Assembly (NCBI RefSeq): GCF_028693505.1
Contig: NZ_JAQUVF010000014.1
Location: forward strand, 1-64,000
Source of the DNA: Oscillibacter sp.
GTDB taxonomy: Bacteria > Bacillota > Clostridia > Oscillospirales > Oscillospiraceae
Length of the DNA stretch: 64,000 nucleotides
Direction: 5' to 3'
Below, piece by piece: positions 1 through 64,000 of the stretch. The notes beneath the pieces are model-generated. The model worked only from the letters and a program-made list of their open reading frames with translations. It was not told where the DNA came from and did no database searches. Both the position numbers and the translations under genes were made by a program. Every line of letters begins with the position of its first letter. Position 1 is the first letter of the stretch.

Positions 1-1134
1 GCCGAGGTGGTCCGTTTCACCGCCGCCGCCGAAAAGGAGCCGGAGGTTTACGGCCCCTGGGTGGAGTATTTCACCAACGGCGGCAAGCCCTACGCCCCCG
101 GCGACACCTTCCGCAACCCGGACTACGCCGCCACGCTGGAGTCCTTGGCCGAGAGTGACTGCGAGAGCTTCTACCACGGCGACATCATGAAGAAGATCGT
201 GGCATTTTCCGACAAGACCGGCGGCTACTTTGCCGAAAGCGACTTTGCAGACTACAAGGCCGGCTGGGTGGAGCCCATCTCCACCAATTACAAGGGCTAT
301 GACGTGTTTGAAATGCCCCCCAACGGCCACGGCATTACGGCCCTGATGGCGCTGAACATGCTCAAGGGTCTGGACCTTGGCAGCGACCGCGAGACCGCCG
401 ACGTATACCACAAGATGATCGAGAGCACCAAGTTGGCCTTCGTGGACACCAAAAAGTTTGTTGCCGACCCCCGCTATATGAAAACCAAGGTCGCCGACAT
501 GCTCTCGGACCGGTACGCCGACGTGCGCCGCGCCCTCATCACCGACAAGGCCGTCTACCCCGAGGCGGGCGATCCCTCCTGCGGCGGCACGGTGTACTTC
601 GCCGTGGCCGACGGTGAGGGCAATATGGTCTCCTTCATCCAGAGCAACTATAACCGCTTCGGCTCCGGCATTGTCGTGCCGGGCACCGCCGTCACCATTC
701 AGGACCGGGGCGCCAACTTCTCTCTGGACCCCAATAGCGACAACTATCTGGAAGGCGGCAAGAAGGCCTACCACACCATCATCCCCGGCTTTTTGGCCAA
801 GGATGGCAAGGCCATCGGTCCCTTCGGCGTGATGGGCGGCTTCATGCAGCCCCAGGGCCACGTGCAGGTGGTGGTGAACACCGTGGATTATCACATGAAC
901 CCCCAGGAGTGTCTGGACGCTCCCCGGTTCCAGTGGGTGGGTGAAAAGAAGGTCCAGCTGGAGCGGGAGGTTCCCGCCCACATCGCCCAGAAGCTTTCCG
1001 ACATGGGCCATCAGGTGGAGATCGTCAACTCCAATCTCGGCATGGGCCGGGGCCAGATCATCTGGCGCACGGACGACGGCACGCTGGTGGGCGGCACGGA
1101 GCCCCGCGCCGACGGCACCATTGCAGCCTGGTAA
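1..1134 (+). CDS. ggt: Gamma-glutamyltransferase, C-terminal part (5' end outside window)
   Basis: The frame is open at the left edge, so only about the last 377 residues are visible. The protein belongs to the gamma-glutamyltransferase family of Ntn hydrolases, which transfer or hydrolyse the gamma-glutamyl group of glutathione and related peptides. The likely autoprocessing and nucleophilic Thr lies in CGGTVYFAVAD, about 200 residues into the visible part, so the small subunit would start there. The downstream segments GGKKAYHTIIPG and GVMGGFMQPQGH are typical of the family substrate pocket. The protein ends at TAA just before a GC-rich hairpin. Start, signal peptide and therefore location cannot be judged. 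Family assignment is firm; substrate is not. Confidence 0.9.
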   Translation, partial: AEVVRFTAAAEKEPEVYGPWVEYFTNGGKPYAPGDTFRNPDYAATLESLAESDCESFYHGDIMKKIVAFSDKTGGYFAESDFADYKAGWVEPISTNYKGYDVFEMPPNGHGITALMALNMLKGLDLGSDRETADVYHKMIESTKLAFVDTKKFVADPRYMKTKVADMLSDRYADVRRALITDKAVYPEAGDPSCGGTVYFAVADGEGNMVSFIQSNYNRFGSGIVVPGTAVTIQDRGANFSLDPNSDNYLEGGKKAYHTIIPGFLAKDGKAIGPFGVMGGFMQPQGHVQVVVNTVDYHMNPQECLDAPRFQWVGEKKVQLEREVPAHIAQKLSDMGHQVEIVNSNLGMGRGQIIWRTDDGTLVGGTEPRADGTIAAW

Positions 1135-1170
1135 AAAGTGTGATAGAATCGTAACGCACTGCGCATTGCA

Positions 1171-1193
1171 GCCGCGCGCCATTGGCGCGCGGC
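1171..1193. repeat. GC-rich inverted repeat between ggt and chrA
   Basis: A ten-base perfect stem (GCCGCGCGCC / GGCGCGCGGC) with a three-base loop sits between ggt and the chromate genes. It lacks a following T run, so it is a weak terminator candidate; it could be an RNA-processing or stability hairpin. Confidence 0.4.
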
Positions 1194-1227
1194 ATGCTTC
1201 GTCAATACAACAGAAAGAAGGCATCCC

Positions 1228-1791
1228 ATGCTCCACGATTTACTGACCCTGTACACCCTGTTTTTCCGAATGGGGGCTGTGACCTTTGGCGGCGGCTATG
1301 CCATGCTGCCGATTTTGCGGCGGGAGATCATTGAAAACCGCCAGTGGATGGACGAGGAGTCCATCATGGACTACTACGCGCTCAGTCAGGGCCTTCCCGG
1401 CATCATCGCCATCAACGTGTCGGTGTTCATCGGCTACAAGCGGCGGGGAATTCCCGGCGCCATCGCGGCCGCGCTGGGCATGGTCTCCCCCTGCATCATC
1501 ATCATTTCCGTCATCGCGTTTTTTCTCTCCAACTTTCAGGATAATCCTTACGTCCAGCACGCGCTGGCGGGCATTTCCGTGTGCGTGGCGGCTTTGATTC
1601 TGGACGCGGTCATCAGCATGTGGAAAAAAGGCGTCAAGGACGGCTTCGGCATTGTACTGTGCCTGGCCATGCTGGCTTTGAGCGTGTTTACAGAAATTTC
1701 TCCCATTCTGCTGGTCATCGCCTGCGCTCTGCTGGGGATCGGCGCAAAGTGGAAGAGCATCCACGCCCAAAAGGAGGAGAACGGGAAATGA
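1228..1791 (+). CDS. Chromate transporter, short-chain CHR subunit 1
   Basis: This 187-residue hydrophobic protein is a single-domain (short-chain) CHR family member. It carries the typical early motif FGGGYAMLP near residue 20, followed by QGLPGIIAINVSVFIGY and several membrane segments. Full-length ChrA has two such halves; here they are two genes, this one and the next, which overlap by ATGA. Short-chain pairs are thought to work as heterodimers exporting chromate or a related oxyanion by proton antiport, but natural substrates in gut-type anaerobes are unproven. A GAAAGAAGG ribosome binding site precedes the ATG. Family assignment is strong, substrate uncertain. Confidence 0.88.
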   Translation: MLHDLLTLYTLFFRMGAVTFGGGYAMLPILRREIIENRQWMDEESIMDYYALSQGLPGIIAINVSVFIGYKRRGIPGAIAAALGMVSPCIIIISVIAFFLSNFQDNPYVQHALAGISVCVAALILDAVISMWKKGVKDGFGIVLCLAMLALSVFTEISPILLVIACALLGIGAKWKSIHAQKEENGK

Positions 1792-2351
1792 TCTACTTAC
1801 AGCTTTTTTGGGAATTTCTGAAGATCGGCCTGTTCGCCGTGGGCGGCGGCATGGCCACCCTTCCCTTCCTGCAGCGTCTGGCGGATTCTACCGGCTGGTA
1901 CTCTCAGGCCCTCATCACCGATATGATCGCCATTTCCGAATCCACCCCCGGCCCCATCGGCATCAACATGGCGACCTACGTGGGCTGCAACGTGGCGGGA
2001 TTCTTTGGCGGCGTGGTGGCCACCATGGGCGAGATTCTGCCCTCCATCGTCATTGTGGTTCTGGTCTCCAAGTCTCTGGAGCGGTTCCGGGGCAGCAAGC
2101 TGGTGGACGCCGCGTTTTACGGTCTGCGTCCCGCCGTCACCGGATTGATCGCCGCCGCCGGGCTGAGCGTCATCAAGGTCTCCATGTTCCACTTTGACCT
2201 GTATGAAAAAACCGGCGCGCTGCTGGACGCCATTGATTTTAAGAAGATCATTTTCTTCGCCCTGGCGTTTGTCGCCATCAAGAAGTTTAAGCTCCACCCC
2301 ATCGTGTACATTGCCTGTGCCGCGGTGATCGGCCTGATGCTCTCTTTTTAA
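1788..2351 (+). CDS. Chromate transporter, short-chain CHR subunit 2
   Basis: This is the second CHR half, also 187 residues. The ORF track starts far upstream in the wrong place; the true start is the ATG at 1788, which overlaps the stop of the preceding gene and follows AAGGAGG in that gene's last codons. The motif FAVGGGMATLPFLQRL matches the first half's FGGGYAMLP region, and STPGPIGINMATYVG corresponds to its GLPGIIAINVSVFIG, as expected for an ancestral duplication. Translational coupling and equal length suggest an obligate heterodimer. A terminator hairpin follows the stop codon. Confidence 0.88.
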   Translation: MIYLQLFWEFLKIGLFAVGGGMATLPFLQRLADSTGWYSQALITDMIAISESTPGPIGINMATYVGCNVAGFFGGVVATMGEILPSIVIVVLVSKSLERFRGSKLVDAAFYGLRPAVTGLIAAAGLSVIKVSMFHFDLYEKTGALLDAIDFKKIIFFALAFVAIKKFKLHPIVYIACAAVIGLMLSF

Positions 2352-2368
2352 ATCCCACTGTACCCAAC

Positions 2369-2403
2369 AAAAAGCTCCTTCCTTTCGGAAGGAGCTTTTT
2401 TGT
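2369..2403. terminator. Bidirectional terminator between chrA pair and hydrogenase operon
   Basis: AAAGCTCCTTCC / GGAAGGAGCTTT forms a strong stem with a TTTC loop, flanked by A and T runs. It sits between two convergent operons and can serve both strands. Confidence 0.85.
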
Positions 2404-2409
2404 TTTCGG

Positions 2410-4152
2410 TCAGGTGTCCTCTTCGCAGGGGACGGACCATGCGGTATGGTCCGTGTGCAGCAGGTGGTGGGACTTCTCCCCCAGCGGCCGTTTGAGATAC
2501 GTGCTGTACAGCGCCTGCACGTCCGGGTTTTCGTGAGAAAACCGGAGCGGCGCTTTGGCGTCCAGCTTCCAAAGCCGGCTGCTGCGCTGGGATGCCATTT
2601 CCGCGCCGCCGTGGATGGGCTGTCCGCCGCCGCCGACGCAGCCGCCGGGGCAGGCCATGACCTCCACAAAATCATAATCCACTTTCCCGCTCTCGATGGC
2701 TTCCATCATCTTTCGGGTATTGCCAAGTCCGCTGACCACCGCCACCCGCACATCCCCGGCGCCGGGGATGGCGAAGGTTGCTTCCTTCCACGGCTTGCTC
2801 CCCCGCACCTGCGCAAAGGCGTCGGCGTCGGGGTTTTTCCCCGTTATCAGAAAGTACGCGCTGCGCAAAGCGGCGTCCATCACGCCGCCGGTGGTTCCAA
2901 ATACCACCGCCGCGCCGGTTCCGCTCCCCAAGGGGCTGTCGAACTCCGCCTCCTCCAAATCGGTGGGCACAATGCAGTCGCTTTCAAAAAGACGGCTCAT
3001 CTCCCGGGTGGTCAAAACAATATCCACATCGGGGTCGCCGAAGGCGTTTTTCATGGTGGGCAGCTCCCGCTCCGCTTTTTTCGCCGAGCAGGGCATCACG
3101 GAAACCACACACATCTTCTTGGGGTTGATGCCCATTTTCTCCGCGAAATAGCTCTTCGCCACCGCGCCGAACATCTGCTGAGGGGACTTGGCGGTGGAGA
3201 GGTTTTCCGCGTAGGCCGGGAATTCCGTTTTCATGAAGCGCACCCAGCCGGGGCAGCAGGAAGTGAACATGGGCCAGCGGTACTTTCCCCGGTGGGTGAA
3301 CCGCTCCAGAAATTCGCTGCCCTCCTCCATGATGGTGAGGTCCGCGGCGAAATTCGTATCGAACACATAGTCAAAGCCGATCTGCTTGAGCGCCGCCACC
3401 ATGCGCCCGGCGGTGGCCTGCTTGTCCTTGAGGCCGAAGGCCTCCGCCCACGCCACCCGAACGGCGGGGGCAACCTGCACCACGGTGGTGATCTCCGGGT
3501 CCCCCAGCGCCCGCAGGACCCGGTTCGTGTCGTCCCGGACCGTCAGCGCGCCGGTGGGGCAGTGGGTGACGCACTGGCCGCAGAAGGTGCAGGCCGTGTT
3601 TTTGAGGCGGCGGTTATAACTCACGTCCACCGTGGTGCGGGAGCCGGTGCCCGCCACATCCCAGATGTGCATTCCCTGCACCTTGTCGCAGATCTGGACG
3701 CAGCGCATACACTTGATGCACTTGCTGGCCTCCCGCACCACCGGGGCCTCCAGATCCACGTGAGAGCGCTCCAGCTGGACCTCATAGGGCTGATAGTGGA
3801 TGTTCATGTCGTGAGAGAGCTTTTGCAGCTCGCAGTTCCCGCTGCGCACGCACACCGTGCAGTTGGAATTGTGCTGAGAGAGGATCAGGCGCAGATTGGT
3901 TTTGCGGGCTTGCCGGACCCGGGGGCTGTTGGTGTGGATGACCATGCCCTCCAAAACGCTGGTGTTGCAGGCGGGAACCAGACGCTCGGTGCCCTCCACC
4001 TCCACCATGCACATCCGGCAGGCGGCAATTTGATTGATTTCCTTTAAAAAGCACAGGTGGGGAATGGGGATGCCCGCCTGCTCGGCAGCCTTCAAAATGG
4101 TGGTGCCCTTGGCCGCGGACAACTCCTTGTCGTTGATCTTAAATGTTACCAT
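2410..4152 (-). CDS. [FeFe]-hydrogenase catalytic subunit (group A type)
   Basis: This 580-residue soluble enzyme oxidises or evolves H2 at an H-cluster. In order it shows an N-terminal [2Fe-2S] domain (CRMCMVEVEG, residues about 1-78), a His/Cys-ligated [4Fe-4S] site (HNSNCTVCVRSGNC), two [4Fe-4S] motifs (CIKCMRCVQICD and CTFCGQCVTHCP), then the H-domain with all three signatures: TSCCPGW, MPCSAKKAE and EVMACPGGCVGGGGQP. It overlaps the upstream fusion flavoprotein by 7 bases, so the two are one unit. Its length fits electron-input subunits of HydA/HndD type. From the neighbour I infer the glutamate-synthase-linked subgroup often called A2, whose electron partner is poorly defined. Maturases HydEFG are not in the window. 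Confidence 0.93.
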   Translation of the reverse strand: MVTFKINDKELSAAKGTTILKAAEQAGIPIPHLCFLKEINQIAACRMCMVEVEGTERLVPACNTSVLEGMVIHTNSPRVRQARKTNLRLILSQHNSNCTVCVRSGNCELQKLSHDMNIHYQPYEVQLERSHVDLEAPVVREASKCIKCMRCVQICDKVQGMHIWDVAGTGSRTTVDVSYNRRLKNTACTFCGQCVTHCPTGALTVRDDTNRVLRALGDPEITTVVQVAPAVRVAWAEAFGLKDKQATAGRMVAALKQIGFDYVFDTNFAADLTIMEEGSEFLERFTHRGKYRWPMFTSCCPGWVRFMKTEFPAYAENLSTAKSPQQMFGAVAKSYFAEKMGINPKKMCVVSVMPCSAKKAERELPTMKNAFGDPDVDIVLTTREMSRLFESDCIVPTDLEEAEFDSPLGSGTGAAVVFGTTGGVMDAALRSAYFLITGKNPDADAFAQVRGSKPWKEATFAIPGAGDVRVAVVSGLGNTRKMMEAIESGKVDYDFVEVMACPGGCVGGGGQPIHGGAEMASQRSSRLWKLDAKAPLRFSHENPDVQALYSTYLKRPLGEKSHHLLHTDHTAWSVPCEEDT

Positions 4153-5984
4153 TTCTCCACACGTCCTCCCTTAAAGCTTCCGTAGCCGAAGTGGTCGCAG
4201 CGCAGGCAGCGGGAGGACTCCTGGGCGGCTTCCTCGTCCGTCATGCCGCACTCGATGCAGCAAAAGTCCTTCTTGCGCTCACAGGCGTCCCGCTCGGTGG
4301 CGTTGACCCGGCCCCGGGGCCGCAGGTCCGTGCAGCGGGGCGTGGGCACCTTGACCTCCGCCTCGATCTCGTGGCAAAATCCTAAGTACTCATCGATATT
4401 CGCGGCGGCCGCCTTGCCTGCGGCAATGGCCCGAATCACGGTGGCTGGCCCTGTCACGCAGTCTCCGCCGGCAAACACGCCCTCCATATCCGGCAGGCGG
4501 GTGCTGGCATCCGCCAGCAGCACGCCGCCGCGCTGAATCTTGACGCCGCTTTCCTCAAACCCGTGGGACTCAATTCCCTGCCCGATGGCGACGATGATGG
4601 TGTCCGCCGGAATCCGCTGGGGTTCCACCGTCGCGGTATTGGGCCGGGGACGGCCCTGCTGGTCCACCTCGCCGATGATCTGAGGCTGCGTCCAAAGCGC
4701 GGCCACGTGTCCGCCCTCGTCGGCCTCGATACGAAGCGGGGCCTGCAGCGTCAGCACCTCCGCGCCCTCCGCGATGGCGCCCTCCACTTCCTCCTGCTGC
4801 GCCGTCATATCCTCCTGCCGGCGGCGGTAGACGCAGGCGACCTTGGCGGCTCCCAGCCGGATGGCGCTGCGGGTGACGTCCATCGCCACGTTTCCGCCGC
4901 CGATGACCACCACGTTTTGTCCCGTGAAGTCCGGCATCTCGTCATCGCCGATCCTGCGCAGCAGCTCCACGGCGGAAACCACGCCCCGGCTGTCCTCGCC
5001 GGATATCCCGGTCTTTTTGTCTGTGTGGGCGCCGATGGAGAGATACAGGCAGTCATACTGCTTTTTCAATTGGTCAAAGGTGATGTCCGTGCCCACGTCC
5101 ACCCCGGTATGTACCTCAATGCCAACGGAGAGGATGGAGGCGATCTCCGCATCCAGCAGTTGGCGGGGCAGGCGGTAGTCGGGAATGCCGTAGCGCATCA
5201 TGCCGCCCAGCTTCTTTTGCTTTTCATAGACGGTGACCCGGTGGCCCATCAAGGCAAGATAGTAGGCCGCGGAGAGTCCGCCCGGCCCGCCGCCGATGAT
5301 CGCCACAGACTTCCCGGTCCCGGGTGCCTTCTTCGGCTGGGGCACATCGCCGGCGTGATCCACCGCGTAGCGCTTCAGTCCCCGGATGTTCACCGCGTCG
5401 TCCACCATGTTGCGGCGGCAGCGGGCCTCGCAGGGATGCTCGCAAATGTAGGCGCAGGCCGCCGGGAAGGGATTGTCCTTGCGCACAAGCCGCACGGCGT
5501 CGGCGCAGCGGCCCTCCCCCACCAGCGAGATGTAGCCGGGGATATCTACCCCCGCGGGACAAAGGGCCACGCAGGGCACGGGGTTGCGCAAAGAGCCAAG
5601 GCACCGGTGGTGGAGGATATGCTCCTCATAATCGTCGGAAAAGCCCTTGAGGCCCATCAGCACCAGATTCGCCGCGTCAATGCCGATGGCGCAGTCCGCG
5701 GTATCCACGATCACCTGCGCCGTGCTTCCGATCCGCCGCAGGATGCCGATGTTCGGTTCGCCCTCCAGCACCTCGCGAATCATATTGGAAAGCTGGGTCA
5801 ATCCGATCCGGCACGGTACGCATTTGCCGCAGGTCTGTGCCTGACAGAGGTTCAGGAAATTCAGCGCCATGTCCACCGGGCACAATCCCGGCGGGCTGGC
5901 GGCAATCCGCCGCTCCATATTCCGGTACAGCTGCTCCACCACCGCCTGGGCCTGCCCGGGCGTTTTTACTTCCAATCTGCTCAT
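4146..5984 (-). CDS. NuoF-like / GltD-like fusion flavoprotein, hydrogenase partner
   Basis: This 612-residue protein joins three parts. Residues about 1-130 resemble the C-terminal [4Fe-4S] part of NuoF (CGKCVPCRIG with a later Cys). Residues about 135-560 resemble the small subunit of glutamate synthase: Cys-rich entry motifs CVALCPAGVDIPGY and CEHPCEARCRRN, an FAD site IIGGGPGGLSAAYYLA and an NAD(P) site VVVIGGGNVAMDVTR. The C-terminal tail carries more cysteines (CCIECGM, CLRCDHFG). There is no NuoF flavin/NAD domain, so the GltD-like part presumably exchanges electrons with NAD(P)H and passes them through Fe-S clusters to the hydrogenase encoded next. AGGAGGGG precedes the ATG. Direction of flow and any ferredoxin coupling are unknown. 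Confidence 0.88.
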   Translation of the reverse strand: MSRLEVKTPGQAQAVVEQLYRNMERRIAASPPGLCPVDMALNFLNLCQAQTCGKCVPCRIGLTQLSNMIREVLEGEPNIGILRRIGSTAQVIVDTADCAIGIDAANLVLMGLKGFSDDYEEHILHHRCLGSLRNPVPCVALCPAGVDIPGYISLVGEGRCADAVRLVRKDNPFPAACAYICEHPCEARCRRNMVDDAVNIRGLKRYAVDHAGDVPQPKKAPGTGKSVAIIGGGPGGLSAAYYLALMGHRVTVYEKQKKLGGMMRYGIPDYRLPRQLLDAEIASILSVGIEVHTGVDVGTDITFDQLKKQYDCLYLSIGAHTDKKTGISGEDSRGVVSAVELLRRIGDDEMPDFTGQNVVVIGGGNVAMDVTRSAIRLGAAKVACVYRRRQEDMTAQQEEVEGAIAEGAEVLTLQAPLRIEADEGGHVAALWTQPQIIGEVDQQGRPRPNTATVEPQRIPADTIIVAIGQGIESHGFEESGVKIQRGGVLLADASTRLPDMEGVFAGGDCVTGPATVIRAIAAGKAAAANIDEYLGFCHEIEAEVKVPTPRCTDLRPRGRVNATERDACERKKDFCCIECGMTDEEAAQESSRCLRCDHFGYGSFKGGRVEKW

Positions 5985-6002
5985 GTCTGCTGTCCCCTCC
6001 TT

Positions 6003-6020
6003 TTGTTCAGCATCTCACAA
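6003..6020 (-). promoter_or_regulatory. Candidate Rex operator in hydrogenase leader
   Basis: Read on the minus strand this is TTGTGAGATGCTGAACAA, an 18-base dyad close to the Rex consensus TTGTTAA-N4-TTAACAA. It lies in the 5' leader just ahead of the ribosome binding site. Rex senses NADH/NAD+, which fits an NAD(P)H-linked hydrogenase. Three of the fourteen defined positions differ, so this is a candidate only. Confidence 0.4.
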
Positions 6021-6091
6021 ATAACCGTCCTTTACAATGTTCATTCCGGGAAACTGGATTGCAATATCGATTCTTTTGGCTTTTGTCTTTC

Positions 6092-6120
6092 AGTATAGTC
6101 TCTTTTCTCCCAAAAACAAA
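6092..6120 (-). promoter_or_regulatory. Candidate promoter of hydrogenase operon
   Basis: On the minus strand a TATACT -10 element lies 17 bases after a weak TTTGTT -35, about 110 bases ahead of the fusion gene. Confidence 0.45.
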
Positions 6121-6151
6121 GCTTTTTTGCAGGAATCTTCCCCGTACTCCA

Positions 6152-6203
6152 TTTTCTTTAAAAGGGCCGGTCCGCCAAAGCGGACCGGCCCTTTTAAAGA
6201 AAA
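6152..6203. terminator. Terminator of the leu operon
   Basis: A 23-base perfect inverted repeat (core GGGCCGGTCCG / CGGACCGGCCC) with a six-base loop and A/T-rich outer arms follows leuB. It also shields the hydrogenase promoter from leu readthrough. Confidence 0.88.
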
Positions 6204-6209
6204 ACAGTT

Positions 6210-7280
6210 TCAGATATGCGCCCGGATCAAGCGGCCCATTTCGCAACAGCCCACCAGCGTTCCGCCGCTTTGCAGGATATCGCCGCAGCGATAGCCCTCC
6301 TTCAAAACGGCGTCCACCGCCGCCTCCACGGCGTCCGCCTCCGCCGCCATGTCAAAGCTGTACCGCAGCATCATGGCCGCAGCCAGAATGGTTCCGATGG
6401 GGTTTGCCTTGTCCTGCCCCGCAATATCCGGCGCGGAGCCGTGGATCGGCTCGTAGAGGCCCCGCTTCCCCTCGCCCATGCTGGAGGAGGGGATCATGCC
6501 GATGGAGCCGGTGATCTGGCTTGCCTCGTCGGAGAGGATGTCGCCAAAGAGGTTTTCCGTCACGATGACGTCAAACTGGCTGGGGTCCCGGACGATCTGC
6601 ATGGCGGCGTTATCCACGTACATGTGGAGAAGCTCCACGTCCGGATACTCTGATGCCACCTCGCCGACCACCCGCCGCCACAGGCGGGAGGTGTCCAGCA
6701 CGTTGGCTTTGTCCACGGAGGTCACCCGCCCGCGCCGCTTTTGGGCCATCTGGAAGGCCACGTGGGCCACCCGGCGGATCTCATGCTCGGTATAGGCCAT
6801 GATGTCGGTGGCCTTTTGCTCGCCATCCACGGTTTCCGTTGCGTGGCTGCCGAAGTACACGCCGCCGATCAGCTCCCGCACCACCACGAAATCAATGCCC
6901 TTTGCGGCAATATCCGCGCGCAGGGGGCAGGCGGCGGAAAGGTCCGCAAACATGCGGGCGGGCCGCACGTTGGTATAAAGCCCCATAGCACCGCGCAGCT
7001 TCAAAAGGCCCCGCTCCGGGCGGTTTGCCGAGGGCTGGGCGTCCCACTTGGGTCCGCCCACCGCGCCCAGCAGCACGCTGTCCGATTCCATGCAGGTTTT
7101 AAGGCTCTCCTCCGGCAGGGGCACGCCGAAGGCGTCGATGGCGTTGCCGCCCATGGGCGCTTCCTTGTAGGAAAAGCTATGACCGTATTTTGCAGCCACC
7201 GCGTCCAAAACGCCCATGGCCTGCCCCACGATCTCCGGTCCGATGCCGTCGCCCCGGATCACCGCAATGCTTTTGTTCAT
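6210..7280 (-). CDS. leuB: 3-isopropylmalate dehydrogenase
   Basis: LeuB oxidises and decarboxylates 3-isopropylmalate with NAD+ in leucine synthesis. At 356 residues it has the usual length. It shows the N-terminal [13 protein letters not shown], the substrate-binding stretch [23 protein letters not shown], the metal region [11 protein letters not shown] and the NAD segment [18 protein letters not shown]. Its start overlaps the end of leuD by 4 bases, so it is the last gene of leuACDB and is followed by a strong terminator. NIHGS-type NAD specificity residues look intact. Confidence 0.97.
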
Positions 7281-7774
7281 TTCGCCGCCTCCTTTGCCTT
7301 CAAAGAGGCCATCAAGCCGCCCTTTGCGATCATCTCCTTAATAAAGGGAGGGAACGGTTCGGCCTGATAGGTCTCCTTTTTCGTGATGTTGGTAATGACG
7401 CCGCTGTCAAAGTCCACCGTCACCTCGTCGCCGTCGTCAATGCCCGCGCTGGCGGCGGGGCATTCCAGAATGGGGAGGCCGATGTTGATGGCGTTGCGGT
7501 AGAAGATGCGGGCAAAGTTCGCCGCGATGACGCAGTCGATGCCGCTGGCGCGGATGGCGATGGGCGCATGCTCCCGGGAGGACCCGCAGCCAAAGTTGAC
7601 CCCCGCCACCATCAAATCGCCGGGCTTTACCCGGGTAATGAAGGTCTTGTCGATATCCTCCATGCAGTGGGAGGCCAGCTCCTGGTGATTTTGGCTGGCC
7701 AGATACCGGGCGGGGATGATGACGTCGGTATCCACATGGTCCCCGTATTTATGGACTGTTCCGTGTGCGTTCAT
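7277..7774 (-). CDS. leuD: 3-isopropylmalate dehydratase small subunit
   Basis: LeuD (165 residues) forms the swivel domain of isopropylmalate isomerase together with LeuC. The short LeuD type common in archaea and clostridia is recognised by [13 protein letters not shown] near the N-terminus, [12 protein letters not shown] in the middle and [10 protein letters not shown]. Start and stop codons overlap those of leuC and leuB by 4 bases each, which implies coupled translation and a stoichiometric complex with LeuC. Confidence 0.97.
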
Positions 7775-9039
7775 TTGTTCATGACCTCCTCAGGATGGCA
7801 GAGATGGCCGGCCACGCCGGAGGCGGCGGCAACGGCGGGAGAGGCGAGATAGACTTCGCTTTCCACGTGGCCCATACGGCCCACGAAGTTGCGGTTGGTG
7901 GTGGAGACACACCGCTCACCGGCGGCGAGACACCCCATATGACCGCCAAGGCAGGGTCCGCAGGTGGGCGTGGAGACCACGCAGCCCGCGTCCAGGAAAA
8001 TGTCCGTATAGCCCTCGTGCATGCAGGAGCGGTAAATCTCCTGCGTGGCGGGGATGATGATGCCCCGGACGCCGGGAGCCAGATGGCGGCCCTTCAAAAT
8101 CGCGGCGGCAGCAGCCATATCCGCCAGCTGGCCGTTGGTGCAAGAGCCGATGACCACCTGATCGATGGCGACGTCGGCTCCGCTTCGTGCGCTGCGGGCG
8201 TTTTCCGGCAGGTGGGGGTAGGCCACGGTGCAGTCCACCGCGCCCAGGTCGATTTCCACCGTGCGCTCATACTCCGCGTCCGCGTCCGCGGCAAAAGCGG
8301 TCCAGGGGCGGTCGACCCGGCCCTCCACATAGGCGCGCGTCACGTCGTCCACCGGGAAAATGCCGTTTTTCGCGCCGGCCTCGATGGCCATGTTGCAGAT
8401 GGTCAGCCGGTCGTAAATGCTCAGCTCGCCAACGCCGCTTCCGGTAAATTCCAGAGACTGATACCGCGCCCCGTCCACGCCGATCATGCCGATGAGGGTC
8501 AAAATGACGTCCTTGCCGGAGACATAGGGCCGCAGCTTGCCGGTGAGGTGGACCTGAATAGCGGAGGGCACCTTGAACCACGTCTCCCCCGCCGCCATGG
8601 CAGCGCCCATGTCCGTGGACCCCACGCCGGTGGAGAAGGCCCCCAGTGCGCCGTAGGTACAGGTGTGGGAGTCCGCGCCGATGACGGCCTCGCCGGGGGC
8701 CACCAGCCCCTGCTCCGGCAGCAGCGCGTGCTCGATGCCCACCGCGCCGGTATCGTAGAAATGATCGATGTCAAAGCGCTTGGCAAAGGTCCGGCACTGC
8801 TTGCACTGGGTGGCGGCCTTGATGTCCTTGTTGGGGGTGAAGTGGTCCATCACCAGCGCGATGCGCTTGCTGTCAAAGACCTTCTCGAACCCGGCAGATT
8901 CAAACTCGTTGATGGCCACCGGGGTGGTGATGTCGTTGCCCAGCACCAGATCCAGCTTCGCCTGAATGAGCTGCCCGGGGCGGACGGCGTCTTTTCCCGC
9001 GTGAGCGGCCAGAATTTTTTGCGTCATTGTCATTCCCAT
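7771..9039 (-). CDS. leuC: 3-isopropylmalate dehydratase large subunit
   Basis: LeuC (422 residues) is the [4Fe-4S] aconitase-like catalytic subunit that isomerises 2- to 3-isopropylmalate. The cluster cysteines are visible in VIGSCTNGQ and in the [11 protein letters not shown] region, and [21 protein letters not shown] is the family substrate motif. The length fits the clostridial/archaeal LeuC type that pairs with the short LeuD. AAAGGGAGA sits 8 bases before the chosen ATG; another in-frame ATG lies three codons later. It follows leuA after about 15 bases in the T-box controlled operon. Confidence 0.97.
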
Positions 9040-9054
9040 TTTGTTCTCTCCCTT

Positions 9055-10569
9055 TCAGACGGCAGATTCCATCATCTTATTGATGCCGTTTACATACGCG
9101 CGGATAGAGGACTCGATGATGTCGGTGGAAAGGCCGGTGCCGGTAAACGTGGCGCCCTTGCCGTCCTCCAGCTTCACCACGGCCTCGCCGATGGCGTCCT
9201 CGCCGTCGGTGACGGCGTTGAGGCTGTAACTCTCCAGCCGGATATCCTCCAGCCCCAGCATCCGGTTGATGGCTTTGAAGGACGCGTCCAGCGGGCCGGA
9301 GCCCATGGCGACCTCTTCCAGCATCTCGTCCGTCCGCTTGAGTTTGATGTAGGAGGTGTTGGGCACGCCGTTGCCGGTGTTGACCACATGGCTCACCAGC
9401 TCGCAGGTGCCCATCGCCACATTGTGCCGGTGGAGGACCAGCGCCTCGATATCGCTGCCGGTAATGTTTTTCTTCTTATCCGCAAGGTCCTTGAAGCGGG
9501 TGAACACCGCCTCCAGCTCCTGATCGTCCAGCTCATAGCCCATGGAGACCAGCTTTTCCCGCAGGGCGTGCTTGCCGGAGTGCTTGCCCAGCACCATGGT
9601 GTTCTGGGGCACGCCCACATCCGTGGAGTTCATGATCTCGTAAGTCTGGGCGTTGGAAATGACGCCATGCTGATGGATGCCGGACTCGTGGGCGAAGGCG
9701 TTGGCGCCCACAATGGCCTTGCTGGGCGGAATGGGCACGCCGGTGATGTTGGAGAGCAGCTTGCTGCTGCGGTAGATCTGGCGGGTATTGATGCCCGTTT
9801 CCGCGTTGTAAAAATCCCGGCGGGTGTGGATGGCCATGACGATCTCTTCCAAGCTGGCGTTGCCCGCCCGCTCGCCGATGCCGTTGACGGTGCATTCCAC
9901 CTGCGTGGCCCCCGCCGCGATGCAGGCCAGCGTATTGGCAACCGCCATGCCCAGATCGTTGTGGCAATGCACCGCGATATCGGTGCGCTCAATGCCGGCA
10001 ACATTTTCCCGCAGGTAAGTAATCAGCGCCGCCATCTCCTGGGGCGTGGAATAGCCCACCGTGTCGGGGACGTTGAGCGTGGTGGCGCCGGCGGCCACGG
10101 CGTTGATATAGCACCGGGCCAAAAACGCATGGTCGGAGCGGGAGGCGTCCTCCGCGGAGAATTCGATGTCGTCGCAAAAGCTCTTGGCGTAGGCCACCAT
10201 GTCGCTGATGCGCGCGAGCACCTGCTCCCGGGTCATCTTCAGCTTATACTCCATGTGGATGTCGCTGGTGGCGAGAAACACATGGATTCGGGGGTGCTTG
10301 GCTTCCTTCACGGCGTCCCACGCCGCGTCGATGTCGCCCTTGGTGCAGCGGGCAAGACTTGCCACCGTGCACTGAGAAACGGCGGCGGCAATGGTCTTTA
10401 CGCTTTTGTGGTCCATGGGCGAGGCAATGGCAAAGCCCGCCTCGATCACGTCCACGCCCAGCTTTTCCAGCTGCTTTGCCATTTCGATTTTTTCAGAAAG
10501 GTTCATGCTGCACCCCGGGGACTGCTCGCCGTCCCGCAAGGTGGTGTCGAAAATTTTAATGCGCTTCAT
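9055..10569 (-). CDS. leuA: 2-isopropylmalate synthase
   Basis: LeuA condenses 2-oxoisovalerate with acetyl-CoA, the committed step of leucine synthesis. The ORF track start is too far upstream: the real ATG at 10569 follows AGGAGG and begins [19 protein letters not shown], the classic homocitrate-synthase/IPMS motif with the metal and substrate residues. The TIM barrel continues with [13 protein letters not shown] (metal His residues), then a linker and a C-terminal allosteric LeuA dimer domain (about residues 370-504) that gives leucine feedback control. The gene is preceded by a T-box leader, so it is controlled by both charged tRNA and end product. Confidence 0.97.
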
Positions 10570-10616
10570 GGTCCATTCCTCCTGCATTCCTGCAAATTTC
10601 TTTCCTGTTTCAGGGC

Positions 10617-10912
10617 AACAAAAAAAGCCTCCGTCTCTTCTAAAAAGAGACGAAAGCTTCACTTCCGCGGTACCACTCTTGTTGGCAGAAAACTGCCCAC
10701 TTTCGGCATCGGTCCGGTTCTTTTCCCGGACGAATCCCGCCTCTTTGGTAACGGTGAGGAAACCCGTTTTCGCCTACGAATCTGATTCAGCGAAAATACT
10801 CGAGGGCCAGTAACATCTCTTCTATCCGCATTGCCTCGCAGCGACCGGCAACTCTCTGAAGCGTCCTGAAAAGATTTTCTCCCTGTCAGCGTATCTGTCA
10901 TTTTTTGTTGTT
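10617..10912 (-). ncRNA. T-box leader of leuACDB
   Basis: On the minus strand the leader contains the near-invariant T-box AGAGTGGTACCGCGG, an upstream long stem I region, and a terminator (CGTCTCTT / AAGAGACG arms followed by seven T) between T-box and leuA. The 5' region CTGACAGGGAGAAAA resembles the stem I base. A CUC leucine codon in GGCCCTCGAGTA is a plausible specifier but I did not fold the RNA. Uncharged tRNA-Leu would stabilise the antiterminator and switch on the operon. Confidence 0.93.
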
Positions 10913-10919
10913 GCCTTAT

Positions 10920-10948
10920 AACATACAGGACCGGCCTCCGTTTGTCAA
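10920..10948 (-). promoter_or_regulatory. Promoter of leuACDB
   Basis: On the minus strand TTGACA and TATGTT are separated by 17 bases, placing the transcript start just before the T-box stem I. Confidence 0.75.
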
Positions 10949-11106
10949 GAGCAAATTTTCCTTTTTTTCGCCGGGGAAACCTGCCGTCCGGCATCCCGAT
11001 TGGGCAATTCCGGACCAATTTTCGGCCATTTTTATGCATTCTGCAAAGTTCCAAAAAAATTAACCTGAAATTTTTCAGCTTTTCCCCGGTTTTTGTGAAT
11101 TTTTTC

Positions 11107-11136
11107 TTACCTTTTTTAAGAGATTTGTGTTAAACT
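11107..11136 (+). promoter_or_regulatory. Candidate promoter of carD-family gene
   Basis: TTACCT and TAAACT are 18 bases apart in an AT-rich block; an overlapping TATAAG is an alternative -10. The exact pair is uncertain. The rest of the gap back to the leu promoter is AT-rich and holds nothing else I recognise. Confidence 0.4.
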
Positions 11137-11144
11137 ATAAGTGC

Positions 11145-11198
11145 AGCGTGCGGTCCCGGCAGACGTAAGTCCAGTTGCCGGAACCGCGCATGTTTTTT
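11145..11198 (+). promoter_or_regulatory. Attenuator-like hairpin in carD leader
   Basis: CGGTCCCGGCA pairs with TGCCGGAACCG and is extended by GCGTG / CGCATG-type pairs; a run of six T follows directly, then the ribosome binding site. It looks like an intrinsic terminator inside the leader, although no plus-strand gene lies upstream, so leader attenuation is the likely role. Confidence 0.6.
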
Positions 11199-11218
11199 GT
11201 TGTGAGGAGGAATGCCCC

Positions 11219-11737
11219 ATGTTTCAACCCGGAGACTTGATTTTATACGGTACCACCGGCGTATGCAAAGTGCAGGAAATTGTCCATCCGAACAAAACCG
11301 GCACGGACCGGAATCGGCCGTACTATCTTCTTAAACCCCTGTATCAGGACGGTGTGATCTACACCCCTGCCGAAAACGGCAAAGTCCCGATGCGCCCCAT
11401 CATTTCCGCAAAGGAAGCCAACGCGCTCATTGATCTCATCCCCACCGTTGAGCCGGAGGTCTGCCGCGCGCCCACGCTGCAGGCTCTTTCCCAGCTGTAT
11501 CAGTCCGCAGTCCGCAGCCACGACTGCCGGGACCTGATGGAGATGGTGATGTCCATTTATGCCAAGCAAAAGCAGGCGGAAGCGCAAAAGCGCCGGCTGG
11601 GCATGGTGGACGAACGCTTTATGCGGCAGGCGGAAAATCTGCTGTACGGGGAGTTTTCCTCGGCACTGGGAATTCCCTTCGATGAAGTTCAGCCCTACAT
11701 CGCCGGTCGCGTCGCCCGCTTGACCAGCAAATCCTGA
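11219..11737 (+). CDS. CarD family transcription regulator
   Basis: This 172-residue protein starts with a CarD/CdnL/TRCF RNA-polymerase-interaction domain (MFQPGDLILYGTTGVCKVQEI, residues 1-60) followed by a helical C-terminal domain (about 75-165). CarD proteins bind the RNA polymerase beta subunit and stabilise open complexes; clostridial members are global regulators of growth or stress genes. The ORF track extends 26 codons too far upstream; the ATG at 11219 has a GAGGAGG site at good spacing. The gene is monocistronic, with a leader hairpin before it and a terminator after it, suggesting tuned expression. Confidence 0.85.
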   Translation: MFQPGDLILYGTTGVCKVQEIVHPNKTGTDRNRPYYLLKPLYQDGVIYTPAENGKVPMRPIISAKEANALIDLIPTVEPEVCRAPTLQALSQLYQSAVRSHDCRDLMEMVMSIYAKQKQAEAQKRRLGMVDERFMRQAENLLYGEFSSALGIPFDEVQPYIAGRVARLTSKS

Positions 11738-11742
11738 TGAAA

Positions 11743-11771
11743 AAGCTCCCCGTCTTTCGGACGGGGAGCTT
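11743..11771. terminator. Bidirectional terminator, carD / SDR
   Basis: AAGCTCCCCGTC / GACGGGGAGCTT with a five-base loop, flanked by A and T runs, separates two convergent genes. Confidence 0.85.
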
Positions 11772-11777
11772 CTGTTT

Positions 11778-12530
11778 TTATTGCATGAACAGTCCGCCGT
11801 TGACATTCAGGCAGGTGCCTGTCATGTAGCGGGAGAGGTCGGAAGCGAGGAAGAGCACCACATCGGAGATGTCGTCCGGCTCGCCCAAGCGGTGCATGGG
11901 CACGGCCATGGGGTCCCAGTCGCTGCCAAACACCTTCTCCATGGCGGTCTTGATGTTTCCTGGCGCCACGCTGTTGCAGGTCACGCCGAAGGCGGCGCCC
12001 TGCTTGGCGACGGAGCGGGTGAGGGTGAGGATCGCGCCCTTGGTGGTGGCATAATCCACGCCGGAGGTCAGTCCGCCCACATGTCCCGCGACGGAGGCCA
12101 TGTTGATGATGCGGCCATAGCCCTTGGCCTTCATGATCCGCATGGCCCGCTGGGCAAACAGGAATGCGCCGGTGATATTGATGCCATAGGTGAAGTTCCA
12201 ATGCTCCAGCGTCATCTCGTCAAAGGGAATCTTATTGGTGACGCCTGCGTTATTCACCAGAATGTCCAGCGTGCCGAATTCCTTTTCCAGCACCTCGAAG
12301 CAGTGGTCCACATCCGCCTCGCTGGCCACGTTGGCCTTGACGGCCACGCACTTGCACGCGGGATACTTCTCCATGATCTCCTGGGCCACCTTCTGGGCAT
12401 CCTCCACCTTCAGGTCCACGATCACGATGCCCGCCGCGCCCTCCTCGGCAAATTTCCAGCAGTCGCATGCGCCCATACCGGCGCCGCCGCCGGTGACCAT
12501 GGCAATCTTGCCCTCTACCATCTTTTTCAT
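11778..12530 (-). CDS. SDR family NAD(P)-dependent oxidoreductase
   Basis: A 250-residue classical short-chain dehydrogenase. It has the dinucleotide motif TGGGAGMG (about residues 14-21), NNAG (VNNAGVT), the catalytic Ser in MASVAGHVGG, and YATTK as catalytic YxxxK. An acidic residue after the second strand (VIVDLKV) favours NAD(H). Substrate is probably a polyol, sugar or hydroxy acid, since the upstream partner 13 bases away is a sugar-phosphate-isomerase-like TIM barrel. AAGGAGG precedes the ATG. The pair looks like a small carbohydrate-catabolic operon, possibly controlled by the GntR regulator encoded upstream on the other strand. Confidence 0.88.
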   Translation of the reverse strand: MKKMVEGKIAMVTGGGAGMGACDCWKFAEEGAAGIVIVDLKVEDAQKVAQEIMEKYPACKCVAVKANVASEADVDHCFEVLEKEFGTLDILVNNAGVTNKIPFDEMTLEHWNFTYGINITGAFLFAQRAMRIMKAKGYGRIINMASVAGHVGGLTSGVDYATTKGAILTLTRSVAKQGAAFGVTCNSVAPGNIKTAMEKVFGSDWDPMAVPMHRLGEPDDISDVVLFLASDLSRYMTGTCLNVNGGLFMQ

Positions 12531-12543
12531 AACGTCCTCCTTT

Positions 12544-13401
12544 TTATTGGAACCGGGAAGCGCCCAGTTCGATGTCGACGATCTTCTCCATGGCCTTCAT
12601 GTACTCAAACCCGTTTTTGGCGCAGTCATACGCCGTGGGCAAGGGCACGCACTCGGTGGTGATGAAGCCCGTGTAACCGATCTCCTTCAAGGCGCGCATA
12701 TGGGTCTTAAAGTCCACGCTGCCCCCGCCGGGATACAGCCGGGCCGTGTCGGAGAAGTGGACGTATTCCAGATTCTTCGCGCAGTACCGGTAGCACCCCG
12801 CAATATCGTTGTCCTCCATGTTCATGCTGTATGTGTCCAGATGCACGCCCACGTTGTCCTTCCCCAGCTCCACCACGAAGTCCTGCACCTCGCGCATGGT
12901 GTTGAGGAAGTTGCTGATATAGCTCAAAATATTCTCGATCCAGATGCGCACACCGGCGTCTTTTGCGTAGTCCGCCAGCTCCAAAACCGCGTCCCGGTGA
13001 TAATTCCAGTACTTTTCCCGCTGACTCTGGTCCGGAATGTGCTTGCGCATGGAGCCAACGATCACCTGACACCCGGCCTCTTTGGCGCAGTCGATGTGCT
13101 CCTTCAGCCGCGCGACGGACGCCCGGCGCACCTTCTCGTCGTCAGAGAGCAGGCACAGCCCGTTTTCCCCCAGCTCCCGCCCGGTGGCGAAGGCGATGAG
13201 CTCCAACCCGTACTCGCCGCAGACCTTTTTGATGTGGTTCCAGTCGTACTGTCTGGGATTTGCCAGCTGGATCTCCAGGCCGTCGTACCCGATCTCCTTT
13301 GCCTGCTCGCACAGCTGCTCGATGCTTCCCCGCAAAATAATGGGGGCGGTGGTGGACACGTCGCTCAGTGAACAGGCCACGCCATACTTAAAATTACTCA
13401 T
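12544..13401 (-). CDS. Sugar phosphate isomerase/epimerase family TIM barrel
   Basis: This 285-residue protein belongs to the AP-endonuclease-2-like xylose-isomerase TIM-barrel family, which contains epimerases, dehydratases and isomerases of sugars and sugar acids. Metal-site carboxylates and histidines are suggested by IWIENILS (Glu), VGVHLDTYSM (His-x-Asp), YVHFSD (His) and FITTECVPL (Glu). It forms an operon with the downstream SDR. Which sugar it handles cannot be told from sequence alone. A strong minus-strand promoter lies about 240 bases upstream, leaving an unusually long leader. Confidence 0.8.
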   Translation of the reverse strand: MSNFKYGVACSLSDVSTTAPIILRGSIEQLCEQAKEIGYDGLEIQLANPRQYDWNHIKKVCGEYGLELIAFATGRELGENGLCLLSDDEKVRRASVARLKEHIDCAKEAGCQVIVGSMRKHIPDQSQREKYWNYHRDAVLELADYAKDAGVRIWIENILSYISNFLNTMREVQDFVVELGKDNVGVHLDTYSMNMEDNDIAGCYRYCAKNLEYVHFSDTARLYPGGGSVDFKTHMRALKEIGYTGFITTECVPLPTAYDCAKNGFEYMKAMEKIVDIELGASRFQ

Positions 13402-13425
13402 GCTTTTTCCTCCGTCAATCGTCGC

Positions 13426-13536
13426 TCAATAAATAAAGATGCCGATAATCAGGCACTCGGCCAAAATCGCGGGAGAACTGACAACCTCCGTCAGGGTGAC
13501 CGCCCTCAGGCCGCCCGGCGCCGTTCCATGGTATGG
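13426..13536 (-). pseudogene. Possible remnant of a membrane transporter gene
   Basis: Between a strong minus-strand promoter and the isomerase gene, one minus-strand frame reads 36 residues without a start codon and ends in TGA just before the isomerase. It includes GGLRAVTLTEVV, which resembles the GGLRAVxxTD segment of sodium:solute symporters, and then a hydrophobic tail. This suggests a deleted transporter gene at the head of the operon. The match is short and from memory, so confidence is low. Confidence 0.3.
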
Positions 13537-13642
13537 CTATGTACCTGGATAGCTGTCATACAAGTTGCCAACAAAAAAACGGCTACGCAGCCATGGGTTT
13601 GTTTTTCGTTTCCCAGACGCGCAACGGCCCGGGAATGGTTTT

Positions 13643-13670
13643 ATTATAGCAGTCCACCGGCGGATTTCAA
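13643..13670 (-). promoter_or_regulatory. Minus-strand promoter upstream of isomerase-SDR pair
   Basis: TTGAAA and a perfect TATAAT lie 16 bases apart on the minus strand. The leader contains a small hairpin GGCTGCGTAGCC followed by seven T and a near-palindromic TTGTATGACAG, a possible GntR-type operator. Confidence 0.6.
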
Positions 13671-13876
13671 GGAGCTTCTTTTTAGGCGTTTTCTTGCTTT
13701 AAGCTAATTTCTCCACACTTTTTATAGCTTATTGTAAAAGCAAACGAATAAAACATTAAATTTCAGTACTTTTCTTTCAAAAATGTTAAGTGCCGTTATT
13801 TTGTGATTTTGGTGAAAGCGTCAAAAGGCATTTCTTGATTTGTGCCTTTTTGACAATAAAAATCTGACAATGCCAG

Positions 13877-13905
13877 TTGAAACATTTCATTTCGCGGCTT
13901 ATACT
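13877..13905 (+). promoter_or_regulatory. Promoter of GntR regulator gene
   Basis: TTGAAA and TATACT are 17 bases apart, about 60 bases before the ATG. The stretch between this and the divergent promoter is AT-rich with no gene. Confidence 0.65.
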
Positions 13906-13963
13906 GATACCATTGGCTACCTGTTATCCCGCAATACCGCATAAAAAGAGAGGGAGGCTTCCC

Positions 13964-14647
13964 ATGAGTCTGAAACCGGTCCGCCGCATTCGGCTGTCGG
14001 CGCAAATTGAGGAGCAGCTGAAGCAGCAGATTTTAAATGGCAAGTGGAAGGCGGGCGAGCGGCTGCCTTCCGAGCATGAGCTGTCCGAAATTTTTCAGGT
14101 CAGCCGCGTCTCCATTCGTCAGGCGCTGCAATCCCTGTCCGCGCAGGGTCTGATTGAAACCCGCAGCGGCGACGGCTCTTATGTCAAGCAGCCAAGCATC
14201 GGAGATTTTGTGCAGGGCTCCATCCCCGGGATCTACTTGGCGGACGACTCCCTGCGCACGGTGATGGAGTTTCGACGGCTGTTTGAAGGGCCGGTAGCGG
14301 AATTGGCTGCCGCCCGCGCCGAAGAGGCCCAAATTCACCAGCTGGGCGTCTTATACCACGGAATGGCGGATACCGCCTCCAACATTTCAGAAAATTCCAG
14401 CTACGATTTTGAATTTCACATGCTGATCGGAAAAATGACGCAAAACGCCATGATCGAGGGAATCTACCGCGTTCAAAACACCGTGATGCGCAGCTGCTGG
14501 AAAAACATCGGCACCGCCAAGGGCACCACCGACGGGCTTTACTACCACGGTCGGCTTTTGGAAGCGTTTCGCCGGCGGGACGCGGCCGCCTGTCGGCAAA
14601 TCATGGAAGAGCATGTGAATTCCACCTGGAGTATGTTTTTTGAGTAA
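13964..14647 (+). CDS. GntR family regulator (FadR/FCD type)
   Basis: This 227-residue regulator has an N-terminal winged helix (residues about 10-70: RLPSEHELSEIFQVSRVSIRQAL) and a helical FCD effector domain (about 85-225) with the expected Asp/His metal positions around EFHMLIG and YYHGRLLEA and a final EEHVNST. FCD regulators usually sense small carboxylates or sugar acids. The ORF track start is 29 codons upstream; AGGGAGG precedes the ATG at 13964. The gene is divergent from the isomerase-SDR pair and is its most likely regulator. Confidence 0.88.
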   Translation: MSLKPVRRIRLSAQIEEQLKQQILNGKWKAGERLPSEHELSEIFQVSRVSIRQALQSLSAQGLIETRSGDGSYVKQPSIGDFVQGSIPGIYLADDSLRTVMEFRRLFEGPVAELAAARAEEAQIHQLGVLYHGMADTASNISENSSYDFEFHMLIGKMTQNAMIEGIYRVQNTVMRSCWKNIGTAKGTTDGLYYHGRLLEAFRRRDAAACRQIMEEHVNSTWSMFFE

Positions 14648-14666
14648 CGTCTTTTCGGCAAAAAGA

Positions 14667-14698
14667 AGGCGGGGATATCCAATCGGATATCCCCGCCT
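14667..14698. terminator. Bidirectional terminator, GntR / M23 peptidase
   Basis: AGGCGGGGATATCC / GGATATCCCCGCCT with a four-base loop lies between convergent genes; the T-rich side serves the minus strand. Confidence 0.8.
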
Positions 14699-14720
14699 GT
14701 TGATTTTGCGCGTAGCGCTG

Positions 14721-16562
14721 TCACTGCAAATAGTTCAGCGGATTTCTCGCTACGCCGTTGTAGCGCACCTCAAAGTGGCAGTGGTTTCCGGTGGAGTTGC
14801 CGGTAGAGCCCATCTTGGCGATCTGCTGGCCCTTGTAGACGTGCTGGCCCACGGAGACAATCAGGCTGCTGTTGTGGCCGTAATAGGTCACGTAGCCGTT
14901 GCCGTGGTCGATTTGCACCAGGTAGCCGTAGCCGCCCATCCAGCCCGCGTAGGTGACGGTGCCGCCGTCGGCCGCATAGATGGGGCTGCCGTACCGCCCG
15001 GCAATGTCGATGCCCTTGTGGTTGGAGGAACCAATGCCGCCGGGGGACTTGCGTCCGCCGAAGGAGGAGGTGATGCGGCCGGTGGTGGGCCAGCGGAAGG
15101 TGCCGGTGGGATGCCAGGTGGGCCGTTCCTTGGTGCCCCGGAGCCGCTGCTCGGTCACGGCCTGACGCAGCGTCACGGAGGAGAGGATGGTCCGCTCCGT
15201 CTCCTCGCCGTTGACGTAGGTGACGTTGGCCACCACGTCGGCGGCGCCGTACTGCCCGGCGGAGGTCACCTTCTCGTCGTTCTTCCACATATTAGGGCTG
15301 TCGGTGTACACGACATCGAAATCCACGTCGTCCACATACCGCTCCCGCTCCACCACCGTCAGCGTCAGGTAGGGCACGGAGGCGGACAGCGTCAGCACTT
15401 CGCCGATTTGCAGCTTTTCAATGTTGTAGCCGGGGTTCAGCGCCAGCAGCTCCTTGGAGGTAAGGTCGTGGCTGTTGGCGATCTGCGACCAGGTATCTCC
15501 TTTTTTGACCTCATAGGTGACCTCGGCGGTCTTGGTGCTGTACAGCATCTCCGCCAGATACCCCAGATTCATGATCTCCTCGGTGGGGACGTACTCCTGC
15601 TTGATCTCCACCTTCTCCGCAAATTCGCAGGAAATGGTCTCGGCATCGGTGGAGGCGGTCTTGAGCTGCGCCAAAAGCTCCTCCAGCGCATCCTGATAGG
15701 GGGTGGCGCCAATGCGCTCCCCATCCACATACAGGCAGTATGCCGAGGTCACAAGACCGATCTCCTCAGACAAGTCCTCTTCAAAGGTGGCGTTGTCCAC
15801 CACCTCCTGCCGCTTGAGCAGCCCGGAGGAATAGCGGATGAGGGAATCGTCGATGGTAAAGCTCTCTCCCAGTGTGCGGGTGGTGACCCGTTCCAAATCA
15901 GAGCGGACGCTCTCCGCGATGCTTTGGGAGCTGACCGCGGCGATGATCTGGCCGTCGTAGCTGACTGTGGTACCCACTGTATAAATCGAGAAAAACGCCA
16001 CGGCGGCGACAATGCCGCAGGCGCCGCCCAAAAAGGGCGCCGGATGGACCTTGTGGTTTTCCAGCCAGTGATGCACCTGCGTGGTTTTACCGGCCGCCCG
16101 CCGGCGGCGGCCCCACAGCCGCTCTTCCAGCAAGCTGCCCAGCATGGGCAGCATACACCAGCCAAACAGCAGCAGCTGCACAGGCAGGCGCTCCGACTCC
16201 GGGAAGCGGTGGGCCTTCTTCTCCCGCACAATGTGGCGCCAGCGCCGCCGCGCCCGGGTCCATTCATGTTCCGCCGCAAGGTACAGCGCTGAGAGCGGAT
16301 GAAGTTCTTCCCGCTTCCGCCGCGCCGCGCCCTCTCCCCGCTGCCTGTCCTCCCGCTGGGAGGACGCGGCGCGGGACCCGGCGCGCTCCGCCGGTCTCTC
16401 CGCGGGCCGCTCCTTGACGGCGGTCTGCGCAAATGACCGGTCCTTTTCCCCACGGCTTGCATCCCTGTGGGAAGACTCCCTCGAATGGCGCAGCTGCTCT
16501 TGGGTCAGTCGTCTCCCGCCCCGGGACGGCGGGTCCTTTTCTTTTTTCAAATCCTGACTCAT
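14721..16562 (-). CDS. Membrane-anchored LysM-G5-M23 peptidoglycan endopeptidase
   Basis: This 613-residue protein has a very basic, Arg-rich cytoplasmic N-terminus (about 1-130), two hydrophobic segments (LPVQLLLFGWCMLPMLGSLL and GACGIVAAVAFFSIYTVG), a long extracellular region, a LysM domain (YEVKKGDTWSQIAN... about 355-400), a G5-like domain and a C-terminal M23 LytM peptidase domain (about 480-613). Zinc ligands are visible in HKGIDIAG and GNHCHFEV, so it should be an active peptidoglycan endopeptidase. LysM and G5 would bind the wall. Similar clostridial proteins act in cell separation or sporulation. It is monocistronic with its own promoter. Confidence 0.9.
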   Translation of the reverse strand: MSQDLKKEKDPPSRGGRRLTQEQLRHSRESSHRDASRGEKDRSFAQTAVKERPAERPAERAGSRAASSQREDRQRGEGAARRKREELHPLSALYLAAEHEWTRARRRWRHIVREKKAHRFPESERLPVQLLLFGWCMLPMLGSLLEERLWGRRRRAAGKTTQVHHWLENHKVHPAPFLGGACGIVAAVAFFSIYTVGTTVSYDGQIIAAVSSQSIAESVRSDLERVTTRTLGESFTIDDSLIRYSSGLLKRQEVVDNATFEEDLSEEIGLVTSAYCLYVDGERIGATPYQDALEELLAQLKTASTDAETISCEFAEKVEIKQEYVPTEEIMNLGYLAEMLYSTKTAEVTYEVKKGDTWSQIANSHDLTSKELLALNPGYNIEKLQIGEVLTLSASVPYLTLTVVERERYVDDVDFDVVYTDSPNMWKNDEKVTSAGQYGAADVVANVTYVNGEETERTILSSVTLRQAVTEQRLRGTKERPTWHPTGTFRWPTTGRITSSFGGRKSPGGIGSSNHKGIDIAGRYGSPIYAADGGTVTYAGWMGGYGYLVQIDHGNGYVTYYGHNSSLIVSVGQHVYKGQQIAKMGSTGNSTGNHCHFEVRYNGVARNPLNYLQ

Positions 16563-16614
16563 AAGACTCCTATCAGACGGTTTCTGAAATAGTTACATTT
16601 TGTTACCGTTGTTC

Positions 16615-16643
16615 ATCATACCTCTTTTTTGAATCTCCGTCAA
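16615..16643 (-). promoter_or_regulatory. Promoter of M23 peptidase gene
   Basis: On the minus strand TTGACG and TATGAT are 17 bases apart, about 50 bases before the ATG. The 310-base gap to pta holds this, the pta promoter and otherwise only AT-rich DNA. Confidence 0.65.
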
Positions 16644-16794
16644 CCCCTGTTTTTCCCCGAAAAGTTCCATTTTTCCCGGTTTTCAGGGCTGTTTTGTGGT
16701 GCTTCGCATAAAAACGCTGAATTAGTTTTGCATATTTTACCGAAACAGTGGTGAACACAGCGTAAATTTTAGTTACGATGTTTGTTTTTTTCGG

Positions 16795-16822
16795 TTGACC
16801 CTGCGCAACGGTCGTGTATAAT
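16795..16822 (+). promoter_or_regulatory. Promoter of pta
   Basis: TTGACC and TATAAT are separated by 16 bases, about 50 bases upstream of the pta start. Confidence 0.75.
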
Positions 16823-16872
16823 GGATAGAGTATAAATCTGCCCCAATCTGACAAATTTGGAGGAAATGGAAC

Positions 16873-17853
16873 ATGTTTGAGTTTCTCATCAACAAGCTGA
16901 AAAATCACCCTCGGAAGATCGTCTTTACCGAAGGCACCGATCCCCGCATTCTGGAGGCTTCCGCCCGCCTGCTGTCCGGTACCTTCCTCACGCCCGTACT
17001 GGTCGGTAATCCCGAAGAGGTCCAGAAGATTGCCGAGGAGATTGGCTTCAACATCCGCGGCGCTCAGATCATTGACCCCCAGAATTTTGAGGGCATGGAC
17101 AAGATGGTTGCCACCATGGTGGAACTGCGCAAGGGCAAGATGACTCCGGAGCAGTGCCACGCCGCCTTGCAGCAGGGCAACTATTTCGGCACCATGCTGG
17201 TGAAGATGGGCTATGCGGACGCTCTGCTGGGCGGCGCCACCTACTCCACCGCCGACACGGTTCGCCCCGCCCTGCAAATCATCAAGACCAAGCCCGGCAG
17301 CAAGATCGTCTCTTCCTGCTTCATTTTGGTCCGTCCCTCCGCCACCGGCGACCGCGAGGTGCTGGCCATGGGCGACTGCGCCATCAACATCAAGCCCACC
17401 GAGGACGAGCTGGTGGAGATCGCACTGGAAACTGCCACCACCGCCAAGCTCTTTGGCATGGACCCCAAGGTGGCCTTTTTGAGCTACTCCACCATGGGTT
17501 CCGGCAAGGGCGAGGATGTGGACAAGATGCGCAATGCCTTCACCAAGGCCCACGCCGCCGCTCCGGAGCTTGCAATGGAAGGCGAGCTGCAGTTCGACGC
17601 CGCCGTCTCCCCCACGGTCGCTCACACCAAGTGCCCCGATTCCGCCGTGGCCGGTCATGCCAACACCTTCATTTTCCCGGACATCAATGCCGGCAACATC
17701 GGCTATAAGATCTGCCAGCGCATGGGTGCTTTCGATGCATACGGTCCCATTTTGCAGGGTCTGAACGCTCCCATCAACGACCTTTCCCGGGGCTGCAACG
17801 CCCAGGAGGTCTATTCCATGGCCATCATTACGGCCGGTCTGTGCGCAGACTGA
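16873..17853 (+). CDS. pta: Phosphate acetyltransferase
   Basis: Pta converts acetyl-CoA and phosphate to acetyl phosphate for ATP formation by acetate kinase. At 326 residues it is the short, single-domain clostridial form. Characteristic parts are RKIVFTEGTDPRIL near the N-terminus, GYADALLGGATYSTADTVRPALQII in the middle, FLSYSTMGSGKGED (CoA/phosphate binding) and AGNIGYKICQRMG plus GPILQGLNAPINDLSRG near the end. TTTGGAGG precedes the ATG. No ackA is adjacent, so acetate kinase must be encoded elsewhere; a terminator follows. Confidence 0.96.
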   Translation: MFEFLINKLKNHPRKIVFTEGTDPRILEASARLLSGTFLTPVLVGNPEEVQKIAEEIGFNIRGAQIIDPQNFEGMDKMVATMVELRKGKMTPEQCHAALQQGNYFGTMLVKMGYADALLGGATYSTADTVRPALQIIKTKPGSKIVSSCFILVRPSATGDREVLAMGDCAINIKPTEDELVEIALETATTAKLFGMDPKVAFLSYSTMGSGKGEDVDKMRNAFTKAHAAAPELAMEGELQFDAAVSPTVAHTKCPDSAVAGHANTFIFPDINAGNIGYKICQRMGAFDAYGPILQGLNAPINDLSRGCNAQEVYSMAIITAGLCAD

Positions 17854-17904
17854 GTTGCTCCTTCTATAATGAAAGCATTTCATTGAAAAACCCATTACAT
17901 CAAA

Positions 17905-17936
17905 GGGAGGACGCCAAAGGCGTCCTCCTCTTTTCT
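17905..17936 (+). terminator. Terminator of pta
   Basis: GAGGACGCC / GGCGTCCTC with a three-base loop is followed by a CTTTTCTTT tract. The rest of the gap to 18237 contains only a promoter. Confidence 0.8.
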
Positions 17937-18054
17937 TTGGCGGTACCAGACGCAAACAGAAAATCGCATAAAGCATACCGGCTCTATTTTCGGGCGCGGT
18001 GCGCGTGATTTTGTTATCCAATTGACTTGAGGTTTTGAATTCAATATTCCGGTC

Positions 18055-18083
18055 TTTACTTTTGAGTCCTCGTCGATTATAAT
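18055..18083 (+). promoter_or_regulatory. Promoter of second GntR regulator
   Basis: TTTACT and TATAAT are 17 bases apart, about 155 bases ahead of the proposed start. Confidence 0.55.
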
Positions 18084-18236
18084 AGCAAACAATTCCATAT
18101 CTGTGATAGTTTTAGAGAAACCTTTCAAAAGGCAAGATGTTTTAAGCAATCGGATAACTGGGCGCGTGTCAGGGCAAAATTGGAAACAGGCCCTCTACCA
18201 CTTGCATATCTTTTTGGAAAGAAGGATGAGACGAAT

Positions 18237-18947
18237 TTGGATTTATCAACACTGAATAATTTCAAGGGACATAGTCTCCCCTTGGCAGAGCAGATTGCTG
18301 AGCGAATTAATCAGCTGATTATTGACCAGCGATTGACCGAAAACGACAAACTGCCGACAGAATTTGAGCTGATGGAAATTCTAAACGTCGGGAGGAGCAC
18401 CGTTCGTGAAGCGCTGAAAATTTTGGTTGCCCGCAATGTCCTTGAAATTAAGCGGGGCAAGGGGACTTTTGTCACAAAAAACCCCGGAATCAATGAAGAT
18501 CCTCTTGGTTTTGCTTATATGCAGGACAAGATAAAGCTGGCCCAGGAACTGATCGAGGTGCGCACGCACATTGAGCCATGGACGGCGTATTTAGCTGCAC
18601 AGCGGGCAACCGAGGCAGATATCAAAGAACTTTGCGGATATTGTGATCGCGTGGTTGATCTTAGCCTCCTGGGAAAAGCGCATCAGGATGTGGACAAGGC
18701 TTTCCACGAATGTGTTGCGCACTGTACACATAATCGCGTCATTTGCAATTTAACCCCCATCATTATTTATTCCGTTCAGGTGTTCAGTGACATCAGCGAG
18801 AGCACATTGCGGCGGAAAACAAATATTTCACACAGGCAGATCTGTGATTGCATCTGTTCCCACGATCCGGAAGGCGCCAGCAATGCGGTCATGGCACATT
18901 TGGACGCAAACCGGAATTATTGGGAAGAGCTATGGAGGGGTATTTGA
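18237..18947 (+). CDS. GntR family regulator (FCD type) of the TRAP operon
   Basis: An FCD-type GntR regulator of 236 residues from the proposed TTG start, which has AGAAGGA about ten bases upstream; the ORF track begins 19 codons earlier at another TTG. The winged helix shows KLPTEFELMEILNVGRSTVREALKIL, followed by KRGKGTFVTKNPG at the wing. The FCD domain runs from about 85 to the end, with AFHECVAHCTHN and SHRQICDCI supplying candidate metal ligands. It lies immediately upstream of a TRAP transporter and an amidohydrolase, and a palindrome at the TRAP promoter is its likely target. Confidence 0.86.
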   Translation: MDLSTLNNFKGHSLPLAEQIAERINQLIIDQRLTENDKLPTEFELMEILNVGRSTVREALKILVARNVLEIKRGKGTFVTKNPGINEDPLGFAYMQDKIKLAQELIEVRTHIEPWTAYLAAQRATEADIKELCGYCDRVVDLSLLGKAHQDVDKAFHECVAHCTHNRVICNLTPIIIYSVQVFSDISESTLRRKTNISHRQICDCICSHDPEGASNAVMAHLDANRNYWEELWRGI

Positions 18948-19032
18948 AAAAATCAATCGTTTTCCCAAAACATTTCCCCACGCCAAACCGTTAAGGAAAC
19001 TAGTGAAGCTGAATATATTTTACAAAGCTTTC

Positions 19033-19061
19033 TTGACAAAAAGGCATGGGGCTTATATAAT
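19033..19061 (+). promoter_or_regulatory. Promoter of TRAP-amidohydrolase operon
   Basis: Consensus TTGACA and TATAAT with a 17-base spacer, about 75 bases before the binding-protein gene. Confidence 0.85.
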
Positions 19062-19069
19062 ATCCACAA

Positions 19070-19085
19070 TGTCTGACGTAAGACA
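19070..19085 (+). promoter_or_regulatory. Candidate GntR operator at TRAP promoter
   Basis: TGTCT-GACGTA-AGACA is a perfect five-base inverted repeat with a six-base centre, at about +3 to +18 of the predicted transcript. Its position predicts repression by the adjacent FCD regulator. Confidence 0.6.
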
Positions 19086-19134
19086 TACAGAGAATTGGAA
19101 TATGTGTGAAATCATTATTTAGGAGGAACATACT

Positions 19135-20205
19135 ATGAAAAGATTTCTTGTACTGGCGTTAACCCTCACAATGATTCTTTCGATGACGGGCTGCGGCTCT
19201 AAGGGAGAACAGCCTTCCACCGAAGCTCCCGCGCAGGGAGAGACGAACACCGCTGATGATAGCGGCGAAAAGGAGTGGGGGGAAGCCGAAAACACCTGGC
19301 TTTCCTGCATTTCTTCCAACCTTCTGGACGGTGAGCATCCCTTTTATCAGGCTCAGGTCTTTTTTGACCAATGCCTGCGGGAAGAAACCAACAACAAATA
19401 CGGTCTGGATATTTATGTTGGCGGCCAGCTGGGTTCTGACTCCGAGATGGTGGAGGGCTGCTTGAACGGTACTTACGAGTTTGTTTTGAACAGCAGCGGT
19501 TTATTTGCAAACATTTCCGATGATTTTAACATCTTCGACCTGCCGTATCTGTTCTCCAGCAATGAGCACGCCTACGCCGTCATGGACAGTGAAATCGGCC
19601 AGAGCGCATTGGACAGCTTGGAGCAGTATGGCATGATCGGCCTGGGTTACGGTGAGAGCGGGTTCCGCAACATCACCTCCAGCTTCCAGATCAACACTCC
19701 CGCAGACATGAAGGGCATGAAGCTGCGCACCATGGATGTGCCGATGCACATTGAATATTTCAATATGTTGGGGGCAAATGCAACGCCCATGGCCATGACA
19801 GAGGTTTTCACCTCCCTGCAGCAGGGCACGATTGATGGTCACGAAAATCTGAGCATGGGTATCCTCTCCAACCGCATCTACGAGGTCAACCCCTACATTG
19901 CTGTTTCTGAGCATATCTACACGCCCATTGTCTATGCAATGAATGCGGATTATTTCAACAGCCTGCCCACCGAGGACCAGGAAGCCATCCGCAGAGCCGC
20001 GGCCCGCAGCATTGAAATGCAGCGTCCCGATGCCCAGCGTCAAAACAACAAGGCTCTGGAAATTATGGAAAAGGACTATGGTGTAACGGTTACCCGCGTT
20101 GACAAGGCTCCCTTCATGGCAGTTGCCGACGAAATGTATGCAAAGCACCCGGAATATAGCGATCTGGTGGCTCAAATCCGTGCAGCTGACCCCGCCAACA
20201 CCTAA
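19135..20205 (+). CDS. TRAP transporter substrate-binding lipoprotein (DctP family)
   Basis: The 356-residue extracytoplasmic binding protein of a TRAP transporter. A lipoprotein signal (LTLTMILSMTGCGSK) anchors it to the membrane after Cys20. The mature part has the DctP fold, including QLGSDSEMVEGCLNGTYEF and the conserved-Arg segment MKGMKLRTMDVPMH that normally salt-bridges a ligand carboxylate. GGAGG precedes the ATG. It heads the operon dctP-dctQ-dctM-amidohydrolase. Ligand is therefore probably an organic acid that the amidohydrolase can process, for instance an acylated or cyclic amide compound; this is inference. Confidence 0.92.
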   Translation: MKRFLVLALTLTMILSMTGCGSKGEQPSTEAPAQGETNTADDSGEKEWGEAENTWLSCISSNLLDGEHPFYQAQVFFDQCLREETNNKYGLDIYVGGQLGSDSEMVEGCLNGTYEFVLNSSGLFANISDDFNIFDLPYLFSSNEHAYAVMDSEIGQSALDSLEQYGMIGLGYGESGFRNITSSFQINTPADMKGMKLRTMDVPMHIEYFNMLGANATPMAMTEVFTSLQQGTIDGHENLSMGILSNRIYEVNPYIAVSEHIYTPIVYAMNADYFNSLPTEDQEAIRRAAARSIEMQRPDAQRQNNKALEIMEKDYGVTVTRVDKAPFMAVADEMYAKHPEYSDLVAQIRAADPANT

Positions 20206-20252
20206 AACATGTCGGGATTTCCGGAAAGATTCCGAAGTAAAGGACTCAAGCC

Positions 20253-20753
20253 ATGAAACATTTTAAAAAAATCTGTTCAGCTTTTGAATCCGGCATTAAC
20301 GTTATGATCGTCGTTGTTGCAGTTACCATGATGATCATTGGCGTTTTGCAGATTCTGTTTCGCTATGTATTTTCCGCATCTCTCTCCTGGTCTGAGGAAA
20401 GCATCCGCTATCTCCACGTATGGCTTGTCACCATCGGCGGCACGGTATGCTTTTACCGGGAAACATTTTCAGTGATTACGCTGATTTCCGACAAAATTGA
20501 GGCCAAATCAAAACTCGCCGGCAAGTTTCTTGCCGCCCTGCGGTTCGTATTTCCAATTATTTTTTATGGCATAATGCTGTTGGAGGGTTGGAAGGTTTGC
20601 GCCGCGTATGTGGTTAAAAAGGCCGCCGCCACGCAGATTTCCATGGCAATCGTCTATGCTTGCATCCCACTTTCCGGTATCATCGGGATTCTGTTTAGCA
20701 TTGCGAAGCTTCCCGACTTTATTGCACATTTGACAGGGAGGAATGCAAAATGA
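20253..20753 (+). CDS. TRAP transporter small permease (DctQ family)
   Basis: A 166-residue protein with four predicted membrane helices, as in DctQ. Typical signatures are RYVFSASLSWSEESIRYLHVWLVTIGG (around residues 35-62) and a conserved acidic pair in the second helix. DctQ supports the large DctM subunit in sodium-driven uptake. Its stop codon overlaps the dctM start by ATGA. Confidence 0.92.
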   Translation: MKHFKKICSAFESGINVMIVVVAVTMMIIGVLQILFRYVFSASLSWSEESIRYLHVWLVTIGGTVCFYRETFSVITLISDKIEAKSKLAGKFLAALRFVFPIIFYGIMLLEGWKVCAAYVVKKAAATQISMAIVYACIPLSGIIGILFSIAKLPDFIAHLTGRNAK

Positions 20754-22048
20754 ATCTTGCAGCAATCGTTCTGGTTGCCTCTCTGATCATTTTTATGGCA
20801 ATCGGTATTCCCATCACCTTTAGTTTGGGAATGTCCTCCGTTCTGGCCATTATTCTGAGCAAGCCTCTATCCTTCTCCCTCATCGCGACGAAAATATTTG
20901 CCGGCGCGGATTCTTTTCCGATTTTAGCTGTCATTTACTTTATGATCGCCGGAGAGCTTATGCTGCAAGGCGGCCTTACCAAACGTCTGGTAGCGCTTTT
21001 CCGAAAGGCCTTGGGTTGGCTGCCGGGAAGCATGGTGATCATCTCCTTTGTCACCTGCGCCTTTTTCGGTGCGATTTCCGGCTCCGCGCTTGCAACGACG
21101 GCCGCCATCGGCAATGTCATGTATCCGGAGATGACCAAAGACGACGAATATCCGGTGCCGTTTGCAGCCTCTGTTCAGGCAGTAGGCGGAACGCTTGGCA
21201 CCATGATTCCGCCGTCTCTCCCCCTGATTCTTTACGGTTGCCTGAGCGGAACCTCCGTGTCCAGCCTGTTTATTGCGACCATTATTCCCGGTTTGATGAT
21301 GATGGTCATTTATACGATTACAGGCCTCACAATTGCCCGCAAGCATGGGTACGGCAGACACGGTAACTCCTCAGCGGTGGATGAAAAAAGCTTTGGCCAG
21401 GTATTCCGCGAAGCAATATGGGCCTTGCTTTCCCCCATTATCATTCTGGGCGGTATCTACGGCGGCATTTTTACCGCCACGGAAGCGGCAATTGTTGCCT
21501 GCCTCTACTCCCTGATCGTCGGAATCTTCCTCTACAAGGAGCTGGATTTTAAGACGGCGTACAACGCCATTTTGTCCGCAGCCCGTTCCAGTGCCTCCGT
21601 TATGTTTCTCTGCTGCTGCGCAACACTCTTCGGTTATTGCATGACCGTTTTGGGATTGCCGCAGATGGTAACCGGCGCCATGACCAAGGTTATCGCAAGC
21701 CCCCTGGTTTTCCTGTTGGGCGCCAATATTATCTATCTGTTTTGCGGGATGTTTGTGGATGCAACCACCGCCATTTTGCTGGTATGTCCGCTACTGTATC
21801 CGGCCGCAGCGGCATTCGGCATCGATCTTGTGCAGTTTGGCGTGATTACCGGTATCAACCTTTCCATGGGTATTGTGACCCCGCCCTTCGGTGGATGCAT
21901 GTTTGTAGCGACCGGATTGGATAAGCGCATTACTCTGGAAGGCCTTTACAAAGGCGTTATCCCCTATTGTTTGACCGGTTGTGTCGGTATTCTGCTGGTT
22001 ACTTATGTGCAGCCGATCTCCATGTTTCTTGTAAACGTCATGAAGTAA
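20750..22048 (+). CDS. TRAP transporter large permease (DctM family)
   Basis: A 432-residue DctM subunit with about a dozen membrane helices that forms the sodium/substrate transport path of the TRAP system. Typical segments are SGSALATTAAIGNVMYPEM, GGTLGTMIPPSLPLILYG and TEAAIVACLYSLIVG, plus TPPFGGCMFVATG near the C-terminus. It overlaps dctQ by four bases. A hairpin separates it from the amidohydrolase gene. Confidence 0.94.
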   Translation: MNLAAIVLVASLIIFMAIGIPITFSLGMSSVLAIILSKPLSFSLIATKIFAGADSFPILAVIYFMIAGELMLQGGLTKRLVALFRKALGWLPGSMVIISFVTCAFFGAISGSALATTAAIGNVMYPEMTKDDEYPVPFAASVQAVGGTLGTMIPPSLPLILYGCLSGTSVSSLFIATIIPGLMMMVIYTITGLTIARKHGYGRHGNSSAVDEKSFGQVFREAIWALLSPIIILGGIYGGIFTATEAAIVACLYSLIVGIFLYKELDFKTAYNAILSAARSSASVMFLCCCATLFGYCMTVLGLPQMVTGAMTKVIASPLVFLLGANIIYLFCGMFVDATTAILLVCPLLYPAAAAFGIDLVQFGVITGINLSMGIVTPPFGGCMFVATGLDKRITLEGLYKGVIPYCLTGCVGILLVTYVQPISMFLVNVMK

Positions 22049-22077
22049 CTGAAATAGGTTTGCTGTTCAAGCCAAAA

Positions 22078-22112
22078 ACCGGCATCGCTTTTGGCGATGC
22101 CGGTCTTTTATT
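22078..22112 (+). terminator. Hairpin between dctM and amidohydrolase gene
   Basis: ACCGGCATCGC / GCGATGCCGGT with a five-base loop is followed by CTTTTATT. It is probably a partial terminator that lowers amidohydrolase expression, since no separate promoter is evident after it. Confidence 0.7.
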
Positions 22113-22139
22113 GAAATCACTTGGAAAGGAATATCTCAT

Positions 22140-23282
22140 ATGTTTGATGTGATTTTTCGAAATGGTCAGGTTTTTGATTCGGAAAACAGCCGCTTTTTTC
22201 AGGCGGATGTTGCTGTGACAGGAGAAAAGATTGCAGAGGTTGGAAACCTTTCCGGCGAGAGCGCCACGGTTGAAGTAGACGCCGCCGGATGCATGGTGCT
22301 TCCCGGATTGATGGATGGACATCTGCACCTGTTTACCAAGGCGTCTGACGAGGGGATCCCGCCGGATGTATCCCTATTGCCAAATGGCATCACCTCTGCC
22401 GTGGATGGGGGTACCGCCGGCGTCTCTACCTTTGATGCGTTCCACCAGATTGATGTGCAAAACAGCATTGCCAGCGTGAAAGCATATTTAAATGTATCGT
22501 CGCTTGGTATGCTGCATGCCCGTGTTTTTGAAAACACCCGTGTAGAGGATTACGAAGAAAAGCGGCTGCTGGAAACCGCCCAACGTTATCAGGGGGAAAT
22601 CATTGCGTTAAAGCTGCGTTACAGCTTGGACCTGAATCCCCAAATGCCCGTTGAGGCGCTGGACCGGTGTCTGGAGCTTGCCGAAAAAATGCATCTGCCT
22701 CTGGTGGTGCATGTGACAAATCCGCCGGTGGATATGGCGGAAATTGCGGCTAAACTGCGTCCGGGCGATATTTTCTGCCATTGTTTTCAAGCCAAGGGAG
22801 ATTCGATTATCGGCGCTGACGGAAAGATAAAACCGGCCATCTGGGAAGCAAAGCGCCGCGGCGTGCTGTTTGATGCCAGCAACGGCACAAACAACTATTG
22901 CCACGAAATTGCAAAAGCGGCGCTGGCAGAAAAATTCTATCCGGATTTCATCACAACGGACGGAAGCCATGTGTTTCATTCGTTTTATAAGCCCCGCTGC
23001 TTCTCTCTGCCCTACATCATGTCAAAATACATTGCGCTCGGAATGCCGTTAGAGGAAATTTTGAAGCGCACATGCCTTGGCGTGGCCCGCTTTGCAGGCT
23101 GGGACAGCAAGGGGGTTTTGGCCAAAGGACTGGATGCAGACATTGCTGTATTCCGGCTGGTTGACAAAGAGCTGGTTTTTGCCGATTATCGGGACGATGC
23201 CATTACAGGGCATCAGCTTTTGGTCCCGCAGCTGACCATGAAAGCCGGCACAATTGTATATCGGCAGATGTTGTTCTGCTAA
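22140..23282 (+). CDS. Amidohydrolase/deacetylase family metallohydrolase
   Basis: This 380-residue enzyme belongs to the amidohydrolase superfamily, near the dihydroorotase-like Atu3266/EF_0837 group. Binuclear metal motifs are visible: DGHLHLF (HxH) near residue 60, a candidate carboxylated Lys in IALKLRYS, His in VVHVTNP and FCHCFQ, and the Asp in FITTDGSHVFHS. Some members of that group deacetylate acetylated alpha-hydroxy acids, but the substrate here is unknown. GGAAAGGA precedes the ATG. The position after a TRAP transporter suggests it cleaves the imported compound. Confidence 0.85.
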   Translation: MFDVIFRNGQVFDSENSRFFQADVAVTGEKIAEVGNLSGESATVEVDAAGCMVLPGLMDGHLHLFTKASDEGIPPDVSLLPNGITSAVDGGTAGVSTFDAFHQIDVQNSIASVKAYLNVSSLGMLHARVFENTRVEDYEEKRLLETAQRYQGEIIALKLRYSLDLNPQMPVEALDRCLELAEKMHLPLVVHVTNPPVDMAEIAAKLRPGDIFCHCFQAKGDSIIGADGKIKPAIWEAKRRGVLFDASNGTNNYCHEIAKAALAEKFYPDFITTDGSHVFHSFYKPRCFSLPYIMSKYIALGMPLEEILKRTCLGVARFAGWDSKGVLAKGLDADIAVFRLVDKELVFADYRDDAITGHQLLVPQLTMKAGTIVYRQMLFC

Positions 23283-23342
23283 GACATCCGGCACTGCATC
23301 ATGATTTGAAAGCACCGACACAGCCCACGATCTTCTGCACGC

Positions 23343-23390
23343 AATAAGAGGAACGACCGACAGCCCAGCTGTCGGTCGTTCCTCTTATTC
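23343..23390. terminator. Bidirectional terminator, amidohydrolase / ECF operon
   Basis: A 21-base perfect stem (core GAGGAACGACCGACAG / CTGTCGGTCGTTCCTC) with a five-base loop lies between convergent operons and includes the stop codon of the ECF fusion gene. Confidence 0.9.
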
Positions 23391-26021
23391 AATTAAATCG
23401 TATTTAACTTTTATGCGGTCCAGTTTTTCCAGCATCGGCTCTCCCAGCATCAGCAGGAAAATGACAGTCGCCGCAGCACGTACTACATCCAGCGGCAGGC
23501 CGGATATATAATAGGTAAGCAAAATCTGTCCATTGAGGGTGTGTGTCCACATCAACGCGGAGACCGGATTCATAATTGCGCCGTAAAGCAGAGCTGCCAG
23601 CGCGCCGAAGATACATAAAGACCCCTTCGTGCGGCACAGGACGCCTTTTCGAAACAGCACGCCTGCCAAAAAACCGATCAGCCCCATGGTAAACATCTGC
23701 CAGGGCGTCCACGCCCCCTGCCCGAAGAGCATGTTGGACGTGAGCATCGTCATGGCCCCCACCAGAAAGCCGGTCTCTCCGCCAAAGGCCACGCCGGAAA
23801 GGATGACCAGCGCCACCACCGGCTTGAACTCCGGAACCATAAACAGCGCCGTGCGGCCCGCCACGCCCAGCGCGCAAAGCACCGCGATGACCACCAGCTC
23901 CCGCGGCTGGGGTTTCCTGCCTTCAAACGTCAGTGCAAAGGGCAGCATGGTTTCAAGCAAAACCAGAAGGGAAATGAAGTAGTATTTCCGATCTCCCAGA
24001 TACCAAACGCCCACAAACAGTGTGATTGGGATCAGCAGAAGAATCATCCCCGCCGCCGCCACCGTGCGCCGGGGCAGTTTTCGCTGCGGGCGCGGCTGGC
24101 GAACGGGGCAAACCGGCTGCCGCGCCCTTTGTCCGACAGACAGCGCGAATAGCAGCAGGGAGACCGCCAGCACAGCATAAATTTTTGCGTACGCGCCCAC
24201 CTGCGCCGTCATCCCGCCGGAGGTCAGCAGCGCCGACAAATCGGTGACGCCAATGGCTTTGATAAATGCAAGTAAGGCCGCCGCGCCGGACGCTGCGGCA
24301 ACCGCCCTGCGCCACCCCGGCAATTTTCCGCCCGCCGCCCTTGGAAGCGGCTGAGGCAGCGGCTGCGAGGAATCCTCCGGAAGCGGCGCAGACTCCACAA
24401 AACCGCCGCAGGCCTTGATGACATCCCCGGTAGTAACCGCTCCCGGCACAAGCTGGCCCGCGATTCGGCTGGCTGCCGTGGTATAAAAGCTGTTGCCGGA
24501 AAAGAATGCCCGGGGCGAACCGGCAGACACAATGGCGCCGTCAAAAAACAGTGCGCAGCGGTGGGCATATTCCGCGCAGAATTCCACATCATGGCTTACC
24601 ATGCACACGGTGACTCCCTCTCGCAGCAGTGTTCGGAGAATCTGCGCGAAAAGCTGTTTGAATTCTGCGTCCAGCCCCTTCGTGGGTTCGTCCGGCAGCA
24701 AAATTTGCGGAGAGAGCAGCAAAATCTTTGCCAGGGCGGCCCGCTGCTGTTCCCCTCCGGAGAGATCGTAGGGGTGCCGGTCCAGCAGTTCTTCCAACCG
24801 GCACAGACGGACCATGCGGGCAATACGCTCCTCCGCATCCGGCAGTCCGCTTCCCCTGAGCAGTTCCCCCAAATCCTCCCTGACCGTCTTTTTCAAAAAC
24901 AGGACCTTCGGATTTTGGGGCAGCATGCCCACGCTGCCGCAAATTTTCATGTCGCCGCGATATGCCTTTTCCATGCCGCCGATCACGGAGAGCAGCGTCG
25001 TTTTTCCACTTCCGTTTCCACCCAGCAGGGCCAGAAATTCTCCCCGCCCTACTGTCATGGTGACGCCCTTGAGCACATCCGGTTGTTCCTGTCCGTATCG
25101 AAACCAAGTGTCCTCCAGCTCAATTGCAATTTCTTTCTCCGCCGGAGGCGCTTTCTCCGCTTCCAGCGCCGTGAGCGAGTGTCCCTGTGCAAAGCGGCCC
25201 AGCCAGCGCTGCCCATCCCGCACAGTCACCGGGCACACTTGGGTATCCTCCTGCCGCTCCGCCGCCGCCCAGATCCGCATGGCGGCCGGCATTGCCAGAA
25301 ACATGGCATGTCCGCGCTGGCGCAGCGCCCTCCCCGCCTCCTCCGGCGTTCCGTCGGCAATGATCGCGCCCCGGTCCATGACCAACACCCGGTCAGACAT
25401 GGGGAACGCCTCCTCCAGACGATGCTCCGTCATAATCACCGTGGTACCCAGTTCTCTGTGGATTCGGCCCACCGTTGCCAGAAACTCTCCGGCGGCGATG
25501 GGGTCCAGCTGGCTGGTGGGTTCATCCAGAACCAGCACCTGGGGCTGCATCGCCATGATGGACGCCAGATTTAAAAGCTGCTTTTGTCCGCCGGAGAGTT
25601 CCGACACGTTTTTATGAAACCATGTCTGGATTCCGAAAAAGCTGGCCATCTCCGCCACGCGCTTTCGGATGAATGGCGTATCGTAGCCAAGGCTCTCCAA
25701 TCCGAAGGCCAGTTCATGCCACACCTTGTCGGTCACGATCTGATTGTCCGGGTCTTGCTGCACAAAGCCGATGCACCGGCTTTGGGTCCGCAGGTCTACC
25801 CCCTCCAGAGGCACGCCCTCAAAGAGAATCTGTCCTTTTCTGGGACCCTTGGGCGTCAGCACACTTTTGAGCTGGCGCAGCAGGGTGGACTTCCCGCAGC
25901 CGGACGGTCCGCACAGCGTCACGAACTGTCCGCGTTCCACACGCACATTCACTTCGCAAAGAGCCGGCGCGGCCTGCTCCGGATAATAGAAGGTCAGATT
26001 TTGGATTGCATACGTTTCCAC
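23385..26021 (-). CDS. ECF transporter ATPase-ATPase-S component fusion (predicted cobalamin uptake)
   Basis: One 878-residue polypeptide carries both ECF ATPases and the substrate-binding membrane component. ATPase 1 (about 1-270) has GPSGCGKST, ELSGGQKQ and VLVLDEPTSQLD; ATPase 2 (about 300-540) has GGNGSGKTT, DLSGGEQQR and LLPDEPTKGLD, the latter with Pro where Leu is usual. From about 570 the chain becomes membrane-spanning, with TFEGRKPQPRELVVIAVLCALGVAGRTALF and FLVGAMTMLTSNMLFGQGAWTPWQM typical of ECF S components. The start is the GTG at 26021 after AAAGGAGG, overlapping the ecfT stop by 28 bases. The cobalamin riboswitch at the operon head makes B12 or a corrinoid the likely cargo. 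Confidence 0.88.
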   Translation of the reverse strand: METYAIQNLTFYYPEQAAPALCEVNVRVERGQFVTLCGPSGCGKSTLLRQLKSVLTPKGPRKGQILFEGVPLEGVDLRTQSRCIGFVQQDPDNQIVTDKVWHELAFGLESLGYDTPFIRKRVAEMASFFGIQTWFHKNVSELSGGQKQLLNLASIMAMQPQVLVLDEPTSQLDPIAAGEFLATVGRIHRELGTTVIMTEHRLEEAFPMSDRVLVMDRGAIIADGTPEEAGRALRQRGHAMFLAMPAAMRIWAAAERQEDTQVCPVTVRDGQRWLGRFAQGHSLTALEAEKAPPAEKEIAIELEDTWFRYGQEQPDVLKGVTMTVGRGEFLALLGGNGSGKTTLLSVIGGMEKAYRGDMKICGSVGMLPQNPKVLFLKKTVREDLGELLRGSGLPDAEERIARMVRLCRLEELLDRHPYDLSGGEQQRAALAKILLLSPQILLPDEPTKGLDAEFKQLFAQILRTLLREGVTVCMVSHDVEFCAEYAHRCALFFDGAIVSAGSPRAFFSGNSFYTTAASRIAGQLVPGAVTTGDVIKACGGFVESAPLPEDSSQPLPQPLPRAAGGKLPGWRRAVAAASGAAALLAFIKAIGVTDLSALLTSGGMTAQVGAYAKIYAVLAVSLLLFALSVGQRARQPVCPVRQPRPQRKLPRRTVAAAGMILLLIPITLFVGVWYLGDRKYYFISLLVLLETMLPFALTFEGRKPQPRELVVIAVLCALGVAGRTALFMVPEFKPVVALVILSGVAFGGETGFLVGAMTMLTSNMLFGQGAWTPWQMFTMGLIGFLAGVLFRKGVLCRTKGSLCIFGALAALLYGAIMNPVSALMWTHTLNGQILLTYYISGLPLDVVRAAATVIFLLMLGEPMLEKLDRIKVKYDLIE

Positions 26022-26887
26022 GCTCTGTCCTCCTTTACAGTCAAGATTGCAGGCGTCAGGCACAGCGCCAGATACACCAGTGGAAAGCTGAGGGAAAACG
26101 GCGTCGCCGCCGTGCCTTTCACAGTCGGATAATAGCGGAACCACAACTGCCCCGCCAAAGCGCCCGCTGTGACGTACCAACCGCAAAACAACAGCCACAA
26201 AAGCGCCAGACGATCCCGCCCGTCAAACTGGTAAATGGAAAAAGCCGTTCGCCCCGGAAGCCCATAGCCCCGACTTTTCATGCTGTCGGCTGTCTCAATG
26301 GCATTTTCCAGCGCCCATGTAATCAATGTGGAAAGGATGACGATGCCGCTGCGCAGCCGCCCAACCGCGCCGCCGGAGACGGTGCGTCCCGCGCAGCGCT
26401 GTGCCCGCGCAACCCGCTTGAGCTGGGCGGAGAATCTGGGCACAAACCGCAGCGCCATGCTCAGCACCAGAGAAAGGGCGGGAAGGACCCGTCCGAACAG
26501 ATAGACGAATTTATCGGAAGTCATGATTTCCTGATAGCAGAAAAACCAGAGCACCACCGCCGCCAGCATGGTTGCCGCTCCGCAGCCATAGAGAATGCTC
26601 TCCAGCGTCAGCGGGTTCCCGGAGGGCAAATACGCCAGCAGCGTCCGGCCCTCATGATTGAAAAGCGGGTTCAGCAGGATTGTCACCAGCAGTATGGGCA
26701 ACACGCAGCGGGCGGCAAACCGCACCGCCTTTTCCCCCTTCAGGCAAATCGCGTAGGTCAGCGCCGACAGGAGCGAGACTGCCAGACACACCGGATTCAT
26801 AAAGCACATGCTAAAGAGGAGCACCAGCGCAAAATATAAGAAGTTCACAAATGGATGATAGGTTGAAAAGGCGTCCCTCTCCCGCAT
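25994..26887 (-). CDS. ECF transporter transmembrane component EcfT
   Basis: A 297-residue CbiQ/EcfT-family coupling protein. It has several membrane helices (FLYFALVLLFSMCFMNPVCLAVSLLSAL and so on) and the late cytoplasmic coupling region with ARAQRCAG and DSMKSRGYGLPG, corresponding to the two A-R-G-type motifs that contact the ATPases. The ORF track starts 39 codons too early; the ATG at 26887 begins MRERDAFSTYHPFVNF, a typical EcfT start, and has AAAGGAGC upstream. It lies between the DUF4430 gene and the ATPase-ATPase-S fusion, completing the uptake complex. Confidence 0.9.
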   Translation of the reverse strand: MRERDAFSTYHPFVNFLYFALVLLFSMCFMNPVCLAVSLLSALTYAICLKGEKAVRFAARCVLPILLVTILLNPLFNHEGRTLLAYLPSGNPLTLESILYGCGAATMLAAVVLWFFCYQEIMTSDKFVYLFGRVLPALSLVLSMALRFVPRFSAQLKRVARAQRCAGRTVSGGAVGRLRSGIVILSTLITWALENAIETADSMKSRGYGLPGRTAFSIYQFDGRDRLALLWLLFCGWYVTAGALAGQLWFRYYPTVKGTAATPFSLSFPLVYLALCLTPAILTVKEDRAWKRMQSKI

Positions 26888-26930
26888 GGCCTGCTCCTTT
26901 CTCTTTTGCGCCGGTTCCCATTCGCAGCGC

Positions 26931-27752
26931 TCAGTCCCTCTGGCTGCCGCCTGCAAGCCCGCCGCCCACATCCGCGCCCAGCTCACAGGTATACACCCAG
27001 TCAATTCGGTCGCCGTCTTTCAGCTGATAACGGGAACAGCCGTAATTGGGAAACCAGTCGTTCACCCGATACATCCAGCCGGACTGCTCGCCCACGTCAA
27101 ATTCATACAGATTCGCAATTCCCTCGATATAAGCGGAGTTGTAGAGGGGGGTGTTCATATATTCCATGTGGATCCCCTGCGCTTGGCAGGTGCGGGAAAG
27201 CACGTCAAACGCGTTCTCCCCTTCCTCAAAGGAGACGCTGAGGGGATTTAGGATCCAGCCGTCCGACGGAATCACCTCTGCCTTCTCCGCGTCGGCAAAG
27301 TCCAAATGGTTCAAAGCCTCCGCACAGGAAATGGAGATGGTGCAGCTGTATGCGCTTTGCGCCGCTTCCTGCGGCTTCACCGGCGCGGGAGGCGTTTCCG
27401 GGGTCGGCTCCACCTGCTCACGGGCACTTTCCGCAGGGGGGTTCTCCGTCTGATCGCCTTCCGGCGTCGGCGGGTCGGACGCGGCAGGCGCGGCCGCTTC
27501 TTTTTCAATCGGCTTCGCGGCCGCTTCCGCCGCGTCAGCTTCTTTCGCATCGGCTTTTTCCGCCTCAACTTTTTCCGCAGCGGCTTGCGCCGCGCCCGCC
27601 AACTCCTGGGGCGCGGAACCCGCCGCGCTGCCGCTGCCCGCCGTCCAGCCTCTGGCCCCCGGCGTGTCGCCGCCGATATAAAAGGCCGCAGCCAGCACCG
27701 CCGCAATCAGCGCCGTCACAAGAATTTTGCGTTTGTTATGCTTCCACCACAT
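26931..27752 (-). CDS. Membrane-anchored DUF4430 protein, transcobalamin C-terminal-domain-like
   Basis: This 273-residue protein has one N-terminal membrane anchor (ILVTALIAAVLAAAFYIGG), a low-complexity Ala/Glu/Pro linker (about 35-130) and a C-terminal DUF4430 domain (about 140-265). That domain ends with the hallmark EQSGWMYRVNDWFPNYGCSRY and KDGDRIDWVYTCELGADVG. DUF4430 is the fold of the beta domain that closes over cobalamin in animal transcobalamin and intrinsic factor. It lies 14 bases after the barrel-SLH gene and before ecfT, in a cobalamin-riboswitch operon. I infer a membrane-tethered B12-binding partner that passes ligand to the ECF transporter. The binding role is untested. Confidence 0.82.
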   Translation of the reverse strand: MWWKHNKRKILVTALIAAVLAAAFYIGGDTPGARGWTAGSGSAAGSAPQELAGAAQAAAEKVEAEKADAKEADAAEAAAKPIEKEAAAPAASDPPTPEGDQTENPPAESAREQVEPTPETPPAPVKPQEAAQSAYSCTISISCAEALNHLDFADAEKAEVIPSDGWILNPLSVSFEEGENAFDVLSRTCQAQGIHMEYMNTPLYNSAYIEGIANLYEFDVGEQSGWMYRVNDWFPNYGCSRYQLKDGDRIDWVYTCELGADVGGGLAGGSQRD

Positions 27753-27766
27753 GGGAACCCTCTCCT

Positions 27767-29392
27767 TTACAGTAATGCGCTGCGCCCCAGCAGATTGTAC
27801 AGAATCTGCGCCACCTCACCCCGCAGGATGGCGCGGGTAGGCTCCACGCTCCCATCGGTTTGGTCCAGAATCCCCTCCCGATAGCAAAACGCCACGCCGG
27901 GGCGGGACCATGCAGGAATCTGCGCGTCATCCGCAAACGGGGCCAGCGCGGTTTGAATCTGCTGGTCCGTTACCTCCGTGTCCATTCCGCACAGCTTTGC
28001 CGCCCGCGCCGTCATAACGGCTGCCTGCTGGCGGGTAATTTCCCCGTTGGGCTCAAATCTGCCGCCGCCAACGCCGTTGACGATTCCGTAGGCGCTGGCG
28101 GTATCCACCTGCGCCGCCAGCCAGCTGCCGGAGGGAATGTCACTGAACTCGCCGCGGCTCACGGGGGAAAGCCCCAGCGCCCGCACCATCATCACCGCAA
28201 ATTCTCCGCGGGTCACAGGAGCGTCGGGATCAAAGCGCCCGTCGCTCCGTCCATTGATTACCCCCCGGGCCGCCATGGCCTCCACCGCCTCCTGATTGGC
28301 ATGTCCCTGCACGTCATCAAAGGTGATCCCCGGATGGGTCACTTCCAGTTTTTTTACCGCCGCGTTTTTGCCGGCAAGCCCCACGCCCTCTGGGGCAGGG
28401 TCTGCCGCCACATCGCGCATGTCATAAAGGCCGGGGCGGTTCGCCTCGCTGCGCAGCACGGCAACCAGCGCGTAGAGTCCCTGCTCCGACGCCATCTGGT
28501 CCCCCTGCGCGTCCCCACTGCTGTGGGAAAAGCTTCCGTCGCCGTTTTGATAGCGCAGCAGGCTGTCCAACGGTGAATTCCCGTTTTTCATAAAGCGCGC
28601 GTCCTCCACGGAAATCCCCAGCGTGCACAGCGCCACAAGCACCTGCGCGCAGCCCTCCACGGTGTCCTCTCCACGGCAGGAGAAGCCGCCGTCCGGATTC
28701 TGAATCCGCGACAGGCAGTCCACCGCTTTTTCCGTGGCGGCCTTCACCGTCTCCTGGGTTTGATAGTTGGACAGGGCTTGCAGGACCATGCCTGTCATAT
28801 CCGGGTCGGCGCCGCCCTCATTCGACAAGCTCCAGCCGCCGTCCTCCAGCTGGCGGCCCAGCAGCTCTTCCACGTACATCTGGCGGGTAGCCTGGGTGGA
28901 AGCGCCCGGGCACTCCGGCATGGCATAGTTGCCGCTGTCCAGCGCGATGAGCGCCCATGCCGGGCCGTTGACTCCCTGCCAGACCGTCTTTTCAAAATCG
29001 CCCAGCGGCTCCAGCAGATTATAGCCCGCCACATCTGCGGGGTCTGCTCCAATCGCCGTGAGCGCCAGCGCCACGCGGCTGTACTCCGTGTATTTTCGTC
29101 CGTGCAGGATGCCGTTGCGCTCCTTGACATAGCGCTCGACGGCCCCCTGATACTGCTGTATGTAGTCCTGAGAGACCTCAAAATCGCCGCGGGTCAGGCC
29201 GATGATCGCCCATTCGCCTCCCACGGTGCCTACCTGGGGCGCTTTCACTTGCTCCAGCATGTACGCCGCGCTCCGCGCCGCTGCCGCCGCCACATCGCGC
29301 TCTGTCGCGGCAGCCCGCACTGGAACATTCCATCCCACCGCCAGCACGCAGCTTAAAAGCATGGCGGACGCCTGTTTCCAAATTCGTTTCAT
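27767..29392 (-). CDS. Surface alpha/alpha-barrel (transcobalamin/intrinsic-factor-like) protein with SLH repeats
   Basis: This 541-residue exported protein has a signal peptide (MLLSCVLAVGWNVPVRAAA), an alpha/alpha-barrel of terpenoid-cyclase or prenyltransferase type (about 30-340) and C-terminal SLH repeats (about 355-541). Barrel repeats include LEDGGWSLSNEGGADPDMTGMVLQAL, NPDGGFSCRG and NGDGSFSHSSGD. No cyclase DxDD motif is evident. The alpha domain of transcobalamin and intrinsic factor has this fold, and its beta-domain equivalent is the next gene. SLH repeats (VTRGEFAVMMVRALG, ITRQQAAVMTARA) would fix it to the wall. A cobalamin riboswitch with terminator sits directly upstream, so a surface corrinoid-binding role is the best inference. 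Confidence 0.82.
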   Translation of the reverse strand: MKRIWKQASAMLLSCVLAVGWNVPVRAAATERDVAAAAARSAAYMLEQVKAPQVGTVGGEWAIIGLTRGDFEVSQDYIQQYQGAVERYVKERNGILHGRKYTEYSRVALALTAIGADPADVAGYNLLEPLGDFEKTVWQGVNGPAWALIALDSGNYAMPECPGASTQATRQMYVEELLGRQLEDGGWSLSNEGGADPDMTGMVLQALSNYQTQETVKAATEKAVDCLSRIQNPDGGFSCRGEDTVEGCAQVLVALCTLGISVEDARFMKNGNSPLDSLLRYQNGDGSFSHSSGDAQGDQMASEQGLYALVAVLRSEANRPGLYDMRDVAADPAPEGVGLAGKNAAVKKLEVTHPGITFDDVQGHANQEAVEAMAARGVINGRSDGRFDPDAPVTRGEFAVMMVRALGLSPVSRGEFSDIPSGSWLAAQVDTASAYGIVNGVGGGRFEPNGEITRQQAAVMTARAAKLCGMDTEVTDQQIQTALAPFADDAQIPAWSRPGVAFCYREGILDQTDGSVEPTRAILRGEVAQILYNLLGRSALL

Positions 29393-29431
29393 GGCTTTTC
29401 CTTTCCGGGAAATCCCCCGTCCGTTTTTTTA

Positions 29432-29467
29432 CAAAAAAGCGCGCTGTATGGAACCCCATACAGCGCG
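29432..29467 (-). terminator. Riboswitch-linked intrinsic terminator
   Basis: On the minus strand GCGCTGTATGG / CCATACAGCGC with a four-base loop is followed by GCTTTTTTG. It lies between the cobalamin aptamer and the barrel gene, so it is the expression platform. Confidence 0.88.
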
Positions 29468-29522
29468 GCCGTATTTCCGCAGCAATGCCTCGCGTCCGTT
29501 CTTCGCAGCTGGACGCGAAATA

Positions 29523-29712
29523 CACAAGCAGGTCTTCTGGCTCAGGTCGTGGTAGCCTGATCTGCCTTATCACACCGAAGCGGTGCAATGGCCGGCTTTC
29601 GCCGACGATCAGCCGACCTTTACAGCGGCGGCGTCCGCGCCGGATTTACACCGGCTTCCCTTTTCATTTCCCGCAGTACCGTCTGTCCGGAGCCCCGCAG
29701 GAACCACTTGTG
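29523..29712 (-). ncRNA. Cobalamin riboswitch 1
   Basis: On the minus strand the core AAGGGAAGCCGGTGTAAATC, then GCGGACGCCGCCGCTGTAA, and the 3' box GAGCCAGAAGACCTGC match the classical adenosylcobalamin aptamer almost fully. The outer P1 helix CACAAG / CTTGTG fixes the boundaries. It controls the barrel-SLH, DUF4430, EcfT and ECF fusion genes by transcription termination. Confidence 0.96.
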
Positions 29713-29750
29713 CCCTGGTATTTTGTTTTGGTCCCCGTCTCCGCCAGCCT

Positions 29751-30287
29751 TCAGTTGAACAGCAGGCAGCTGGTATAGGTGATCGTCTTAGGCCCGTAAT
29801 AGTAGGGCAGGCCCGAGTCGCGGCATACATCGCCGACAATGAGGCCATAGGCCTCCATGGAGGGAATGGCTTTCTCCGGAAAACGGCAGGGGGCATCGGG
29901 ACAGGTGCATTGCTTGCAAAGGCTGCACCCGCCGGAGCTCATCGCAAGGCAGTTCGGGTCCGTTTTCCGCACCCGCTCCGCAAATTTAGCAAAACGCTGT
30001 TGCTGGAGTTTGCTTGTTCCCATGATGCACTCAGCGTCAAAATCATCTTCCAGCTCTCCGGTGGACTGCAGCAAAATGCCGTGGGGATACTTGGCGGCCT
30101 GTGCCGCAATCTCCTCCAACGTCCCGCAGTACGGCGGACAGGTCCACCGCTTTCCGTAGGTTTGGCAGCGACCGGCGGCACACATATCCCGCACCTCCGT
30201 GCGAAAGTTCAGCGCGGCGGTATTCAGTTCCCCGGCATGGGAAAAGCCGATTTCCCCAGCAAGGTCCAGCAGTTCCTGTATCTTCAC
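29751..30287 (-). CDS. DUF2284 metal-binding protein
   Basis: This 178-residue protein matches the DUF2284 family, predicted to bind metal or Fe-S centres through conserved cysteines: CQTYGKRWTCPPYCG near residue 45 and a second cluster GGCSLCKQCTCPDAPCRFP near residue 120. The GTG at 30287 has a GGGGGA site; an alternative GTG at 30305 would overlap the stop of the upstream gene. It is cotranscribed with the corrinoid-activating ASKHA protein and probably helps its electron supply, though no DUF2284 protein function is settled. It ends just before the riboswitch. Confidence 0.8.
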   Translation of the reverse strand: MKIQELLDLAGEIGFSHAGELNTAALNFRTEVRDMCAAGRCQTYGKRWTCPPYCGTLEEIAAQAAKYPHGILLQSTGELEDDFDAECIMGTSKLQQQRFAKFAERVRKTDPNCLAMSSGGCSLCKQCTCPDAPCRFPEKAIPSMEAYGLIVGDVCRDSGLPYYYGPKTITYTSCLLFN

Positions 30288-30301
30288 AAGAATTTTCCCC
30301 C

Positions 30302-31873
30302 TCACTCAAACATCATGCACATCATATAGGCATTGTTGAACTGCGCCATGCCGGACAGTTCCAAATAGGTGCACTGCTCCTTGGTGCGCCGCAAATCCTC
30401 TCCGGCCTTATCGGACAGCAGCAGCATGGAAGCGCCGGCTCCGGCGCTGTTGCCGACCACCTGCAGCCGGTCCAAAAGCGCCGCGGGGAAAAGCCCGATC
30501 CTGACTGCGCTCTCCGGACGCAGATAGCTGCCAAAGCCGCCCGCCAGATAAAATGCGCCCAGCTGCTCCGGCAAAATCTTTTGATGCTCCAGCAGCGTCT
30601 CGATCCCTGCCGCAACAGCGGCCTTTGCCAGTTGCAGCTTTCGAATATCCTCCGCCGTTATCCACACATCCCCGCTCAGGCGAAAGCGCACATTGCCGCC
30701 CTCGCCCTCCAATCGGTCCGCATAAGCCCCCGGCGCCTCGTCCGCTGGCTGCAACCGGCCCGTCTCATCCACGATCTCCAGCTCCAGCAGCGCCGCCAGT
30801 GTGTCCACCAGTCCGGAACCGCAAACGCCGATTGCTTCCCCGCCGCCCAGCACGGAAACGCGCAGCGCGCCATCCTCGACCCATACCCGGTCGATGGCGC
30901 CCGGAGACGCCGCCATGCCGCAGGAGATGCTTCCGCCCTCAAACGCAGGCCCTGCCGCCGTGGCGCAGCAGGTCAGGCCCCGGTGATCGCCCACAGCCAT
31001 TTCGCCGTTGGTCCCCACATCGACAAACAGGATGGGCTGTTCCTTTTCCAGCGCTTTCACCGCCATCAATCCCGCCGTGATGTCGCCGCCGACATAACCG
31101 GAAACGCAGGGGGCGATGTACAGCGCGGTCCCCGGCGCGGTTCCCAGATCATATTCTTCGGCGGACACGCTTTCGCCAAACAGGGAGCGGGGCGTGAACG
31201 GCGCCGCCGCGATGCCCGACGGGTCCAGTCCCGTCAGCAGATGCTCCATGACGGTGTTGCCCGCCACCGCAACCGCCGTTACCTCTTCCGGGGTTCTGCG
31301 GGCCTTTTCGCAAGCCTCCCGCAGAAGCTGGCGCAGCTGGGCGCGGATGGCCGCCGTCTGCACGGAGAGACCGTCCACATGCTCCATCGCGTATTGGATG
31401 CGGGAGATCACATCTGCGCCATAGGATCTCTGCCCGTTGGCTCCGCTGGCGGTTGCCAGCCGCACGCCGGTGCGCAGATCATATAAGTACAGCGCCACAG
31501 TGGTCGTGCCGATGTCCACCGCCGCGCCCAGCCCGCGGCGCTTACCGTCCGCTTCAAAGCGGAATACGCTGTTTTCCACCACAGTGAGCCCGTCGTCCTC
31601 TGCCAGAGAGACGGTGCACGCCCCCTCGATCCTGGCAAGACAGGCAAGCCGTCGTTCACTCTTTCCCGCCAGCAGCGCCTGCTCCCGCGCATCCGGCGCC
31701 GCCACCGCTCCGCTGACGGTTACCAGACATTTTCCGCACAGGCCATTGCCGCCGCAGGGCGCGTCCGCGTGATGGGAAAGCCCGCTCAGCCGCAGGCCCT
31801 CCAGCACGGTGGATCCCGCGTCCACCTGAATCTCCAGCCTTGTATGGTTGTAAAGCACTGTCAAAACCGGCAT
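30302..31873 (-). CDS. Reductive activator of corrinoid proteins (ferredoxin-ASKHA, DUF4445, RamA/RACE-like)
   Basis: This 523-residue protein has an N-terminal [2Fe-2S] ferredoxin domain (CGGNGLCGKCLVTVSG plus an earlier Cys, about 1-90), a linker and a large ASKHA ATPase-like domain (about 120-523) beginning GLGAAVDIGTTTVALYLYDL. Such proteins use ATP to reduce inactive Co(II) corrinoid proteins to Co(I), as RACE proteins do for O-demethylases. A corrinoid protein and two methyltransferases encoded at 38.4-41.8 kb are its likely clients. The CxxC-rich ferredoxin of RamA itself is absent, placing it in the bacterial RACE form. It shares an upstream AT-rich motif with both dctP genes of the methyltransferase cluster. 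Confidence 0.88.
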   Translation of the reverse strand: MPVLTVLYNHTRLEIQVDAGSTVLEGLRLSGLSHHADAPCGGNGLCGKCLVTVSGAVAAPDAREQALLAGKSERRLACLARIEGACTVSLAEDDGLTVVENSVFRFEADGKRRGLGAAVDIGTTTVALYLYDLRTGVRLATASGANGQRSYGADVISRIQYAMEHVDGLSVQTAAIRAQLRQLLREACEKARRTPEEVTAVAVAGNTVMEHLLTGLDPSGIAAAPFTPRSLFGESVSAEEYDLGTAPGTALYIAPCVSGYVGGDITAGLMAVKALEKEQPILFVDVGTNGEMAVGDHRGLTCCATAAGPAFEGGSISCGMAASPGAIDRVWVEDGALRVSVLGGGEAIGVCGSGLVDTLAALLELEIVDETGRLQPADEAPGAYADRLEGEGGNVRFRLSGDVWITAEDIRKLQLAKAAVAAGIETLLEHQKILPEQLGAFYLAGGFGSYLRPESAVRIGLFPAALLDRLQVVGNSAGAGASMLLLSDKAGEDLRRTKEQCTYLELSGMAQFNNAYMMCMMFE

Positions 31874-31948
31874 CTCTCATCCGCCTTTTACTTCATTTCA
31901 GAATAGCCTTATCCTAATTCATTTCCTCCGCGTTGTCACTATAAAAGC

Positions 31949-31980
31949 CAAAAATAAATAAAATTATTACAAAAACGACA
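31949..31980 (-). promoter_or_regulatory. AT-rich motif upstream of the RACE gene
   Basis: CCAAAAATAAATAAAATTATTAC followed by AAAAACG resembles elements upstream of both dctP genes near 45.07 and 46.53 kb. A TATTCT -10 lies at about 31900-31905 with no good -35, as expected for an activated promoter. Confidence 0.4.
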
Positions 31981-32065
31981 GAATCGTCCTAGACATTTTT
32001 TGGCGCCCATGCTATGCTTTTGTTCAATCGGGCAGGCAATTTTTGTGCTCCCGATCCAACTTGAT

Positions 32066-32283
32066 AGGCCAAACGACGCCGGAGGGCCATCAGCCTCACT
32101 GGCACGAGAAACGGGGTGTAACTCCCCACACAGAAACGGTACTGTAAGCGAGAGACCGTTCCGACGTGCGGCGCAGGCCGCATGGACACAATGTCACCAC
32201 TGCGGGGAACTGCGGGAAGGCAGGTAACGGACGCAGGAGGGCCCCCCTCCCTATCGCAAGTCAGGATATTCGCGTTTTGGCTG
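32066..32283 (+). ncRNA. Cobalamin riboswitch 2
   Basis: Plus-strand core elements are GGGGTGTAACTCCCCACA, GGTACTGTAAGCGAG, then CACCACTG with GGGAAGGCAGGTAACGG, and the 3' box GCAAGTCAGGATA. The ends GGCCAAACG / CGTTTTGGC pair as P1. The 3' box deviates from AAGACCTGCC, so it is a divergent member of the class. It precedes a terminator and the 1740-residue surface protein gene. Confidence 0.88.
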
Positions 32284-32321
32284 CCATACCGGCTTTCCCG
32301 GTTTGGGTGTGCATAAAAACG

Positions 32322-32363
32322 AATGCACCGAATGCTCGACATGAGCGTTCGGTGCATTTTTTG
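32322..32363 (+). terminator. Terminator of cobalamin riboswitch 2
   Basis: AATGCACCGAATGCTC / GAGCGTTCGGTGCATT with a five-base loop is followed by TTTTTTG, 120 bases before the giant gene. It is the likely expression platform. Confidence 0.85.
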
Positions 32364-32485
32364 TACGCTCTCTTTGCCGCATATGCGGTACCCGCACCTT
32401 GCCTCTCTGAGAGGCTGTTCATATTCATTCGACAGGAGATTTGATCTCCGTCCCACACCGTTGTGTGAAAAAAGGAGGAAGCACT

Positions 32486-35400
32486 TTGAAAAAGAAACTC
32501 AGCTCTTTGCTCTTGGTACTGGCCCTGCTGCTGACGATGCTGCCGGTCACCGCGCAGGCGGCAAACACCGCCGCCACGGTCTATGTCTCGGTCAGCAACC
32601 AGGGCGTCATCCCCCAGGGCAAGCACGAGGAATGGATGTCCATGGTACCCGTGGAGCTCAGCGGTCAGGAAAGCTACACCGTGCTGGACGCGCTGACCGC
32701 CCTGCACGCCGAGCATTACAGCGGCGGCGACGCAGGCTTTGCCACGGCGGAAAACGAATACGGCACCCTCTCCATGACAACGCTGTGGGGAGAGACCGAA
32801 GGCGTGGGCGGATTTTATGTCAATCATTCCATGCCGCTGGCCACAGTGGATCAAGCCACCGTTTCCGACGGAGACGTGATCGACGCGATCGTTTACCGCA
32901 GTGATTGGAGCGACAGCTATGCCTATTTTGACAAAACCACCGCAGCTGTCGAAACTGGCGCGGCGCTGACGCTGACGCTCAGCTATGAGCATTTTGTGAA
33001 TTTTTCCCCGCAAACGGACCCGGTAGAAAACGCCTCCATCACCGTGAACGGCGTTGCCACCGATGACACCACCGACGCCCAGGGCAGCGCCGTGCTGACC
33101 TTCGACGACGCCGGTACTTATGTGGTTTCCGCAGAGGGCTCCGACAATTTCCCCTTGACTGCGCCCGTCTGCGTTGTCACCGTGGCAGACCCCATTACCG
33201 TGGAGTTTGAAGTCGCCAGCGGCGAACTGGGCGGGTTTTTGATGGAGCCAACGTCTTTGACGGTATCCCCCGGGTTGGCCGCCAAGTACGGCTATGAGAC
33301 CGACCACCCGGCAGCCCCCGGCAATGTCACGGCGCTGGACGCCATGGTAAGTGCGCATCTTGCGACCTTTGGGGACGCGTTCGAAGAGGACCCCACGGCG
33401 TATCTGGCGGTCTCCGCCAGCGGCTTCGTGTCCACATTCTTTGGGGAGGCGGCCTCCTATTGCTGCACGCTTGTCAACGGGGAAGCTCCCGGCAAAATGG
33501 GGGATTCCTATTTTGAGGGAGACACGGCAGACGCCGCCGTCCTTCACGACGGCGACGCGGTCTTATTCGGTTTCTTTACAGACGCCTACTGCACGGACGA
33601 TGCGCTCTACTTCACCCGGCGATCCGTAGCAGTGGAGGCGGGCGAACCGTTTGAAGTGACGCTCAAGCAGTGCTTCCCGCTCTGGCAGATGTACGGATAC
33701 CCCTCCAAGCCGGAGAAGCCGGCCGAGGGCTACACCCTCCTTATAGACGGCGTTGAAAGCGATTCTTACACGACCGACGCGGAGGGGAAGGTGACCTTGT
33801 CCTTTGCGCAGGCCGGTACCTATACGCTTTCCGCCACGGATGGGTACGGGGAATTCTTCCCGCCCTACTGCGTGGTGGAGGTGGGCGAGGCTGGCAGCAT
33901 TCCCAATAACAAAGCCAGCGCCATCACCGTTGCGGACGCCGCCTCCACCCCCGACTTTTCCGAAGAGGTCTACGCCTATACGCTTCCCGTGCAAAGCGGC
34001 ACGAAAAAATCCCTCAGCTTTCAGGTGACCGCCGCGAGTGCCGGCAGCATCTCCGCGGTCAACAATGGCGGCGCGCCGGTGGCGCTTACCTCCGGAAAAA
34101 GCAAGAGCATCAGCCTTTTTGCCGGTAAAAACGTCATCGACATCACCGTCGCGCCCCCCTCTTCATCCAACGCGCTGCCAAAAACCTACACCTACACCGT
34201 CAGTCGACAGGCCGCCGTGAAATCCATCGCTCTGACGGACGGCGACGACCGGTCTGTGGCGCTGGCTCCGTCGTTTACGGCAAACACCACAGCCTATACC
34301 GCAAAGCTGGCGGCGGGGTCCACCGTGAAGCTCCTCCCCACCGCCGAAGAGCCCACAGGCTCCAAATTTCAGGTAACGCAGGGGGACGGGGTCTATGAGG
34401 ACCTCTCCGAGAGCGGATATCCCGTGGGCGAGGGCGCAAACATCTTTACCCTGCGCGCCGTCAGCAAGGATCTCGATCAAATCGGCGAGCGGGAGTACAC
34501 GCTCAGCGTAGTTGGCATTGCGGCGGCAGACGCCGTCATAACCGTTCCGGAAGGCGCGTTTCTCAGCCTGACGGACCCCTCGGGGAACAGTCTCTCCCTC
34601 TCAGCGCCCACCAGCGCGGACGGAAGGGATACCTACCGTATCCCCAGGCTGATGTGCGGGGAACCCTACCGTTATACCGTTGGTCAATACGGTCACACCG
34701 CCAAGGGCGGCACGTTTGTCCCCACGGCGGAGCACCCCGCGCTGGATGTGGATTTGGAAGCCGCCGAGGCGCCCGTCTCCGACATCACGGCGGAGTGGAA
34801 AAATTTCCGCAACAGCGACAGCAACATGGCGGTGGTGTCCGCTCAAACGCCCGTCAGCGCCGCCGGGGCGGAACTGAAATGGGAGACCTCCGTTGGAGAG
34901 GGCTATTCTCCCGTCACGTATCTGATGGTGGACGGCAAGGTCGTGGCCGCCTCAGGCACAAAACTGTATTTGCTCAACAGCGATACCGGCGCCATCGAAA
35001 AATCCGCCACCATGGCAGATAGCCGCGGGTATGGCTATATGCCGCCGGTCTATGGCGGCGGCATGCTCTTCGTCTCCCTGTCCGACGGCAAAATTCAGGC
35101 CTTTGACGCGCGGACGCTGGAGTCCAAGTGGCTTTATACGGACGCCCTGGGCGGGCAGGCCCTGAGCGCCATGACCTATGCCGACGGGCATCTCTATACC
35201 GGATTCGGCAACGACGCCTCCTCCCAAACGCAGAACTGGGTCTGCATTCAAACAGCAGACGAGGTCCCCTCCTCCGGAACGGAACCCAAATATGCCGCGT
35301 GGACTTTTTCCCACAAGGGCGGCTTTTACTGGTCCGGCGCCTATCTCACGGAGGGCTATTTGACGGTGGGCGGAGACAATGCCGCACTCTTGACCCTAGA

Positions 35401-37708
35401 CCGGCAGACCGGTGCGCTGGTTGATCGCGAAGACGTGGATGGGGACATCCGCTGCTCCATCGCCGCCTGGGATGGCAAGATCTGCTTTGTTACCAAGGGC
35501 GGTGGCTTTTATACCGCTGTGATCGACGAAGCCGGTCAGATCCGGGAGCTGACCCGCTTCGCGTCCATCGGCGGGGAGAGCACCTCCACGCCCGTGGTGG
35601 TGAACGGGTATGCCTACGTAGGCGTGCGGAACGGCACCATCGCCCAGATCAATTTGAGCAGCGGCGACGTAGAGACGGTTGCCGCACCGGCATATTCCCA
35701 GTCCTCGTTCCTGGCCTCCACCGCCTATCAGGAAAAGACATATCTCTATTTTGTCTGCAACGCCAGACCCGGCGGTATTCAGGCGCTGTGCGTGGATGAC
35801 AGGACCGGTGCCATGCAGCTTAGCGAGTTGTTTGTGCCAAGCGCCGCCCGGCAGAATTACAGCATCGCCAATGTCATGTGCGACGCAAACGGCGTTTTGT
35901 ATTTTGCCAATGACTCCGGCTACCTCTTTGCCGTTGCCCCGGCGGAGTCCGCTCACTGTCCCGTGATCTTCACGATCACCCCCTCCGACGCCGTGCTGAC
36001 GGTGAAGGACAGCGCCGGCAATCCCGTCCCCTGCGGCAGTTCCGCTTACGTGTACGATCTGCCTGCGGGAACCTATACCTATACTGCCGCCAAGGGCGGG
36101 GACTCCGCCTCCGGGTCCTTTACCGTCACCGCGGAGGAGGAGGTCGCCCACACCCCCAAAAGCATCCCCGTAACCATTGACACCACCACCTCCCCTTCCA
36201 CCTTCCCCGTATTCATATCCGTAGCCGACCCCCAGGGCAGCACCTATCTCACCAAGACCGGTTACACCGTCTCCAGCGGCACCACCGCTTACGAACTGCT
36301 GTGTATGACGGACCTCGAGGTGGAGGCCTCCTTCTCCCAGTTCGGCGCCTACGTAAAGCGGATTGAGGGACTGGGGGAATACGACGAAGGCTCTCAAAGC
36401 GGCTGGATGTTCCGGGTAAACGGTGAATTTGCCTCCGAAAGCGCCTCCTCTGTGACGTTAAGGTCCGGCGACTATGTAGAATGGCTATACACCAGAGACC
36501 TCGGCAGCGACGTTGGACAAAGCTACAACCCCGCCACCGGGTCCGGCTCCGTCATCCGCACCGACGCGTCCGTCTCCAAGGGCGTCGCCAGCGTCTCTGT
36601 TACCGCCAAGGAAATGAGCGATGCCATCGCTTCCGTTAAGACCCGCGGCGGAGAGACGATCACCATTCAGCCCTCCAATATCGGCGAGGCAGGCACCGTC
36701 TCGGTCACCATGCCCAAATCCGCCGTCCAGTCCATCGTCTCGGGCACCAATGCTGCGCTGGTGATTGAAACCGCCCACGGAACCGTCTCCATCCCCAGTA
36801 AGGCACTGAAAGCCATCGCCGCGCAAGCCAGCGGCAGCAGCATTGAAATCATCATCGCCAAAAAAGACGCAGCGCTGGCGGAAACGCTGACCGGACGGGA
36901 ACTGACCGCCCCCTGCATCGCAGAAGTAAGCATTTGCTCCAATGGAGAAAAACTCACCTCCTTCGATGGACAGGAGCTCACCATCGAGCTGGCTGTGGAT
37001 GCAAAGCGTTTTTCTGTGGGAAGCAGCTACCGCGCATACATTATTTCCGACGACGGCAAGGTAGAGCGCACACACGGGCAGTGCGTAAAGTCCGGCAGTG
37101 TGCCGGTGGTCCGCATCTCCACCGGCCACCTGTCCACCTTCGTCGTCACAGCGGAAGCACCCCTGCCCTTTACGGACGTTGACGGCAGCTGGGCCTTGGA
37201 TGCCATCCAGTACGTCTATGACCATGATCTGATGCAGGGAAGCACCGCCACCACCTTTGGCCCCAACGGCACCACCACCCGCGGTCAAATCGTAACCATT
37301 CTCTGGCGCATGGCCGGCAGCCCCGCCGCAGGCAAGACCTCCTTCCGGGATGTGGCTGACACCGCCTATTGTGCCCAGGCCATTGCCTGGGCCTGTGAAA
37401 ACGGGCTTGCCAACGGCTATGCCGACGCAACCTTCCGGCCCAATGCGCCCATCACTCGAGAGCAAATGGCTGCGTTCCTGTTCCGTTATGCGCAGCTGAT
37501 GAAGTACGAGAGCTCCGCCCGGGCAGACCTCTCCGTCTTTACCGACGCCGCACAGGTAAGCGCCTACGCGCAGGAGGCCCTCGCATGGGCCAATGCCGCA
37601 GGGCTGGTCGGCGGCACCGGCAAAACGACTCTTACCCCGCAGGGCAATGCCACCCGCGCGCAGGTCGCTGTGATTTTACAGCGCTTTTGCGAGACGGTGC
37701 GCGCGTAA
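32486..37708 (+). CDS. Giant SLH surface protein with DUF4430 domains and a beta-propeller (predicted corrinoid capture)
   Basis: From the TTG at 32486, which has GGAGG eight bases upstream, the protein is 1740 residues; the ORF track adds 15 codons. In order: signal peptide to AQA at about 26; DUF4430-like domain (about 30-140); Ig-like segment; second, more diverged DUF4430-like domain (about 225-370); two cadherin-like beta-sandwiches (about 470-680); a PEGA-like segment; a PQQ-like beta-propeller (about 790-1150: KLYLLNSDTGAIEKS, GKIQAFDARTLESKW); a clear DUF4430 domain (about 1240-1350: GSQSGWMFRVNGEFASES); a linker; three SLH repeats (about 1560-1740). Control by a cobalamin riboswitch points to corrinoid binding at the cell surface. 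Bacteroidetes BtuG also uses a propeller, but homology is not claimed. Confidence 0.85.
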   Translation: MKKKLSSLLLVLALLLTMLPVTAQAANTAATVYVSVSNQGVIPQGKHEEWMSMVPVELSGQESYTVLDALTALHAEHYSGGDAGFATAENEYGTLSMTTLWGETEGVGGFYVNHSMPLATVDQATVSDGDVIDAIVYRSDWSDSYAYFDKTTAAVETGAALTLTLSYEHFVNFSPQTDPVENASITVNGVATDDTTDAQGSAVLTFDDAGTYVVSAEGSDNFPLTAPVCVVTVADPITVEFEVASGELGGFLMEPTSLTVSPGLAAKYGYETDHPAAPGNVTALDAMVSAHLATFGDAFEEDPTAYLAVSASGFVSTFFGEAASYCCTLVNGEAPGKMGDSYFEGDTADAAVLHDGDAVLFGFFTDAYCTDDALYFTRRSVAVEAGEPFEVTLKQCFPLWQMYGYPSKPEKPAEGYTLLIDGVESDSYTTDAEGKVTLSFAQAGTYTLSATDGYGEFFPPYCVVEVGEAGSIPNNKASAITVADAASTPDFSEEVYAYTLPVQSGTKKSLSFQVTAASAGSISAVNNGGAPVALTSGKSKSISLFAGKNVIDITVAPPSSSNALPKTYTYTVSRQAAVKSIALTDGDDRSVALAPSFTANTTAYTAKLAAGSTVKLLPTAEEPTGSKFQVTQGDGVYEDLSESGYPVGEGANIFTLRAVSKDLDQIGEREYTLSVVGIAAADAVITVPEGAFLSLTDPSGNSLSLSAPTSADGRDTYRIPRLMCGEPYRYTVGQYGHTAKGGTFVPTAEHPALDVDLEAAEAPVSDITAEWKNFRNSDSNMAVVSAQTPVSAAGAELKWETSVGEGYSPVTYLMVDGKVVAASGTKLYLLNSDTGAIEKSATMADSRGYGYMPPVYGGGMLFVSLSDGKIQAFDARTLESKWLYTDALGGQALSAMTYADGHLYTGFGNDASSQTQNWVCIQTADEVPSSGTEPKYAAWTFSHKGGFYWSGAYLTEGYLTVGGDNAALLTLDRQTGALVDREDVDGDIRCSIAAWDGKICFVTKGGGFYTAVIDEAGQIRELTRFASIGGESTSTPVVVNGYAYVGVRNGTIAQINLSSGDVETVAAPAYSQSSFLASTAYQEKTYLYFVCNARPGGIQALCVDDRTGAMQLSELFVPSAARQNYSIANVMCDANGVLYFANDSGYLFAVAPAESAHCPVIFTITPSDAVLTVKDSAGNPVPCGSSAYVYDLPAGTYTYTAAKGGDSASGSFTVTAEEEVAHTPKSIPVTIDTTTSPSTFPVFISVADPQGSTYLTKTGYTVSSGTTAYELLCMTDLEVEASFSQFGAYVKRIEGLGEYDEGSQSGWMFRVNGEFASESASSVTLRSGDYVEWLYTRDLGSDVGQSYNPATGSGSVIRTDASVSKGVASVSVTAKEMSDAIASVKTRGGETITIQPSNIGEAGTVSVTMPKSAVQSIVSGTNAALVIETAHGTVSIPSKALKAIAAQASGSSIEIIIAKKDAALAETLTGRELTAPCIAEVSICSNGEKLTSFDGQELTIELAVDAKRFSVGSSYRAYIISDDGKVERTHGQCVKSGSVPVVRISTGHLSTFVVTAEAPLPFTDVDGSWALDAIQYVYDHDLMQGSTATTFGPNGTTTRGQIVTILWRMAGSPAAGKTSFRDVADTAYCAQAIAWACENGLANGYADATFRPNAPITREQMAAFLFRYAQLMKYESSARADLSVFTDAAQVSAYAQEALAWANAAGLVGGTGKTTLTPQGNATRAQVAVILQRFCETVRA

Positions 37709-37719
37709 TTTTCTCCGGC

Positions 37720-37769
37720 AAAGGACCCCGGAAATCTGCGGCGCGCCGCAGATTTCCGGGGTCCTTTTT
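37720..37769. terminator. Bidirectional terminator after giant gene
   Basis: AAAGGACCCCGGAAATCTGCGG pairs with its exact complement across a four-base CGCG loop, followed by TTTTTG. It separates convergent genes. Confidence 0.9.
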
Positions 37770-37786
37770 GAAATACGAGCCATTCT

Positions 37787-38083
37787 TTATCTGTTCTGTC
37801 GCCCCTGCTCGTTCAGCTCCCGAAATTTGTCAATCACCTCGTCGTACCGCTCCTTCCGGTGGGGAAACAGGCACCCGCTGCAATCTTTCGCTCCGTTTTT
37901 GAGATACGTGAAATTTCCGCCGCACCGCTCCCCAAAGGTGTACAGCGGGCAATAGCAAAACAGGCAGTTGAAGGTCTCAGGATGCTGCGTTGCGTGGCAG
38001 GGAAAGTATTCGCACGACCGATGCTGAAAAAAGGCATACCGCCGCTCATTCGGCGGCTCTTTCGGGGAAAAAGTTTTCTCCAT
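37787..38083 (-). CDS. Small Cys-rich metal-binding protein (corrin-biosynthesis-linked family)
   Basis: This 98-residue protein starts at the ATG at 38083 (AAAGGGA upstream), not at the longer ORF start. It carries HRSCEYFPCH, FNCLFCYCPLY, GERCGG and DCSGCLFPH, the pattern of the cysteine-rich small domain family. That domain is also found fused to a predicted precorrin methyltransferase in methanogens, so a link to cobalt or corrin metabolism is likely. Here it lies beside the B12-regulated giant gene. It may bind zinc, cobalt or an Fe-S cluster. Its true role is unknown. Confidence 0.75.
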   Translation of the reverse strand: MEKTFSPKEPPNERRYAFFQHRSCEYFPCHATQHPETFNCLFCYCPLYTFGERCGGNFTYLKNGAKDCSGCLFPHRKERYDEVIDKFRELNEQGRQNR

Positions 38084-38332
38084 CCTCGCATCCCTTTCAC
38101 TTTTTGGTATTTGATATGTTCCAAAACGCGCCCTGCGGGCCTGCGGCGGTGGGCATTCGGGCACATCCGCGCCTTCAAAAAGTCCGTCCGGCAGGTCAGG
38201 CCGGGACCCGGCAGGCATATTCTCTCATACATTTAAAATTTTTTCCACCGTCCCGTTTAAAACGGCAAAAGTGTCCCAAACAAGCACAACTTCCTACTAA
38301 AGAAAACAGCCCGGACATGCTATTCTTTACAG

Positions 38333-38345
38333 TGTAGAACCTACA
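38333..38345 (+). promoter_or_regulatory. Dyad TGTAG-AAC-CTACA at MT2 promoter
   Basis: A perfect five-base inverted repeat around AAC lies just after a TATTCT -10 (38321-38326). Eleven of thirteen bases recur ahead of dctP at 44963-44975. It may be a regulator site shared by the methyltransferase genes. Confidence 0.5.
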
Positions 38346-38383
38346 TGTTTTTCATAATTACCTAATATCAGGAGGAATTGCCT

Positions 38384-39424
38384 ATGAAACGAAACATGGA
38401 TCAATGGACCAGCGAATTGCTGTCCGCCAAGGTCAAAAAGGCCCTGCCAGTCTTGTCCTTCCCCTCCATTCAACTGCTGGGCGTTACCGTCCGTGACCTG
38501 ATTTCGGACAGTGATACGCAGGCACGGGGCATGAAGGCGGTTGCTGACCGGACACCCAAGGCCGGCGGTTCCGTCAGTTTGATGGATTTATCCGTTGAGG
38601 CGGAATGCTTTGGCGCACCCATTCACATCTCCGATGATGAAGTCCCCACGGTTACCGGCCCCGTCCTGTCTGTGGACGTGGATGAGGATGAACGTATGGA
38701 AGCCGCAAAGGCGCTGGAAGTGCCTTCTGTGGGCGCCGGCCGCACACAAATCTATCTTGACGCCATGGAGAAGGCTATGGAGCTTATTACGGATCGTCCG
38801 GTTTTTGCCGGGGTCATCGGTCCCTTTTCTCTGGCCGGGCGTTTGATGGATGTGACGGAAACCATGGTCTATTGTTATAGCGAGCCGGACATGGTTCATG
38901 TGGTTCTGGAAAAGGCCACTGCGTTTATCATAAAATATATTCTTGCCTATAAGGAGATCGGCGTCAATGGCGTTGTGATTGCCGAACCTCTGGCAGGTCT
39001 GCTGTCTCCCGCGCTGGCGCAGGAATTTTCCGGCGACTACTGCAAGCGCATTGTAGAGGCCGTTCGCAGTGAGGATTTCGCCGTTATTTATCACAACTGC
39101 GGCAACACCGCCACCATTACCCTGGATTCCATCACTTCCTGCGGCGCAAATGCATACCATTTCGGCAACGCAGTGGATATGGAGGAGCTTTTGGAAAAGC
39201 TCCCCGCCGACATTCCGGCCCTGGGCAATGTGGATCCCGCCCGTCAGTTCCGCAACGGAACGCCGTTTTCGGTCCGCAAGGCCACGCTGTCCCTGATGGA
39301 GCGCTGCTGCACCCATCCCAACTTTACGATCTCCTCCGGTTGCGACATCCCCCCGCTGTCCAACTGGGCCAATATTGACGCCTTCTTTCAGGCGGTGGAT
39401 GATTTTTACGCGGAACACAACTGA
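38384..39424 (+). CDS. MtaA/MtbA-like methylcobamide methyltransferase (UroD family)
   Basis: This 346-residue TIM-barrel protein belongs to the MtaA/CmuA branch of the uroporphyrinogen decarboxylase superfamily. The zinc ligands of that branch are present: His-x-Cys in IYHNCGN at about 236 and a late Cys in SSGCDIPP at about 319. Such enzymes move a methyl group from a methylated corrinoid protein to a thiol acceptor (coenzyme M in methanogens). The acceptor in this bacterium is unknown. GGAGG precedes the ATG at 38384; the track adds two codons. It converges on the corrinoid protein gene and is its probable MT2 partner. Confidence 0.85.
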   Translation: MKRNMDQWTSELLSAKVKKALPVLSFPSIQLLGVTVRDLISDSDTQARGMKAVADRTPKAGGSVSLMDLSVEAECFGAPIHISDDEVPTVTGPVLSVDVDEDERMEAAKALEVPSVGAGRTQIYLDAMEKAMELITDRPVFAGVIGPFSLAGRLMDVTETMVYCYSEPDMVHVVLEKATAFIIKYILAYKEIGVNGVVIAEPLAGLLSPALAQEFSGDYCKRIVEAVRSEDFAVIYHNCGNTATITLDSITSCGANAYHFGNAVDMEELLEKLPADIPALGNVDPARQFRNGTPFSVRKATLSLMERCCTHPNFTISSGCDIPPLSNWANIDAFFQAVDDFYAEHN

Positions 39425-39468
39425 CTCCGCCCGGGAAACGCCACCGGAACCAAGTTTGCAAAAAGAGT

Positions 39469-39500
39469 ATGCCGCCAGCGCCATCCGGCGCTGGCGGCAT
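39469..39500. terminator. Hairpin after MtaA-like gene
   Basis: ATGCCGCCAGCGCC / GGCGCTGGCGGCAT with a four-base loop, the first of two tandem hairpins between convergent genes. Confidence 0.65.
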
Positions 39501-39523
39501 TGCCTGTAAAAAGCAATGCTGAA

Positions 39524-39551
39524 GGACCGCCCCTTTCGGGGCGGTCCTTTC
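39524..39551 (+). terminator. Terminator after MtaA-like gene
   Basis: GGACCGCCCC / GGGGCGGTCC with a TTTC loop is followed by TTTCGCTT. The 130 bases from here to the corrinoid protein gene hold no gene I can support. Confidence 0.7.
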
Positions 39552-39682
39552 GCTTATATTTGCCAAGCTCGGCCTTTTCAGCGGCCTTGTGTGCAGTAAT
39601 TTCGGCGCTCGGCTCTCCTTTTCAGGCAGGGTCCGCCGCCTTTGGAATTTCTGCGCTCCCATTGGAAAGCGCGGTGAACTCC

Positions 39683-40318
39683 TTATTTCGTGCAAAACGC
39701 AAGCGCCACGCCTGCCGCGCTGGCCGCATCCGCAGTGTAGCTATCCGCGCCGATCTGGTCGCAGTAGTCCTGCGTGATGGGGGCGCCGCCAATCATGACT
39801 TTTACCGTGTCACCCAGGTCGGAGGCTTTCACCGCTTCCACCACATTGCGCATTTCGCCCATGGTGGTCGTCAGCAGTGCCGAGCAGGCAATGATCTGGG
39901 CATGATGCTCCCGAGCGGCGTCCAGGAAGGTTTCCACAGGCACGTCGACCCCCAGATCCACCACTTTCAGGCCCTTGCCCTCCATCATCATGCGGACGAG
40001 GTTTTTGCCGATGTCATGCAGGTCGCCCTTGACTGTGCCGATCACAACGGTTCCCTTTTCCTCAACGCCGGCAGCAACCAGATAGGGGCGCAGAATCTCC
40101 GTCCCTTTGCTCATGGCGCGGGCGGCGATCAGCACCTCCGGCACAAAAACCTCATTGTTCTTAAATTTTTCGCCAATCGTATTCATACCGCTGAGGAGTC
40201 CCTGCTCCAAAATCTCACCGGCAGGAATGTTTTCATCCAGAGCCTGCTGCACATACTCTTTTACCTTCGGGACCCGTCCCTGCTGCAGCGCAGAGTTGAT
40301 ATCATCTAAAATGCTCAC
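39683..40318 (-). CDS. Corrinoid (B12-binding) protein of a methyltransferase system
   Basis: This protein of 211 residues carries the methyl group between methyltransferases. It has the helical cap domain (about 1-85) and a Rossmann B12-binding domain with TVKGDLHDIGKN, whose DLHDIG His is the lower cobalt ligand (base-off, His-on), then LGVDVPVETF, CSALLTTTM and VMIGGAPI. The likely start is the GTG at 40318, after GGAGG at eight bases, which gives the usual N-terminus SILDDINSALQQG; upstream in-frame starts at 40333 and 40345 lack a site. It follows the UroD-fold methyltransferase gene behind a hairpin. The RACE-like protein at 30.3 kb would reactivate it. Confidence 0.93.
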   Translation of the reverse strand: MSILDDINSALQQGRVPKVKEYVQQALDENIPAGEILEQGLLSGMNTIGEKFKNNEVFVPEVLIAARAMSKGTEILRPYLVAAGVEEKGTVVIGTVKGDLHDIGKNLVRMMMEGKGLKVVDLGVDVPVETFLDAAREHHAQIIACSALLTTTMGEMRNVVEAVKASDLGDTVKVMIGGAPITQDYCDQIGADSYTADAASAAGVALAFCTK

Positions 40319-40444
40319 GTTGATGTCCTCCATTTTTGATTTCACAGGCGTTGCGCAACATATTCCTTTATGTATTTATAGTAGCATAAAAACAGGCGGA
40401 ATATCTTGAAATTTTTTATGTTTTTTTTGAACGATTTTCTCTTC

Positions 40445-40473
40445 TGAAAAAAGACGCGCCATTTGCCGCGTCT
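40445..40473 (-). terminator. Hairpin between UroD-family and corrinoid protein genes
   Basis: On the minus strand AGACGCG / CGCGTCT with an eight-base loop is followed by six T. It may be a partial terminator adjusting the ratio of the two products, or the corrinoid gene may have its own promoter near TATAAA at about 40376-40381. Confidence 0.6.
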
Positions 40474-40576
40474 CCTTCCGCCTTCCGTGAAAGCAAGGGA
40501 TGGAGACCATATCGATCGCCATCCCTTCCCTTCTGTGGAGAGGCCGCGCACGCAGTGGCCGGCCTAAGAAAAAATC

Positions 40577-41848
40577 TTAGTTATAGTACTTTTCAACCAT
40601 TTCTCTGGCCATTTCGCTCCACCACCACAGCCGCTGCGGCTCATCGCGCAGTGTGATAATGGTTTTCATATTGATGACCAAATTGGTGTTGTACTTCTGA
40701 CTCAGCTGAAGAATGTTCTCCATTTCCTTGGTCAAGTGCTCCTTGGCGTCTTCAAAGTTCGGCTGGAACAGATAATTGGAGTTGGGCTTGAAGCAGGCAA
40801 CGTACTTGCTGCCCAGCGCTTCCAGCGCAGGTTCCGGCTTGCTGAACGGGGAAACAGAGACCATACGCAGATTGGGGAAGGCGTCGATCACATCCAGCAT
40901 CTTGTGGTCCAGTCTCTCACAGCAGCCATAACCGAATTTACCGAAGAGCTTTGCAAATTCCTTCTCATACGCGAAGCCAAACTCTCTGGACGTGGCGGGA
41001 GAGACCGACGTCATGATCTGGTCGGAACAGGCGCCCCAGATGTCCTTGAGCTTGCAGCCGATGCCGCCCTCCGGCGGCGCTGGCAATTCGGTAGTATAGC
41101 CGGGGTTGTTATTGAGGATGTTCTCATATCCGTTATTGGAGGAAAGCAGTCCCATCGATTCATACTTCTTGTACCACTCGATACTGCAGTCAATGTAGCG
41201 CTTTGCGCAGGCGTGCATCAAGTCAGGGTCCTCGTAAAAGCGCATCATGGCGTCGCCCATACCCATCCACTCCAGAATATCGTCCCAAGGGGCAATATTC
41301 CAGTAGCAGCGTCCGTGGAGCCGGACCTTCAGGATTCCGTCGAAGATCTCGTTCATCACGCGCCAACGCTCCTTGGTCTCGGCCTCGTCATGCTCCACCA
41401 CAGGGGTTTTGATCTTTTCCACATCATCCATGGTGTTGATGAGGGCTTTGAAGTGCACGGTGGCCTGTCCCTGACGGTCTTTGGTCAGGTCAGAATCGTA
41501 CATGACCAGCTCTCCCCAGCCATTGTCGTGGATTGCACACTCGCATTTGACGGAATCTTCCACCACGTAGTCAAGGGGCATGTGCTTCCAGTTATACAGG
41601 CGCATCAACAAATCCGCTTCCACCTTATTCCAAAAGGGATCCTCGATCTGGGTAGTCAGCTCATTGTTGTCATTCAAAACGGCGGCCGGTGTATCGCGGT
41701 GATACAATACCGGCTTGGTCATGCGCAAGTCGTTCACGTTGGTCCACAGTGCGATCCGCTCTTTCTGGATGGGAAGCTCCGCAAGCTCGTGGACCTTGCG
41801 GCCCAAATCCCGCAGCCGCTCCACGTCCTTTTTCGTGTATTGAATCAT
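40577..41848 (-). CDS. UroD-superfamily protein, predicted substrate:corrinoid methyltransferase (MT1)
   Basis: This 423-residue protein belongs to a uroporphyrinogen-decarboxylase-fold family common in gut anaerobes and not to true HemE. A candidate metal motif YGCCERLDHK occurs near residue 307, followed by FPNLRMVSVSPFSK. O-demethylase-type first methyltransferases are of this general fold. Its place, after a TRAP transporter and before a corrinoid protein, suggests that it demethylates the imported compound. GGAGG precedes the ATG. The substrate could be a methoxylated aromatic, methylated amine or related molecule; nothing visible decides this. Confidence 0.75.
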   Translation of the reverse strand: MIQYTKKDVERLRDLGRKVHELAELPIQKERIALWTNVNDLRMTKPVLYHRDTPAAVLNDNNELTTQIEDPFWNKVEADLLMRLYNWKHMPLDYVVEDSVKCECAIHDNGWGELVMYDSDLTKDRQGQATVHFKALINTMDDVEKIKTPVVEHDEAETKERWRVMNEIFDGILKVRLHGRCYWNIAPWDDILEWMGMGDAMMRFYEDPDLMHACAKRYIDCSIEWYKKYESMGLLSSNNGYENILNNNPGYTTELPAPPEGGIGCKLKDIWGACSDQIMTSVSPATSREFGFAYEKEFAKLFGKFGYGCCERLDHKMLDVIDAFPNLRMVSVSPFSKPEPALEALGSKYVACFKPNSNYLFQPNFEDAKEHLTKEMENILQLSQKYNTNLVINMKTIITLRDEPQRLWWWSEMAREMVEKYYN

Positions 41849-41921
41849 TGATTAACCTCCATAGCAATCAAAACGTTTATCCCGCCGCAGTCGCGGCGTC
41901 TGCCCAGCTTTGCCGGTGAGA

Positions 41922-43202
41922 TCAGCCCAGCAGCAAATTGGGCAGGAAGGTGGACAGGGTCGGAATGAATACAACCAGCAGCAGCACGGCACATTGGGCG
42001 GCCAGCATGGGCATCACATGTTTGACAGTGCTCTGGAGGGAAACTCCCTGAATGGAGGCGGTGGCGGAAAGCAGCGCGCCCACAGGAGGCGTGATTTGCG
42101 CAATGCACTCGCAGATGACGACTGCCAGAGCAAACTGGATGGGGTCGATACCGAACGCGTTGGCAATCGGATAGAGCACCGGCGCAAAGATGACGGTGGC
42201 GGCATTGGATTCCATGACCATGCCCAGCAGCAGCAAAAACACGACAATGATCAGGAACACCAGAATGGCGCTGTCGGTGAAGGACGCGAAGAAATTGGCG
42301 ATGGTGCTGGCAAAATTCAAGCGGGCAAGCATATAGCCCATCATATTTGCAAGTCCCATCAGAATCAGAACGGTGGTGGATGTAATGGCAGCCCGGGCGA
42401 ACAGCTTCGGCAGATCCCGAATCTTGAGGCCCTTGTAGATGAACATGCCGACCAGCAGACCGTACAGGCAGGCCACCATGCCGGCCTCGGAGGGGCTGCA
42501 GAAGCCAGCCATCGTGCCGCCAATGATAATGGCGGGCATGAGCAGCGCCCAAATGGATTTGCCGATGATCTTTGCCCGTTCCTTACCGGCAATCTTGGGT
42601 CGCAGCGGAATGTTGCGCTTTTTGGCATACCGGTAACAGCAGATCATCAGGCCGATTCCCATCAAAACGCCGGGAATGATACCGGCCATGAACAGCGATG
42701 CCACGGAAATACCGGCATAGGAGCTGTACATGATCATCAGGATACTGGGCGGAATAATGGGACCGAGGGTGCCGCCGCAGGCTTGCAGGCCGGCAATGAA
42801 CTCCGTTTCGTAGCCGTCCTCCTTCATAGCGGGGGAGAGGAGGTTGCTAAATGCCAAAGCGGTGGCCATGGCGGAACCGGAAACAGCGGCGAAGATCATG
42901 CAGGACACCACGCACACGTGGCCTAAGCCGCCGCGAATATGCCCGAAGAACGCGCGGGAAAAATCGACGATGCCCTTTGAAATATTGCCGCCCTCCATCA
43001 AAAGACCGGAGAGAATGAAAAACGGCACGGCAATCAGCGAAATCGAGTTGATGCCTGCAAAAATGCGCTGCACGGCGCCCACGGCATTGATGCCGTCCAC
43101 CGCCATGACCACGATACCGGCCGCCGCCATCGCGTGGCCCAGCGGCACTGCAAAGAGCAGCAGGAATAGAAAAATTCCAAAACAAGTTAAAGCCAAACCC
43201 AT
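41922..43202 (-). CDS. TRAP transporter large permease (DctM family)
   Basis: A 426-residue DctM subunit with about twelve membrane helices. Typical DctM stretches are FFILSGLLMEGGNISKGIVDFSRAFFGH, SGSAMATALAFSNLLSPAM, GGTLGPIIPPSILMIMYSSYAGISVASLF and GFCSPSEAGMVACLYG. It lies 4 bases after dctQ and 73 bases before the UroD-family gene, in the order dctP-dctP-dctQ-dctM-MT1-corrinoid protein. The substrate is presumably what MT1 demethylates. Confidence 0.94.
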   Translation of the reverse strand: MGLALTCFGIFLFLLLFAVPLGHAMAAAGIVVMAVDGINAVGAVQRIFAGINSISLIAVPFFILSGLLMEGGNISKGIVDFSRAFFGHIRGGLGHVCVVSCMIFAAVSGSAMATALAFSNLLSPAMKEDGYETEFIAGLQACGGTLGPIIPPSILMIMYSSYAGISVASLFMAGIIPGVLMGIGLMICCYRYAKKRNIPLRPKIAGKERAKIIGKSIWALLMPAIIIGGTMAGFCSPSEAGMVACLYGLLVGMFIYKGLKIRDLPKLFARAAITSTTVLILMGLANMMGYMLARLNFASTIANFFASFTDSAILVFLIIVVFLLLLGMVMESNAATVIFAPVLYPIANAFGIDPIQFALAVVICECIAQITPPVGALLSATASIQGVSLQSTVKHVMPMLAAQCAVLLLVVFIPTLSTFLPNLLLG

Positions 43203-43206
43203 TGGA

Positions 43207-43719
43207 TTACGCCTCCCCCTTCACGGAAACACCCTCTTCTTTTTTCGGGAGGATGTGAAATTTTACGATATTTTTGATTTGTGCAATGGCGCAGAAGCCA
43301 AAGCTGACAGGCATGCACAAATAGACATAGCCCAGGGTCCACTGCATGGCGGACGTCATGGATGTCATATTTTTCATGGACATGCTGTACGTAGGGAAGA
43401 TCAGATAGACCAGGATGGCCAGGGTGATCACATCGCCGATGAGATGGTTGGCGTGCAGAAGCTTCTTCTTTTTGGAGAAGAAAATCTCACTCAGATCCAC
43501 CACCAGATCGCCCTTGGTGTTAATCAGCCAGGGCGCGCCGGTAAAGGCCATGAATACCATCAGAAAACGGATCAGCTCGTCCGCCCAGATGGAGGGTGCG
43601 CCAAAAAGTCTGGTAATGACGCTATACGCGCAAACAAAAAACATGATAAACAGAAACACACCGGAAAGATAGAAAAAGAACTTATAGAATTTTTCTATGA
43701 AATCGCAAAATTTTCGCAT
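43207..43719 (-). CDS. TRAP transporter small permease (DctQ family)
   Basis: A 170-residue DctQ with four predicted helices and the usual RLFGAPSIWADELIRFLMVFMAFTGAPWL segment around residues 35-65. AGGAG precedes the ATG. A hairpin lies in the 150-base gap after the upstream dctP, typical of TRAP operons in which more binding protein than permease is made. Confidence 0.92.
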   Translation of the reverse strand: MRKFCDFIEKFYKFFFYLSGVFLFIMFFVCAYSVITRLFGAPSIWADELIRFLMVFMAFTGAPWLINTKGDLVVDLSEIFFSKKKKLLHANHLIGDVITLAILVYLIFPTYSMSMKNMTSMTSAMQWTLGYVYLCMPVSFGFCAIAQIKNIVKFHILPKKEEGVSVKGEA

Positions 43720-43867
43720 ATTAAATTTCTCCTAATCTTTATGAACCACAGCAACATGGAGTAAAGAGCCTCTTGTAACAAAGAGGGGCGGCGCAGTCCT
43801 GTGTATCACCTCACAACCGCTCTGTTAAAATGCTGCCGGAAAGCGCGGCAAACGGATACAAGGCCGA

Positions 43868-44935
43868 TCAAGCCAACGCAAGAATCCGGTTCACCAGCTC
43901 TTCGCCGCCGTCAACGGCTGCAAAATAAGCGGGCCACACCTGGCTTTTCATCACGTCGACAATGGGCGCGGTATCGAAGGTGGAGTACTTACAGCCGGCC
44001 TCTTCGCACAGCTTGATATACTCGTCGTTCTTTTCCTCCGTCATCTCCAGATTCTGGCCGCTGGCCTCCTTCGCACACTCCATCAGCACGGCCTGTGCCT
44101 CCTTGTCCAGAGACTGGAATTTCTCTTCATTGATAAACAAGTCAATGTCGCAGAAAATGTGGTTGGTCTCATTGATGTAATTGAGCTGCTCATACCAGGA
44201 CATATTGTAAATACCCTGAACCGGGTTCTCAACGCTGTCCACAATTCCAGTTTGCAGCGCCGTATAGACCTCGGAGTTTGCCACAATCGTGGTAGCGCAG
44301 CCCAGCGCCTGGAAGGTATTTACATAAATAGAGATATCCGGCACGCGGATTCTGAGGCCCTGGAAATCATCAATTGAGGTAATGGGGGCATTTTTTGTGG
44401 CAACCTGACGGAAGCCGCTGGCGCCCACTGCCAGGCATCGGATTCCGCACTGGTCGATCAATTCCTGACACATTTGCGCATAATCATCACTGGCGGCAAA
44501 GGCTTTGACATGATCGAAGCTATTGAACAGATACCCCAAAGCCATGACGTCGCCCTTGGAAAAGCCGTTGACGGAGGACATGGAAGGCCAATCGTTGATG
44601 GCGACATCCATTGTCCCGACCTTCAGCCCTTCGGCAGACTCGGCCTGGTTGGCGATCTGGCTGGAATAGAACCGGTCAAACGTGATCTTGCCTTCAGACC
44701 GCTCTTCCACAAGGTCGCAGAAATTGGCCATGTAAATGGAAGCCAGTTCTTCCTGCGCAACATGAGAGGACGCCATCAGCTTGTACTCTCCACCCGCGTA
44801 GCCACTGCCGGAGTTGGTGGAAGCCGCGTCGGCGGGTGCCGTGGACTCGGGGGTCTTTTCTGTCCCAGAACCGCCGCAGGCCACGAGGGAGCACATTAAC
44901 GTAAGCGCCAAAAAGAAGCTACACACTTTTTTCAT
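43868..44935 (-). CDS. TRAP substrate-binding lipoprotein, copy 1 (DctP family)
   Basis: A DctP lipoprotein with signal FFLALTLMCSLVACGGSG. I place the start at 44935 (355 residues) because the paralog next door has the same leader (CGAAAG, then ATGGAGAAA) and starts at the matching ATG; the ORF track ATG at 44950 lies inside that leader. The ligand segment shows DDFQGLRIRVPDISIYVNTFQALG with the conserved Arg. It is clearly paralogous to the neighbouring binding protein at 45.2-46.3 kb, sharing long identical stretches such as FDRFYSSQIANQAESAEGLK. It has its own promoter and dyad element. Confidence 0.92.
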   Translation of the reverse strand: MKKVCSFFLALTLMCSLVACGGSGTEKTPESTAPADAASTNSGSGYAGGEYKLMASSHVAQEELASIYMANFCDLVEERSEGKITFDRFYSSQIANQAESAEGLKVGTMDVAINDWPSMSSVNGFSKGDVMALGYLFNSFDHVKAFAASDDYAQMCQELIDQCGIRCLAVGASGFRQVATKNAPITSIDDFQGLRIRVPDISIYVNTFQALGCATTIVANSEVYTALQTGIVDSVENPVQGIYNMSWYEQLNYINETNHIFCDIDLFINEEKFQSLDKEAQAVLMECAKEASGQNLEMTEEKNDEYIKLCEEAGCKYSTFDTAPIVDVMKSQVWPAYFAAVDGGEELVNRILALA

Positions 44936-44962
44936 CATTTTTTTCTCCATCCTTTCGGTTTA

Positions 44963-44975
44963 TACAGAACCTACA
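44963..44975 (-). promoter_or_regulatory. Dyad element ahead of dctP copy 1
   Basis: TACAG-AAC-CTACA (plus-strand reading) matches 11 of 13 bases of the dyad at 38333-38345. It lies about 15-25 bases after the predicted start of transcription. Confidence 0.45.
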
Positions 44976-44997
44976 TTTGTCACATTTTCTAAAATTA

Positions 44998-45026
44998 AGA
45001 ATAATCTACCGCCGACATTTTTTCAA
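44998..45026 (-). promoter_or_regulatory. Promoter of dctP copy 1
   Basis: On the minus strand TTGAAA and TATTCT are 17 bases apart. Confidence 0.6.
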
Positions 45027-45056
45027 TCTTTACAACCCATTTGGGTCAAATCCTTC

Positions 45057-45085
45057 AAAAAATAAAAATCTAATACAAAAACATA
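45057..45085 (-). promoter_or_regulatory. Shared upstream motif, dctP copy 1
   Basis: AAAATAAAAATCTAATAC and following AAA (plus-strand reading) recurs upstream of dctP copy 2 with one change. In both cases the TAATACAAA part starts 45 bases beyond the predicted -35, a constant phase that suggests an activator site. Confidence 0.6.
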
Positions 45086-45168
45086 TCAAACTGCTATCTT
45101 AAACCTTTCGGCCGTGCAGGCGCCCTGCCGCTTCTGTGCGCCGCACTGAGCAGCTCCAGTCCTTGTGG

Positions 45169-45212
45169 AAAACTGCGCGGCGGTATGGTGTTCATATCGC
45201 CGCGCAGTTTTA
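45169..45212 (-). terminator. Hairpin between dctP copies
   Basis: AAAACTGCGCGGCG pairs with CGCCGCGCAGTTTT, with further weak pairing toward the loop. The minus-strand side ends in four T only, so termination may be partial. Confidence 0.65.
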
Positions 45213-45234
45213 TATTGATCGCGGGAAAACGGAA

Positions 45235-46302
45235 TCAGGCCAGCGCGAGGATGCGGTTGACCAGCTCTTCGCCGCCGTCAACCGACGCAAAGAAGGACGG
45301 CCACACCTGATTTTTCATAATGTCAACGATGGGCGCAGTATCAAAGGTATTGTACTCCACGCCCGCGTCGATGCAGTTTTGCAGGAACTCCTCGCTCTTG
45401 CTTTCCGCCAGCTCCATATTGACGGCGCTGGCCTCTGCGGCGGCTTCAAGAACCACCGCCTGGGCCTCGGAATCCAGGTTCTGGAAGGAGTCCTCATTCA
45501 TAAACAGGTCCTGATCGCAGAAAATGTGGTTGGTTTCGTTGATGTAGTCAATCTGCTCATACCAGGACATGTTCCAGATCGTCTGAATGGGGTTTTCAAC
45601 GCTATCCACGATGCCGGTCTGCAAAGCAGTGTAGACCTCGGAGTTTGCCACGATGGTGGTGGCGCAGCCCAGCGCTTGGAAGGTATTCACGTAGATGGCG
45701 ATATCAGGCACGCGGATACGCAGGCCCTTAAAATCGTCCACGGAGGTAATGGGTGCATTCTTGGTAGCCACATGACGGAAGCCGCTGGCGCCCATTGCCA
45801 GATTGCGGATACCGGTCTGGTCAATCAGCTCCTGCTGCATCTGCTTATAGTCATCGCTGGCAGCAAAAGCCTTCAGGTGATCGTAGCTGCTAAACAGGTA
45901 GCCCAGAGATACCACGCTGCCCTTGGTATACCCGTTTACGGACGCCATGCTGCCCCAGTCGTTGAGGGAAACATCGATGGTGCCTACCTTGAGGCCTTCC
46001 GCAGACTCGGCCTGATTGGCGATCTGGCTGGAATAGAAGCGGTCAAACGTGATTTTTCCCTCAGACTTCTCCTCCACGCGATCACAGAAATCATCCATGT
46101 ACATGGAAACCAGATCTTCGGGAGCCATGTGAGAGGAGGCCGTCAGCTTGTACTCTCCGCCTGTGTAGCCGCTGCCGGAGGCGGCGGGTGTCGTGTCGGA
46201 GGGAGCTGTGGTCTCAGGAGCTGCGTCCGTTTTGGAACCGCCGCAGGCCGCGAGAGAGGCAATCAGAGCAAGGGCCAAAACGATGCTGAGTATCTTTTTC
46301 AT
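45235..46302 (-). CDS. TRAP substrate-binding lipoprotein, copy 2 (DctP family)
   Basis: This 355-residue DctP lipoprotein starts at the ATG at 46302 (MKKILSIVLALALIASLAACGG), not at the track start 26 codons upstream. It has the same length as copy 1 and is highly similar across the mature protein, ending in the same GGEELVNRILALA. Differences are spread through the chain, so the duplication is not very recent. Two binding proteins feeding one permease would widen ligand range or affinity. It is the first gene after the divergent PocR/AraC regulator. Confidence 0.92.
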   Translation of the reverse strand: MKKILSIVLALALIASLAACGGSKTDAAPETTAPSDTTPAASGSGYTGGEYKLTASSHMAPEDLVSMYMDDFCDRVEEKSEGKITFDRFYSSQIANQAESAEGLKVGTIDVSLNDWGSMASVNGYTKGSVVSLGYLFSSYDHLKAFAASDDYKQMQQELIDQTGIRNLAMGASGFRHVATKNAPITSVDDFKGLRIRVPDIAIYVNTFQALGCATTIVANSEVYTALQTGIVDSVENPIQTIWNMSWYEQIDYINETNHIFCDQDLFMNEDSFQNLDSEAQAVVLEAAAEASAVNMELAESKSEEFLQNCIDAGVEYNTFDTAPIVDIMKNQVWPSFFASVDGGEELVNRILALA

Positions 46303-46457
46303 ACCATTTTCTCCATTCTTTCGGTTTGTTAGCTGTTTGGAACCGGTTCCAGCGCCCCTAGGCACTTTTCTGCCCACCACATCAGATATTCCATCTTACC
46401 GATGGAGGGGAGCAGCGAAGGCAGCGGCGCAGGACCCAATACCATTGATCTGTCCAA

Positions 46458-46486
46458 AATTTAATATGAATTCCAAGAAGAGTCAA
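46458..46486 (-). promoter_or_regulatory. Promoter of dctP copy 2
   Basis: On the minus strand TTGACT and TAAATT are 17 bases apart. The 546-base gap between dctP copy 2 and the regulator gene holds this promoter, the shared upstream motif and the regulator promoter, and no gene I can support. Confidence 0.55.
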
Positions 46487-46515
46487 CTCGTTTTCCGAAA
46501 CTGGATGAGATTTTC

Positions 46516-46545
46516 CCAAAAATAAAAATTTAATACAAAGAACGG
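46516..46545 (-). promoter_or_regulatory. Shared upstream motif, dctP copy 2
   Basis: AAAATAAAAATTTAATAC and following AAA lies at the same distance from the predicted -35 as the matching element of copy 1. It is a likely target of the adjacent AraC-type regulator. Confidence 0.6.
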
Positions 46546-46627
46546 TCGAAAAAGGTCTAAAATTTTATGGCTAAATACTCCTAAAACAAAAGATTGACTT
46601 CAAGATCGGAAACTAATACACTATTCA

Positions 46628-46657
46628 TTGACAAAATAAATAATTTATCCCTATAAT
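46628..46657 (+). promoter_or_regulatory. Promoter of PocR/AraC regulator gene
   Basis: TTGACA and TATAAT with an 18-base spacer, nearly 200 bases upstream of the start codon. Confidence 0.7.
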
Positions 46658-46848
46658 TTTACTAAGATACTCGTACGTAATTACAACAGGCTGCGGCAAA
46701 CCTTCTATTTGGCAGGCGGATAAATTTTGTCGACAGAGCGCGTTTGCCCGTGGTTTTATGCCAGCGCCCCTGTTTGGAAGCCCCGGCGAATTTGAAGGAG
46801 CGGGACTCCTATTCAGGCAGCACGAGAGAAACAGAGAAAGGAACCTGC

Positions 46849-48030
46849 ATGGAACTGTCAGAACGCTGTATGCATTTGTGCCGACATATCGAGACGCTCA
46901 CCGGCATTCACACGACTTTACTGGATGTGGAGGAACGGTCCTTTTTACGGGAGCCCTTCCACATTGGCTGCTCCGCCTGCAATTGCGATGCATACACAAC
47001 CCATTTATACGGCACCTATGAGGCGGAGCGATGGGGAATGAAATATATCTACTACTGCCCGCGGGGACTGGTATTCATTGCGGCAACTCCCGCCGGAGAG
47101 TGGGAGAGCATTCGATACAGCCTGATCGTCGGTCCCGTCATGATGACCAATGACACGGATGACCTTTTTGAGGACCCCATGGGGCAGGCGGAGACTTTGC
47201 AGCCGGTCCCCAAATTGACGACGGCTCAAACCCATTCCCTGTGCGAAATGATTGCAGCCGCGGTGGCATCCTTCTCACTGGCAGAGGCGCCGCCGGATGT
47301 GGACTCCGGTTCTCAGGCCGCAATGCTCCAGATGATGTACGATTTGACCGGCAAAGAGGGCAGCAGCTATCCCATTGAAAAGGAACGGCTGTTGCAGGAG
47401 CATATCCGCGTGGGGGACAAGGAAGCTGCCCAGAACCTGCTCAACGAGCTGTTGGTGCACCTGTACAGTGCCTCTGAAAACAATCTGGAGGAAATCAAGA
47501 CCCGCATGCGGGAGCTGCTGGTTCTGATGAGTCGGGCCGCCATCGACGGCGGCGCCGACATGGATGAGATCTTTTCCCTTTGCCGCCGCTACGATCAAGA
47601 GGCCGGTTCTATGGATGGGATTGAAAAGCTGAATCGCTGGATCGGGCTGATTCTGCACAAATTCGTGAGTTTTGTGTTTGATTTCAGCGATATCAAGCAC
47701 CGCAACACCATTTACAAGACCACAGCCTACATCAAGGAGCATCTGGCCGAAAAGCTGTCGCTGAATCAGGTGGTGGAGCAGGCCTATTTGTCCAAGTCCT
47801 ATTTCTGCCGGGTGATAAAAAGCGAGCTGGGCTGCACCTTTACGGAGTACGTCAACCGGCTGCGCATCGAAAAGGCGAAGGAATTGCTGAGCAATACGGC
47901 CCTCCCCATTGCGGAGGTCGCCTATTCCGTGGGATTCGACGACCAGAGCTATTTCACCAGAATCTTCAAAAAAAATGTGGGCACAGCGCCGTGTAAGTAT
48001 CGGGAAGTGCGATTCAAAAATAAAAAATAG
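46849..48030 (+). CDS. PocR-domain AraC family activator
   Basis: This 393-residue regulator combines an N-terminal PocR ligand-binding domain (about 1-145, with GCSACNCDAY and YYCPRGLVFIAATP) with a C-terminal AraC double helix-turn-helix (about 295-390: LSLNQVVEQAYLSKSYFCRVIKSELG and GFDDQSYFTRIFKK). PocR domains sense small organic ligands and recur near corrinoid-dependent pathways, as in propanediol utilisation. The ORF track start is 35 codons early; AAAGGA precedes the ATG at 46849. It is divergent from the TRAP/methyltransferase operon and probably activates it. Confidence 0.9.
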   Translation: MELSERCMHLCRHIETLTGIHTTLLDVEERSFLREPFHIGCSACNCDAYTTHLYGTYEAERWGMKYIYYCPRGLVFIAATPAGEWESIRYSLIVGPVMMTNDTDDLFEDPMGQAETLQPVPKLTTAQTHSLCEMIAAAVASFSLAEAPPDVDSGSQAAMLQMMYDLTGKEGSSYPIEKERLLQEHIRVGDKEAAQNLLNELLVHLYSASENNLEEIKTRMRELLVLMSRAAIDGGADMDEIFSLCRRYDQEAGSMDGIEKLNRWIGLILHKFVSFVFDFSDIKHRNTIYKTTAYIKEHLAEKLSLNQVVEQAYLSKSYFCRVIKSELGCTFTEYVNRLRIEKAKELLSNTALPIAEVAYSVGFDDQSYFTRIFKKNVGTAPCKYREVRFKNKK

Positions 48031-48198
48031 GCAAAGTCTCCGACTAAGTTGACCAATTATTTGCATGAAGCAACGAAGCGCGCTTGCTGTCCAAAATAAG
48101 CGGAACTCCGCGTCGTTGGTCACCCACTTTGGATTTGGCTTTTCAGGCGCAAGGTTTCATTCCGAAAGATTTGGCTGACAACCTGTTGACAAACTGGC

Positions 48199-48232
48199 AA
48201 AAGCACCCGATTCCAATTGGAATCGGGTGCTT
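48199..48232. terminator. Bidirectional terminator, PocR/AraC and GGGtGRT genes
   Basis: AAAGCACCCGATTCC / GGAATCGGGTGCTTT with a four-base loop. The preceding 165 bases carry only short unconvincing frames. Confidence 0.85.
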
Positions 48233-48271
48233 TCATTTGCAGTAAAAAATTTCGGAAAACCGCTGTTTTCC

Positions 48272-49270
48272 TTACTTCTGGCTCTCAGCAACAGCCACAG
48301 CGACGGCCACGGTCGCGCCGACCATGGGGTTGTTGCCCATGCCGAGAAAGCCCATCATCTCCACGTGTGCGGGGACGGAGGAGGAGCCTGCAAACTGGGC
48401 GTCGGAGTGCATCCGGCCCATGGTGTCGGTCATGCCGTAGCTGGCAGGTCCGGCAGCCATATTGTCCGGGTGCAGCGTGCGGCCGGTGCCGCCGCCGGAG
48501 GCCACGGAGAAGTACTTCTTCCCCTGCTCGATGCACTCTTTTTTATAGGTGCCCGCCACGGGATGCTGGAACCGGGTGGGGTTGGTGGAGTTGCCGGTGA
48601 TGGAGACGTCCACGCCCTCGTGGTGCATGATGGCCACGCCCTCCCGCACATCGTCCGCGCCAAAGCAGCGCACGTCCGCCCGCTCGCCCTCGGAATAGCG
48701 GACTTCCCGGACGATGGTCAGCTCGCTGGTATAATAGTCAAACTGGGTCTGCACATAGGTAAACCCGTTGATGCGGGAGATGATCTGGGCGGCGTCCTTG
48801 CCAAGGCCGTTCAAAATCACCCGCAGCGGGGCCTTGCGGGCCTTGTTGGCGTTGCGGACAATGCCGATGGCGCCCTCAGCGGCGGCAAAGGACTCGTGGC
48901 CCGCCAAGAAGGCAAAGCACTTGGTCTCGTCCCGCAGCAGCATGGCGCCCAGGTTGCCGTGACCCAAACCCACCTTCCGGTCCTCGGCCACAGAGCCGGG
49001 GATGCAGAAGGCCTGAAGGCCGATTCCGATGGCCTCGGCGGCCTCGGCGGCGGTCTTGACGCCGGATTTCAGCGCGATGGCAGCGCCCACGCAGTACGCC
49101 CAGCAGGCGTTTTCAAAGCAGATGGGCTGAATCCCCTTCGCGATCTCATAGGGGTCAAAGCCGGCGGCCTTGCAGATCTCGCGGCACTCCTCCACACTGG
49201 AAATTCCGTACTGCGTCAGGGCGGAATTGATTTTATCGATTCTTCTTTCGTAGCTTTCAAACAGAGCCAT
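48272..49270 (-). CDS. GGGtGRT protein
   Basis: This 332-residue protein is a member of the conserved GGGtGRT family of anaerobes, named after the motif seen here as SVASGGGTGRTLHP near residue 265. Other conserved parts are CWAYCVGAAIALKSG, PGSVAEDRKVGLGHGNLGAM and ITGNSTNPTRF. The family is nearly always encoded beside a NifU-like Fe-S scaffold, as here, but has no firmly known function. The ATG at 49270 has GGAGG at good spacing; the track start is two codons earlier at TTG. No signal peptide is evident, so it should be cytosolic. Confidence 0.9.
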   Translation of the reverse strand: MALFESYERRIDKINSALTQYGISSVEECREICKAAGFDPYEIAKGIQPICFENACWAYCVGAAIALKSGVKTAAEAAEAIGIGLQAFCIPGSVAEDRKVGLGHGNLGAMLLRDETKCFAFLAGHESFAAAEGAIGIVRNANKARKAPLRVILNGLGKDAAQIISRINGFTYVQTQFDYYTSELTIVREVRYSEGERADVRCFGADDVREGVAIMHHEGVDVSITGNSTNPTRFQHPVAGTYKKECIEQGKKYFSVASGGGTGRTLHPDNMAAGPASYGMTDTMGRMHSDAQFAGSSSVPAHVEMMGFLGMGNNPMVGATVAVAVAVAESQK

Positions 49271-49288
49271 GTTCAATTCCTCCTTCTC

Positions 49289-49981
49289 TTATTCCTGACG
49301 GGGGTCGATGTATTTGGCGGCATTTTCAAACTGGCCGTAGTGTCCCTTGGCCTTTTCCAGTGCCTCGCCTGCATCCACACCCTTTTTGATGCTGTCCATC
49401 ATCTTGCCCAGATTGATGAACTCATACCCGACGATCTCGTCGTCCTTGTTCAGCGCCACCCGGGTCACATAGCCCTCCGCCATCTCCAGATAGCGGGGTC
49501 CCTTGGCCTTGGTGGCAAACATGGTGCCCACCTGGCTTCGCAGGCCCTTGCCCAGATCCTCCAAGGAAGCGCCGACGGGCAATCCGCCCTCGGAAAAGGC
49601 CGTCTGGGTCCGCCCGTAAACGATCTGCAAAAACAGCTCCCGCATGGCGGTGTTGATGGCGTCGCACACCAAATCGGTGTTCAGCGCCTCCAGCAGCGTT
49701 TTGCCAATCAGGATTTCCGACGCCATGGCGGCGGAGTGGGTCATGCCGGAGCAGCCCAGCGTCTCCACCAGCGCCTCCTCAATGACGCCCTCCTTCACGT
49801 TCAGCGTCAGCTTGCAGGCGCCCTGCTGGGGCGCGCACCAGCCCACGCCGTGGGTCAGGCCCGAGATATCCTTGATCTCCTTGGCCTGCACCCATTTCCC
49901 CTCCTCAGGGATGGGGGCGGGGCCATGATACGCGCCCTTGGCAACGGGGCACATATTCTGTACTTCGGTAGAGTAGATCAT
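49289..49981 (-). CDS. NifU-like iron-sulfur cluster assembly scaffold protein
   Basis: A 230-residue protein of the IscU/NifU N-terminal family, longer than classical IscU. Conserved candidates for cluster ligands are WCAPQQGACKL, TLGCSGMTHS and the later LVCDAINTAM. It is the first gene of a two-gene operon with the GGGtGRT gene 18 bases downstream. The promoter is near-consensus and holds a LacI-like dyad. The pair probably has a specialised Fe-S role in anaerobes; clients are unknown. Confidence 0.88.
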   Translation of the reverse strand: MIYSTEVQNMCPVAKGAYHGPAPIPEEGKWVQAKEIKDISGLTHGVGWCAPQQGACKLTLNVKEGVIEEALVETLGCSGMTHSAAMASEILIGKTLLEALNTDLVCDAINTAMRELFLQIVYGRTQTAFSEGGLPVGASLEDLGKGLRSQVGTMFATKAKGPRYLEMAEGYVTRVALNKDDEIVGYEFINLGKMMDSIKKGVDAGEALEKAKGHYGQFENAAKYIDPRQE

Positions 49982-50057
49982 GTTCGCACAATCCTTTCTT
50001 CGTATGTATTTTCGGAATGCCGGAATTCTTCACGGCTTCCGCAGGTTTTCCTTGTTA

Positions 50058-50086
50058 ATTATATCGGTAAACGATTACCTTGTCAA
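50058..50086 (-). promoter_or_regulatory. Promoter with internal LacI-like dyad, scaffold-GGGtGRT operon
   Basis: On the minus strand consensus TTGACA and TATAAT are 17 bases apart. The spacer contains GGTAATCGTTTACC, a dyad centred on CG as in LacI-family operators, which would block polymerase if bound. Confidence 0.7.
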
Positions 50087-50168
50087 GCAACCCGGCACGC
50101 TTCCCAATATTATTTTCTTTTTCCGGGCACTGCCTGTTTTGCCTCAAACGGGAAACCGGAAGCGGCAC

Positions 50169-50196
50169 GGCGCCCTCCGCAAAAGCGGAGGGCGCC
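50169..50196. terminator. Hairpin after membrane pyrophosphatase gene
   Basis: GGCGCCCTCCGC / GCGGAGGGCGCC with a four-base AAAA loop. It lacks a clear T run on the minus strand, so it may act as an RNA end-stabilising hairpin. Confidence 0.6.
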
Positions 50197-50208
50197 GGAG
50201 GGGTGCTT

Positions 50209-52296
50209 TTACAGCAGATTCATCAGGTTGAAGGACAAAATCAATCCGGAGAACACGATGGAAACCGTGGAGCACAGCTTGATGAGGATATTCAGGGAGG
50301 GGCCGGAGGTATCCTTGAAGGGGTCGCCCACAGTGTCGCCCACCACAGCGGCCTTGTGCTGGGGAGAGCCCTTGCCGCCGTGATGTCCGCCCTCGATATA
50401 CTTTTTGGCGTTGTCCCATGCGCCGCCGGCGTTGGACATGAACACCGCCATGGCAAACCCGGTGACGGACACGCCGCCCAGCAGCCCCACCACGCCGATG
50501 GGACCGAGGACCAGTCCGGTGAGGATGGGCACGACGATGGCCAGCAGGGCGGGCGCCACCATCTCCCGCAGCGCGCCCTTGGTGCAAAGACCCACGCAGG
50601 AAGCGTAATCCGGGTCGGCCTTGTATTCCATGATGCCGGGAATCTCCCGGAACTGGCGGCGGACCTCCATCACGATGGACTGGGCCGCCTTTTGCACCGC
50701 GCTCATGGTGAAGGCGGAGAACACGAAGGTCAGCATGGCGCCCAGAAACAATCCCACCAGAATCAGCGGGTTGGTGAGGGAGAGGTCCAGCACCTCCTCC
50801 GTGCCGCTTTGCACAATGTTCACATAGGAAACCAGCAGCGCCAGCGCCGTCAGGGACGCAGAGCCGATGGCAAAGCCCTTGCCGGTGGCCGCGGTGGTGT
50901 TGCCCAGAGAATCCAGCGCGTCGGTGCGCTGACGGACCTCCTCCGGAAGCCCGCTCATCTCCGCGATGCCGCCGGCGTTGTCCGCCACGGGACCGTAAGC
51001 ATCGGTAGCCAGCGTGATGCCCAGCGTGGAGAGCATGCCCACGGCGGTGATGCCGATGCCGTACAGGCCCAGATTAAAGGAAGCCCTGCCGCCGGCTGCG
51101 AAGAAGCTGATAAGCGTCGCCGCCGCCACGATCAGGATGGATACCATGGTGGATTTGAGTCCCAGAGAAATTCCGCCAATGATGATGGTGGCGGAGCCGG
51201 TTTCGGAGGCCGCCGCCAGCTCCTGAGTGGGTTTATAGCTGTCGGAGGTGTAATATTCCGTAAAGTACCCAATGGCGCAGCCGCCCACAAGGCCGCAGAG
51301 GATCGCCACATAGACGCCCCAGTTGCCCACGGTAAAATACGTCAGGGGAGCCGCCGCCACAGCGGAGAGTGCGGCCGCCAGGTAGGTCCCGGTGCGCAAA
51401 GAGCGCAGCAGGGACATCTGATCCGCGTCCTCCTTGGTGCGGACAAAGAAGGAGCCGATGATGGAGCAGACAATGCCCACCGCGGCAAGCAGCAACGGCA
51501 GCAGCATACCGGAAAATCCGTACCCGCCCGCCGCGCCCAGCGCGAAAGTCGCCAGAATGGAGCCGACATAGGATTCGTACAGGTCCGCGCCCATACCGGC
51601 CACATCGCCCACGTTGTCGCCCACGTTGTCGGCAATGGTGGCGGGGTTCCGGGGGTCATCCTCCGGAATGCCTGCTTCCACCTTGCCCACGAGATCCGCG
51701 CCCACGTCGGCAGCCTTGGTGTAAATACCGCCGCCCACACGGGCAAACAGCGCCATAAAGGATGCACCCATGCCGTTCATGACCATAATGTTGCCCAGTT
51801 CCAGGGGGTCCGTGATGCCAAAGCCCATGTGCAGGATGAAAAACCACATGGTGACGTCCAGCATGCCAAGGCCCACCACGGTGAAGCCCATGACCGAGCC
51901 GGAAGAAAAGGCCACCCGCAGCCCGCGATTCAGGCTTTCCGAGGCCGCCTGCGCCGTCCGCGCGTTGGCGTTGGTTGCGATCTTCATGCCGATGAAACCG
52001 GCCAGCATAGAGTAGATTCCGCCGGTGACAAAGGCGAAGGGCGTAAACCGGGAGAGCATCTTTCCGCCGGTTGCAAAGGCGATGAGCAGCAGGATCACAA
52101 ATACCACGGCAAATACTTTGCACACCGTTGCGTATTGATGCTTGAGATACGCGTTGGCGCCCTCCCGGATATTGGCGGCAATTTTGCGCATCTTTTCGGT
52201 ACCCTCAGAATAGGCCATCACTTTTCTTGCCTGCGTCCAAGCAAAAATACCCGCGATCAACGCGCCGACAAATCCGATCCAGAACAGGTTTTCCAT
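50209..52296 (-). CDS. hppA: Ion-translocating membrane pyrophosphatase
   Basis: This 695-residue integral membrane enzyme couples pyrophosphate hydrolysis to H+ and/or Na+ pumping. It has about sixteen helices and the catalytic loops ADVGADLVGKVEAGIPEDDPRNPATIADNVGDNVGD in part, with the acidic cluster DNVGDNVGD intact, and later DAYGPVADNAGGIAEM. The segment GNTTAATGKG has Ala where potassium-independent enzymes have Lys, which predicts a K+-dependent type. Whether protons or sodium are moved cannot be settled here. The track start is 11 codons early; GGAGGGG precedes the ATG at 52296. In an anaerobe it saves energy from biosynthetic pyrophosphate. Confidence 0.95.
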   Translation of the reverse strand: MENLFWIGFVGALIAGIFAWTQARKVMAYSEGTEKMRKIAANIREGANAYLKHQYATVCKVFAVVFVILLLIAFATGGKMLSRFTPFAFVTGGIYSMLAGFIGMKIATNANARTAQAASESLNRGLRVAFSSGSVMGFTVVGLGMLDVTMWFFILHMGFGITDPLELGNIMVMNGMGASFMALFARVGGGIYTKAADVGADLVGKVEAGIPEDDPRNPATIADNVGDNVGDVAGMGADLYESYVGSILATFALGAAGGYGFSGMLLPLLLAAVGIVCSIIGSFFVRTKEDADQMSLLRSLRTGTYLAAALSAVAAAPLTYFTVGNWGVYVAILCGLVGGCAIGYFTEYYTSDSYKPTQELAAASETGSATIIIGGISLGLKSTMVSILIVAAATLISFFAAGGRASFNLGLYGIGITAVGMLSTLGITLATDAYGPVADNAGGIAEMSGLPEEVRQRTDALDSLGNTTAATGKGFAIGSASLTALALLVSYVNIVQSGTEEVLDLSLTNPLILVGLFLGAMLTFVFSAFTMSAVQKAAQSIVMEVRRQFREIPGIMEYKADPDYASCVGLCTKGALREMVAPALLAIVVPILTGLVLGPIGVVGLLGGVSVTGFAMAVFMSNAGGAWDNAKKYIEGGHHGGKGSPQHKAAVVGDTVGDPFKDTSGPSLNILIKLCSTVSIVFSGLILSFNLMNLL

Positions 52297-52340
52297 GTTC
52301 GTTCCCCTCCAATATTGGTTTCGTACCATCAGTCTTACTT

Positions 52341-52368
52341 ATTTTAGCACAGACTTATGGTTTTTCAA
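52341..52368 (-). promoter_or_regulatory. Promoter of hppA
   Basis: On the minus strand TTGAAA and TAAAAT are 16 bases apart, about 45 bases before the ATG. Confidence 0.6.
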
Positions 52369-52469
52369 GCAACATTCCATCGTTAATTGCGCAATCGTAC
52401 GTACTTTTACGTTTTAGCTAAAAACACCGGTTGTTTTCTTGCATTATCCCCATTGCAGTCTCATTTTAA

Positions 52470-52500
52470 AAAGGCCGGGACATACGATGTCCCGGCCTTA
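52470..52500 (-). terminator. Terminator of lipoprotein gene
   Basis: AAGGCCGGGACAT / ATGTCCCGGCCTT with a three-base loop, followed on the minus strand by TTTTTAAAA. Confidence 0.85.
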
Positions 52501-52508
52501 CTCATTTT

Positions 52509-53195
52509 TTAAAATATCAGGCGAAAATCCGTAAAGACCCATCGGTCGCCGGTAAATACGTAGGGAAAGGACCAGCACTCCAGGCCGGTAACCGTTTCCT
52601 GCGTGCTGTCAAGCACTTCCACCGTCACATTGACGGAATACTCTGTGCCGCTGAGCTGTTTCGTCTGGAGCCGGGTGGCGCCCTTGGCGCTATCCCGTCT
52701 GCGGCCCACACCGGTCACATACAGCGCTCCGTCGATATCCCGATAGGCCACGCCCTCGCCCTCTCCATCCAGCAAACGCTCGATAATTTCCGGCGAGAAC
52801 ACCCCGCCAAGATAGGTCCGCAGGTCGTCCAGCTCGGTCATTCCCCGGGTGTCTACCCGGCGATAGGCGGTATCGCCCTCCATCACCACCTGCCCCGTGT
52901 CCGGCAGCGGCGAGAGGACAAACCAGCCGTATGCCGTCACCGCCCGCTCATAGGCCCCGGCAATTTCATCCTCCGACAGCGGGCGCGGCTCGCTCTCCAC
53001 CAGCGCGGCGGATAAATTCCCTTCCGTCTGCGTCGGCGCAGGCGCGGCGGCAGTCTCCACGGCGGGGGCCGCTGTCGGCCCGGCAGCAGGAGCCGACCGG
53101 GGCTCCTCACTGACCTGCGGAGCCATCTGCGCCGTGTTTGCACAGCCTGAAAGAAGCAGCGCCGCCAGCAGCAGGGGGCATAAAATTCTTTTCAT
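52509..53195 (-). CDS. Predicted lipoprotein of unknown function
   Basis: A 228-residue protein with a lipoprotein signal (ILCPLLLAALLLSGCANT; lipid at Cys19), a Pro/Ala-rich linker to about residue 70, and a globular C-terminal domain of about 150 residues. That domain starts RPLSEDEIAGAYERAVTAYGWF and ends with strand-rich WVFTDFRLIF. I recognise no family with confidence; the overall look is of a clostridial envelope lipoprotein with an NTF2-like or similar small domain. The start at 53195 has AAGGAGG. It is monocistronic, between hppA and a very small gene. Confidence 0.75.
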   Translation of the reverse strand: MKRILCPLLLAALLLSGCANTAQMAPQVSEEPRSAPAAGPTAAPAVETAAAPAPTQTEGNLSAALVESEPRPLSEDEIAGAYERAVTAYGWFVLSPLPDTGQVVMEGDTAYRRVDTRGMTELDDLRTYLGGVFSPEIIERLLDGEGEGVAYRDIDGALYVTGVGRRRDSAKGATRLQTKQLSGTEYSVNVTVEVLDSTQETVTGLECWSFPYVFTGDRWVFTDFRLIF

Positions 53196-53345
53196 ACTCT
53201 CTCCTCCTTGAAGGGCCATCCCTTCCCGCTTCAGGAAGCCTCGCAAAAGGATGTTTCTTCCAAGAAGAGCGTATCATATCTCTTCACGAAATTCCACGGT
53301 CTTTTTTCTTTTTTTCGACTTTTCTTACTCTTTTTTTAAAGTTTA

Positions 53346-53375
53346 TTAAAAAAACCGCCCGTTTTTACGGGCGGC
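53346..53375 (-). terminator. Second hairpin with T run, downstream of small gene
   Basis: On the minus strand CCGCCCG / CGGGCGG is followed by TTTTTTTAATAAA. It stands about 75 bases after the small gene's own terminator, as a back-up. Confidence 0.7.
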
Positions 53376-53440
53376 GGCAATCTGCGCGGCAACCGCGGTG
53401 GCGGCTGCCGTTTATTTTTTTCGGTAGTTCCTCTCAGCGG

Positions 53441-53476
53441 CGAAAAAAGAAAAAACCCACGCCAACCGGGCGTGGT
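53441..53476 (-). terminator. Terminator of 27-codon gene
   Basis: On the minus strand CCACGCC / GGCGTGG with a five-base loop is followed by GTTTTTTCTTTTTTC, 15 bases after the small stop codon. Confidence 0.8.
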
Positions 53477-53491
53477 TTCCTTTTCTTTGCT

Positions 53492-53575
53492 TTACCGCTC
53501 GCTGTAAGACCAAACATCATCGTGAAAAATCAGATCATCTACATCTGCTGCGCGAAGCACAGTCCATTCTGTCAT
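53492..53575 (-). CDS. 27-residue small protein, unknown function
   Basis: Too short for the ORF track on its own; the listed 136-residue ORF is an upstream extension through the promoter. A perfect AAGGAGGAAACTAT ribosome site precedes the ATG at 53575. The peptide begins MTEWTVLRAADVDDLIF and is acidic, with two Trp and no Cys or leader-like hydrophobic stretch. It has its own promoter and terminator, so it is a complete small transcription unit. It could be a regulatory peptide, a small protein partner or a precursor peptide; no modification enzyme is nearby. Confidence 0.65.
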   Translation of the reverse strand: MTEWTVLRAADVDDLIFHDDVWSYSER

Positions 53576-53606
53576 ATAGTTTCCTCCTTCTTTTGTAATT
53601 GAGTTG

Positions 53607-53635
53607 ATTATAGCATGCCTTTTCAAAATACGCAA
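53607..53635 (-). promoter_or_regulatory. Promoter of 27-codon gene
   Basis: On the minus strand TTGCGT and a perfect TATAAT are 17 bases apart, about 30 bases before the ATG. Confidence 0.7.
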
Positions 53636-53794
53636 GAGGTCAATAGTCATATTTAATGAACTTTGTGTTAATTCTTTGTATAGTTTGCCGATTTTCTGTG
53701 ACTCGTGTGCAAAACGCCCGGAACCCTCGGAATTTCCCCCAAAAGTTAAGCGTTCTTTGTATATTTTTTCTCTCGCTATGCAAATACTTCCTAT

Positions 53795-53802
53795 GATATA
53801 AT
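53795..53802 (+). promoter_or_regulatory. Extended -10 promoter of the phosphoesterase-mnmG-murT operon
   Basis: TGATATAAT fits an extended -10 (TGnTATAAT); no good -35 is present. It lies about 145 bases before the first start codon. Confidence 0.5.
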
Positions 53803-53947
53803 CAATTGATTCTATGAATGCAATCGAATTTCCGCGCCGCGCAGGAGGCGTTCTTTGTGTCAATGCACCGTTTGAAAGACTGCCTGCATTTGCTTTTTTC
53901 ACGCGCTTCGGCGCGTTTTATTTCGGCGGCAAAGGGGGCCGCCCTCT

Positions 53948-54814
53948 ATGCGAAAACACGCGAAAAGGCATCGCCCGGTCCGGGCGTTTCTGATTTTTCT
54001 GCTCTCTGTTATCCTTGTCGGGTGCTTTGTCCGCTGGGACAACACCGCCTTGCAGGTCACTTCCTTTGACCCCGTTTTTTCCCGTCTGCCCACTGGCTTT
54101 GACGGCTGCCGGATCGTCGTGCTGGCGGACCTGCACAGCACTTCCTTCGGGGAGGGGAACAAAGCTTTGTTTGAGACGGTCCGCGCCCAGTCCCCGGAAT
54201 ACATCTTTTTGCTGGGCGACCTGCTGGACCGCATGCGGGAGATTCCGCAGGGCTATGCCGCCGCCGTGGCGGACGGACTGAGCGCCATCGCCCCCACCTA
54301 CTACGTCACCGGCAACCACGAATGGGCCGTGGGCGACGTACCGGCTTTGAAGGAGACCCTGACGGCCCACGGCGTCACCGTGCTCTCCAACCGGTTTGAG
54401 GTGCTGGAGCGCGGCGGCGATTCCGTGATTCTATCCGGTATCGACGATCCCAACGGCTACGCCGATCAGAAAACGCCGGAGGAACTCTCTGCCGAGATCT
54501 ACGCGGAGTGCGGCGACCCCTTTTGGCTTTTGCTGGCCCACCGCAACGATCGGTTTGAAAAGCAATACAGTCTGCTGGGCGCCGATTTGGTGGTGTCCGG
54601 TCACGGGCACGGCGGCATCATCCGCCTGCCCTTTACCGACGGGCTGCTCTCCACGGACCGCACCCTGTTTCCCTCCTACACCGCCGGGCTGTATGAGGAA
54701 AACGGCTCCGCCCTGTTCGTCACCCGGGGGCTTGGCAATTCCGGCCCTTCGCTCCGGCTGTTCAACCGGCCGGAGGTGGCCGTTTTAACGCTGCACAGAG
54801 GTTTACCATCATGA
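53948..54814 (+). CDS. Membrane-anchored metallophosphoesterase (YkuE-like)
   Basis: A 288-residue calcineurin-like phosphoesterase. An N-terminal hydrophobic anchor ([16 protein letters not shown]) is followed by the full set of metal motifs: VLADLHS (D-x-H), LLGDLLD (GD), TGNHEW (GNHE), LLLAHR (H) and SGHGHGG (GHxH). The YkuE-like group acts on envelope-associated phosphodiesters or lipid phosphates, but the substrate is uncertain. Its stop overlaps the start of mnmG, so it heads the operon phosphoesterase-mnmG-cyclase-murT-gatD. Confidence 0.88.
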
Positions 54815-56715
54815 TGGAATTTTATGCCGGACAATTTGATATTGCCGTCGTGGGCGCCGGACATGCCGGCATCGAGGCGGCGCTGGCTGCGGCCAGACTG
54901 GGACTGGAAACGGTGGTCTTTACCATCAATCTGGACGCCGTGGGCAACCTGCCCTGCAACCCCGCCATCGGCGGCACCGGCAAGGGCCATCTGGTCCGGG
55001 AGCTGGACGCGCTGGGCGGGGAGATGGCGAAAGCCGCCGACGAATGCTGCATTCAGTACCGCCTTTTGAACAAGGGCAAAGGCCCCGCGGTATGGAGTCT
55101 GCGGGCGCAGGCGGACCGACGCCGGTATCAGGAGCGGATGAAGCACACGCTGGAAAAGCAAGACCACCTCACCGTCCGTCAGGGCGAGGTGATCGCGGTG
55201 CGGGCGGAGGCGGGCGCTGTGCGTCAGGTGGTTTTGTCCACCGGCGCGGTGTTTGACGTCCGCGCGGTCATTCTCGCCACCGGCACCTATCTGAGCGGGC
55301 GCACCATCGTGGGCGAGTGCGTGGAGGAATCCGGCCCCGACGGGATGCACGCCGCCGTGCGCCTCACCGACTCCCTGCGTTCGCTGGGCCTTCCCCTGCG
55401 GCGCTTTAAAACCGGCACGCCGCCACGGGTCAACGCCCGCACGGTGGATTTTGACGAGATGGAGCTTCAGCAGGGGGACGAACAGCCCGAGCCATTCTCC
55501 TACGCCACCGTCACGCCGCCGGAAAACCGGGCGGTGTGCTATCTCACCTGGACCACGGAGGAAACGAAGCGCATCGTGCAGGAAAACCTATCCCGCGCGC
55601 CCATGTACTCCGGGCTGATTGAGGGCGTCGGCCCCCGGTACTGCCCCTCCTTTGAAACGAAAATCGTCCGCTTTCCGGACAAGCTCCGCCACCAGCTTTT
55701 TGTGGAGCCGATGGGGCTGCAAACCGAGGAGCTGTACATTCAGGGACTTTCCTCCTCCATGCCGGAGGAAATCCAGATGCAGATGCTGCACAGCGTGCCG
55801 GGCCTTTCCCGAGCGGTGATGACCCGCCCCGCCTACGCCATCGAATACGACTGCATCGACCCGCTGGCCCTGCGCGCCACGCTGGAGTGCAAGGCGGTGT
55901 CCGGTCTCTACGGCGCGGGGCAATTCAACGGCTCCTCCGGCTATGAGGAGGCCGCCGTGCAGGGGTTTGTGGCTGGCGTCAACGCCGCCCACAAGCTGCT
56001 GGGTAAGCCAAGCTTCATCCTCTCCCGCAGCGAAAGCTACATCGGCACCCTGATCGACGATCTGGTGACCAAGGGCACGGAGGAGCCTTACCGCATTATG
56101 ACTTCCCGCAGCGAATACCGATTGCTGCTGCGCCAGGACAACGCGGACCGGCGGCTGACTCGCCGGGGCTTCGAGCTTGGCCTTGTCTCCCCGGAGCGGC
56201 TGCGCGCCACGGAGGAAAAGTACGCCGCCGTGGAACGGGAGATCAAACGGCTCACCCACACGGGCGTGTGCCCCTCCCCCGCCCTCAGCGCCTTCCTGGC
56301 GGAAAAGGGCACCGCCGACGTTGCCGACGGCTGCCCCCTCATTGCGCTGGTGCGGCGTCCCCACGTACACTACGCGGAGCTGTCCCCCTTCGATCCCCAG
56401 CGGCCCGCACTGCGCGTGGACATTGCCCAGCAGGTGGAGATTTCCATTAAGTACGAGGGCTATATTCTTCGCCAGCAAAAGCAGGTGGCGGAGTTTCGCC
56501 GCATGGAATCCCATCGGCTGCCCCCCGATCTTGACTATCTTACCATGCAGGGTCTGCGTCTGGAGGCCCGGGAAAAGCTCACCGCCATCCGCCCGCTGGA
56601 TCTGGGACAGGCAGGTCGGATTTCCGGCGTCTCTCCGGCAGATATCGCCGCTTTGATGATTTATCTCGAAAACAAACCCGCTGGCCATTTCAGGCAGGAA
56701 GGAACGGAGCAATGA
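54811..56715 (+). CDS. mnmG: tRNA uridine-5-carboxymethylaminomethyl modification enzyme MnmG
   Basis: MnmG (GidA), with MnmE, installs the cmnm group on the wobble uridine of tRNAs using FAD, glycine and folate. The 634 residues match the family: FAD motif [19 protein letters not shown] at about 10-30, the [11 protein letters not shown] segment, [14 protein letters not shown], and C-terminal [18 protein letters not shown] with GYILRQQKQ. The start overlaps the previous stop; ATG ATG gives two equivalent start choices. mnmE is not in the window, although it is often adjacent in other bacteria, and its separation into this envelope operon is unusual. Confidence 0.97.
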
Positions 56716-57383
56716 TCATTGATCTCACCCATACCATCACCCCCGACATTCCCGCGTATCCCGGTTCCGCCACCCCCACGCTGACCTCCACCGGCTCCCT
56801 GACCCGCACCGGGTACCGGGAGACGCGCCTGTCCCTGACCTCCCACACCGGCACCCACATGGACGCCCCCGCCCATCTGCTGCGGGACGGCGCGCCGCTG
56901 GAGGTGCTGCCGGTATCTCAGTTTTGCGGGCGCGCCGTGGTGCTGGACGTATCCTCCCTTGCTCCCAACAGCATCATCACAACGGACCTTCTGCGGGAGA
57001 AATGCGATCTGATCCGTTCGGCGGATTTCGTTTTGTTTTATACCGGCTGGGAAAAGCGCTGGGGCACGGACGCCTATTTTGCGGACGATTTCCCCGTCCC
57101 CGACGAGGCGGCGGCCAAGTATCTGGTCTCCTGCGGACTCAAGGGCGTGGGCACCGACGCGCTGAGCGTGGACACCCTGCGGGACCCCGCCTTTTTGGCC
57201 CACAAGGCGCTGCTGGGCGGCGGTCTGGTCATTCTGGAGAACCTATGCCTGAAAAAGGTGGTCTGCCGGAAGGAATTCATGCTCTTTGCTCTGCCACTGA
57301 AGTTTCAAAACGCGGACGGCGCGCCGGTGCGCGCTATTGCCGAGTTCCGGGAGTTTTCCGAAAAGGAGATGGAAACGCCGTGA
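56712..57383 (+). CDS. Cyclase family protein (kynurenine formamidase-like)
   Basis: A 223-residue metal-dependent hydrolase of the cyclase family. The defining motif [13 protein letters not shown] (HxGTHxDxPxH) is at about residues 48-60 and binds the divalent metal; [13 protein letters not shown] and [12 protein letters not shown] follow. Characterised members hydrolyse N-formylkynurenine, isatin or similar amides and lactams. It overlaps mnmG by four bases and murT by four bases. Nothing shows a link to tryptophan catabolism, so the true substrate is open. Confidence 0.87.
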
Positions 57384-58708
57384 GAATGTTTCTGGCGATT
57401 CTGGTATGCAAGCTGGGCAGATTTGTGGGAAAGCTGGTGGGCAAGGGCAGCTCCATGCCCGGTAAATTTGCCCTGAAAATCTGCCCGGACATTCTGCGCC
57501 GGGTCCAGATGCCGCCCCACATCATCGCCGTCACCGGCTCCAACGGCAAGACCTCCACCGTGGAAATGATCGCGGCCATCCTCCGGGCGGACGGCCGGAA
57601 CGTGGTCTACAACGAAGAGGGCTCCAACCAGATTGAGGGCGTCACCACACTGGTCCTCACCCACGCAACGCTGGGCGGACGGGTGAAGGCGGACGTGCTG
57701 CTGATCGAGTCCGACGAGCGGTACGCTGCCCACAGCTTCCGTTTCTTCCATCCCACGCAGTTCGTGGTGACCAACCTCTACCGGGACCAGCTCACCCGCA
57801 ACGGTCACCCCGAGTGGGTCTATGATGCCATTTTGCCCGCCATCCATCCCGAGACAAAGCTCATCCTCAACGCCGACGATCCCCTCTCCAGCTGTTTTGG
57901 GGCGGGACACGAAGCGGTGAAGTGGTTTGGCCTAAGCCGCTGCTCCATCTCCTGCGACGCGCCCACCGGCGTGTACCACGACGGGGCCTACTGCCCGTTG
58001 TGCCACGCGCCTATGGAATACGATTACGTGCACTATAACCACATCGGGGCCTATCGCTGCACCGGCTGCGGACACTGCAAGCCCTCCACGGACTATACCG
58101 CCACCGCCGTGGACCTCACGCGCGGCCTTCTCACCATCGACGGCAGTCTCACCGTGCAGCTGGCCTTTTGCAGCATTTACAATGTCTACAACATTCTCGC
58201 CGCCTATGCCGCCTGCCGGGAATGCGGCGTGGCGGCGGAGATCGCCGCAGGCGTCATCGGCAACTATGTGCTCAAAAACGGGCGAATGCAAACCTTCACG
58301 CTGGGCGTGCACCACGGCACGCTGCTCACCAGCAAGCATGAAAACTCCATCGCTTACGACACCAATCTCCGCTACATCGCCTCCACGACCGCGCCCTGCA
58401 CGGTGATGGTGATGGTGGACGCTGTGAGCCGGAAGTATTTCACCAGCGAGACCAGCTGGCTGTGGGACATTGATTTTGACCTGCTTGACTGCCCGCACGT
58501 GGAAAAAATCGTGCTCTGCGGCCGCTACTGCAACGATCTTGCGGAGCGATTCTCCTTTACCGGCATTCCGGAGGAGCGCCTGACCGTGGGCGCGGATATT
58601 CCGGCGGAATGCGCACGGCTGAAGGCGCAGGGCGACGAGGCGCTGTACGTGGTGACCTGCTTCTCCGACCGGGACAAGCTGCTCTCCCAAGTGGAAAAGG
58701 AGGACTGA
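57380..58708 (+). CDS. murT: MurT-like Mur ligase (DUF1727)
   Basis: This 442-residue protein starts at GTG 57380, overlapping the cyclase stop, with AAGGAG upstream; the ORF track start is far too early. It shows the Mur ligase ATP site VTGSNGKTST (about residue 50), NLYRDQLTRNGH, a four-Cys zinc ribbon (CPLCHAPM and CTGCGHC) typical of MurT, and a C-terminal DUF1727 domain. MurT with GatD amidates the D-Glu of lipid II in Gram-positives. The DUF1727 segment before SWLWD reads RKYFTSET, where I expect an Asp-containing loop, and the GatD partner also lacks key residues, so the classical reaction is doubtful. Confidence 0.85.
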   Translation: MRMFLAILVCKLGRFVGKLVGKGSSMPGKFALKICPDILRRVQMPPHIIAVTGSNGKTSTVEMIAAILRADGRNVVYNEEGSNQIEGVTTLVLTHATLGGRVKADVLLIESDERYAAHSFRFFHPTQFVVTNLYRDQLTRNGHPEWVYDAILPAIHPETKLILNADDPLSSCFGAGHEAVKWFGLSRCSISCDAPTGVYHDGAYCPLCHAPMEYDYVHYNHIGAYRCTGCGHCKPSTDYTATAVDLTRGLLTIDGSLTVQLAFCSIYNVYNILAAYAACRECGVAAEIAAGVIGNYVLKNGRMQTFTLGVHHGTLLTSKHENSIAYDTNLRYIASTTAPCTVMVMVDAVSRKYFTSETSWLWDIDFDLLDCPHVEKIVLCGRYCNDLAERFSFTGIPEERLTVGADIPAECARLKAQGDEALYVVTCFSDRDKLLSQVEKED

Positions 58709-58711
58709 GCC

Positions 58712-59452
58712 ATGGAGTTGAAGATTTTTCATTTCTACCCGGACCTCATGAGTCTCTACGGAAGCTATGCCAATGTCTCCGTTCTGGCGCGCCGTTTGGA
58801 GGCGCTGGGCAACACCGTCACCGTGGAGCGCGTGGCCCCCGGTCAGGCGGCGGAACTCTCCGGCGCAGACTTTCTCTTCATGGGCGCCGGCACAGAGCGT
58901 GCCCAAAAGGCCGCTCTGGCGGATTTTGCCCGCTTTGGAGACGCGGTGAAGGACGCCGCGGCAGGCGGAACAGCCATGCTGTTCGCCGGGAACGCCATGG
59001 AGCTGCTGGGAAAAACCATCACCGCAGCAGACGGCACGGCGTACCCCGGCATCGCCCTGGCATCGTTCACCTCGTCGCAAGGCCCCCAGCGGTTTGCGGA
59101 GGACGTGCTGGGCGTCACAGACCTGTATCCGGAGCCGGTGGTGGGCTTTATCAATAAGTGCGCCACCATCGAGGGCGTGGAAACGCCCCTGCTCTTTGCG
59201 CTGTCCCTCGGCTTTGGAAACAGCGGAAAGCGCACCCCCGAGGGATTTCACCAGAACAACGTGTTCGCCTCACAGCTCACCGGCCCCCTGCTGGTGAAAA
59301 ACCCCCGGATGCTGGATGCGGTGGTCTCCGCCATCTACCGTCAGCGCGGCGAGACCCTTCCCCCCCAGCTGCCGTCGGACCGCTGGGCGGAGGATGGATA
59401 CGCCATCACCGCGGAGCAGCTGCGCTTGCGGTGCGAACACGCCGGTTCCTAA
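58712..59452 (+). CDS. GatD-like glutamine amidotransferase-family subunit without catalytic residues
   Basis: This 246-residue protein is colinear with GatD: KIFHFYPDLMSLYGSYANV at the start, FLFMGAGTERAQKAAL, VVGFINK and a final TGPLLVKNPRMLD. Yet the nucleophile block CGGYQxLGK of GatD reads GNAMELLGK here, so Cys is Gly or Ala depending on alignment, and the LHGP catalytic His reads LTGP. It should not hydrolyse glutamine. It follows murT by 3 bases, so the pair is retained together and may use another nitrogen source or have a different role. Family placement is good; function is open. Confidence 0.85.
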   Translation: MELKIFHFYPDLMSLYGSYANVSVLARRLEALGNTVTVERVAPGQAAELSGADFLFMGAGTERAQKAALADFARFGDAVKDAAAGGTAMLFAGNAMELLGKTITAADGTAYPGIALASFTSSQGPQRFAEDVLGVTDLYPEPVVGFINKCATIEGVETPLLFALSLGFGNSGKRTPEGFHQNNVFASQLTGPLLVKNPRMLDAVVSAIYRQRGETLPPQLPSDRWAEDGYAITAEQLRLRCEHAGS

Positions 59453-59467
59453 ATCCCGCTTCCTGAC

Positions 59468-59501
59468 AAAAGGACGCCGATGCACTGCATCGGCGTCCTT
59501 T
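59468..59501. terminator. Bidirectional terminator, GatD-like / LtaS-like genes
   Basis: AAAGGACGCCGATGC / GCATCGGCGTCCTTT lies between convergent operons, with a T tract on the plus side. Confidence 0.85.
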
Positions 59502-59502
59502 C

Positions 59503-61494
59503 TTATTCGGTATCGCTCAAAATTTCCCGGTGTTTATCCACAACGCTGATGAAGAGGTCGCCCGCATCCTCGGTGCCGGGGTCCTCCGTCACTTGCAGCA
59601 GCCACGGGGAGAGATAGATGGTATCCAGCAGCTTCCCCTTCACCGTCACTTTGCAGTAGGGGGTAAAATTCTCACCGGAGAGGTACCACACGTCCCCCCG
59701 CTGACTGAGTCCCTCAAGGACGATGGGCGCCACGCCCATCTGCATCTGCGTGGCCGCATACGGCGTCTGCCCGCCATAGAGATACTTCTGCCCGTACAGC
59801 ATGTCGTATTGCAGCAGCCGCAGGTCCCAGCGGTACATACTCTCTTCCCGGCAGGATTGATGAAACCGATTTACAAAGCCGGTGGAAATGCCCAGCCGGC
59901 CCATCACAACGGCGGAAAGCTGGAAGGACGACAGGTCCTCATCCTGCTTTTCCATGCCGAAATTGTTCCAGACCACGTAGCCCGTCCGATACAGCGTCCC
60001 GCTTTTCATGTCCTGATGCTCCAGCCCCAGAGACGGCAGATGGTCTCCGTAGAGCACCAGCACGGTCTTTTCCTCCCGCTGGGACAGCGCTGCCGTCAAC
60101 TCTGCCACAAACTGGTCCATTTCCCGAATCTGGTTTACGTAATACTCTATGGCATACCGATAATCCTCGTCGGGGCAGGCCGTCACCGTGACGGCAGGGT
60201 CCTCCAAAACAGGCTCCGTGGGGTATTTGCCGTGTCCCTGAACGGATACCGTAAACACAAGGTCCGGCTGGTCCGGCGTCACATCCAGCGCCTTGACGAT
60301 CTGCCCGGTCAGTACGCTGTCTTTTGCCCAGTTCTTTGGCGTAAGCTCCACCCGGGGCATGTACTCCAGCGATGTAAAATCGTCAAAGCCCAAGTTTGCA
60401 TAGACCTGATTCCGGCTGTAAAAGGTGGCCCGGTGATTGTGGATGGCGTGGGTTGCATACCCGTTTTCCTTCAGATCAAAGGCAACCGACTCCACCGTCC
60501 GGTCCTTCAGCCGGGTTTGATAGGGATATTCTCCGGGGCCGAAAAACCGGGTGCTCATCCCGGTAAGCACCTCGCACTCCGTGTTGGCGGTGCCCGCCCC
60601 CACCACCGGAACCGTCAGGTAGCCGGAGGAATACTTGGCCGTCAATGCGGTCCAGGTGGGCACGGCATCCTCCGACAGCTCCAGACCCGAGATCTCCGCA
60701 GGGTCGACGAAGGACTCCAGTTGCACATACACCACGTTGACGTCCGTTTGGGACTGCGTGGGATCAACGAAGTCCCGACCCACCGTCTTTTCCACGTCGG
60801 CAATGGCCTGTGCGCCATAGCCCGCGGGCAGGGCAATGCCCTTATTCAGCCACGTCTGCAAAAAGCAGTAGGAGAAGCCGTACTCCTCGTAGGCGACCGC
60901 CAGGTTGGAGAAAATTGTGGACAGCTGGTCCAGACGAAACGCCAGCGTCCACGTGCCGCAAAGCGCGCCGAACACGATCAGCGCGGATAAAATCCCGGAA
61001 AACATCCGCCGACGACGGGGCAGCGCATTGCGCGGTCCCTTCCACAAAAGCAGCGCCAGGCCCAGCACCAGCCCCGCTGCTGCCACCGCCAGCAGGACGA
61101 TATATTTTGTGGAAAGATAGTTCGGCAGGGTATCGAGGCCGGTATTCAGCACGGTAAAATCGGCCACCGTAAACGGCGTCATCCGATTGAGCAGGATGAA
61201 TCCGTTGACCGCGCCGCCCACCACCCAGAGGGCGGTCAAGAGGGTGGCGTAAAAAAATCTGCGCCGCAGAAAAATTGCCGGAACCAGCGTCAGCAGGACG
61301 ATCCAAACGTCCACCAGAAATGCCAGTGGGTTTTCCGCCATAAATCGAAAAAAGCTGTCCGGCCCGGCGGTAAACACTTTGTGGTTCAACAGTTCCACCA
61401 CCAAAGTCACCGCCAGAGCCAGCAGCGAAATTCTCAAAAGCGCCGTGCGCTCCTGCGAATGCCCGCCGGTTGGGGCCACAGCGTGTTGTTTCAT
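59503..61494 (-). CDS. LTA synthase family sulfatase-fold phosphoglycerol transferase
   Basis: A 663-residue membrane protein with about five N-terminal helices (to about residue 180) and an extracellular sulfatase-like domain (about 260-600). The presumed nucleophilic Thr lies in GTANTECEVLTGMS, and further metal and substrate positions in HAIHNHRATFYSR and LVLYGDHLPSLG. LtaS-type enzymes transfer glycerol phosphate from phosphatidylglycerol to build lipoteichoic acid or modify other envelope glycans. An AGAAGG site precedes the ATG. In this Firmicute class it may make an LTA-like polymer; the exact product is unknown. Confidence 0.88.
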   Translation of the reverse strand: MKQHAVAPTGGHSQERTALLRISLLALAVTLVVELLNHKVFTAGPDSFFRFMAENPLAFLVDVWIVLLTLVPAIFLRRRFFYATLLTALWVVGGAVNGFILLNRMTPFTVADFTVLNTGLDTLPNYLSTKYIVLLAVAAAGLVLGLALLLWKGPRNALPRRRRMFSGILSALIVFGALCGTWTLAFRLDQLSTIFSNLAVAYEEYGFSYCFLQTWLNKGIALPAGYGAQAIADVEKTVGRDFVDPTQSQTDVNVVYVQLESFVDPAEISGLELSEDAVPTWTALTAKYSSGYLTVPVVGAGTANTECEVLTGMSTRFFGPGEYPYQTRLKDRTVESVAFDLKENGYATHAIHNHRATFYSRNQVYANLGFDDFTSLEYMPRVELTPKNWAKDSVLTGQIVKALDVTPDQPDLVFTVSVQGHGKYPTEPVLEDPAVTVTACPDEDYRYAIEYYVNQIREMDQFVAELTAALSQREEKTVLVLYGDHLPSLGLEHQDMKSGTLYRTGYVVWNNFGMEKQDEDLSSFQLSAVVMGRLGISTGFVNRFHQSCREESMYRWDLRLLQYDMLYGQKYLYGGQTPYAATQMQMGVAPIVLEGLSQRGDVWYLSGENFTPYCKVTVKGKLLDTIYLSPWLLQVTEDPGTEDAGDLFISVVDKHREILSDTE

Positions 61495-61593
61495 GATTCG
61501 ACCTTCTTTCGGCTGTGATTATAGCGCGTTATGCCTGTCAAATCCACCGATTTTGCGCAATTTCTTTCGTGATTTTTTACAAAGTTTTTATTT

Positions 61594-61632
61594 TAAAAAA
61601 ATGAGGGCCGCAGGAAAAATCCTGCGGCCCTC
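61594..61632 (-). terminator. Terminator of nifJ
   Basis: GAGGGCCGCAGG / CCTGCGGCCCTC with a six-base loop, followed on the minus strand by ATTTTTTT. Confidence 0.88.
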
Positions 61633-61664
61633 GTTTTCTGTTTTACGTTTCAGCTAAAAATCGC

Positions 61665-64000
61665 TCAGCCTTCATACATGGCTTTGAGCTTCAGCAGGTG
61701 CTGATAGCGCTCCATGGCGCTCTTTTCGTTGCGCTGGAACAGCTCGGACGCGCGCTCGGGGAATTCGCGGGTCAGACGGGAGTACCGGGCCTCGTTCATC
61801 AGGAATTCCTGATAACCGCCGGCAGGCTCCTTGGAATCCAGCGTGAACTTGCCGCTCTGAGCCGTGGGGTTGAAGCGGAAGAGGTTCCAGTAACCGCACT
61901 CCACGGCCTTCTTCATTTCCTTCTGGGCATTCATCATGCCGCCCTTGATGCTGTGCATCTCGCAGGGAGAATAGGCAATGACCAGAGAGGGACCGGGATA
62001 GGCCTCGGCCTCCTTGATGGCCTTGAGGGTCTGGGCGGGGTTGGCGCCCATGGCGATCTGGGCCACATAGATATAGCCGTAGCTCATGGCGATCTCCGCC
62101 AGAGACTTCTTCTTGATCTCCTTGCCAGCCGCCGCGAACTGCGCGACCTGACCGATGTTGGAGGCCTTGGACGCCTGTCCGCCGGTGTTGGAATAGACCT
62201 CGGTATCAAAGACGAAGATGTTCACATCGTTGCCGGAGGCCAGCACGTGATCCACGCCGCCAAAGCCGATGTCATACGCCCAGCCGTCGCCGCCGAAGAT
62301 CCACGTGGACTTCTTGGAGAGGTATTCCTTGTCGGCCAGAATCTCCTTGCTGTACGGGCAGTCGGGGTCCGCTTCCAGCGCGGCGACCAGCTTGTCCGTT
62401 GCAGCCTTGTTGGCCTCGTAATTGTCCATGGAGGCGAGATATTCCGCGCAGGCGGCCTTCTTGTTATCGTTGGTGGTCACGCCGGAGAGTTCCTTCACCT
62501 TGTCGGCCAGACGCGCGCGGGTGGCCTGCTGGCCAAGGTACATGCCAAGGCCGTGCTCGGCGTTATCCTCGAACAGGGAGTTGGACCATGCGGGGCCGTG
62601 GCCTGCCTTGTTGGTGCAGTAGGGAGAGGTTGCCGCGGGGCCGCCCCAGATGGAAGAGCAGCCGGTGGCGTTGGAGATATACATATGGTCGCCGAAGAGC
62701 TGGGTGATGAGACGGGCATAGCTGGTCTCGGCGCAGCCAGCGCAGGAACCGGAGAACTCCAGCATGGGCTTTTTGAACTGGCTGCCCTTGACGGTGTCGT
62801 CCTGCATATCCTTCTTCTCGGAGACCTTGTCCACACAATAGTTGAACACGTCCTGCTGCGCGGCTTCCTGCTCCTGCGGCACCATGGTCAGCGCATCCAC
62901 CGGGCACTGGCCCACGCACACGGCGCAGCCCATGCAGTCCAGCGGAGAGACAGCCATGGTGTACTTGTAGACGCCCTTGCCCTTACCGGCCTTCACATCC
63001 GCGAGCTTGGCGCTCTCGGGGGCAGCGGCGGCTTCTTCCGCCGTCAGGGCATAGGGGCGGATGGTGGCGTGGGGGCAGACATAGGCGCAGTTGTTGCACT
63101 GGATGCACTTGGTGGAGTCCCAAGTGGGAACGGTGACGGCCACGCCCCGCTTTTCGTAAGCGGCGGCGCCCAGCTCAAACTGGCCGTCCACATGCTTGAC
63201 GAAGGCAGATACCGGCAGGCTGTCGCCGTCCATCTTGGACACGGGGTCCAGAATGGACTTGACCTGCTCCACCAGAGCGGGCTTACCGGTGAGCTTCACG
63301 TCCTCGCTCTCGTCCGCGGCGTTGGCCCAGTCGGCGGGCACGTCGAACTTCTTGAAGGCGGTGGCGCCGGCGTCGATGGCCTTGTGGTTCATATCCACCA
63401 CGTCCTGACCCTTCTTCAGGTAGGAATGGGTGGCGGCGTCCTTCATGTACTGAATGGCCTCAGCGGCGGGCAGCACGCCGGCCAGTGTAAAGAAGGCGGA
63501 CTGCAAGATGGTGTTGGTCCGCTTGCCCATGCCGATCTCCTTGGCGAGGTCGATGGCGTTGATGGTATACACCTGCACGTTGTTGGCGGCAATGTAGCGC
63601 TTGGAGGCGGCGTCCAGATGATGGCCCAGCTCCTCGCCCGTCCACTGGCAGTTGATGAGCAGGGTGCCGCCGGCCTTCACGTCACGCACGATGGGGAAGT
63701 GCTTGGTGACGTAAGCGGGCACGTGGCAGGCCACAAAGTCGGCCTTGTTGATATAGTAAGAGGACTTGATGGGCTTGTCGCCGAAGCGCAGATGGCTGAC
63801 GGTGACGCCGCCGGTCTTTTTGGAGTCATACTGGAAGTATGCCTGCACGTTCTTTTCGGTATGGTCGCCGATGATCTTGATGGAGTTCTTGTTGGCGCCG
63901 ACAGTGCCGTCGCCGCCAAGGCCCCAGAACTTGCAGGCGATGGTACCTGCGGGAGCCACCAGCGGAGCGGGCTTTTCTTCAAGGCTCAGGTGGGTCACAT
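61665..64000 (-). CDS. nifJ: Pyruvate:ferredoxin oxidoreductase, C-terminal two thirds (5' end outside window)
   Basis: The frame runs off the right edge. The visible 777 or so residues lack the N-terminal pyruvate/TPP pyrimidine-binding domain (roughly 400 residues of a usual chain near 1170). Present are the gamma domain (FWGLGGDGTVGANKNSIKIIG), an EKR-like linker, two [4Fe-4S] motifs (CIQCNNCAYVCPH and CMGCAVCVGQCPVDAL), the TPP domain with SGSCAGCAETSYARLI and GGDGWAYDIGFGGVDH, and NTGGQASKASNIGQVAQFAAAGK. The enzyme makes acetyl-CoA and reduced ferredoxin from pyruvate, feeding the hydrogenase and, with pta, acetate formation. Confidence 0.97.
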   Translation of the reverse strand, partial: VTHLSLEEKPAPLVAPAGTIACKFWGLGGDGTVGANKNSIKIIGDHTEKNVQAYFQYDSKKTGGVTVSHLRFGDKPIKSSYYINKADFVACHVPAYVTKHFPIVRDVKAGGTLLINCQWTGEELGHHLDAASKRYIAANNVQVYTINAIDLAKEIGMGKRTNTILQSAFFTLAGVLPAAEAIQYMKDAATHSYLKKGQDVVDMNHKAIDAGATAFKKFDVPADWANAADESEDVKLTGKPALVEQVKSILDPVSKMDGDSLPVSAFVKHVDGQFELGAAAYEKRGVAVTVPTWDSTKCIQCNNCAYVCPHATIRPYALTAEEAAAAPESAKLADVKAGKGKGVYKYTMAVSPLDCMGCAVCVGQCPVDALTMVPQEQEAAQQDVFNYCVDKVSEKKDMQDDTVKGSQFKKPMLEFSGSCAGCAETSYARLITQLFGDHMYISNATGCSSIWGGPAATSPYCTNKAGHGPAWSNSLFEDNAEHGLGMYLGQQATRARLADKVKELSGVTTNDNKKAACAEYLASMDNYEANKAATDKLVAALEADPDCPYSKEILADKEYLSKKSTWIFGGDGWAYDIGFGGVDHVLASGNDVNIFVFDTEVYSNTGGQASKASNIGQVAQFAAAGKEIKKKSLAEIAMSYGYIYVAQIAMGANPAQTLKAIKEAEAYPGPSLVIAYSPCEMHSIKGGMMNAQKEMKKAVECGYWNLFRFNPTAQSGKFTLDSKEPAGGYQEFLMNEARYSRLTREFPERASELFQRNEKSAMERYQHLLKLKAMYEG

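Follow-up and report, generated by a model that had tools for sequence, protein, structure and literature searches.

The giant surface protein encoded at 32486-37708 on the plus strand of the window (the whole stretch of 64,000 nucleotides of Oscillibacter sp. DNA analysed here) is probably the outermost stage of corrinoid uptake in a B12-auxotrophic clostridium, a wall-anchored protein that would capture corrinoids ahead of an ECF-CbrT-type importer. The assignment is based on the genome context of its relatives across Clostridia, together with the leader RNA of the gene, the domains of the protein and the neighbouring operon. The draft genome to which the window belongs (as contig C14) has 2.06 Mb, is 97.65% complete and shows clostridial gene content.

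Leader RNA of the giant gene

The region upstream of the giant gene contains the following elements.

31990..32018, plus strand: promoter-like site with an extended -10 (TAGACA-17-TATGCT), 5' of the aptamer; a consensus match only, with 3 such sites in the region against 0.9 expected
32069..32280, plus strand: divergent cobalamin riboswitch aptamer (sub-threshold cmscan match and core pattern)
32114-32268, plus strand: conserved core of the aptamer (pattern of five core elements)
32069-32075 / 32273-32280, plus strand: closing helix of the aptamer, CCAAACG / CGTTTTGG, read from the sequence
32313..32365, plus strand: intrinsic terminator hairpin and T-run, the expression platform (fold of -28.8 kcal/mol, z -8.4)

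The leader matches RF00174 at 32059-32289 (plus strand) with 22.6 bits (cmscan, E 0.0011 for a search of 601 bases, 9.1e-4 genome-wide), short of the gathering score of 31.5, so that the default Rfam settings do not call it. The low score results from the closing helix, in which the consensus ACCUGCC side has been replaced and the pairing re-formed with different bases. The core nevertheless retains each of its five elements, in the order P5 hairpin around GGGGTGTAACTCCCC, ACTGTAA, CCACTG, CGGGAAGG and AGTCAGGA. Across the window plus 100 related loci (~1.68 Mb), a core pattern built from the P5 loop, CUGUA, CCAYUG, GGGAAGG and AGYCAGRA matched at 51 sites, and it had no match in the same ~1.68 Mb reversed. 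This pattern was loosened once, since a stricter first version had missed known sites; the window site is matched by both versions. As the core is complete and the folds of both the terminator and the entire leader (z -4.4) are far more stable than those of shuffled sequence, we take 32069-32280 to be a real, divergent cobalamin riboswitch, for which ligand binding is predicted. It shares with RF00174 the ordered core elements and the terminator platform, and differs in the altered closing helix and in a score below the family cut-off. An earlier, sequence-only reading of this DNA had placed a plus-strand cobalamin aptamer near 32066 and a strong terminator before the giant gene. Both are borne out, the aptamer by its intact core and clean reversed control despite the low score, and the terminator by RNA folding.

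Domains of the giant protein

The protein and its domains are located as follows.

32486..37708, plus strand: secreted SLH surface protein of 1740 residues, with a TTG start and the Shine-Dalgarno sequence AAGGAGGA (sequence, Pfam)
32561..32965, plus strand: diverged DUF4430-like domain N1, about residues 26-160 (profile comparison)
33191..33655, plus strand: diverged DUF4430-like domain N2, about residues 236-390 (profile comparison)
33920..34207, plus strand: cadherin-like sandwich, residues 479-574, the best of two stretches reported in the protein (Pfam)
34775..35950, plus strand: BamB/PQQ-type beta-propeller, about residues 764-1155 (Pfam PQQ_2, PDB sequence search, model and fold search)
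36278..36493, plus strand: clear DUF4430 domain, residues 1265-1336 (Pfam, E 2.4e-15)
37157..37702, plus strand: three SLH repeats, about residues 1558-1738 (Pfam)

The SLH match is strong (E 3.1e-36, in three stretches) and is accompanied by a hydrophobic, signal-like segment at the N-terminus. The C-terminal DUF4430 domain (PF14478) scores 57.2 bits, compared to a Pfam threshold of 23.8 bits, which neither N1 nor N2 reaches. Spacers of the CarboxypepD_reg-like and cadherin-like types are abundant. N1 and N2 are copies of a single domain type that recurs in other loci, for example between the toroid and DUF4430 in three related loci (L067, L069 and L070). The profile of the N1/N2 family matches the DUF4430 profile with 92.5% probability (E 4.9e-7), compared to 0.2% for a toroid and 0.1% for a propeller control profile.

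DUF4430 is the family of the transcobalamin and intrinsic factor beta domain; the C-terminal part of the vertebrate B12 carriers has been described as a DUF4430 domain (PMC4350170). The best PDB match of a pooled DUF4430-like profile is the beta domain of transcobalamin-2 (E 0.0044), followed by haptocorrin and full-length transcobalamin, the last of these having an E-value close to those of a few unrelated proteins. Run singly, the DUF4430 profile retrieves intrinsic factor and nothing else (E 0.46), and that of N1/N2 has transcobalamin-2 as its first, weak match (E 0.83). These links to the vertebrate carriers are individually weak (E 0.0044 to 0.83) but mutually consistent. A fold search with a model of the N-terminal region returned mostly multidomain chains with Ig-like folds (query TM 0.12-0.19) and is uninformative for DUF4430. 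Literature searches, which covered few subscription papers, returned nothing on the function of bacterial DUF4430 proteins in connection with cobalamin.

The propeller was modeled from 61 sequences with a mean pLDDT of 87.9, mostly above 90 within the propeller itself. Among solved structures, its fold is closest to BamB, YxaL and tetrathionate hydrolase, and by sequence the closest PDB entries are BamB, PQQ proteins and designed propellers. BtuG2 of Bacteroides (PDB 3DSM) is also a propeller, with seven blades (PMC6143338). Since 3DSM is absent from the top 50 matches and the clostridial propeller is BamB/YxaL/PQQ-like by both sequence and fold, we reject a kinship with BtuG. As a result, the suggestion that the propeller binds B12 is drawn from genetic linkage only.

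Importer operon, corrinoid island and relatives across Clostridia

The giant gene lies next to a second cobalamin-switched operon on the minus strand and to genes of corrinoid-dependent methyl transfer.

29510..29726, minus strand: first cobalamin riboswitch, heading the importer operon (86.9-91.7 bits; the one cobalamin riboswitch called at default Rfam settings, as 29510-29725 with 86.9 bits)
29467-29440, minus strand: terminator-like hairpin after the first riboswitch
27767..29392, minus strand: SLH protein of 541 residues with an alpha/alpha-toroid domain (Pfam, homologous loci)
26931..27752, minus strand: protein of 273 residues with an N-terminal membrane anchor, a linker and a C-terminal DUF4430 domain (Pfam, segment prediction)
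25994..27004, minus strand: ECF T component, CbiQ-like (domain search)
23385..26198, minus strand: fused ECF ATPase-ATPase-S component (domain search; the S part matches 6fnp_A)
30302..31873, minus strand: RACo-type corrinoid activation protein (domain search)
38378..39424, plus strand: methyltransferase of the URO-D family, MtaA/CmuA-like (domain search)
39683..40345, minus strand: B12-binding corrinoid protein, MtgC/MtbC-like, the only clear one of the genome (genome search)

The operon thus runs from a strong riboswitch through the SLH-anchored toroid protein, the membrane-anchored DUF4430 protein and ECF-T to the fused ATPase-ATPase-S chain. In the PDB, only 6fnp_A (E 8.9e-9) matches the S part of this chain; we take that entry, which is 182 residues long, to be CbrT of ECF-CbrT. 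The operon therefore contains an S component homologous to CbrT as well as ECF A and T components. ECF-CbrT of Lactobacillus delbrueckii has been shown to import B12 (PMC5997447). The two systems have a homologous S component, ECF ATPases and a T component in common; unlike ECF-CbrT, the operon of the window encodes a fused ATPase-ATPase-S chain, stands under a cobalamin riboswitch and includes dedicated surface proteins. The 273-residue DUF4430 protein alone has no meaningful match in the PDB.

Only two DUF4430 genes are present in the genome, and both are in this island. No CbiB was detected in the assembly (97.65% complete), which contains one TP_methylase. Together with the single clear corrinoid protein, these two biosynthesis families, probed in an incomplete assembly, make it very likely that the bacterium is a corrinoid auxotroph, and it appears to be one for B12. 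The corrinoid protein, its activator RACo and the uptake genes lie together in one island.

Other features of the region include a cysteine-rich small-domain protein (PF04071, E 7e-28) at 37787-38218 on the minus strand, between the giant gene and the methyltransferase, and a T-box leader at 10643-10898 on the minus strand (Rfam, 115.5 bits). Several genes of TRAP transporters (DctP, DctQ, DctM) flank the corrinoid island at 19135-22048 and 41922-46380. The URO-D methyltransferase, the MtgC/MtbC-like protein and RACo are apparently the only corrinoid-dependent methyl transfer system of the genome.

Relatives of the giant protein were sought with residues 760-1346; a query including the SLH repeats was swamped by SLH matches. 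Among 394 sampled genomes of the order, 20 contain such a relative, the window genome included, and a sample of the genus added one more; several of these 21 genomes were detected via DUF4430 and not the propeller. An RF00174 match on the same strand stands at the head of the gene or operon in 16 of the 21 genomes (15 of 20 without the window genome), and in most of these it is the only such match of the genome. Random placement would give ~0.01 genomes, compared to the 15 of 20 observed, an estimate that treats genomes as independent; since they share ancestry, the adjacencies are not independent events. In five genomes (G274, G378, G402, G264 and G311) the nearest switch is farther away or on another contig.

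The gene order that recurs is riboswitch, surface protein (propeller and/or toroid, DUF4430, SLH), small DUF4430 protein, ECF-T, and ECF ATPases and S component. In two of the genomes (loci L074 and L075), the toroid gene is the first and the DUF4430 gene the second. Using five close propellers as the query, 80 further loci were retrieved from named genomes and MAGs, among them Eubacterium barkeri, E. aggregans and Proteiniclasticum ruminis; this set overlaps with the sampled genomes, as some species occur in both. DUF4430 is encoded in 67 of the 80, ECF-T in 42 and a toroid in 41; among the 53 loci longer than 15 kb, DUF4430 is found in 51 and ECF-T in 37. A switch on the same strand is present in the retrieved stretch at 34 of the 80, a low number partly because the start of the operon falls outside the stretch and the Rfam search covered only some loci. 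The propeller and DUF4430-like domains are joined on one chain in 31 homologues, and in some others the propeller is found on a chain with no detected DUF4430 domain.

Several loci have unusual arrangements. L060 encodes a chain of 2963 residues (3909-12800, minus strand) that contains DUF4430, propeller, toroid, a second DUF4430 and SLH, an architecture also seen in L078 and L080, and Acetitomaculum ruminis (L104) has three propeller genes in tandem within 14 kb. The RF00174 matches at L074:11798-11926 and L075:5947-6075 (129 nt each) are without the middle CCAYUG/GGGAAGG arm and yet head toroid-DUF4430-ECF operons. There are 26 RF00174 matches in the genome of a Thermacetogenium MAG (L133) and 15 in that of Syntrophaceticus schinkii (L097).

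The vertebrate carriers transcobalamin, intrinsic factor and haptocorrin have a beta domain of the DUF4430 family in common with the clostridial proteins. Their toroid is N-terminal to the DUF4430-like domain, an order also found in the operon proteins of L067, L069 and L070. Unlike these carriers, the giant protein is bacterial and wall-anchored, and it combines several DUF4430 copies with a propeller. Sequence searches that went up to E 10 gave no match between the operon toroid and the vertebrate alpha domain.

Proposed function and alternatives

In the course of events that we infer, which includes ligand binding, the domain responsible, the relay of cargo and the sign of regulation, the leader at 32069-32280 would be ligand-free at low cellular cobalamin, the terminator would be avoided and the giant protein made; at high cobalamin, transcription would stop at the 32313-32365 terminator. 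The protein would be secreted and anchored to the wall through its SLH repeats, displaying three DUF4430-family domains and the propeller. One or more of the DUF4430-family domains may bind corrinoids like the transcobalamin beta domain, alone or with the propeller. The cargo would then be handed over, via the toroid protein on its SLH anchor and the DUF4430 protein anchored in the membrane, to the CbrT-like ECF transporter of the second B12-switched operon, and the imported corrinoid would feed the corrinoid protein, URO-D methyltransferase and RACo of the same island.

The giant protein could instead be regulated by B12 and not bind it: its propeller and sandwiches might serve as a scaffold bringing the separate toroid and DUF4430 proteins close to the transporter, or the protein might dock to other bacteria, the host or a B12 carrier. 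The resemblance of the propeller to YxaL and to BamB, a protein-protein scaffold, would suit such a role, as would the plentiful cadherin-like and CarboxypepD_reg-like spacers and the homologues whose propeller chain has no detected DUF4430. We nevertheless consider it unlikely, given the one clear and two diverged DUF4430-family domains of the protein, the vertebrate B12 carriers found by the pooled profile, and the 31 homologues that unite propeller and DUF4430-like domains.

Two further explanations concern the switch. Terminator-type cobalamin switches normally shut genes off when the cofactor is plentiful. This is the wrong sign for a protein that captures another compound needing B12 for its use (for example, a methylated substrate of the methyltransferase), with the riboswitch coupling expression to cofactor supply. 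The methyltransferase parts and TRAP transporters in the same region are compatible with that idea, but the recurring neighbours in other genomes are ECF and DUF4430 genes, and we give it almost no weight. The sub-threshold score and the replaced ACCUGCC segment could also indicate that the leader is a decayed, non-functional relic and that the gene has escaped B12 control; against this, the five core elements are in order, the closing helix has been re-formed with other bases, the terminator is strong and clear switches occupy the equivalent position in other genomes, all of which make a relic very improbable.

Capture of corrinoids at the cell wall thus stays the preferred reading. The sequence-only reading had already assigned the giant protein a clear DUF4430-like domain and two more diverged ones, along with cadherin-like sandwiches and a PQQ-like propeller, in agreement with Pfam and profile comparison. 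Its proposal of an extracellular corrinoid scavenger is the best explanation and is strongly backed by the genome context in Clostridia. The supporting argument, that both known B12-binding architectures meet in one protein, is weaker: the DUF4430 half stands, as these domains belong to the transcobalamin/intrinsic factor family, whereas the propeller is not BtuG-like.

BtuG and BtuH are surface B12 lipoproteins of Bacteroides (PMC6143338, PMC8941943). As is proposed for the clostridial proteins, they capture B12 at the cell surface, and they show the same genetic linkage to B12 transport. BtuG is a lipoprotein and the partner of BtuB in the outer membrane, whereas the clostridial BamB/PQQ-type propeller is part of an SLH-anchored, multidomain Gram-positive protein that is accompanied by an ECF importer. 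By analogy, the best explanation is that the clostridial system would work like surface capture in Bacteroides, assembled from other parts.

The literature searched, which covered few subscription papers, gives no account of competition for B12 among Gram-positive gut-type bacteria ahead of the membrane importer. Surface capture of B12 is known from Bacteroides, and we propose here a Gram-positive counterpart. More speculatively, Clostridia might share a so far undescribed modular, wall-anchored machinery that feeds a CbrT-type ECF transporter and is made up of DUF4430-family domains, an alpha/alpha toroid and a new corrinoid-binding propeller of the BamB/PQQ type, and vertebrate intrinsic factor and transcobalamin, which use the same toroid-plus-DUF4430 plan, may trace to such bacterial modules; we regard this wider proposal as possible but doubtful. 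DUF4430 is labelled a domain of unknown function, yet forms the beta domain of the human B12 carriers. The locus and its relatives thus offer a concrete prediction for the role of bacterial DUF4430, a new propeller family and a possible origin of the vertebrate carrier design.

Follow-up and report, generated by a model that had tools for sequence, protein, structure and literature searches.

The stretch of DNA analysed here (the window) comprises 64,000 nucleotides of a genome of Oscillibacter sp., a 49-contig draft that is 97.65% complete. Between 38.4 and 46.4 kb, the minus strand encodes two TRAP binding proteins (DctP), the permease subunits DctQ and DctM, a UroD-fold protein of 423 residues and a corrinoid protein; an MtaA-like gene converges on this operon at one end, an AraC-family regulator gene diverges from it at the other, and a low-GC block at 38–48 kb coincides with the gene set. 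Every gene named in the original prediction, which was made from the sequence alone, was found in its place and on its strand (the ATG of DctP1 is at position 46302, that of the MtaA-like gene at position 38384). The features are:

38384..39424, plus strand: MtaA-like zinc methyltransferase, proposed MT2 (PF01208, URO-D, E 8e-47)
39469..39550: a terminator-like hairpin on each strand (14-pair and 13-pair stems), in the gap where the corrinoid-protein and MtaA-like genes converge
39683..40345, minus strand: corrinoid protein (B12-binding E 3e-25, B12-binding_2 E 2e-19; DxHxxG motif with His110)
40577..41848, minus strand: 423-residue UroD-fold protein, proposed methyl-donor:corrinoid-protein methyltransferase (MT1; predicted fold, no family match)
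41922..43202, minus strand: DctM, TRAP large permease subunit (PF06808 E 9e-104; TIGR00786 above cut-off)
43207..43719, minus strand: DctQ, TRAP small permease subunit (PF04290 E 7e-19)
43868..44950, minus strand: DctP2, tandem duplicate of DctP1 (PF03480 E 5e-61)
45235..46302, minus strand: DctP1, TRAP substrate-binding lipoprotein (PF03480 E 9e-62)
46744..48030, plus strand: AraC-family regulator (HTH_18 E 2.5e-23; weak PocR sensory domain)

The importer has all the parts of a DctP-type TRAP transporter. The reading frame of DctP1 reaches 46380, but the ATG at 46302 is followed by a lipobox (MKKILSIV..LAACGG). The two binding proteins are 74% identical when aligned, and each retains the arginine known as the carboxylate-binding residue of TRAP binding proteins (PMC4646407): R223 of the long reading frame in DctP1, within the motif GLRIRVP, and Arg202 in DctP2. 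Transporters of the SiaPQM and TarPQM type likewise consist of DctP, DctQ and DctM with this arginine, whereas the present locus has its binding protein in two tandem copies and encodes a corrinoid methyltransferase system alongside. The nearest DctPs of solved structure (4nx1, SiaP and 4pc9) are too distant to name a ligand, and only the carboxylate class was retained from them. With the TRAP arginine present in both DctPs, a carboxylate is the probable donor. Thus, the organic acid of the original prediction is a sound guess, while its further proposal of a methyl group on oxygen is reasonable but unproven. At 46628–46657, by the regulator gene, there is a sigma-70-like promoter (12/12). As to the regulator, which had been described as of the PocR/AraC type, the AraC helix-turn-helix is clear and the PocR sensory domain was detected only below the cut-off (E 0.0019).

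The 423-residue protein has no match in Pfam or NCBIfam, and the Pfam URO-D model finds nothing in it at E 0.1; the same model matches 7 of the 19 members of its alignment (best 1.1e-5). Its AlphaFold2 model (pLDDT 90.3, pTM 0.89) retrieved 4ay8/4ay7 (Methanosarcina mazei MtaA) as the best Foldseek matches, followed by UroDs (E 2e-6 to 4e-5), and profile comparison with hhalign linked the protein to MtaA-like proteins at 98.3%. The predicted fold is thus that of a UroD-type TIM barrel, which bears out the earlier assignment; the accompanying view that the enzyme is not MttB-like also holds, as no MttB-family profile of Pfam or NCBIfam matches it. The His-Cys-Cys triad of S-methyltransferases is missing: in the profile comparison, a single residue aligned to the zinc ligands of MtaA. 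This absence fits a methyl group on oxygen, without proving it.

The gene for this protein lies between DctM and the gene for the only corrinoid protein (PF02607) in the genome. A second genome (L023) contains the orthologous operon, with a PocR-like regulator, DctP-DctQ-DctM, the 423-residue protein and, adjoining, a RACo gene (for a reductive activator of corrinoid proteins); the two MT1 candidates are 82.5% identical (dN 0.11, dS saturated), and the regulator is 57% identical and in the same place. The intact operon is known from these two genomes only. In a distant genome (L056), a truncated homologue with 53% identity is found within a TRAP/corrinoid cluster comprising a pterin methyltransferase, corrinoid proteins (54% identical), UroD proteins, TRAP genes and a PocR-like regulator. 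An in-frame TAG in this homologue invited a reading of the pyrrolysine type, which was rejected: the N-terminal half is missing, so this is a truncated pseudogene. The three MT1s in a TRAP context form one separate clade (support 100/100). Most of the distant relatives (20–36% identity) are found at loci lacking a corrinoid protein, so proof that the entire family consists of corrinoid methyltransferases is wanting; the neighbours of these relatives are mixed (housekeeping, sugar use, reductases) and gave no consistent signal from which to name a substrate. A search of plasmids for close relatives yielded only one protein, at 29%.

The MtaA-like protein is the only PF01208 protein in the genome. 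Its motifs HNCGN and SGCDIPP align to those of M. mazei MtaA (4ay7) and supply the complete His-X-Cys...Cys zinc triad (His239, Cys241 and Cys322, numbered from the TTG at 38378), which can be read as of the thiol type (see PMC10418091). It shares fold family and triad with Mlp and the soluble coenzyme M methyltransferases MtaA, MtbA and MtsA, but scores below all NCBIfam cut-offs for MtaA/MtbA (TIGR01463, MtaA/CmuA, 111 bits versus 235.4; MtaA, 91 versus 400), and its host is a bacterium.

An activating enzyme is encoded about 7.8 kb from the corrinoid protein, adjoining a riboswitch-led operon proposed to take up corrinoid:

30302..31873, minus strand: RACo-type corrinoid-protein reductive activator (PF14574 4e-71, PF17651 7e-51, Fer2 8e-7)
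29751..30305, minus strand: DUF2284 predicted metal-binding protein (PF10050 4e-47), whose gene shares 4 bases with that of RACo
29510..29725, minus strand: cobalamin riboswitch (RF00174, 86.9 bits, E 4.6e-20), preceding the uptake operon
23385..29392, minus strand: proposed corrinoid-uptake operon (domain matches and riboswitch), with the following four parts
29392-27767, minus strand: SLH and alpha-toroid protein
27752-26931, minus strand: DUF4430 protein
27004-25994, minus strand: CbiQ-type component
26198-23385, minus strand: ECF ATPases and S component

RACo has its 2Fe-2S, middle and ASKHA domains. Structure prediction for the surface alpha-toroid protein, run without an alignment, gave a pLDDT of 37, too low to be informative. 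RACo, the uptake operon and the tandem duplication of DctP had been overlooked in the first reading.

In genome-wide profile searches, RACo, the corrinoid protein (B12-binding_2) and the MtaA-like protein (URO-D) are each the sole member of their Pfam family, and all three lie within about 10 kb; it is estimated that two given genes would fall within such a distance by chance about 1% of the time. Since these single-copy genes cluster and an orthologous operon exists in the second genome, the grouping is not due to chance. By homology, all four components of a corrinoid O-demethylase are encoded (MT1, corrinoid protein, MT2 and activating enzyme); family matches and the predicted fold of MT1 thus uphold the claim of a full methyltransferase set with its own TRAP importer.

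Folate enzymes normally receive the methyl groups of such systems. In profile searches of this genome, with positive control genomes in each, no PF00809, PF02219 or PF01717 was found, i.e., no pterin-binding methyltransferase, MTHFR, MetE or MetH was detected, although the genome is a 49-contig draft and divergent folate enzymes could escape detection. The methyl-tetrahydrofolate:corrinoid (pterin-binding) MT2 of an O-demethylase system, a PF00809 protein, thus has no detected counterpart. Because the folate acceptor families were not found and the MtaA-like enzyme keeps its His-Cys-Cys triad, the methyl group most likely goes to a thiol rather than to folate, a point that is new relative to the first reading. 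The convergent MtaA/MtbA-like gene stands as to position and family, but its role as an ordinary MT2 sits poorly with a genome in which methyl-folate machinery is not detectable.

Taken together, these genes may specify a system that imports a carboxylate and demethylates it by means of corrinoid (probability roughly 0.55). DctP1 and DctP2 would bind a methyl-bearing organic acid, most likely an O-methyl compound, for import through DctQM; the 423-residue enzyme would load the methyl group of this acid onto the corrinoid protein in its Co(I) state. From methyl-Co(III), the MtaA-like zinc enzyme would then pass the group on, with a thiol (homocysteine, sulfide or a small thiol) as acceptor in place of tetrahydrofolate. 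RACo would re-reduce the corrinoid protein, the riboswitch-controlled operon would supply corrinoid, and the AraC/PocR-like protein would turn the operon on.

It is possible, but somewhat unlikely, that the locus encodes an O-demethylase of the conventional kind, acting on a methoxylated acid, aromatic or aliphatic, with the methyl group ending on tetrahydrofolate via a divergent acceptor enzyme or an MtaA-like enzyme that accepts tetrahydrofolate. MtvB, OdmB, VdmB and MtoB are MT1s of the UroD superfamily that demethylate methoxy-aromatics (PMC13222342), and a pterin-binding methyltransferase lies beside the related cluster in L056. Methoxylated aromatic acids are known TRAP ligands (Rhodopseudomonas palustris TarP binds ferulate at 15 nM; PMC3610893), so an ordinary methoxy-acid remains a candidate beside the undescribed substrate of the first reading. 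Against a folate acceptor are the families missing from the genome searches and the thiol-type triad kept by MT2. Compared by description, the MtvB, OdmB, VdmB and MtoB systems (and CdmB, for chloromethane) likewise combine a UroD-fold MT1 with a separate corrinoid protein, MT2 and activator; they differ in that, here, no pterin-type MT2 was found, a TRAP operon is present, and the divergent MT1 escapes the Pfam URO-D model.

Salvage of an S- or Se-methyl acid is quite improbable. In this scheme, which follows a proposal for type 1 mlp clusters (Kountz and Balskus, PMC10418091), the MtaA-like enzyme would demethylate the acid and the 423-residue protein would catalyse the remaining half-reaction. 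The triad of the MtaA-like enzyme would suit it, and a Clostridium protein, Mlp2, transfers methyl from methylcobalamin to selenide (PMC10418091); yet the 423-residue protein lacks the triad, the importer belongs to its operon and not to that of the MtaA-like protein, and the single Mlp-like protein is encoded outside the transcription unit. Type 1 mlp clusters, which likewise have UroD-type enzymes, a corrinoid protein and a reductive activator without a folate methyltransferase, are defined by at least two Mlps, a corrinoid protein and Ram in the same direction within 2 kb. The present locus was not assigned to them: it has one Mlp-like (URO-D) protein, convergent on the opposite strand, an activator well beyond that distance, a TRAP importer and a non-Mlp MT1. 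It is more improbable still that the 423-residue protein is no methyltransferase and acts otherwise on the imported acid, with the corrinoid genes as mere neighbours. That its distant relatives occur apart from corrinoid proteins, in some cases close to genes for sugar use, would agree with this, but its gene adjoins that of the only corrinoid protein, its clade includes members from corrinoid clusters, and RACo lies beside the TRAP-MT1 operon in L023.

In the known bacterial corrinoid demethylases of this type, the methyl groups mostly flow into folate and acetogenesis. By homology, a gut-type bacterium here appears to carry a complete vitamin-B12-dependent import-and-demethylate kit, and the apparent lack of the usual folate acceptors opens two questions to experiment: the identity of the dietary or plant methyl-acid that is demethylated, and thiol methylation by bacterial MtaA-like enzymes outside methanogens. 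A bolder scheme, tentative and judged unlikely, is a folate-free methyl pathway in a heterotrophic gut bacterium without MetE, MetH, MTHFR or pterin methyltransferases, in which the MtaA-like enzyme would move the methyl group of an imported methoxy-acid to homocysteine, and so be a folate-independent methionine synthase of a new type, or to sulfide, while proteins resembling transcobalamin would catch corrinoid on the cell surface. For the main reading as well, homocysteine as acceptor would mean another folate-free route to methionine, and sulfide as acceptor would mean that the system yields methanethiol in the gut.

This locus does hold a corrinoid methyl-transfer system, and the system is both complete and self-contained; we infer its reactions and substrates. 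The features concerned are the following:

46302 to 39683, minus strand: dctP1, dctP2, dctQ and dctM (binding proteins, small and large permease subunits of a TRAP importer), a 423-codon gene (40577-41848; MT1, the proposed methyl-donor:corrinoid-protein methyltransferase) and a corrinoid-protein gene, in this order
38384-39424, plus strand: MtaA-like gene, convergent on the TRAP/corrinoid genes
39469-39550: two terminator-like hairpins between the MtaA-like gene and the converging minus-strand genes
46744-48030, plus strand: AraC-family gene, divergent from the dctP1 side, with a 12/12 sigma-70-like promoter
30302-31873, minus strand: RACo (reductive activator of corrinoid protein)
29510-29725, minus strand: cobalamin riboswitch preceding an uptake operon
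23385-29725, minus strand: this riboswitch together with its operon, with genes for an alpha-toroid protein that has an SLH anchor, a DUF4430 protein, a CbiQ-type component, and the ECF ATPase/S-component

The 423-aa protein has no match to Pfam or NCBIfam models, nor to PDB sequences. The original prediction had given it a UroD fold, and this is borne out: the AlphaFold2 model, built from an alignment of the protein with 18 relatives, is confident (pLDDT 90.3), Foldseek groups it with Methanosarcina mazei MtaA and UroD, and a comparison of profiles against nine URO-D-like proteins gave 98.3%. In that comparison, G308-C309-C310 lies over the His-X-Cys of MtaA, so that one cysteine ligand is retained and the histidine is lost; the motif Y307-G308-C309-C310 is invariant in all 19 aligned sequences. 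The zinc site of S-methyltransferases is His-Cys-Cys, and O-methyltransferases deviate from it (PMC10418091). Because the MtaA histidine is not kept, this rule leans weakly towards a methyl donor that would not be a thiol.

An intact operon with an MT1 relative is present on a contig from an uncultured Oscillibacter sp. (L023), where the genes run from a URO-D/thioredoxin fusion through DUF5714, CobW, a regulator (minus strand), DctP, DctQ, DctM and the 423-aa protein to RACo (minus strand). The proteins best conserved between the window and L023 are DctM (88.7%) and MT1 (82.5%), and MT1 is, on its substitution rates, under purifying selection, because dN is 0.11 while dS is saturated. The fusion protein of L023 (748-2136, plus strand) is URO-D methyltransferase-like with a C-terminal thioredoxin-like domain carrying a CxxC motif, and has another residue in place of the zinc-site histidine. 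A genome from the same phylum but a different family (locus L056) holds an MT1 remnant that is 53% identical (9763-10335, plus strand), N-terminally truncated and interrupted by an in-frame TAG, i.e., a decaying methyltransferase in an otherwise rich corrinoid/TRAP cluster. This cluster includes a pterin methyltransferase, three URO-D proteins and two corrinoid proteins, which share 54% and 42% identity with that of the window. It further holds a PocR-like regulator, DUF1638, a 2-hydroxyacid dehydrogenase and a TRAP set only distantly related to that of the window. The three MT1s in a TRAP/corrinoid context form one clade with 100/100 support, separate from 22 relatives. What chiefly calls for caution in assigning MT1 is that most of the distant relatives have no corrinoid protein as a neighbour.

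With regard to the compound imported, DctP1 and DctP2 are both lipoproteins (each has a lipobox), and both retain the arginine of GLRIRVP, equivalent to Arg147 of SiaP, which selects carboxylates (PMC4646407). A TRAP protein binding ferulate, a methoxylated acid, is known (PMC3610893). Naming the ligand from the nearest solved DctP relatives was ruled out, as these relatives are too distant. As no more than a lead, the 2-hydroxyacid dehydrogenase of L056 hints at a hydroxy-acid product. The window has a second TRAP locus (18180-23282, plus strand), within another low-GC stretch, comprising a GntR/FCD regulator, DctP, a small ORF at the DctQ position, a DctM-like protein and an amidohydrolase.

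On the acceptor side, the alignment of the MtaA-like protein to M. mazei MtaA covers the whole zinc site (HNCGN, SGCDIPP), with His239, Cys241 and Cys322 as zinc-site residues (numbering from TTG 38378). In the genome of the window (2.06 Mb, 97.65% complete), family searches that were positive in control genomes found no MTHFR, no pterin-binding enzymes of any kind, no MetE or core-MetE domain, and no second PF02607 protein, the last of which argues also against MetH. Since a folate acceptor enzyme is not detectable in this genome, the simplest reading is that the acceptor would be a thiol; candidates are homocysteine, sulfide and others. Core methionine synthases are of the MetE kind by fold. 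They are the known folate-independent methionine synthases (PMC7857596); this genome yielded no such domain.

The same genome has a single RACo C-terminal domain (30302-31873), a single B12-binding_2 protein (the corrinoid protein of the operon) and a single URO-D match (the MtaA-like gene); thus, RACo almost certainly serves the TRAP/corrinoid system. The riboswitch-led operon is probably a system for corrinoid capture and uptake. Transcobalamins combine an alpha-toroid with a DUF4430-type domain. DUF4430 is the C-terminal domain in vertebrate transcobalamins (PMC4350170), and the operon looks like one for surface capture of corrinoids by transcobalamin-like proteins, together with ECF uptake. 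Adjoining the corrinoid-uptake and RACo genes is a 1755-aa surface protein (32441-37708, plus strand) with SLH, DUF4430, PQQ-like propeller, cadherin-like and carboxypeptidase-regulatory domains.

The GC content of the 38-48 kb block is 0.48-0.59, mostly below 0.55, compared with about 0.60 in its flanks, and the 423-aa gene has a close counterpart in only 1 of 60 genomes of the same genus; together, these suggest that the block was acquired horizontally. Elsewhere in the window, a GGGtGRT protein adjoins a NifU-N-like protein, followed by an H+-pyrophosphatase (48272-49981, minus strand), and a T-box leader precedes an operon of the leucine-type pathway (isopropylmalate/homocitrate synthase-like, aconitase-family and isopropylmalate dehydrogenase-like; 6210-10898, minus strand).

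The system is of a kind already known, i.e., the UroD-superfamily MT1 systems, among which many clades with unknown substrates have been noted (PMC13222342). What is new in this variant, compared with those systems, is its own dedicated TRAP importer, a divergent MT1 clade and an apparently folate-free acceptor side.
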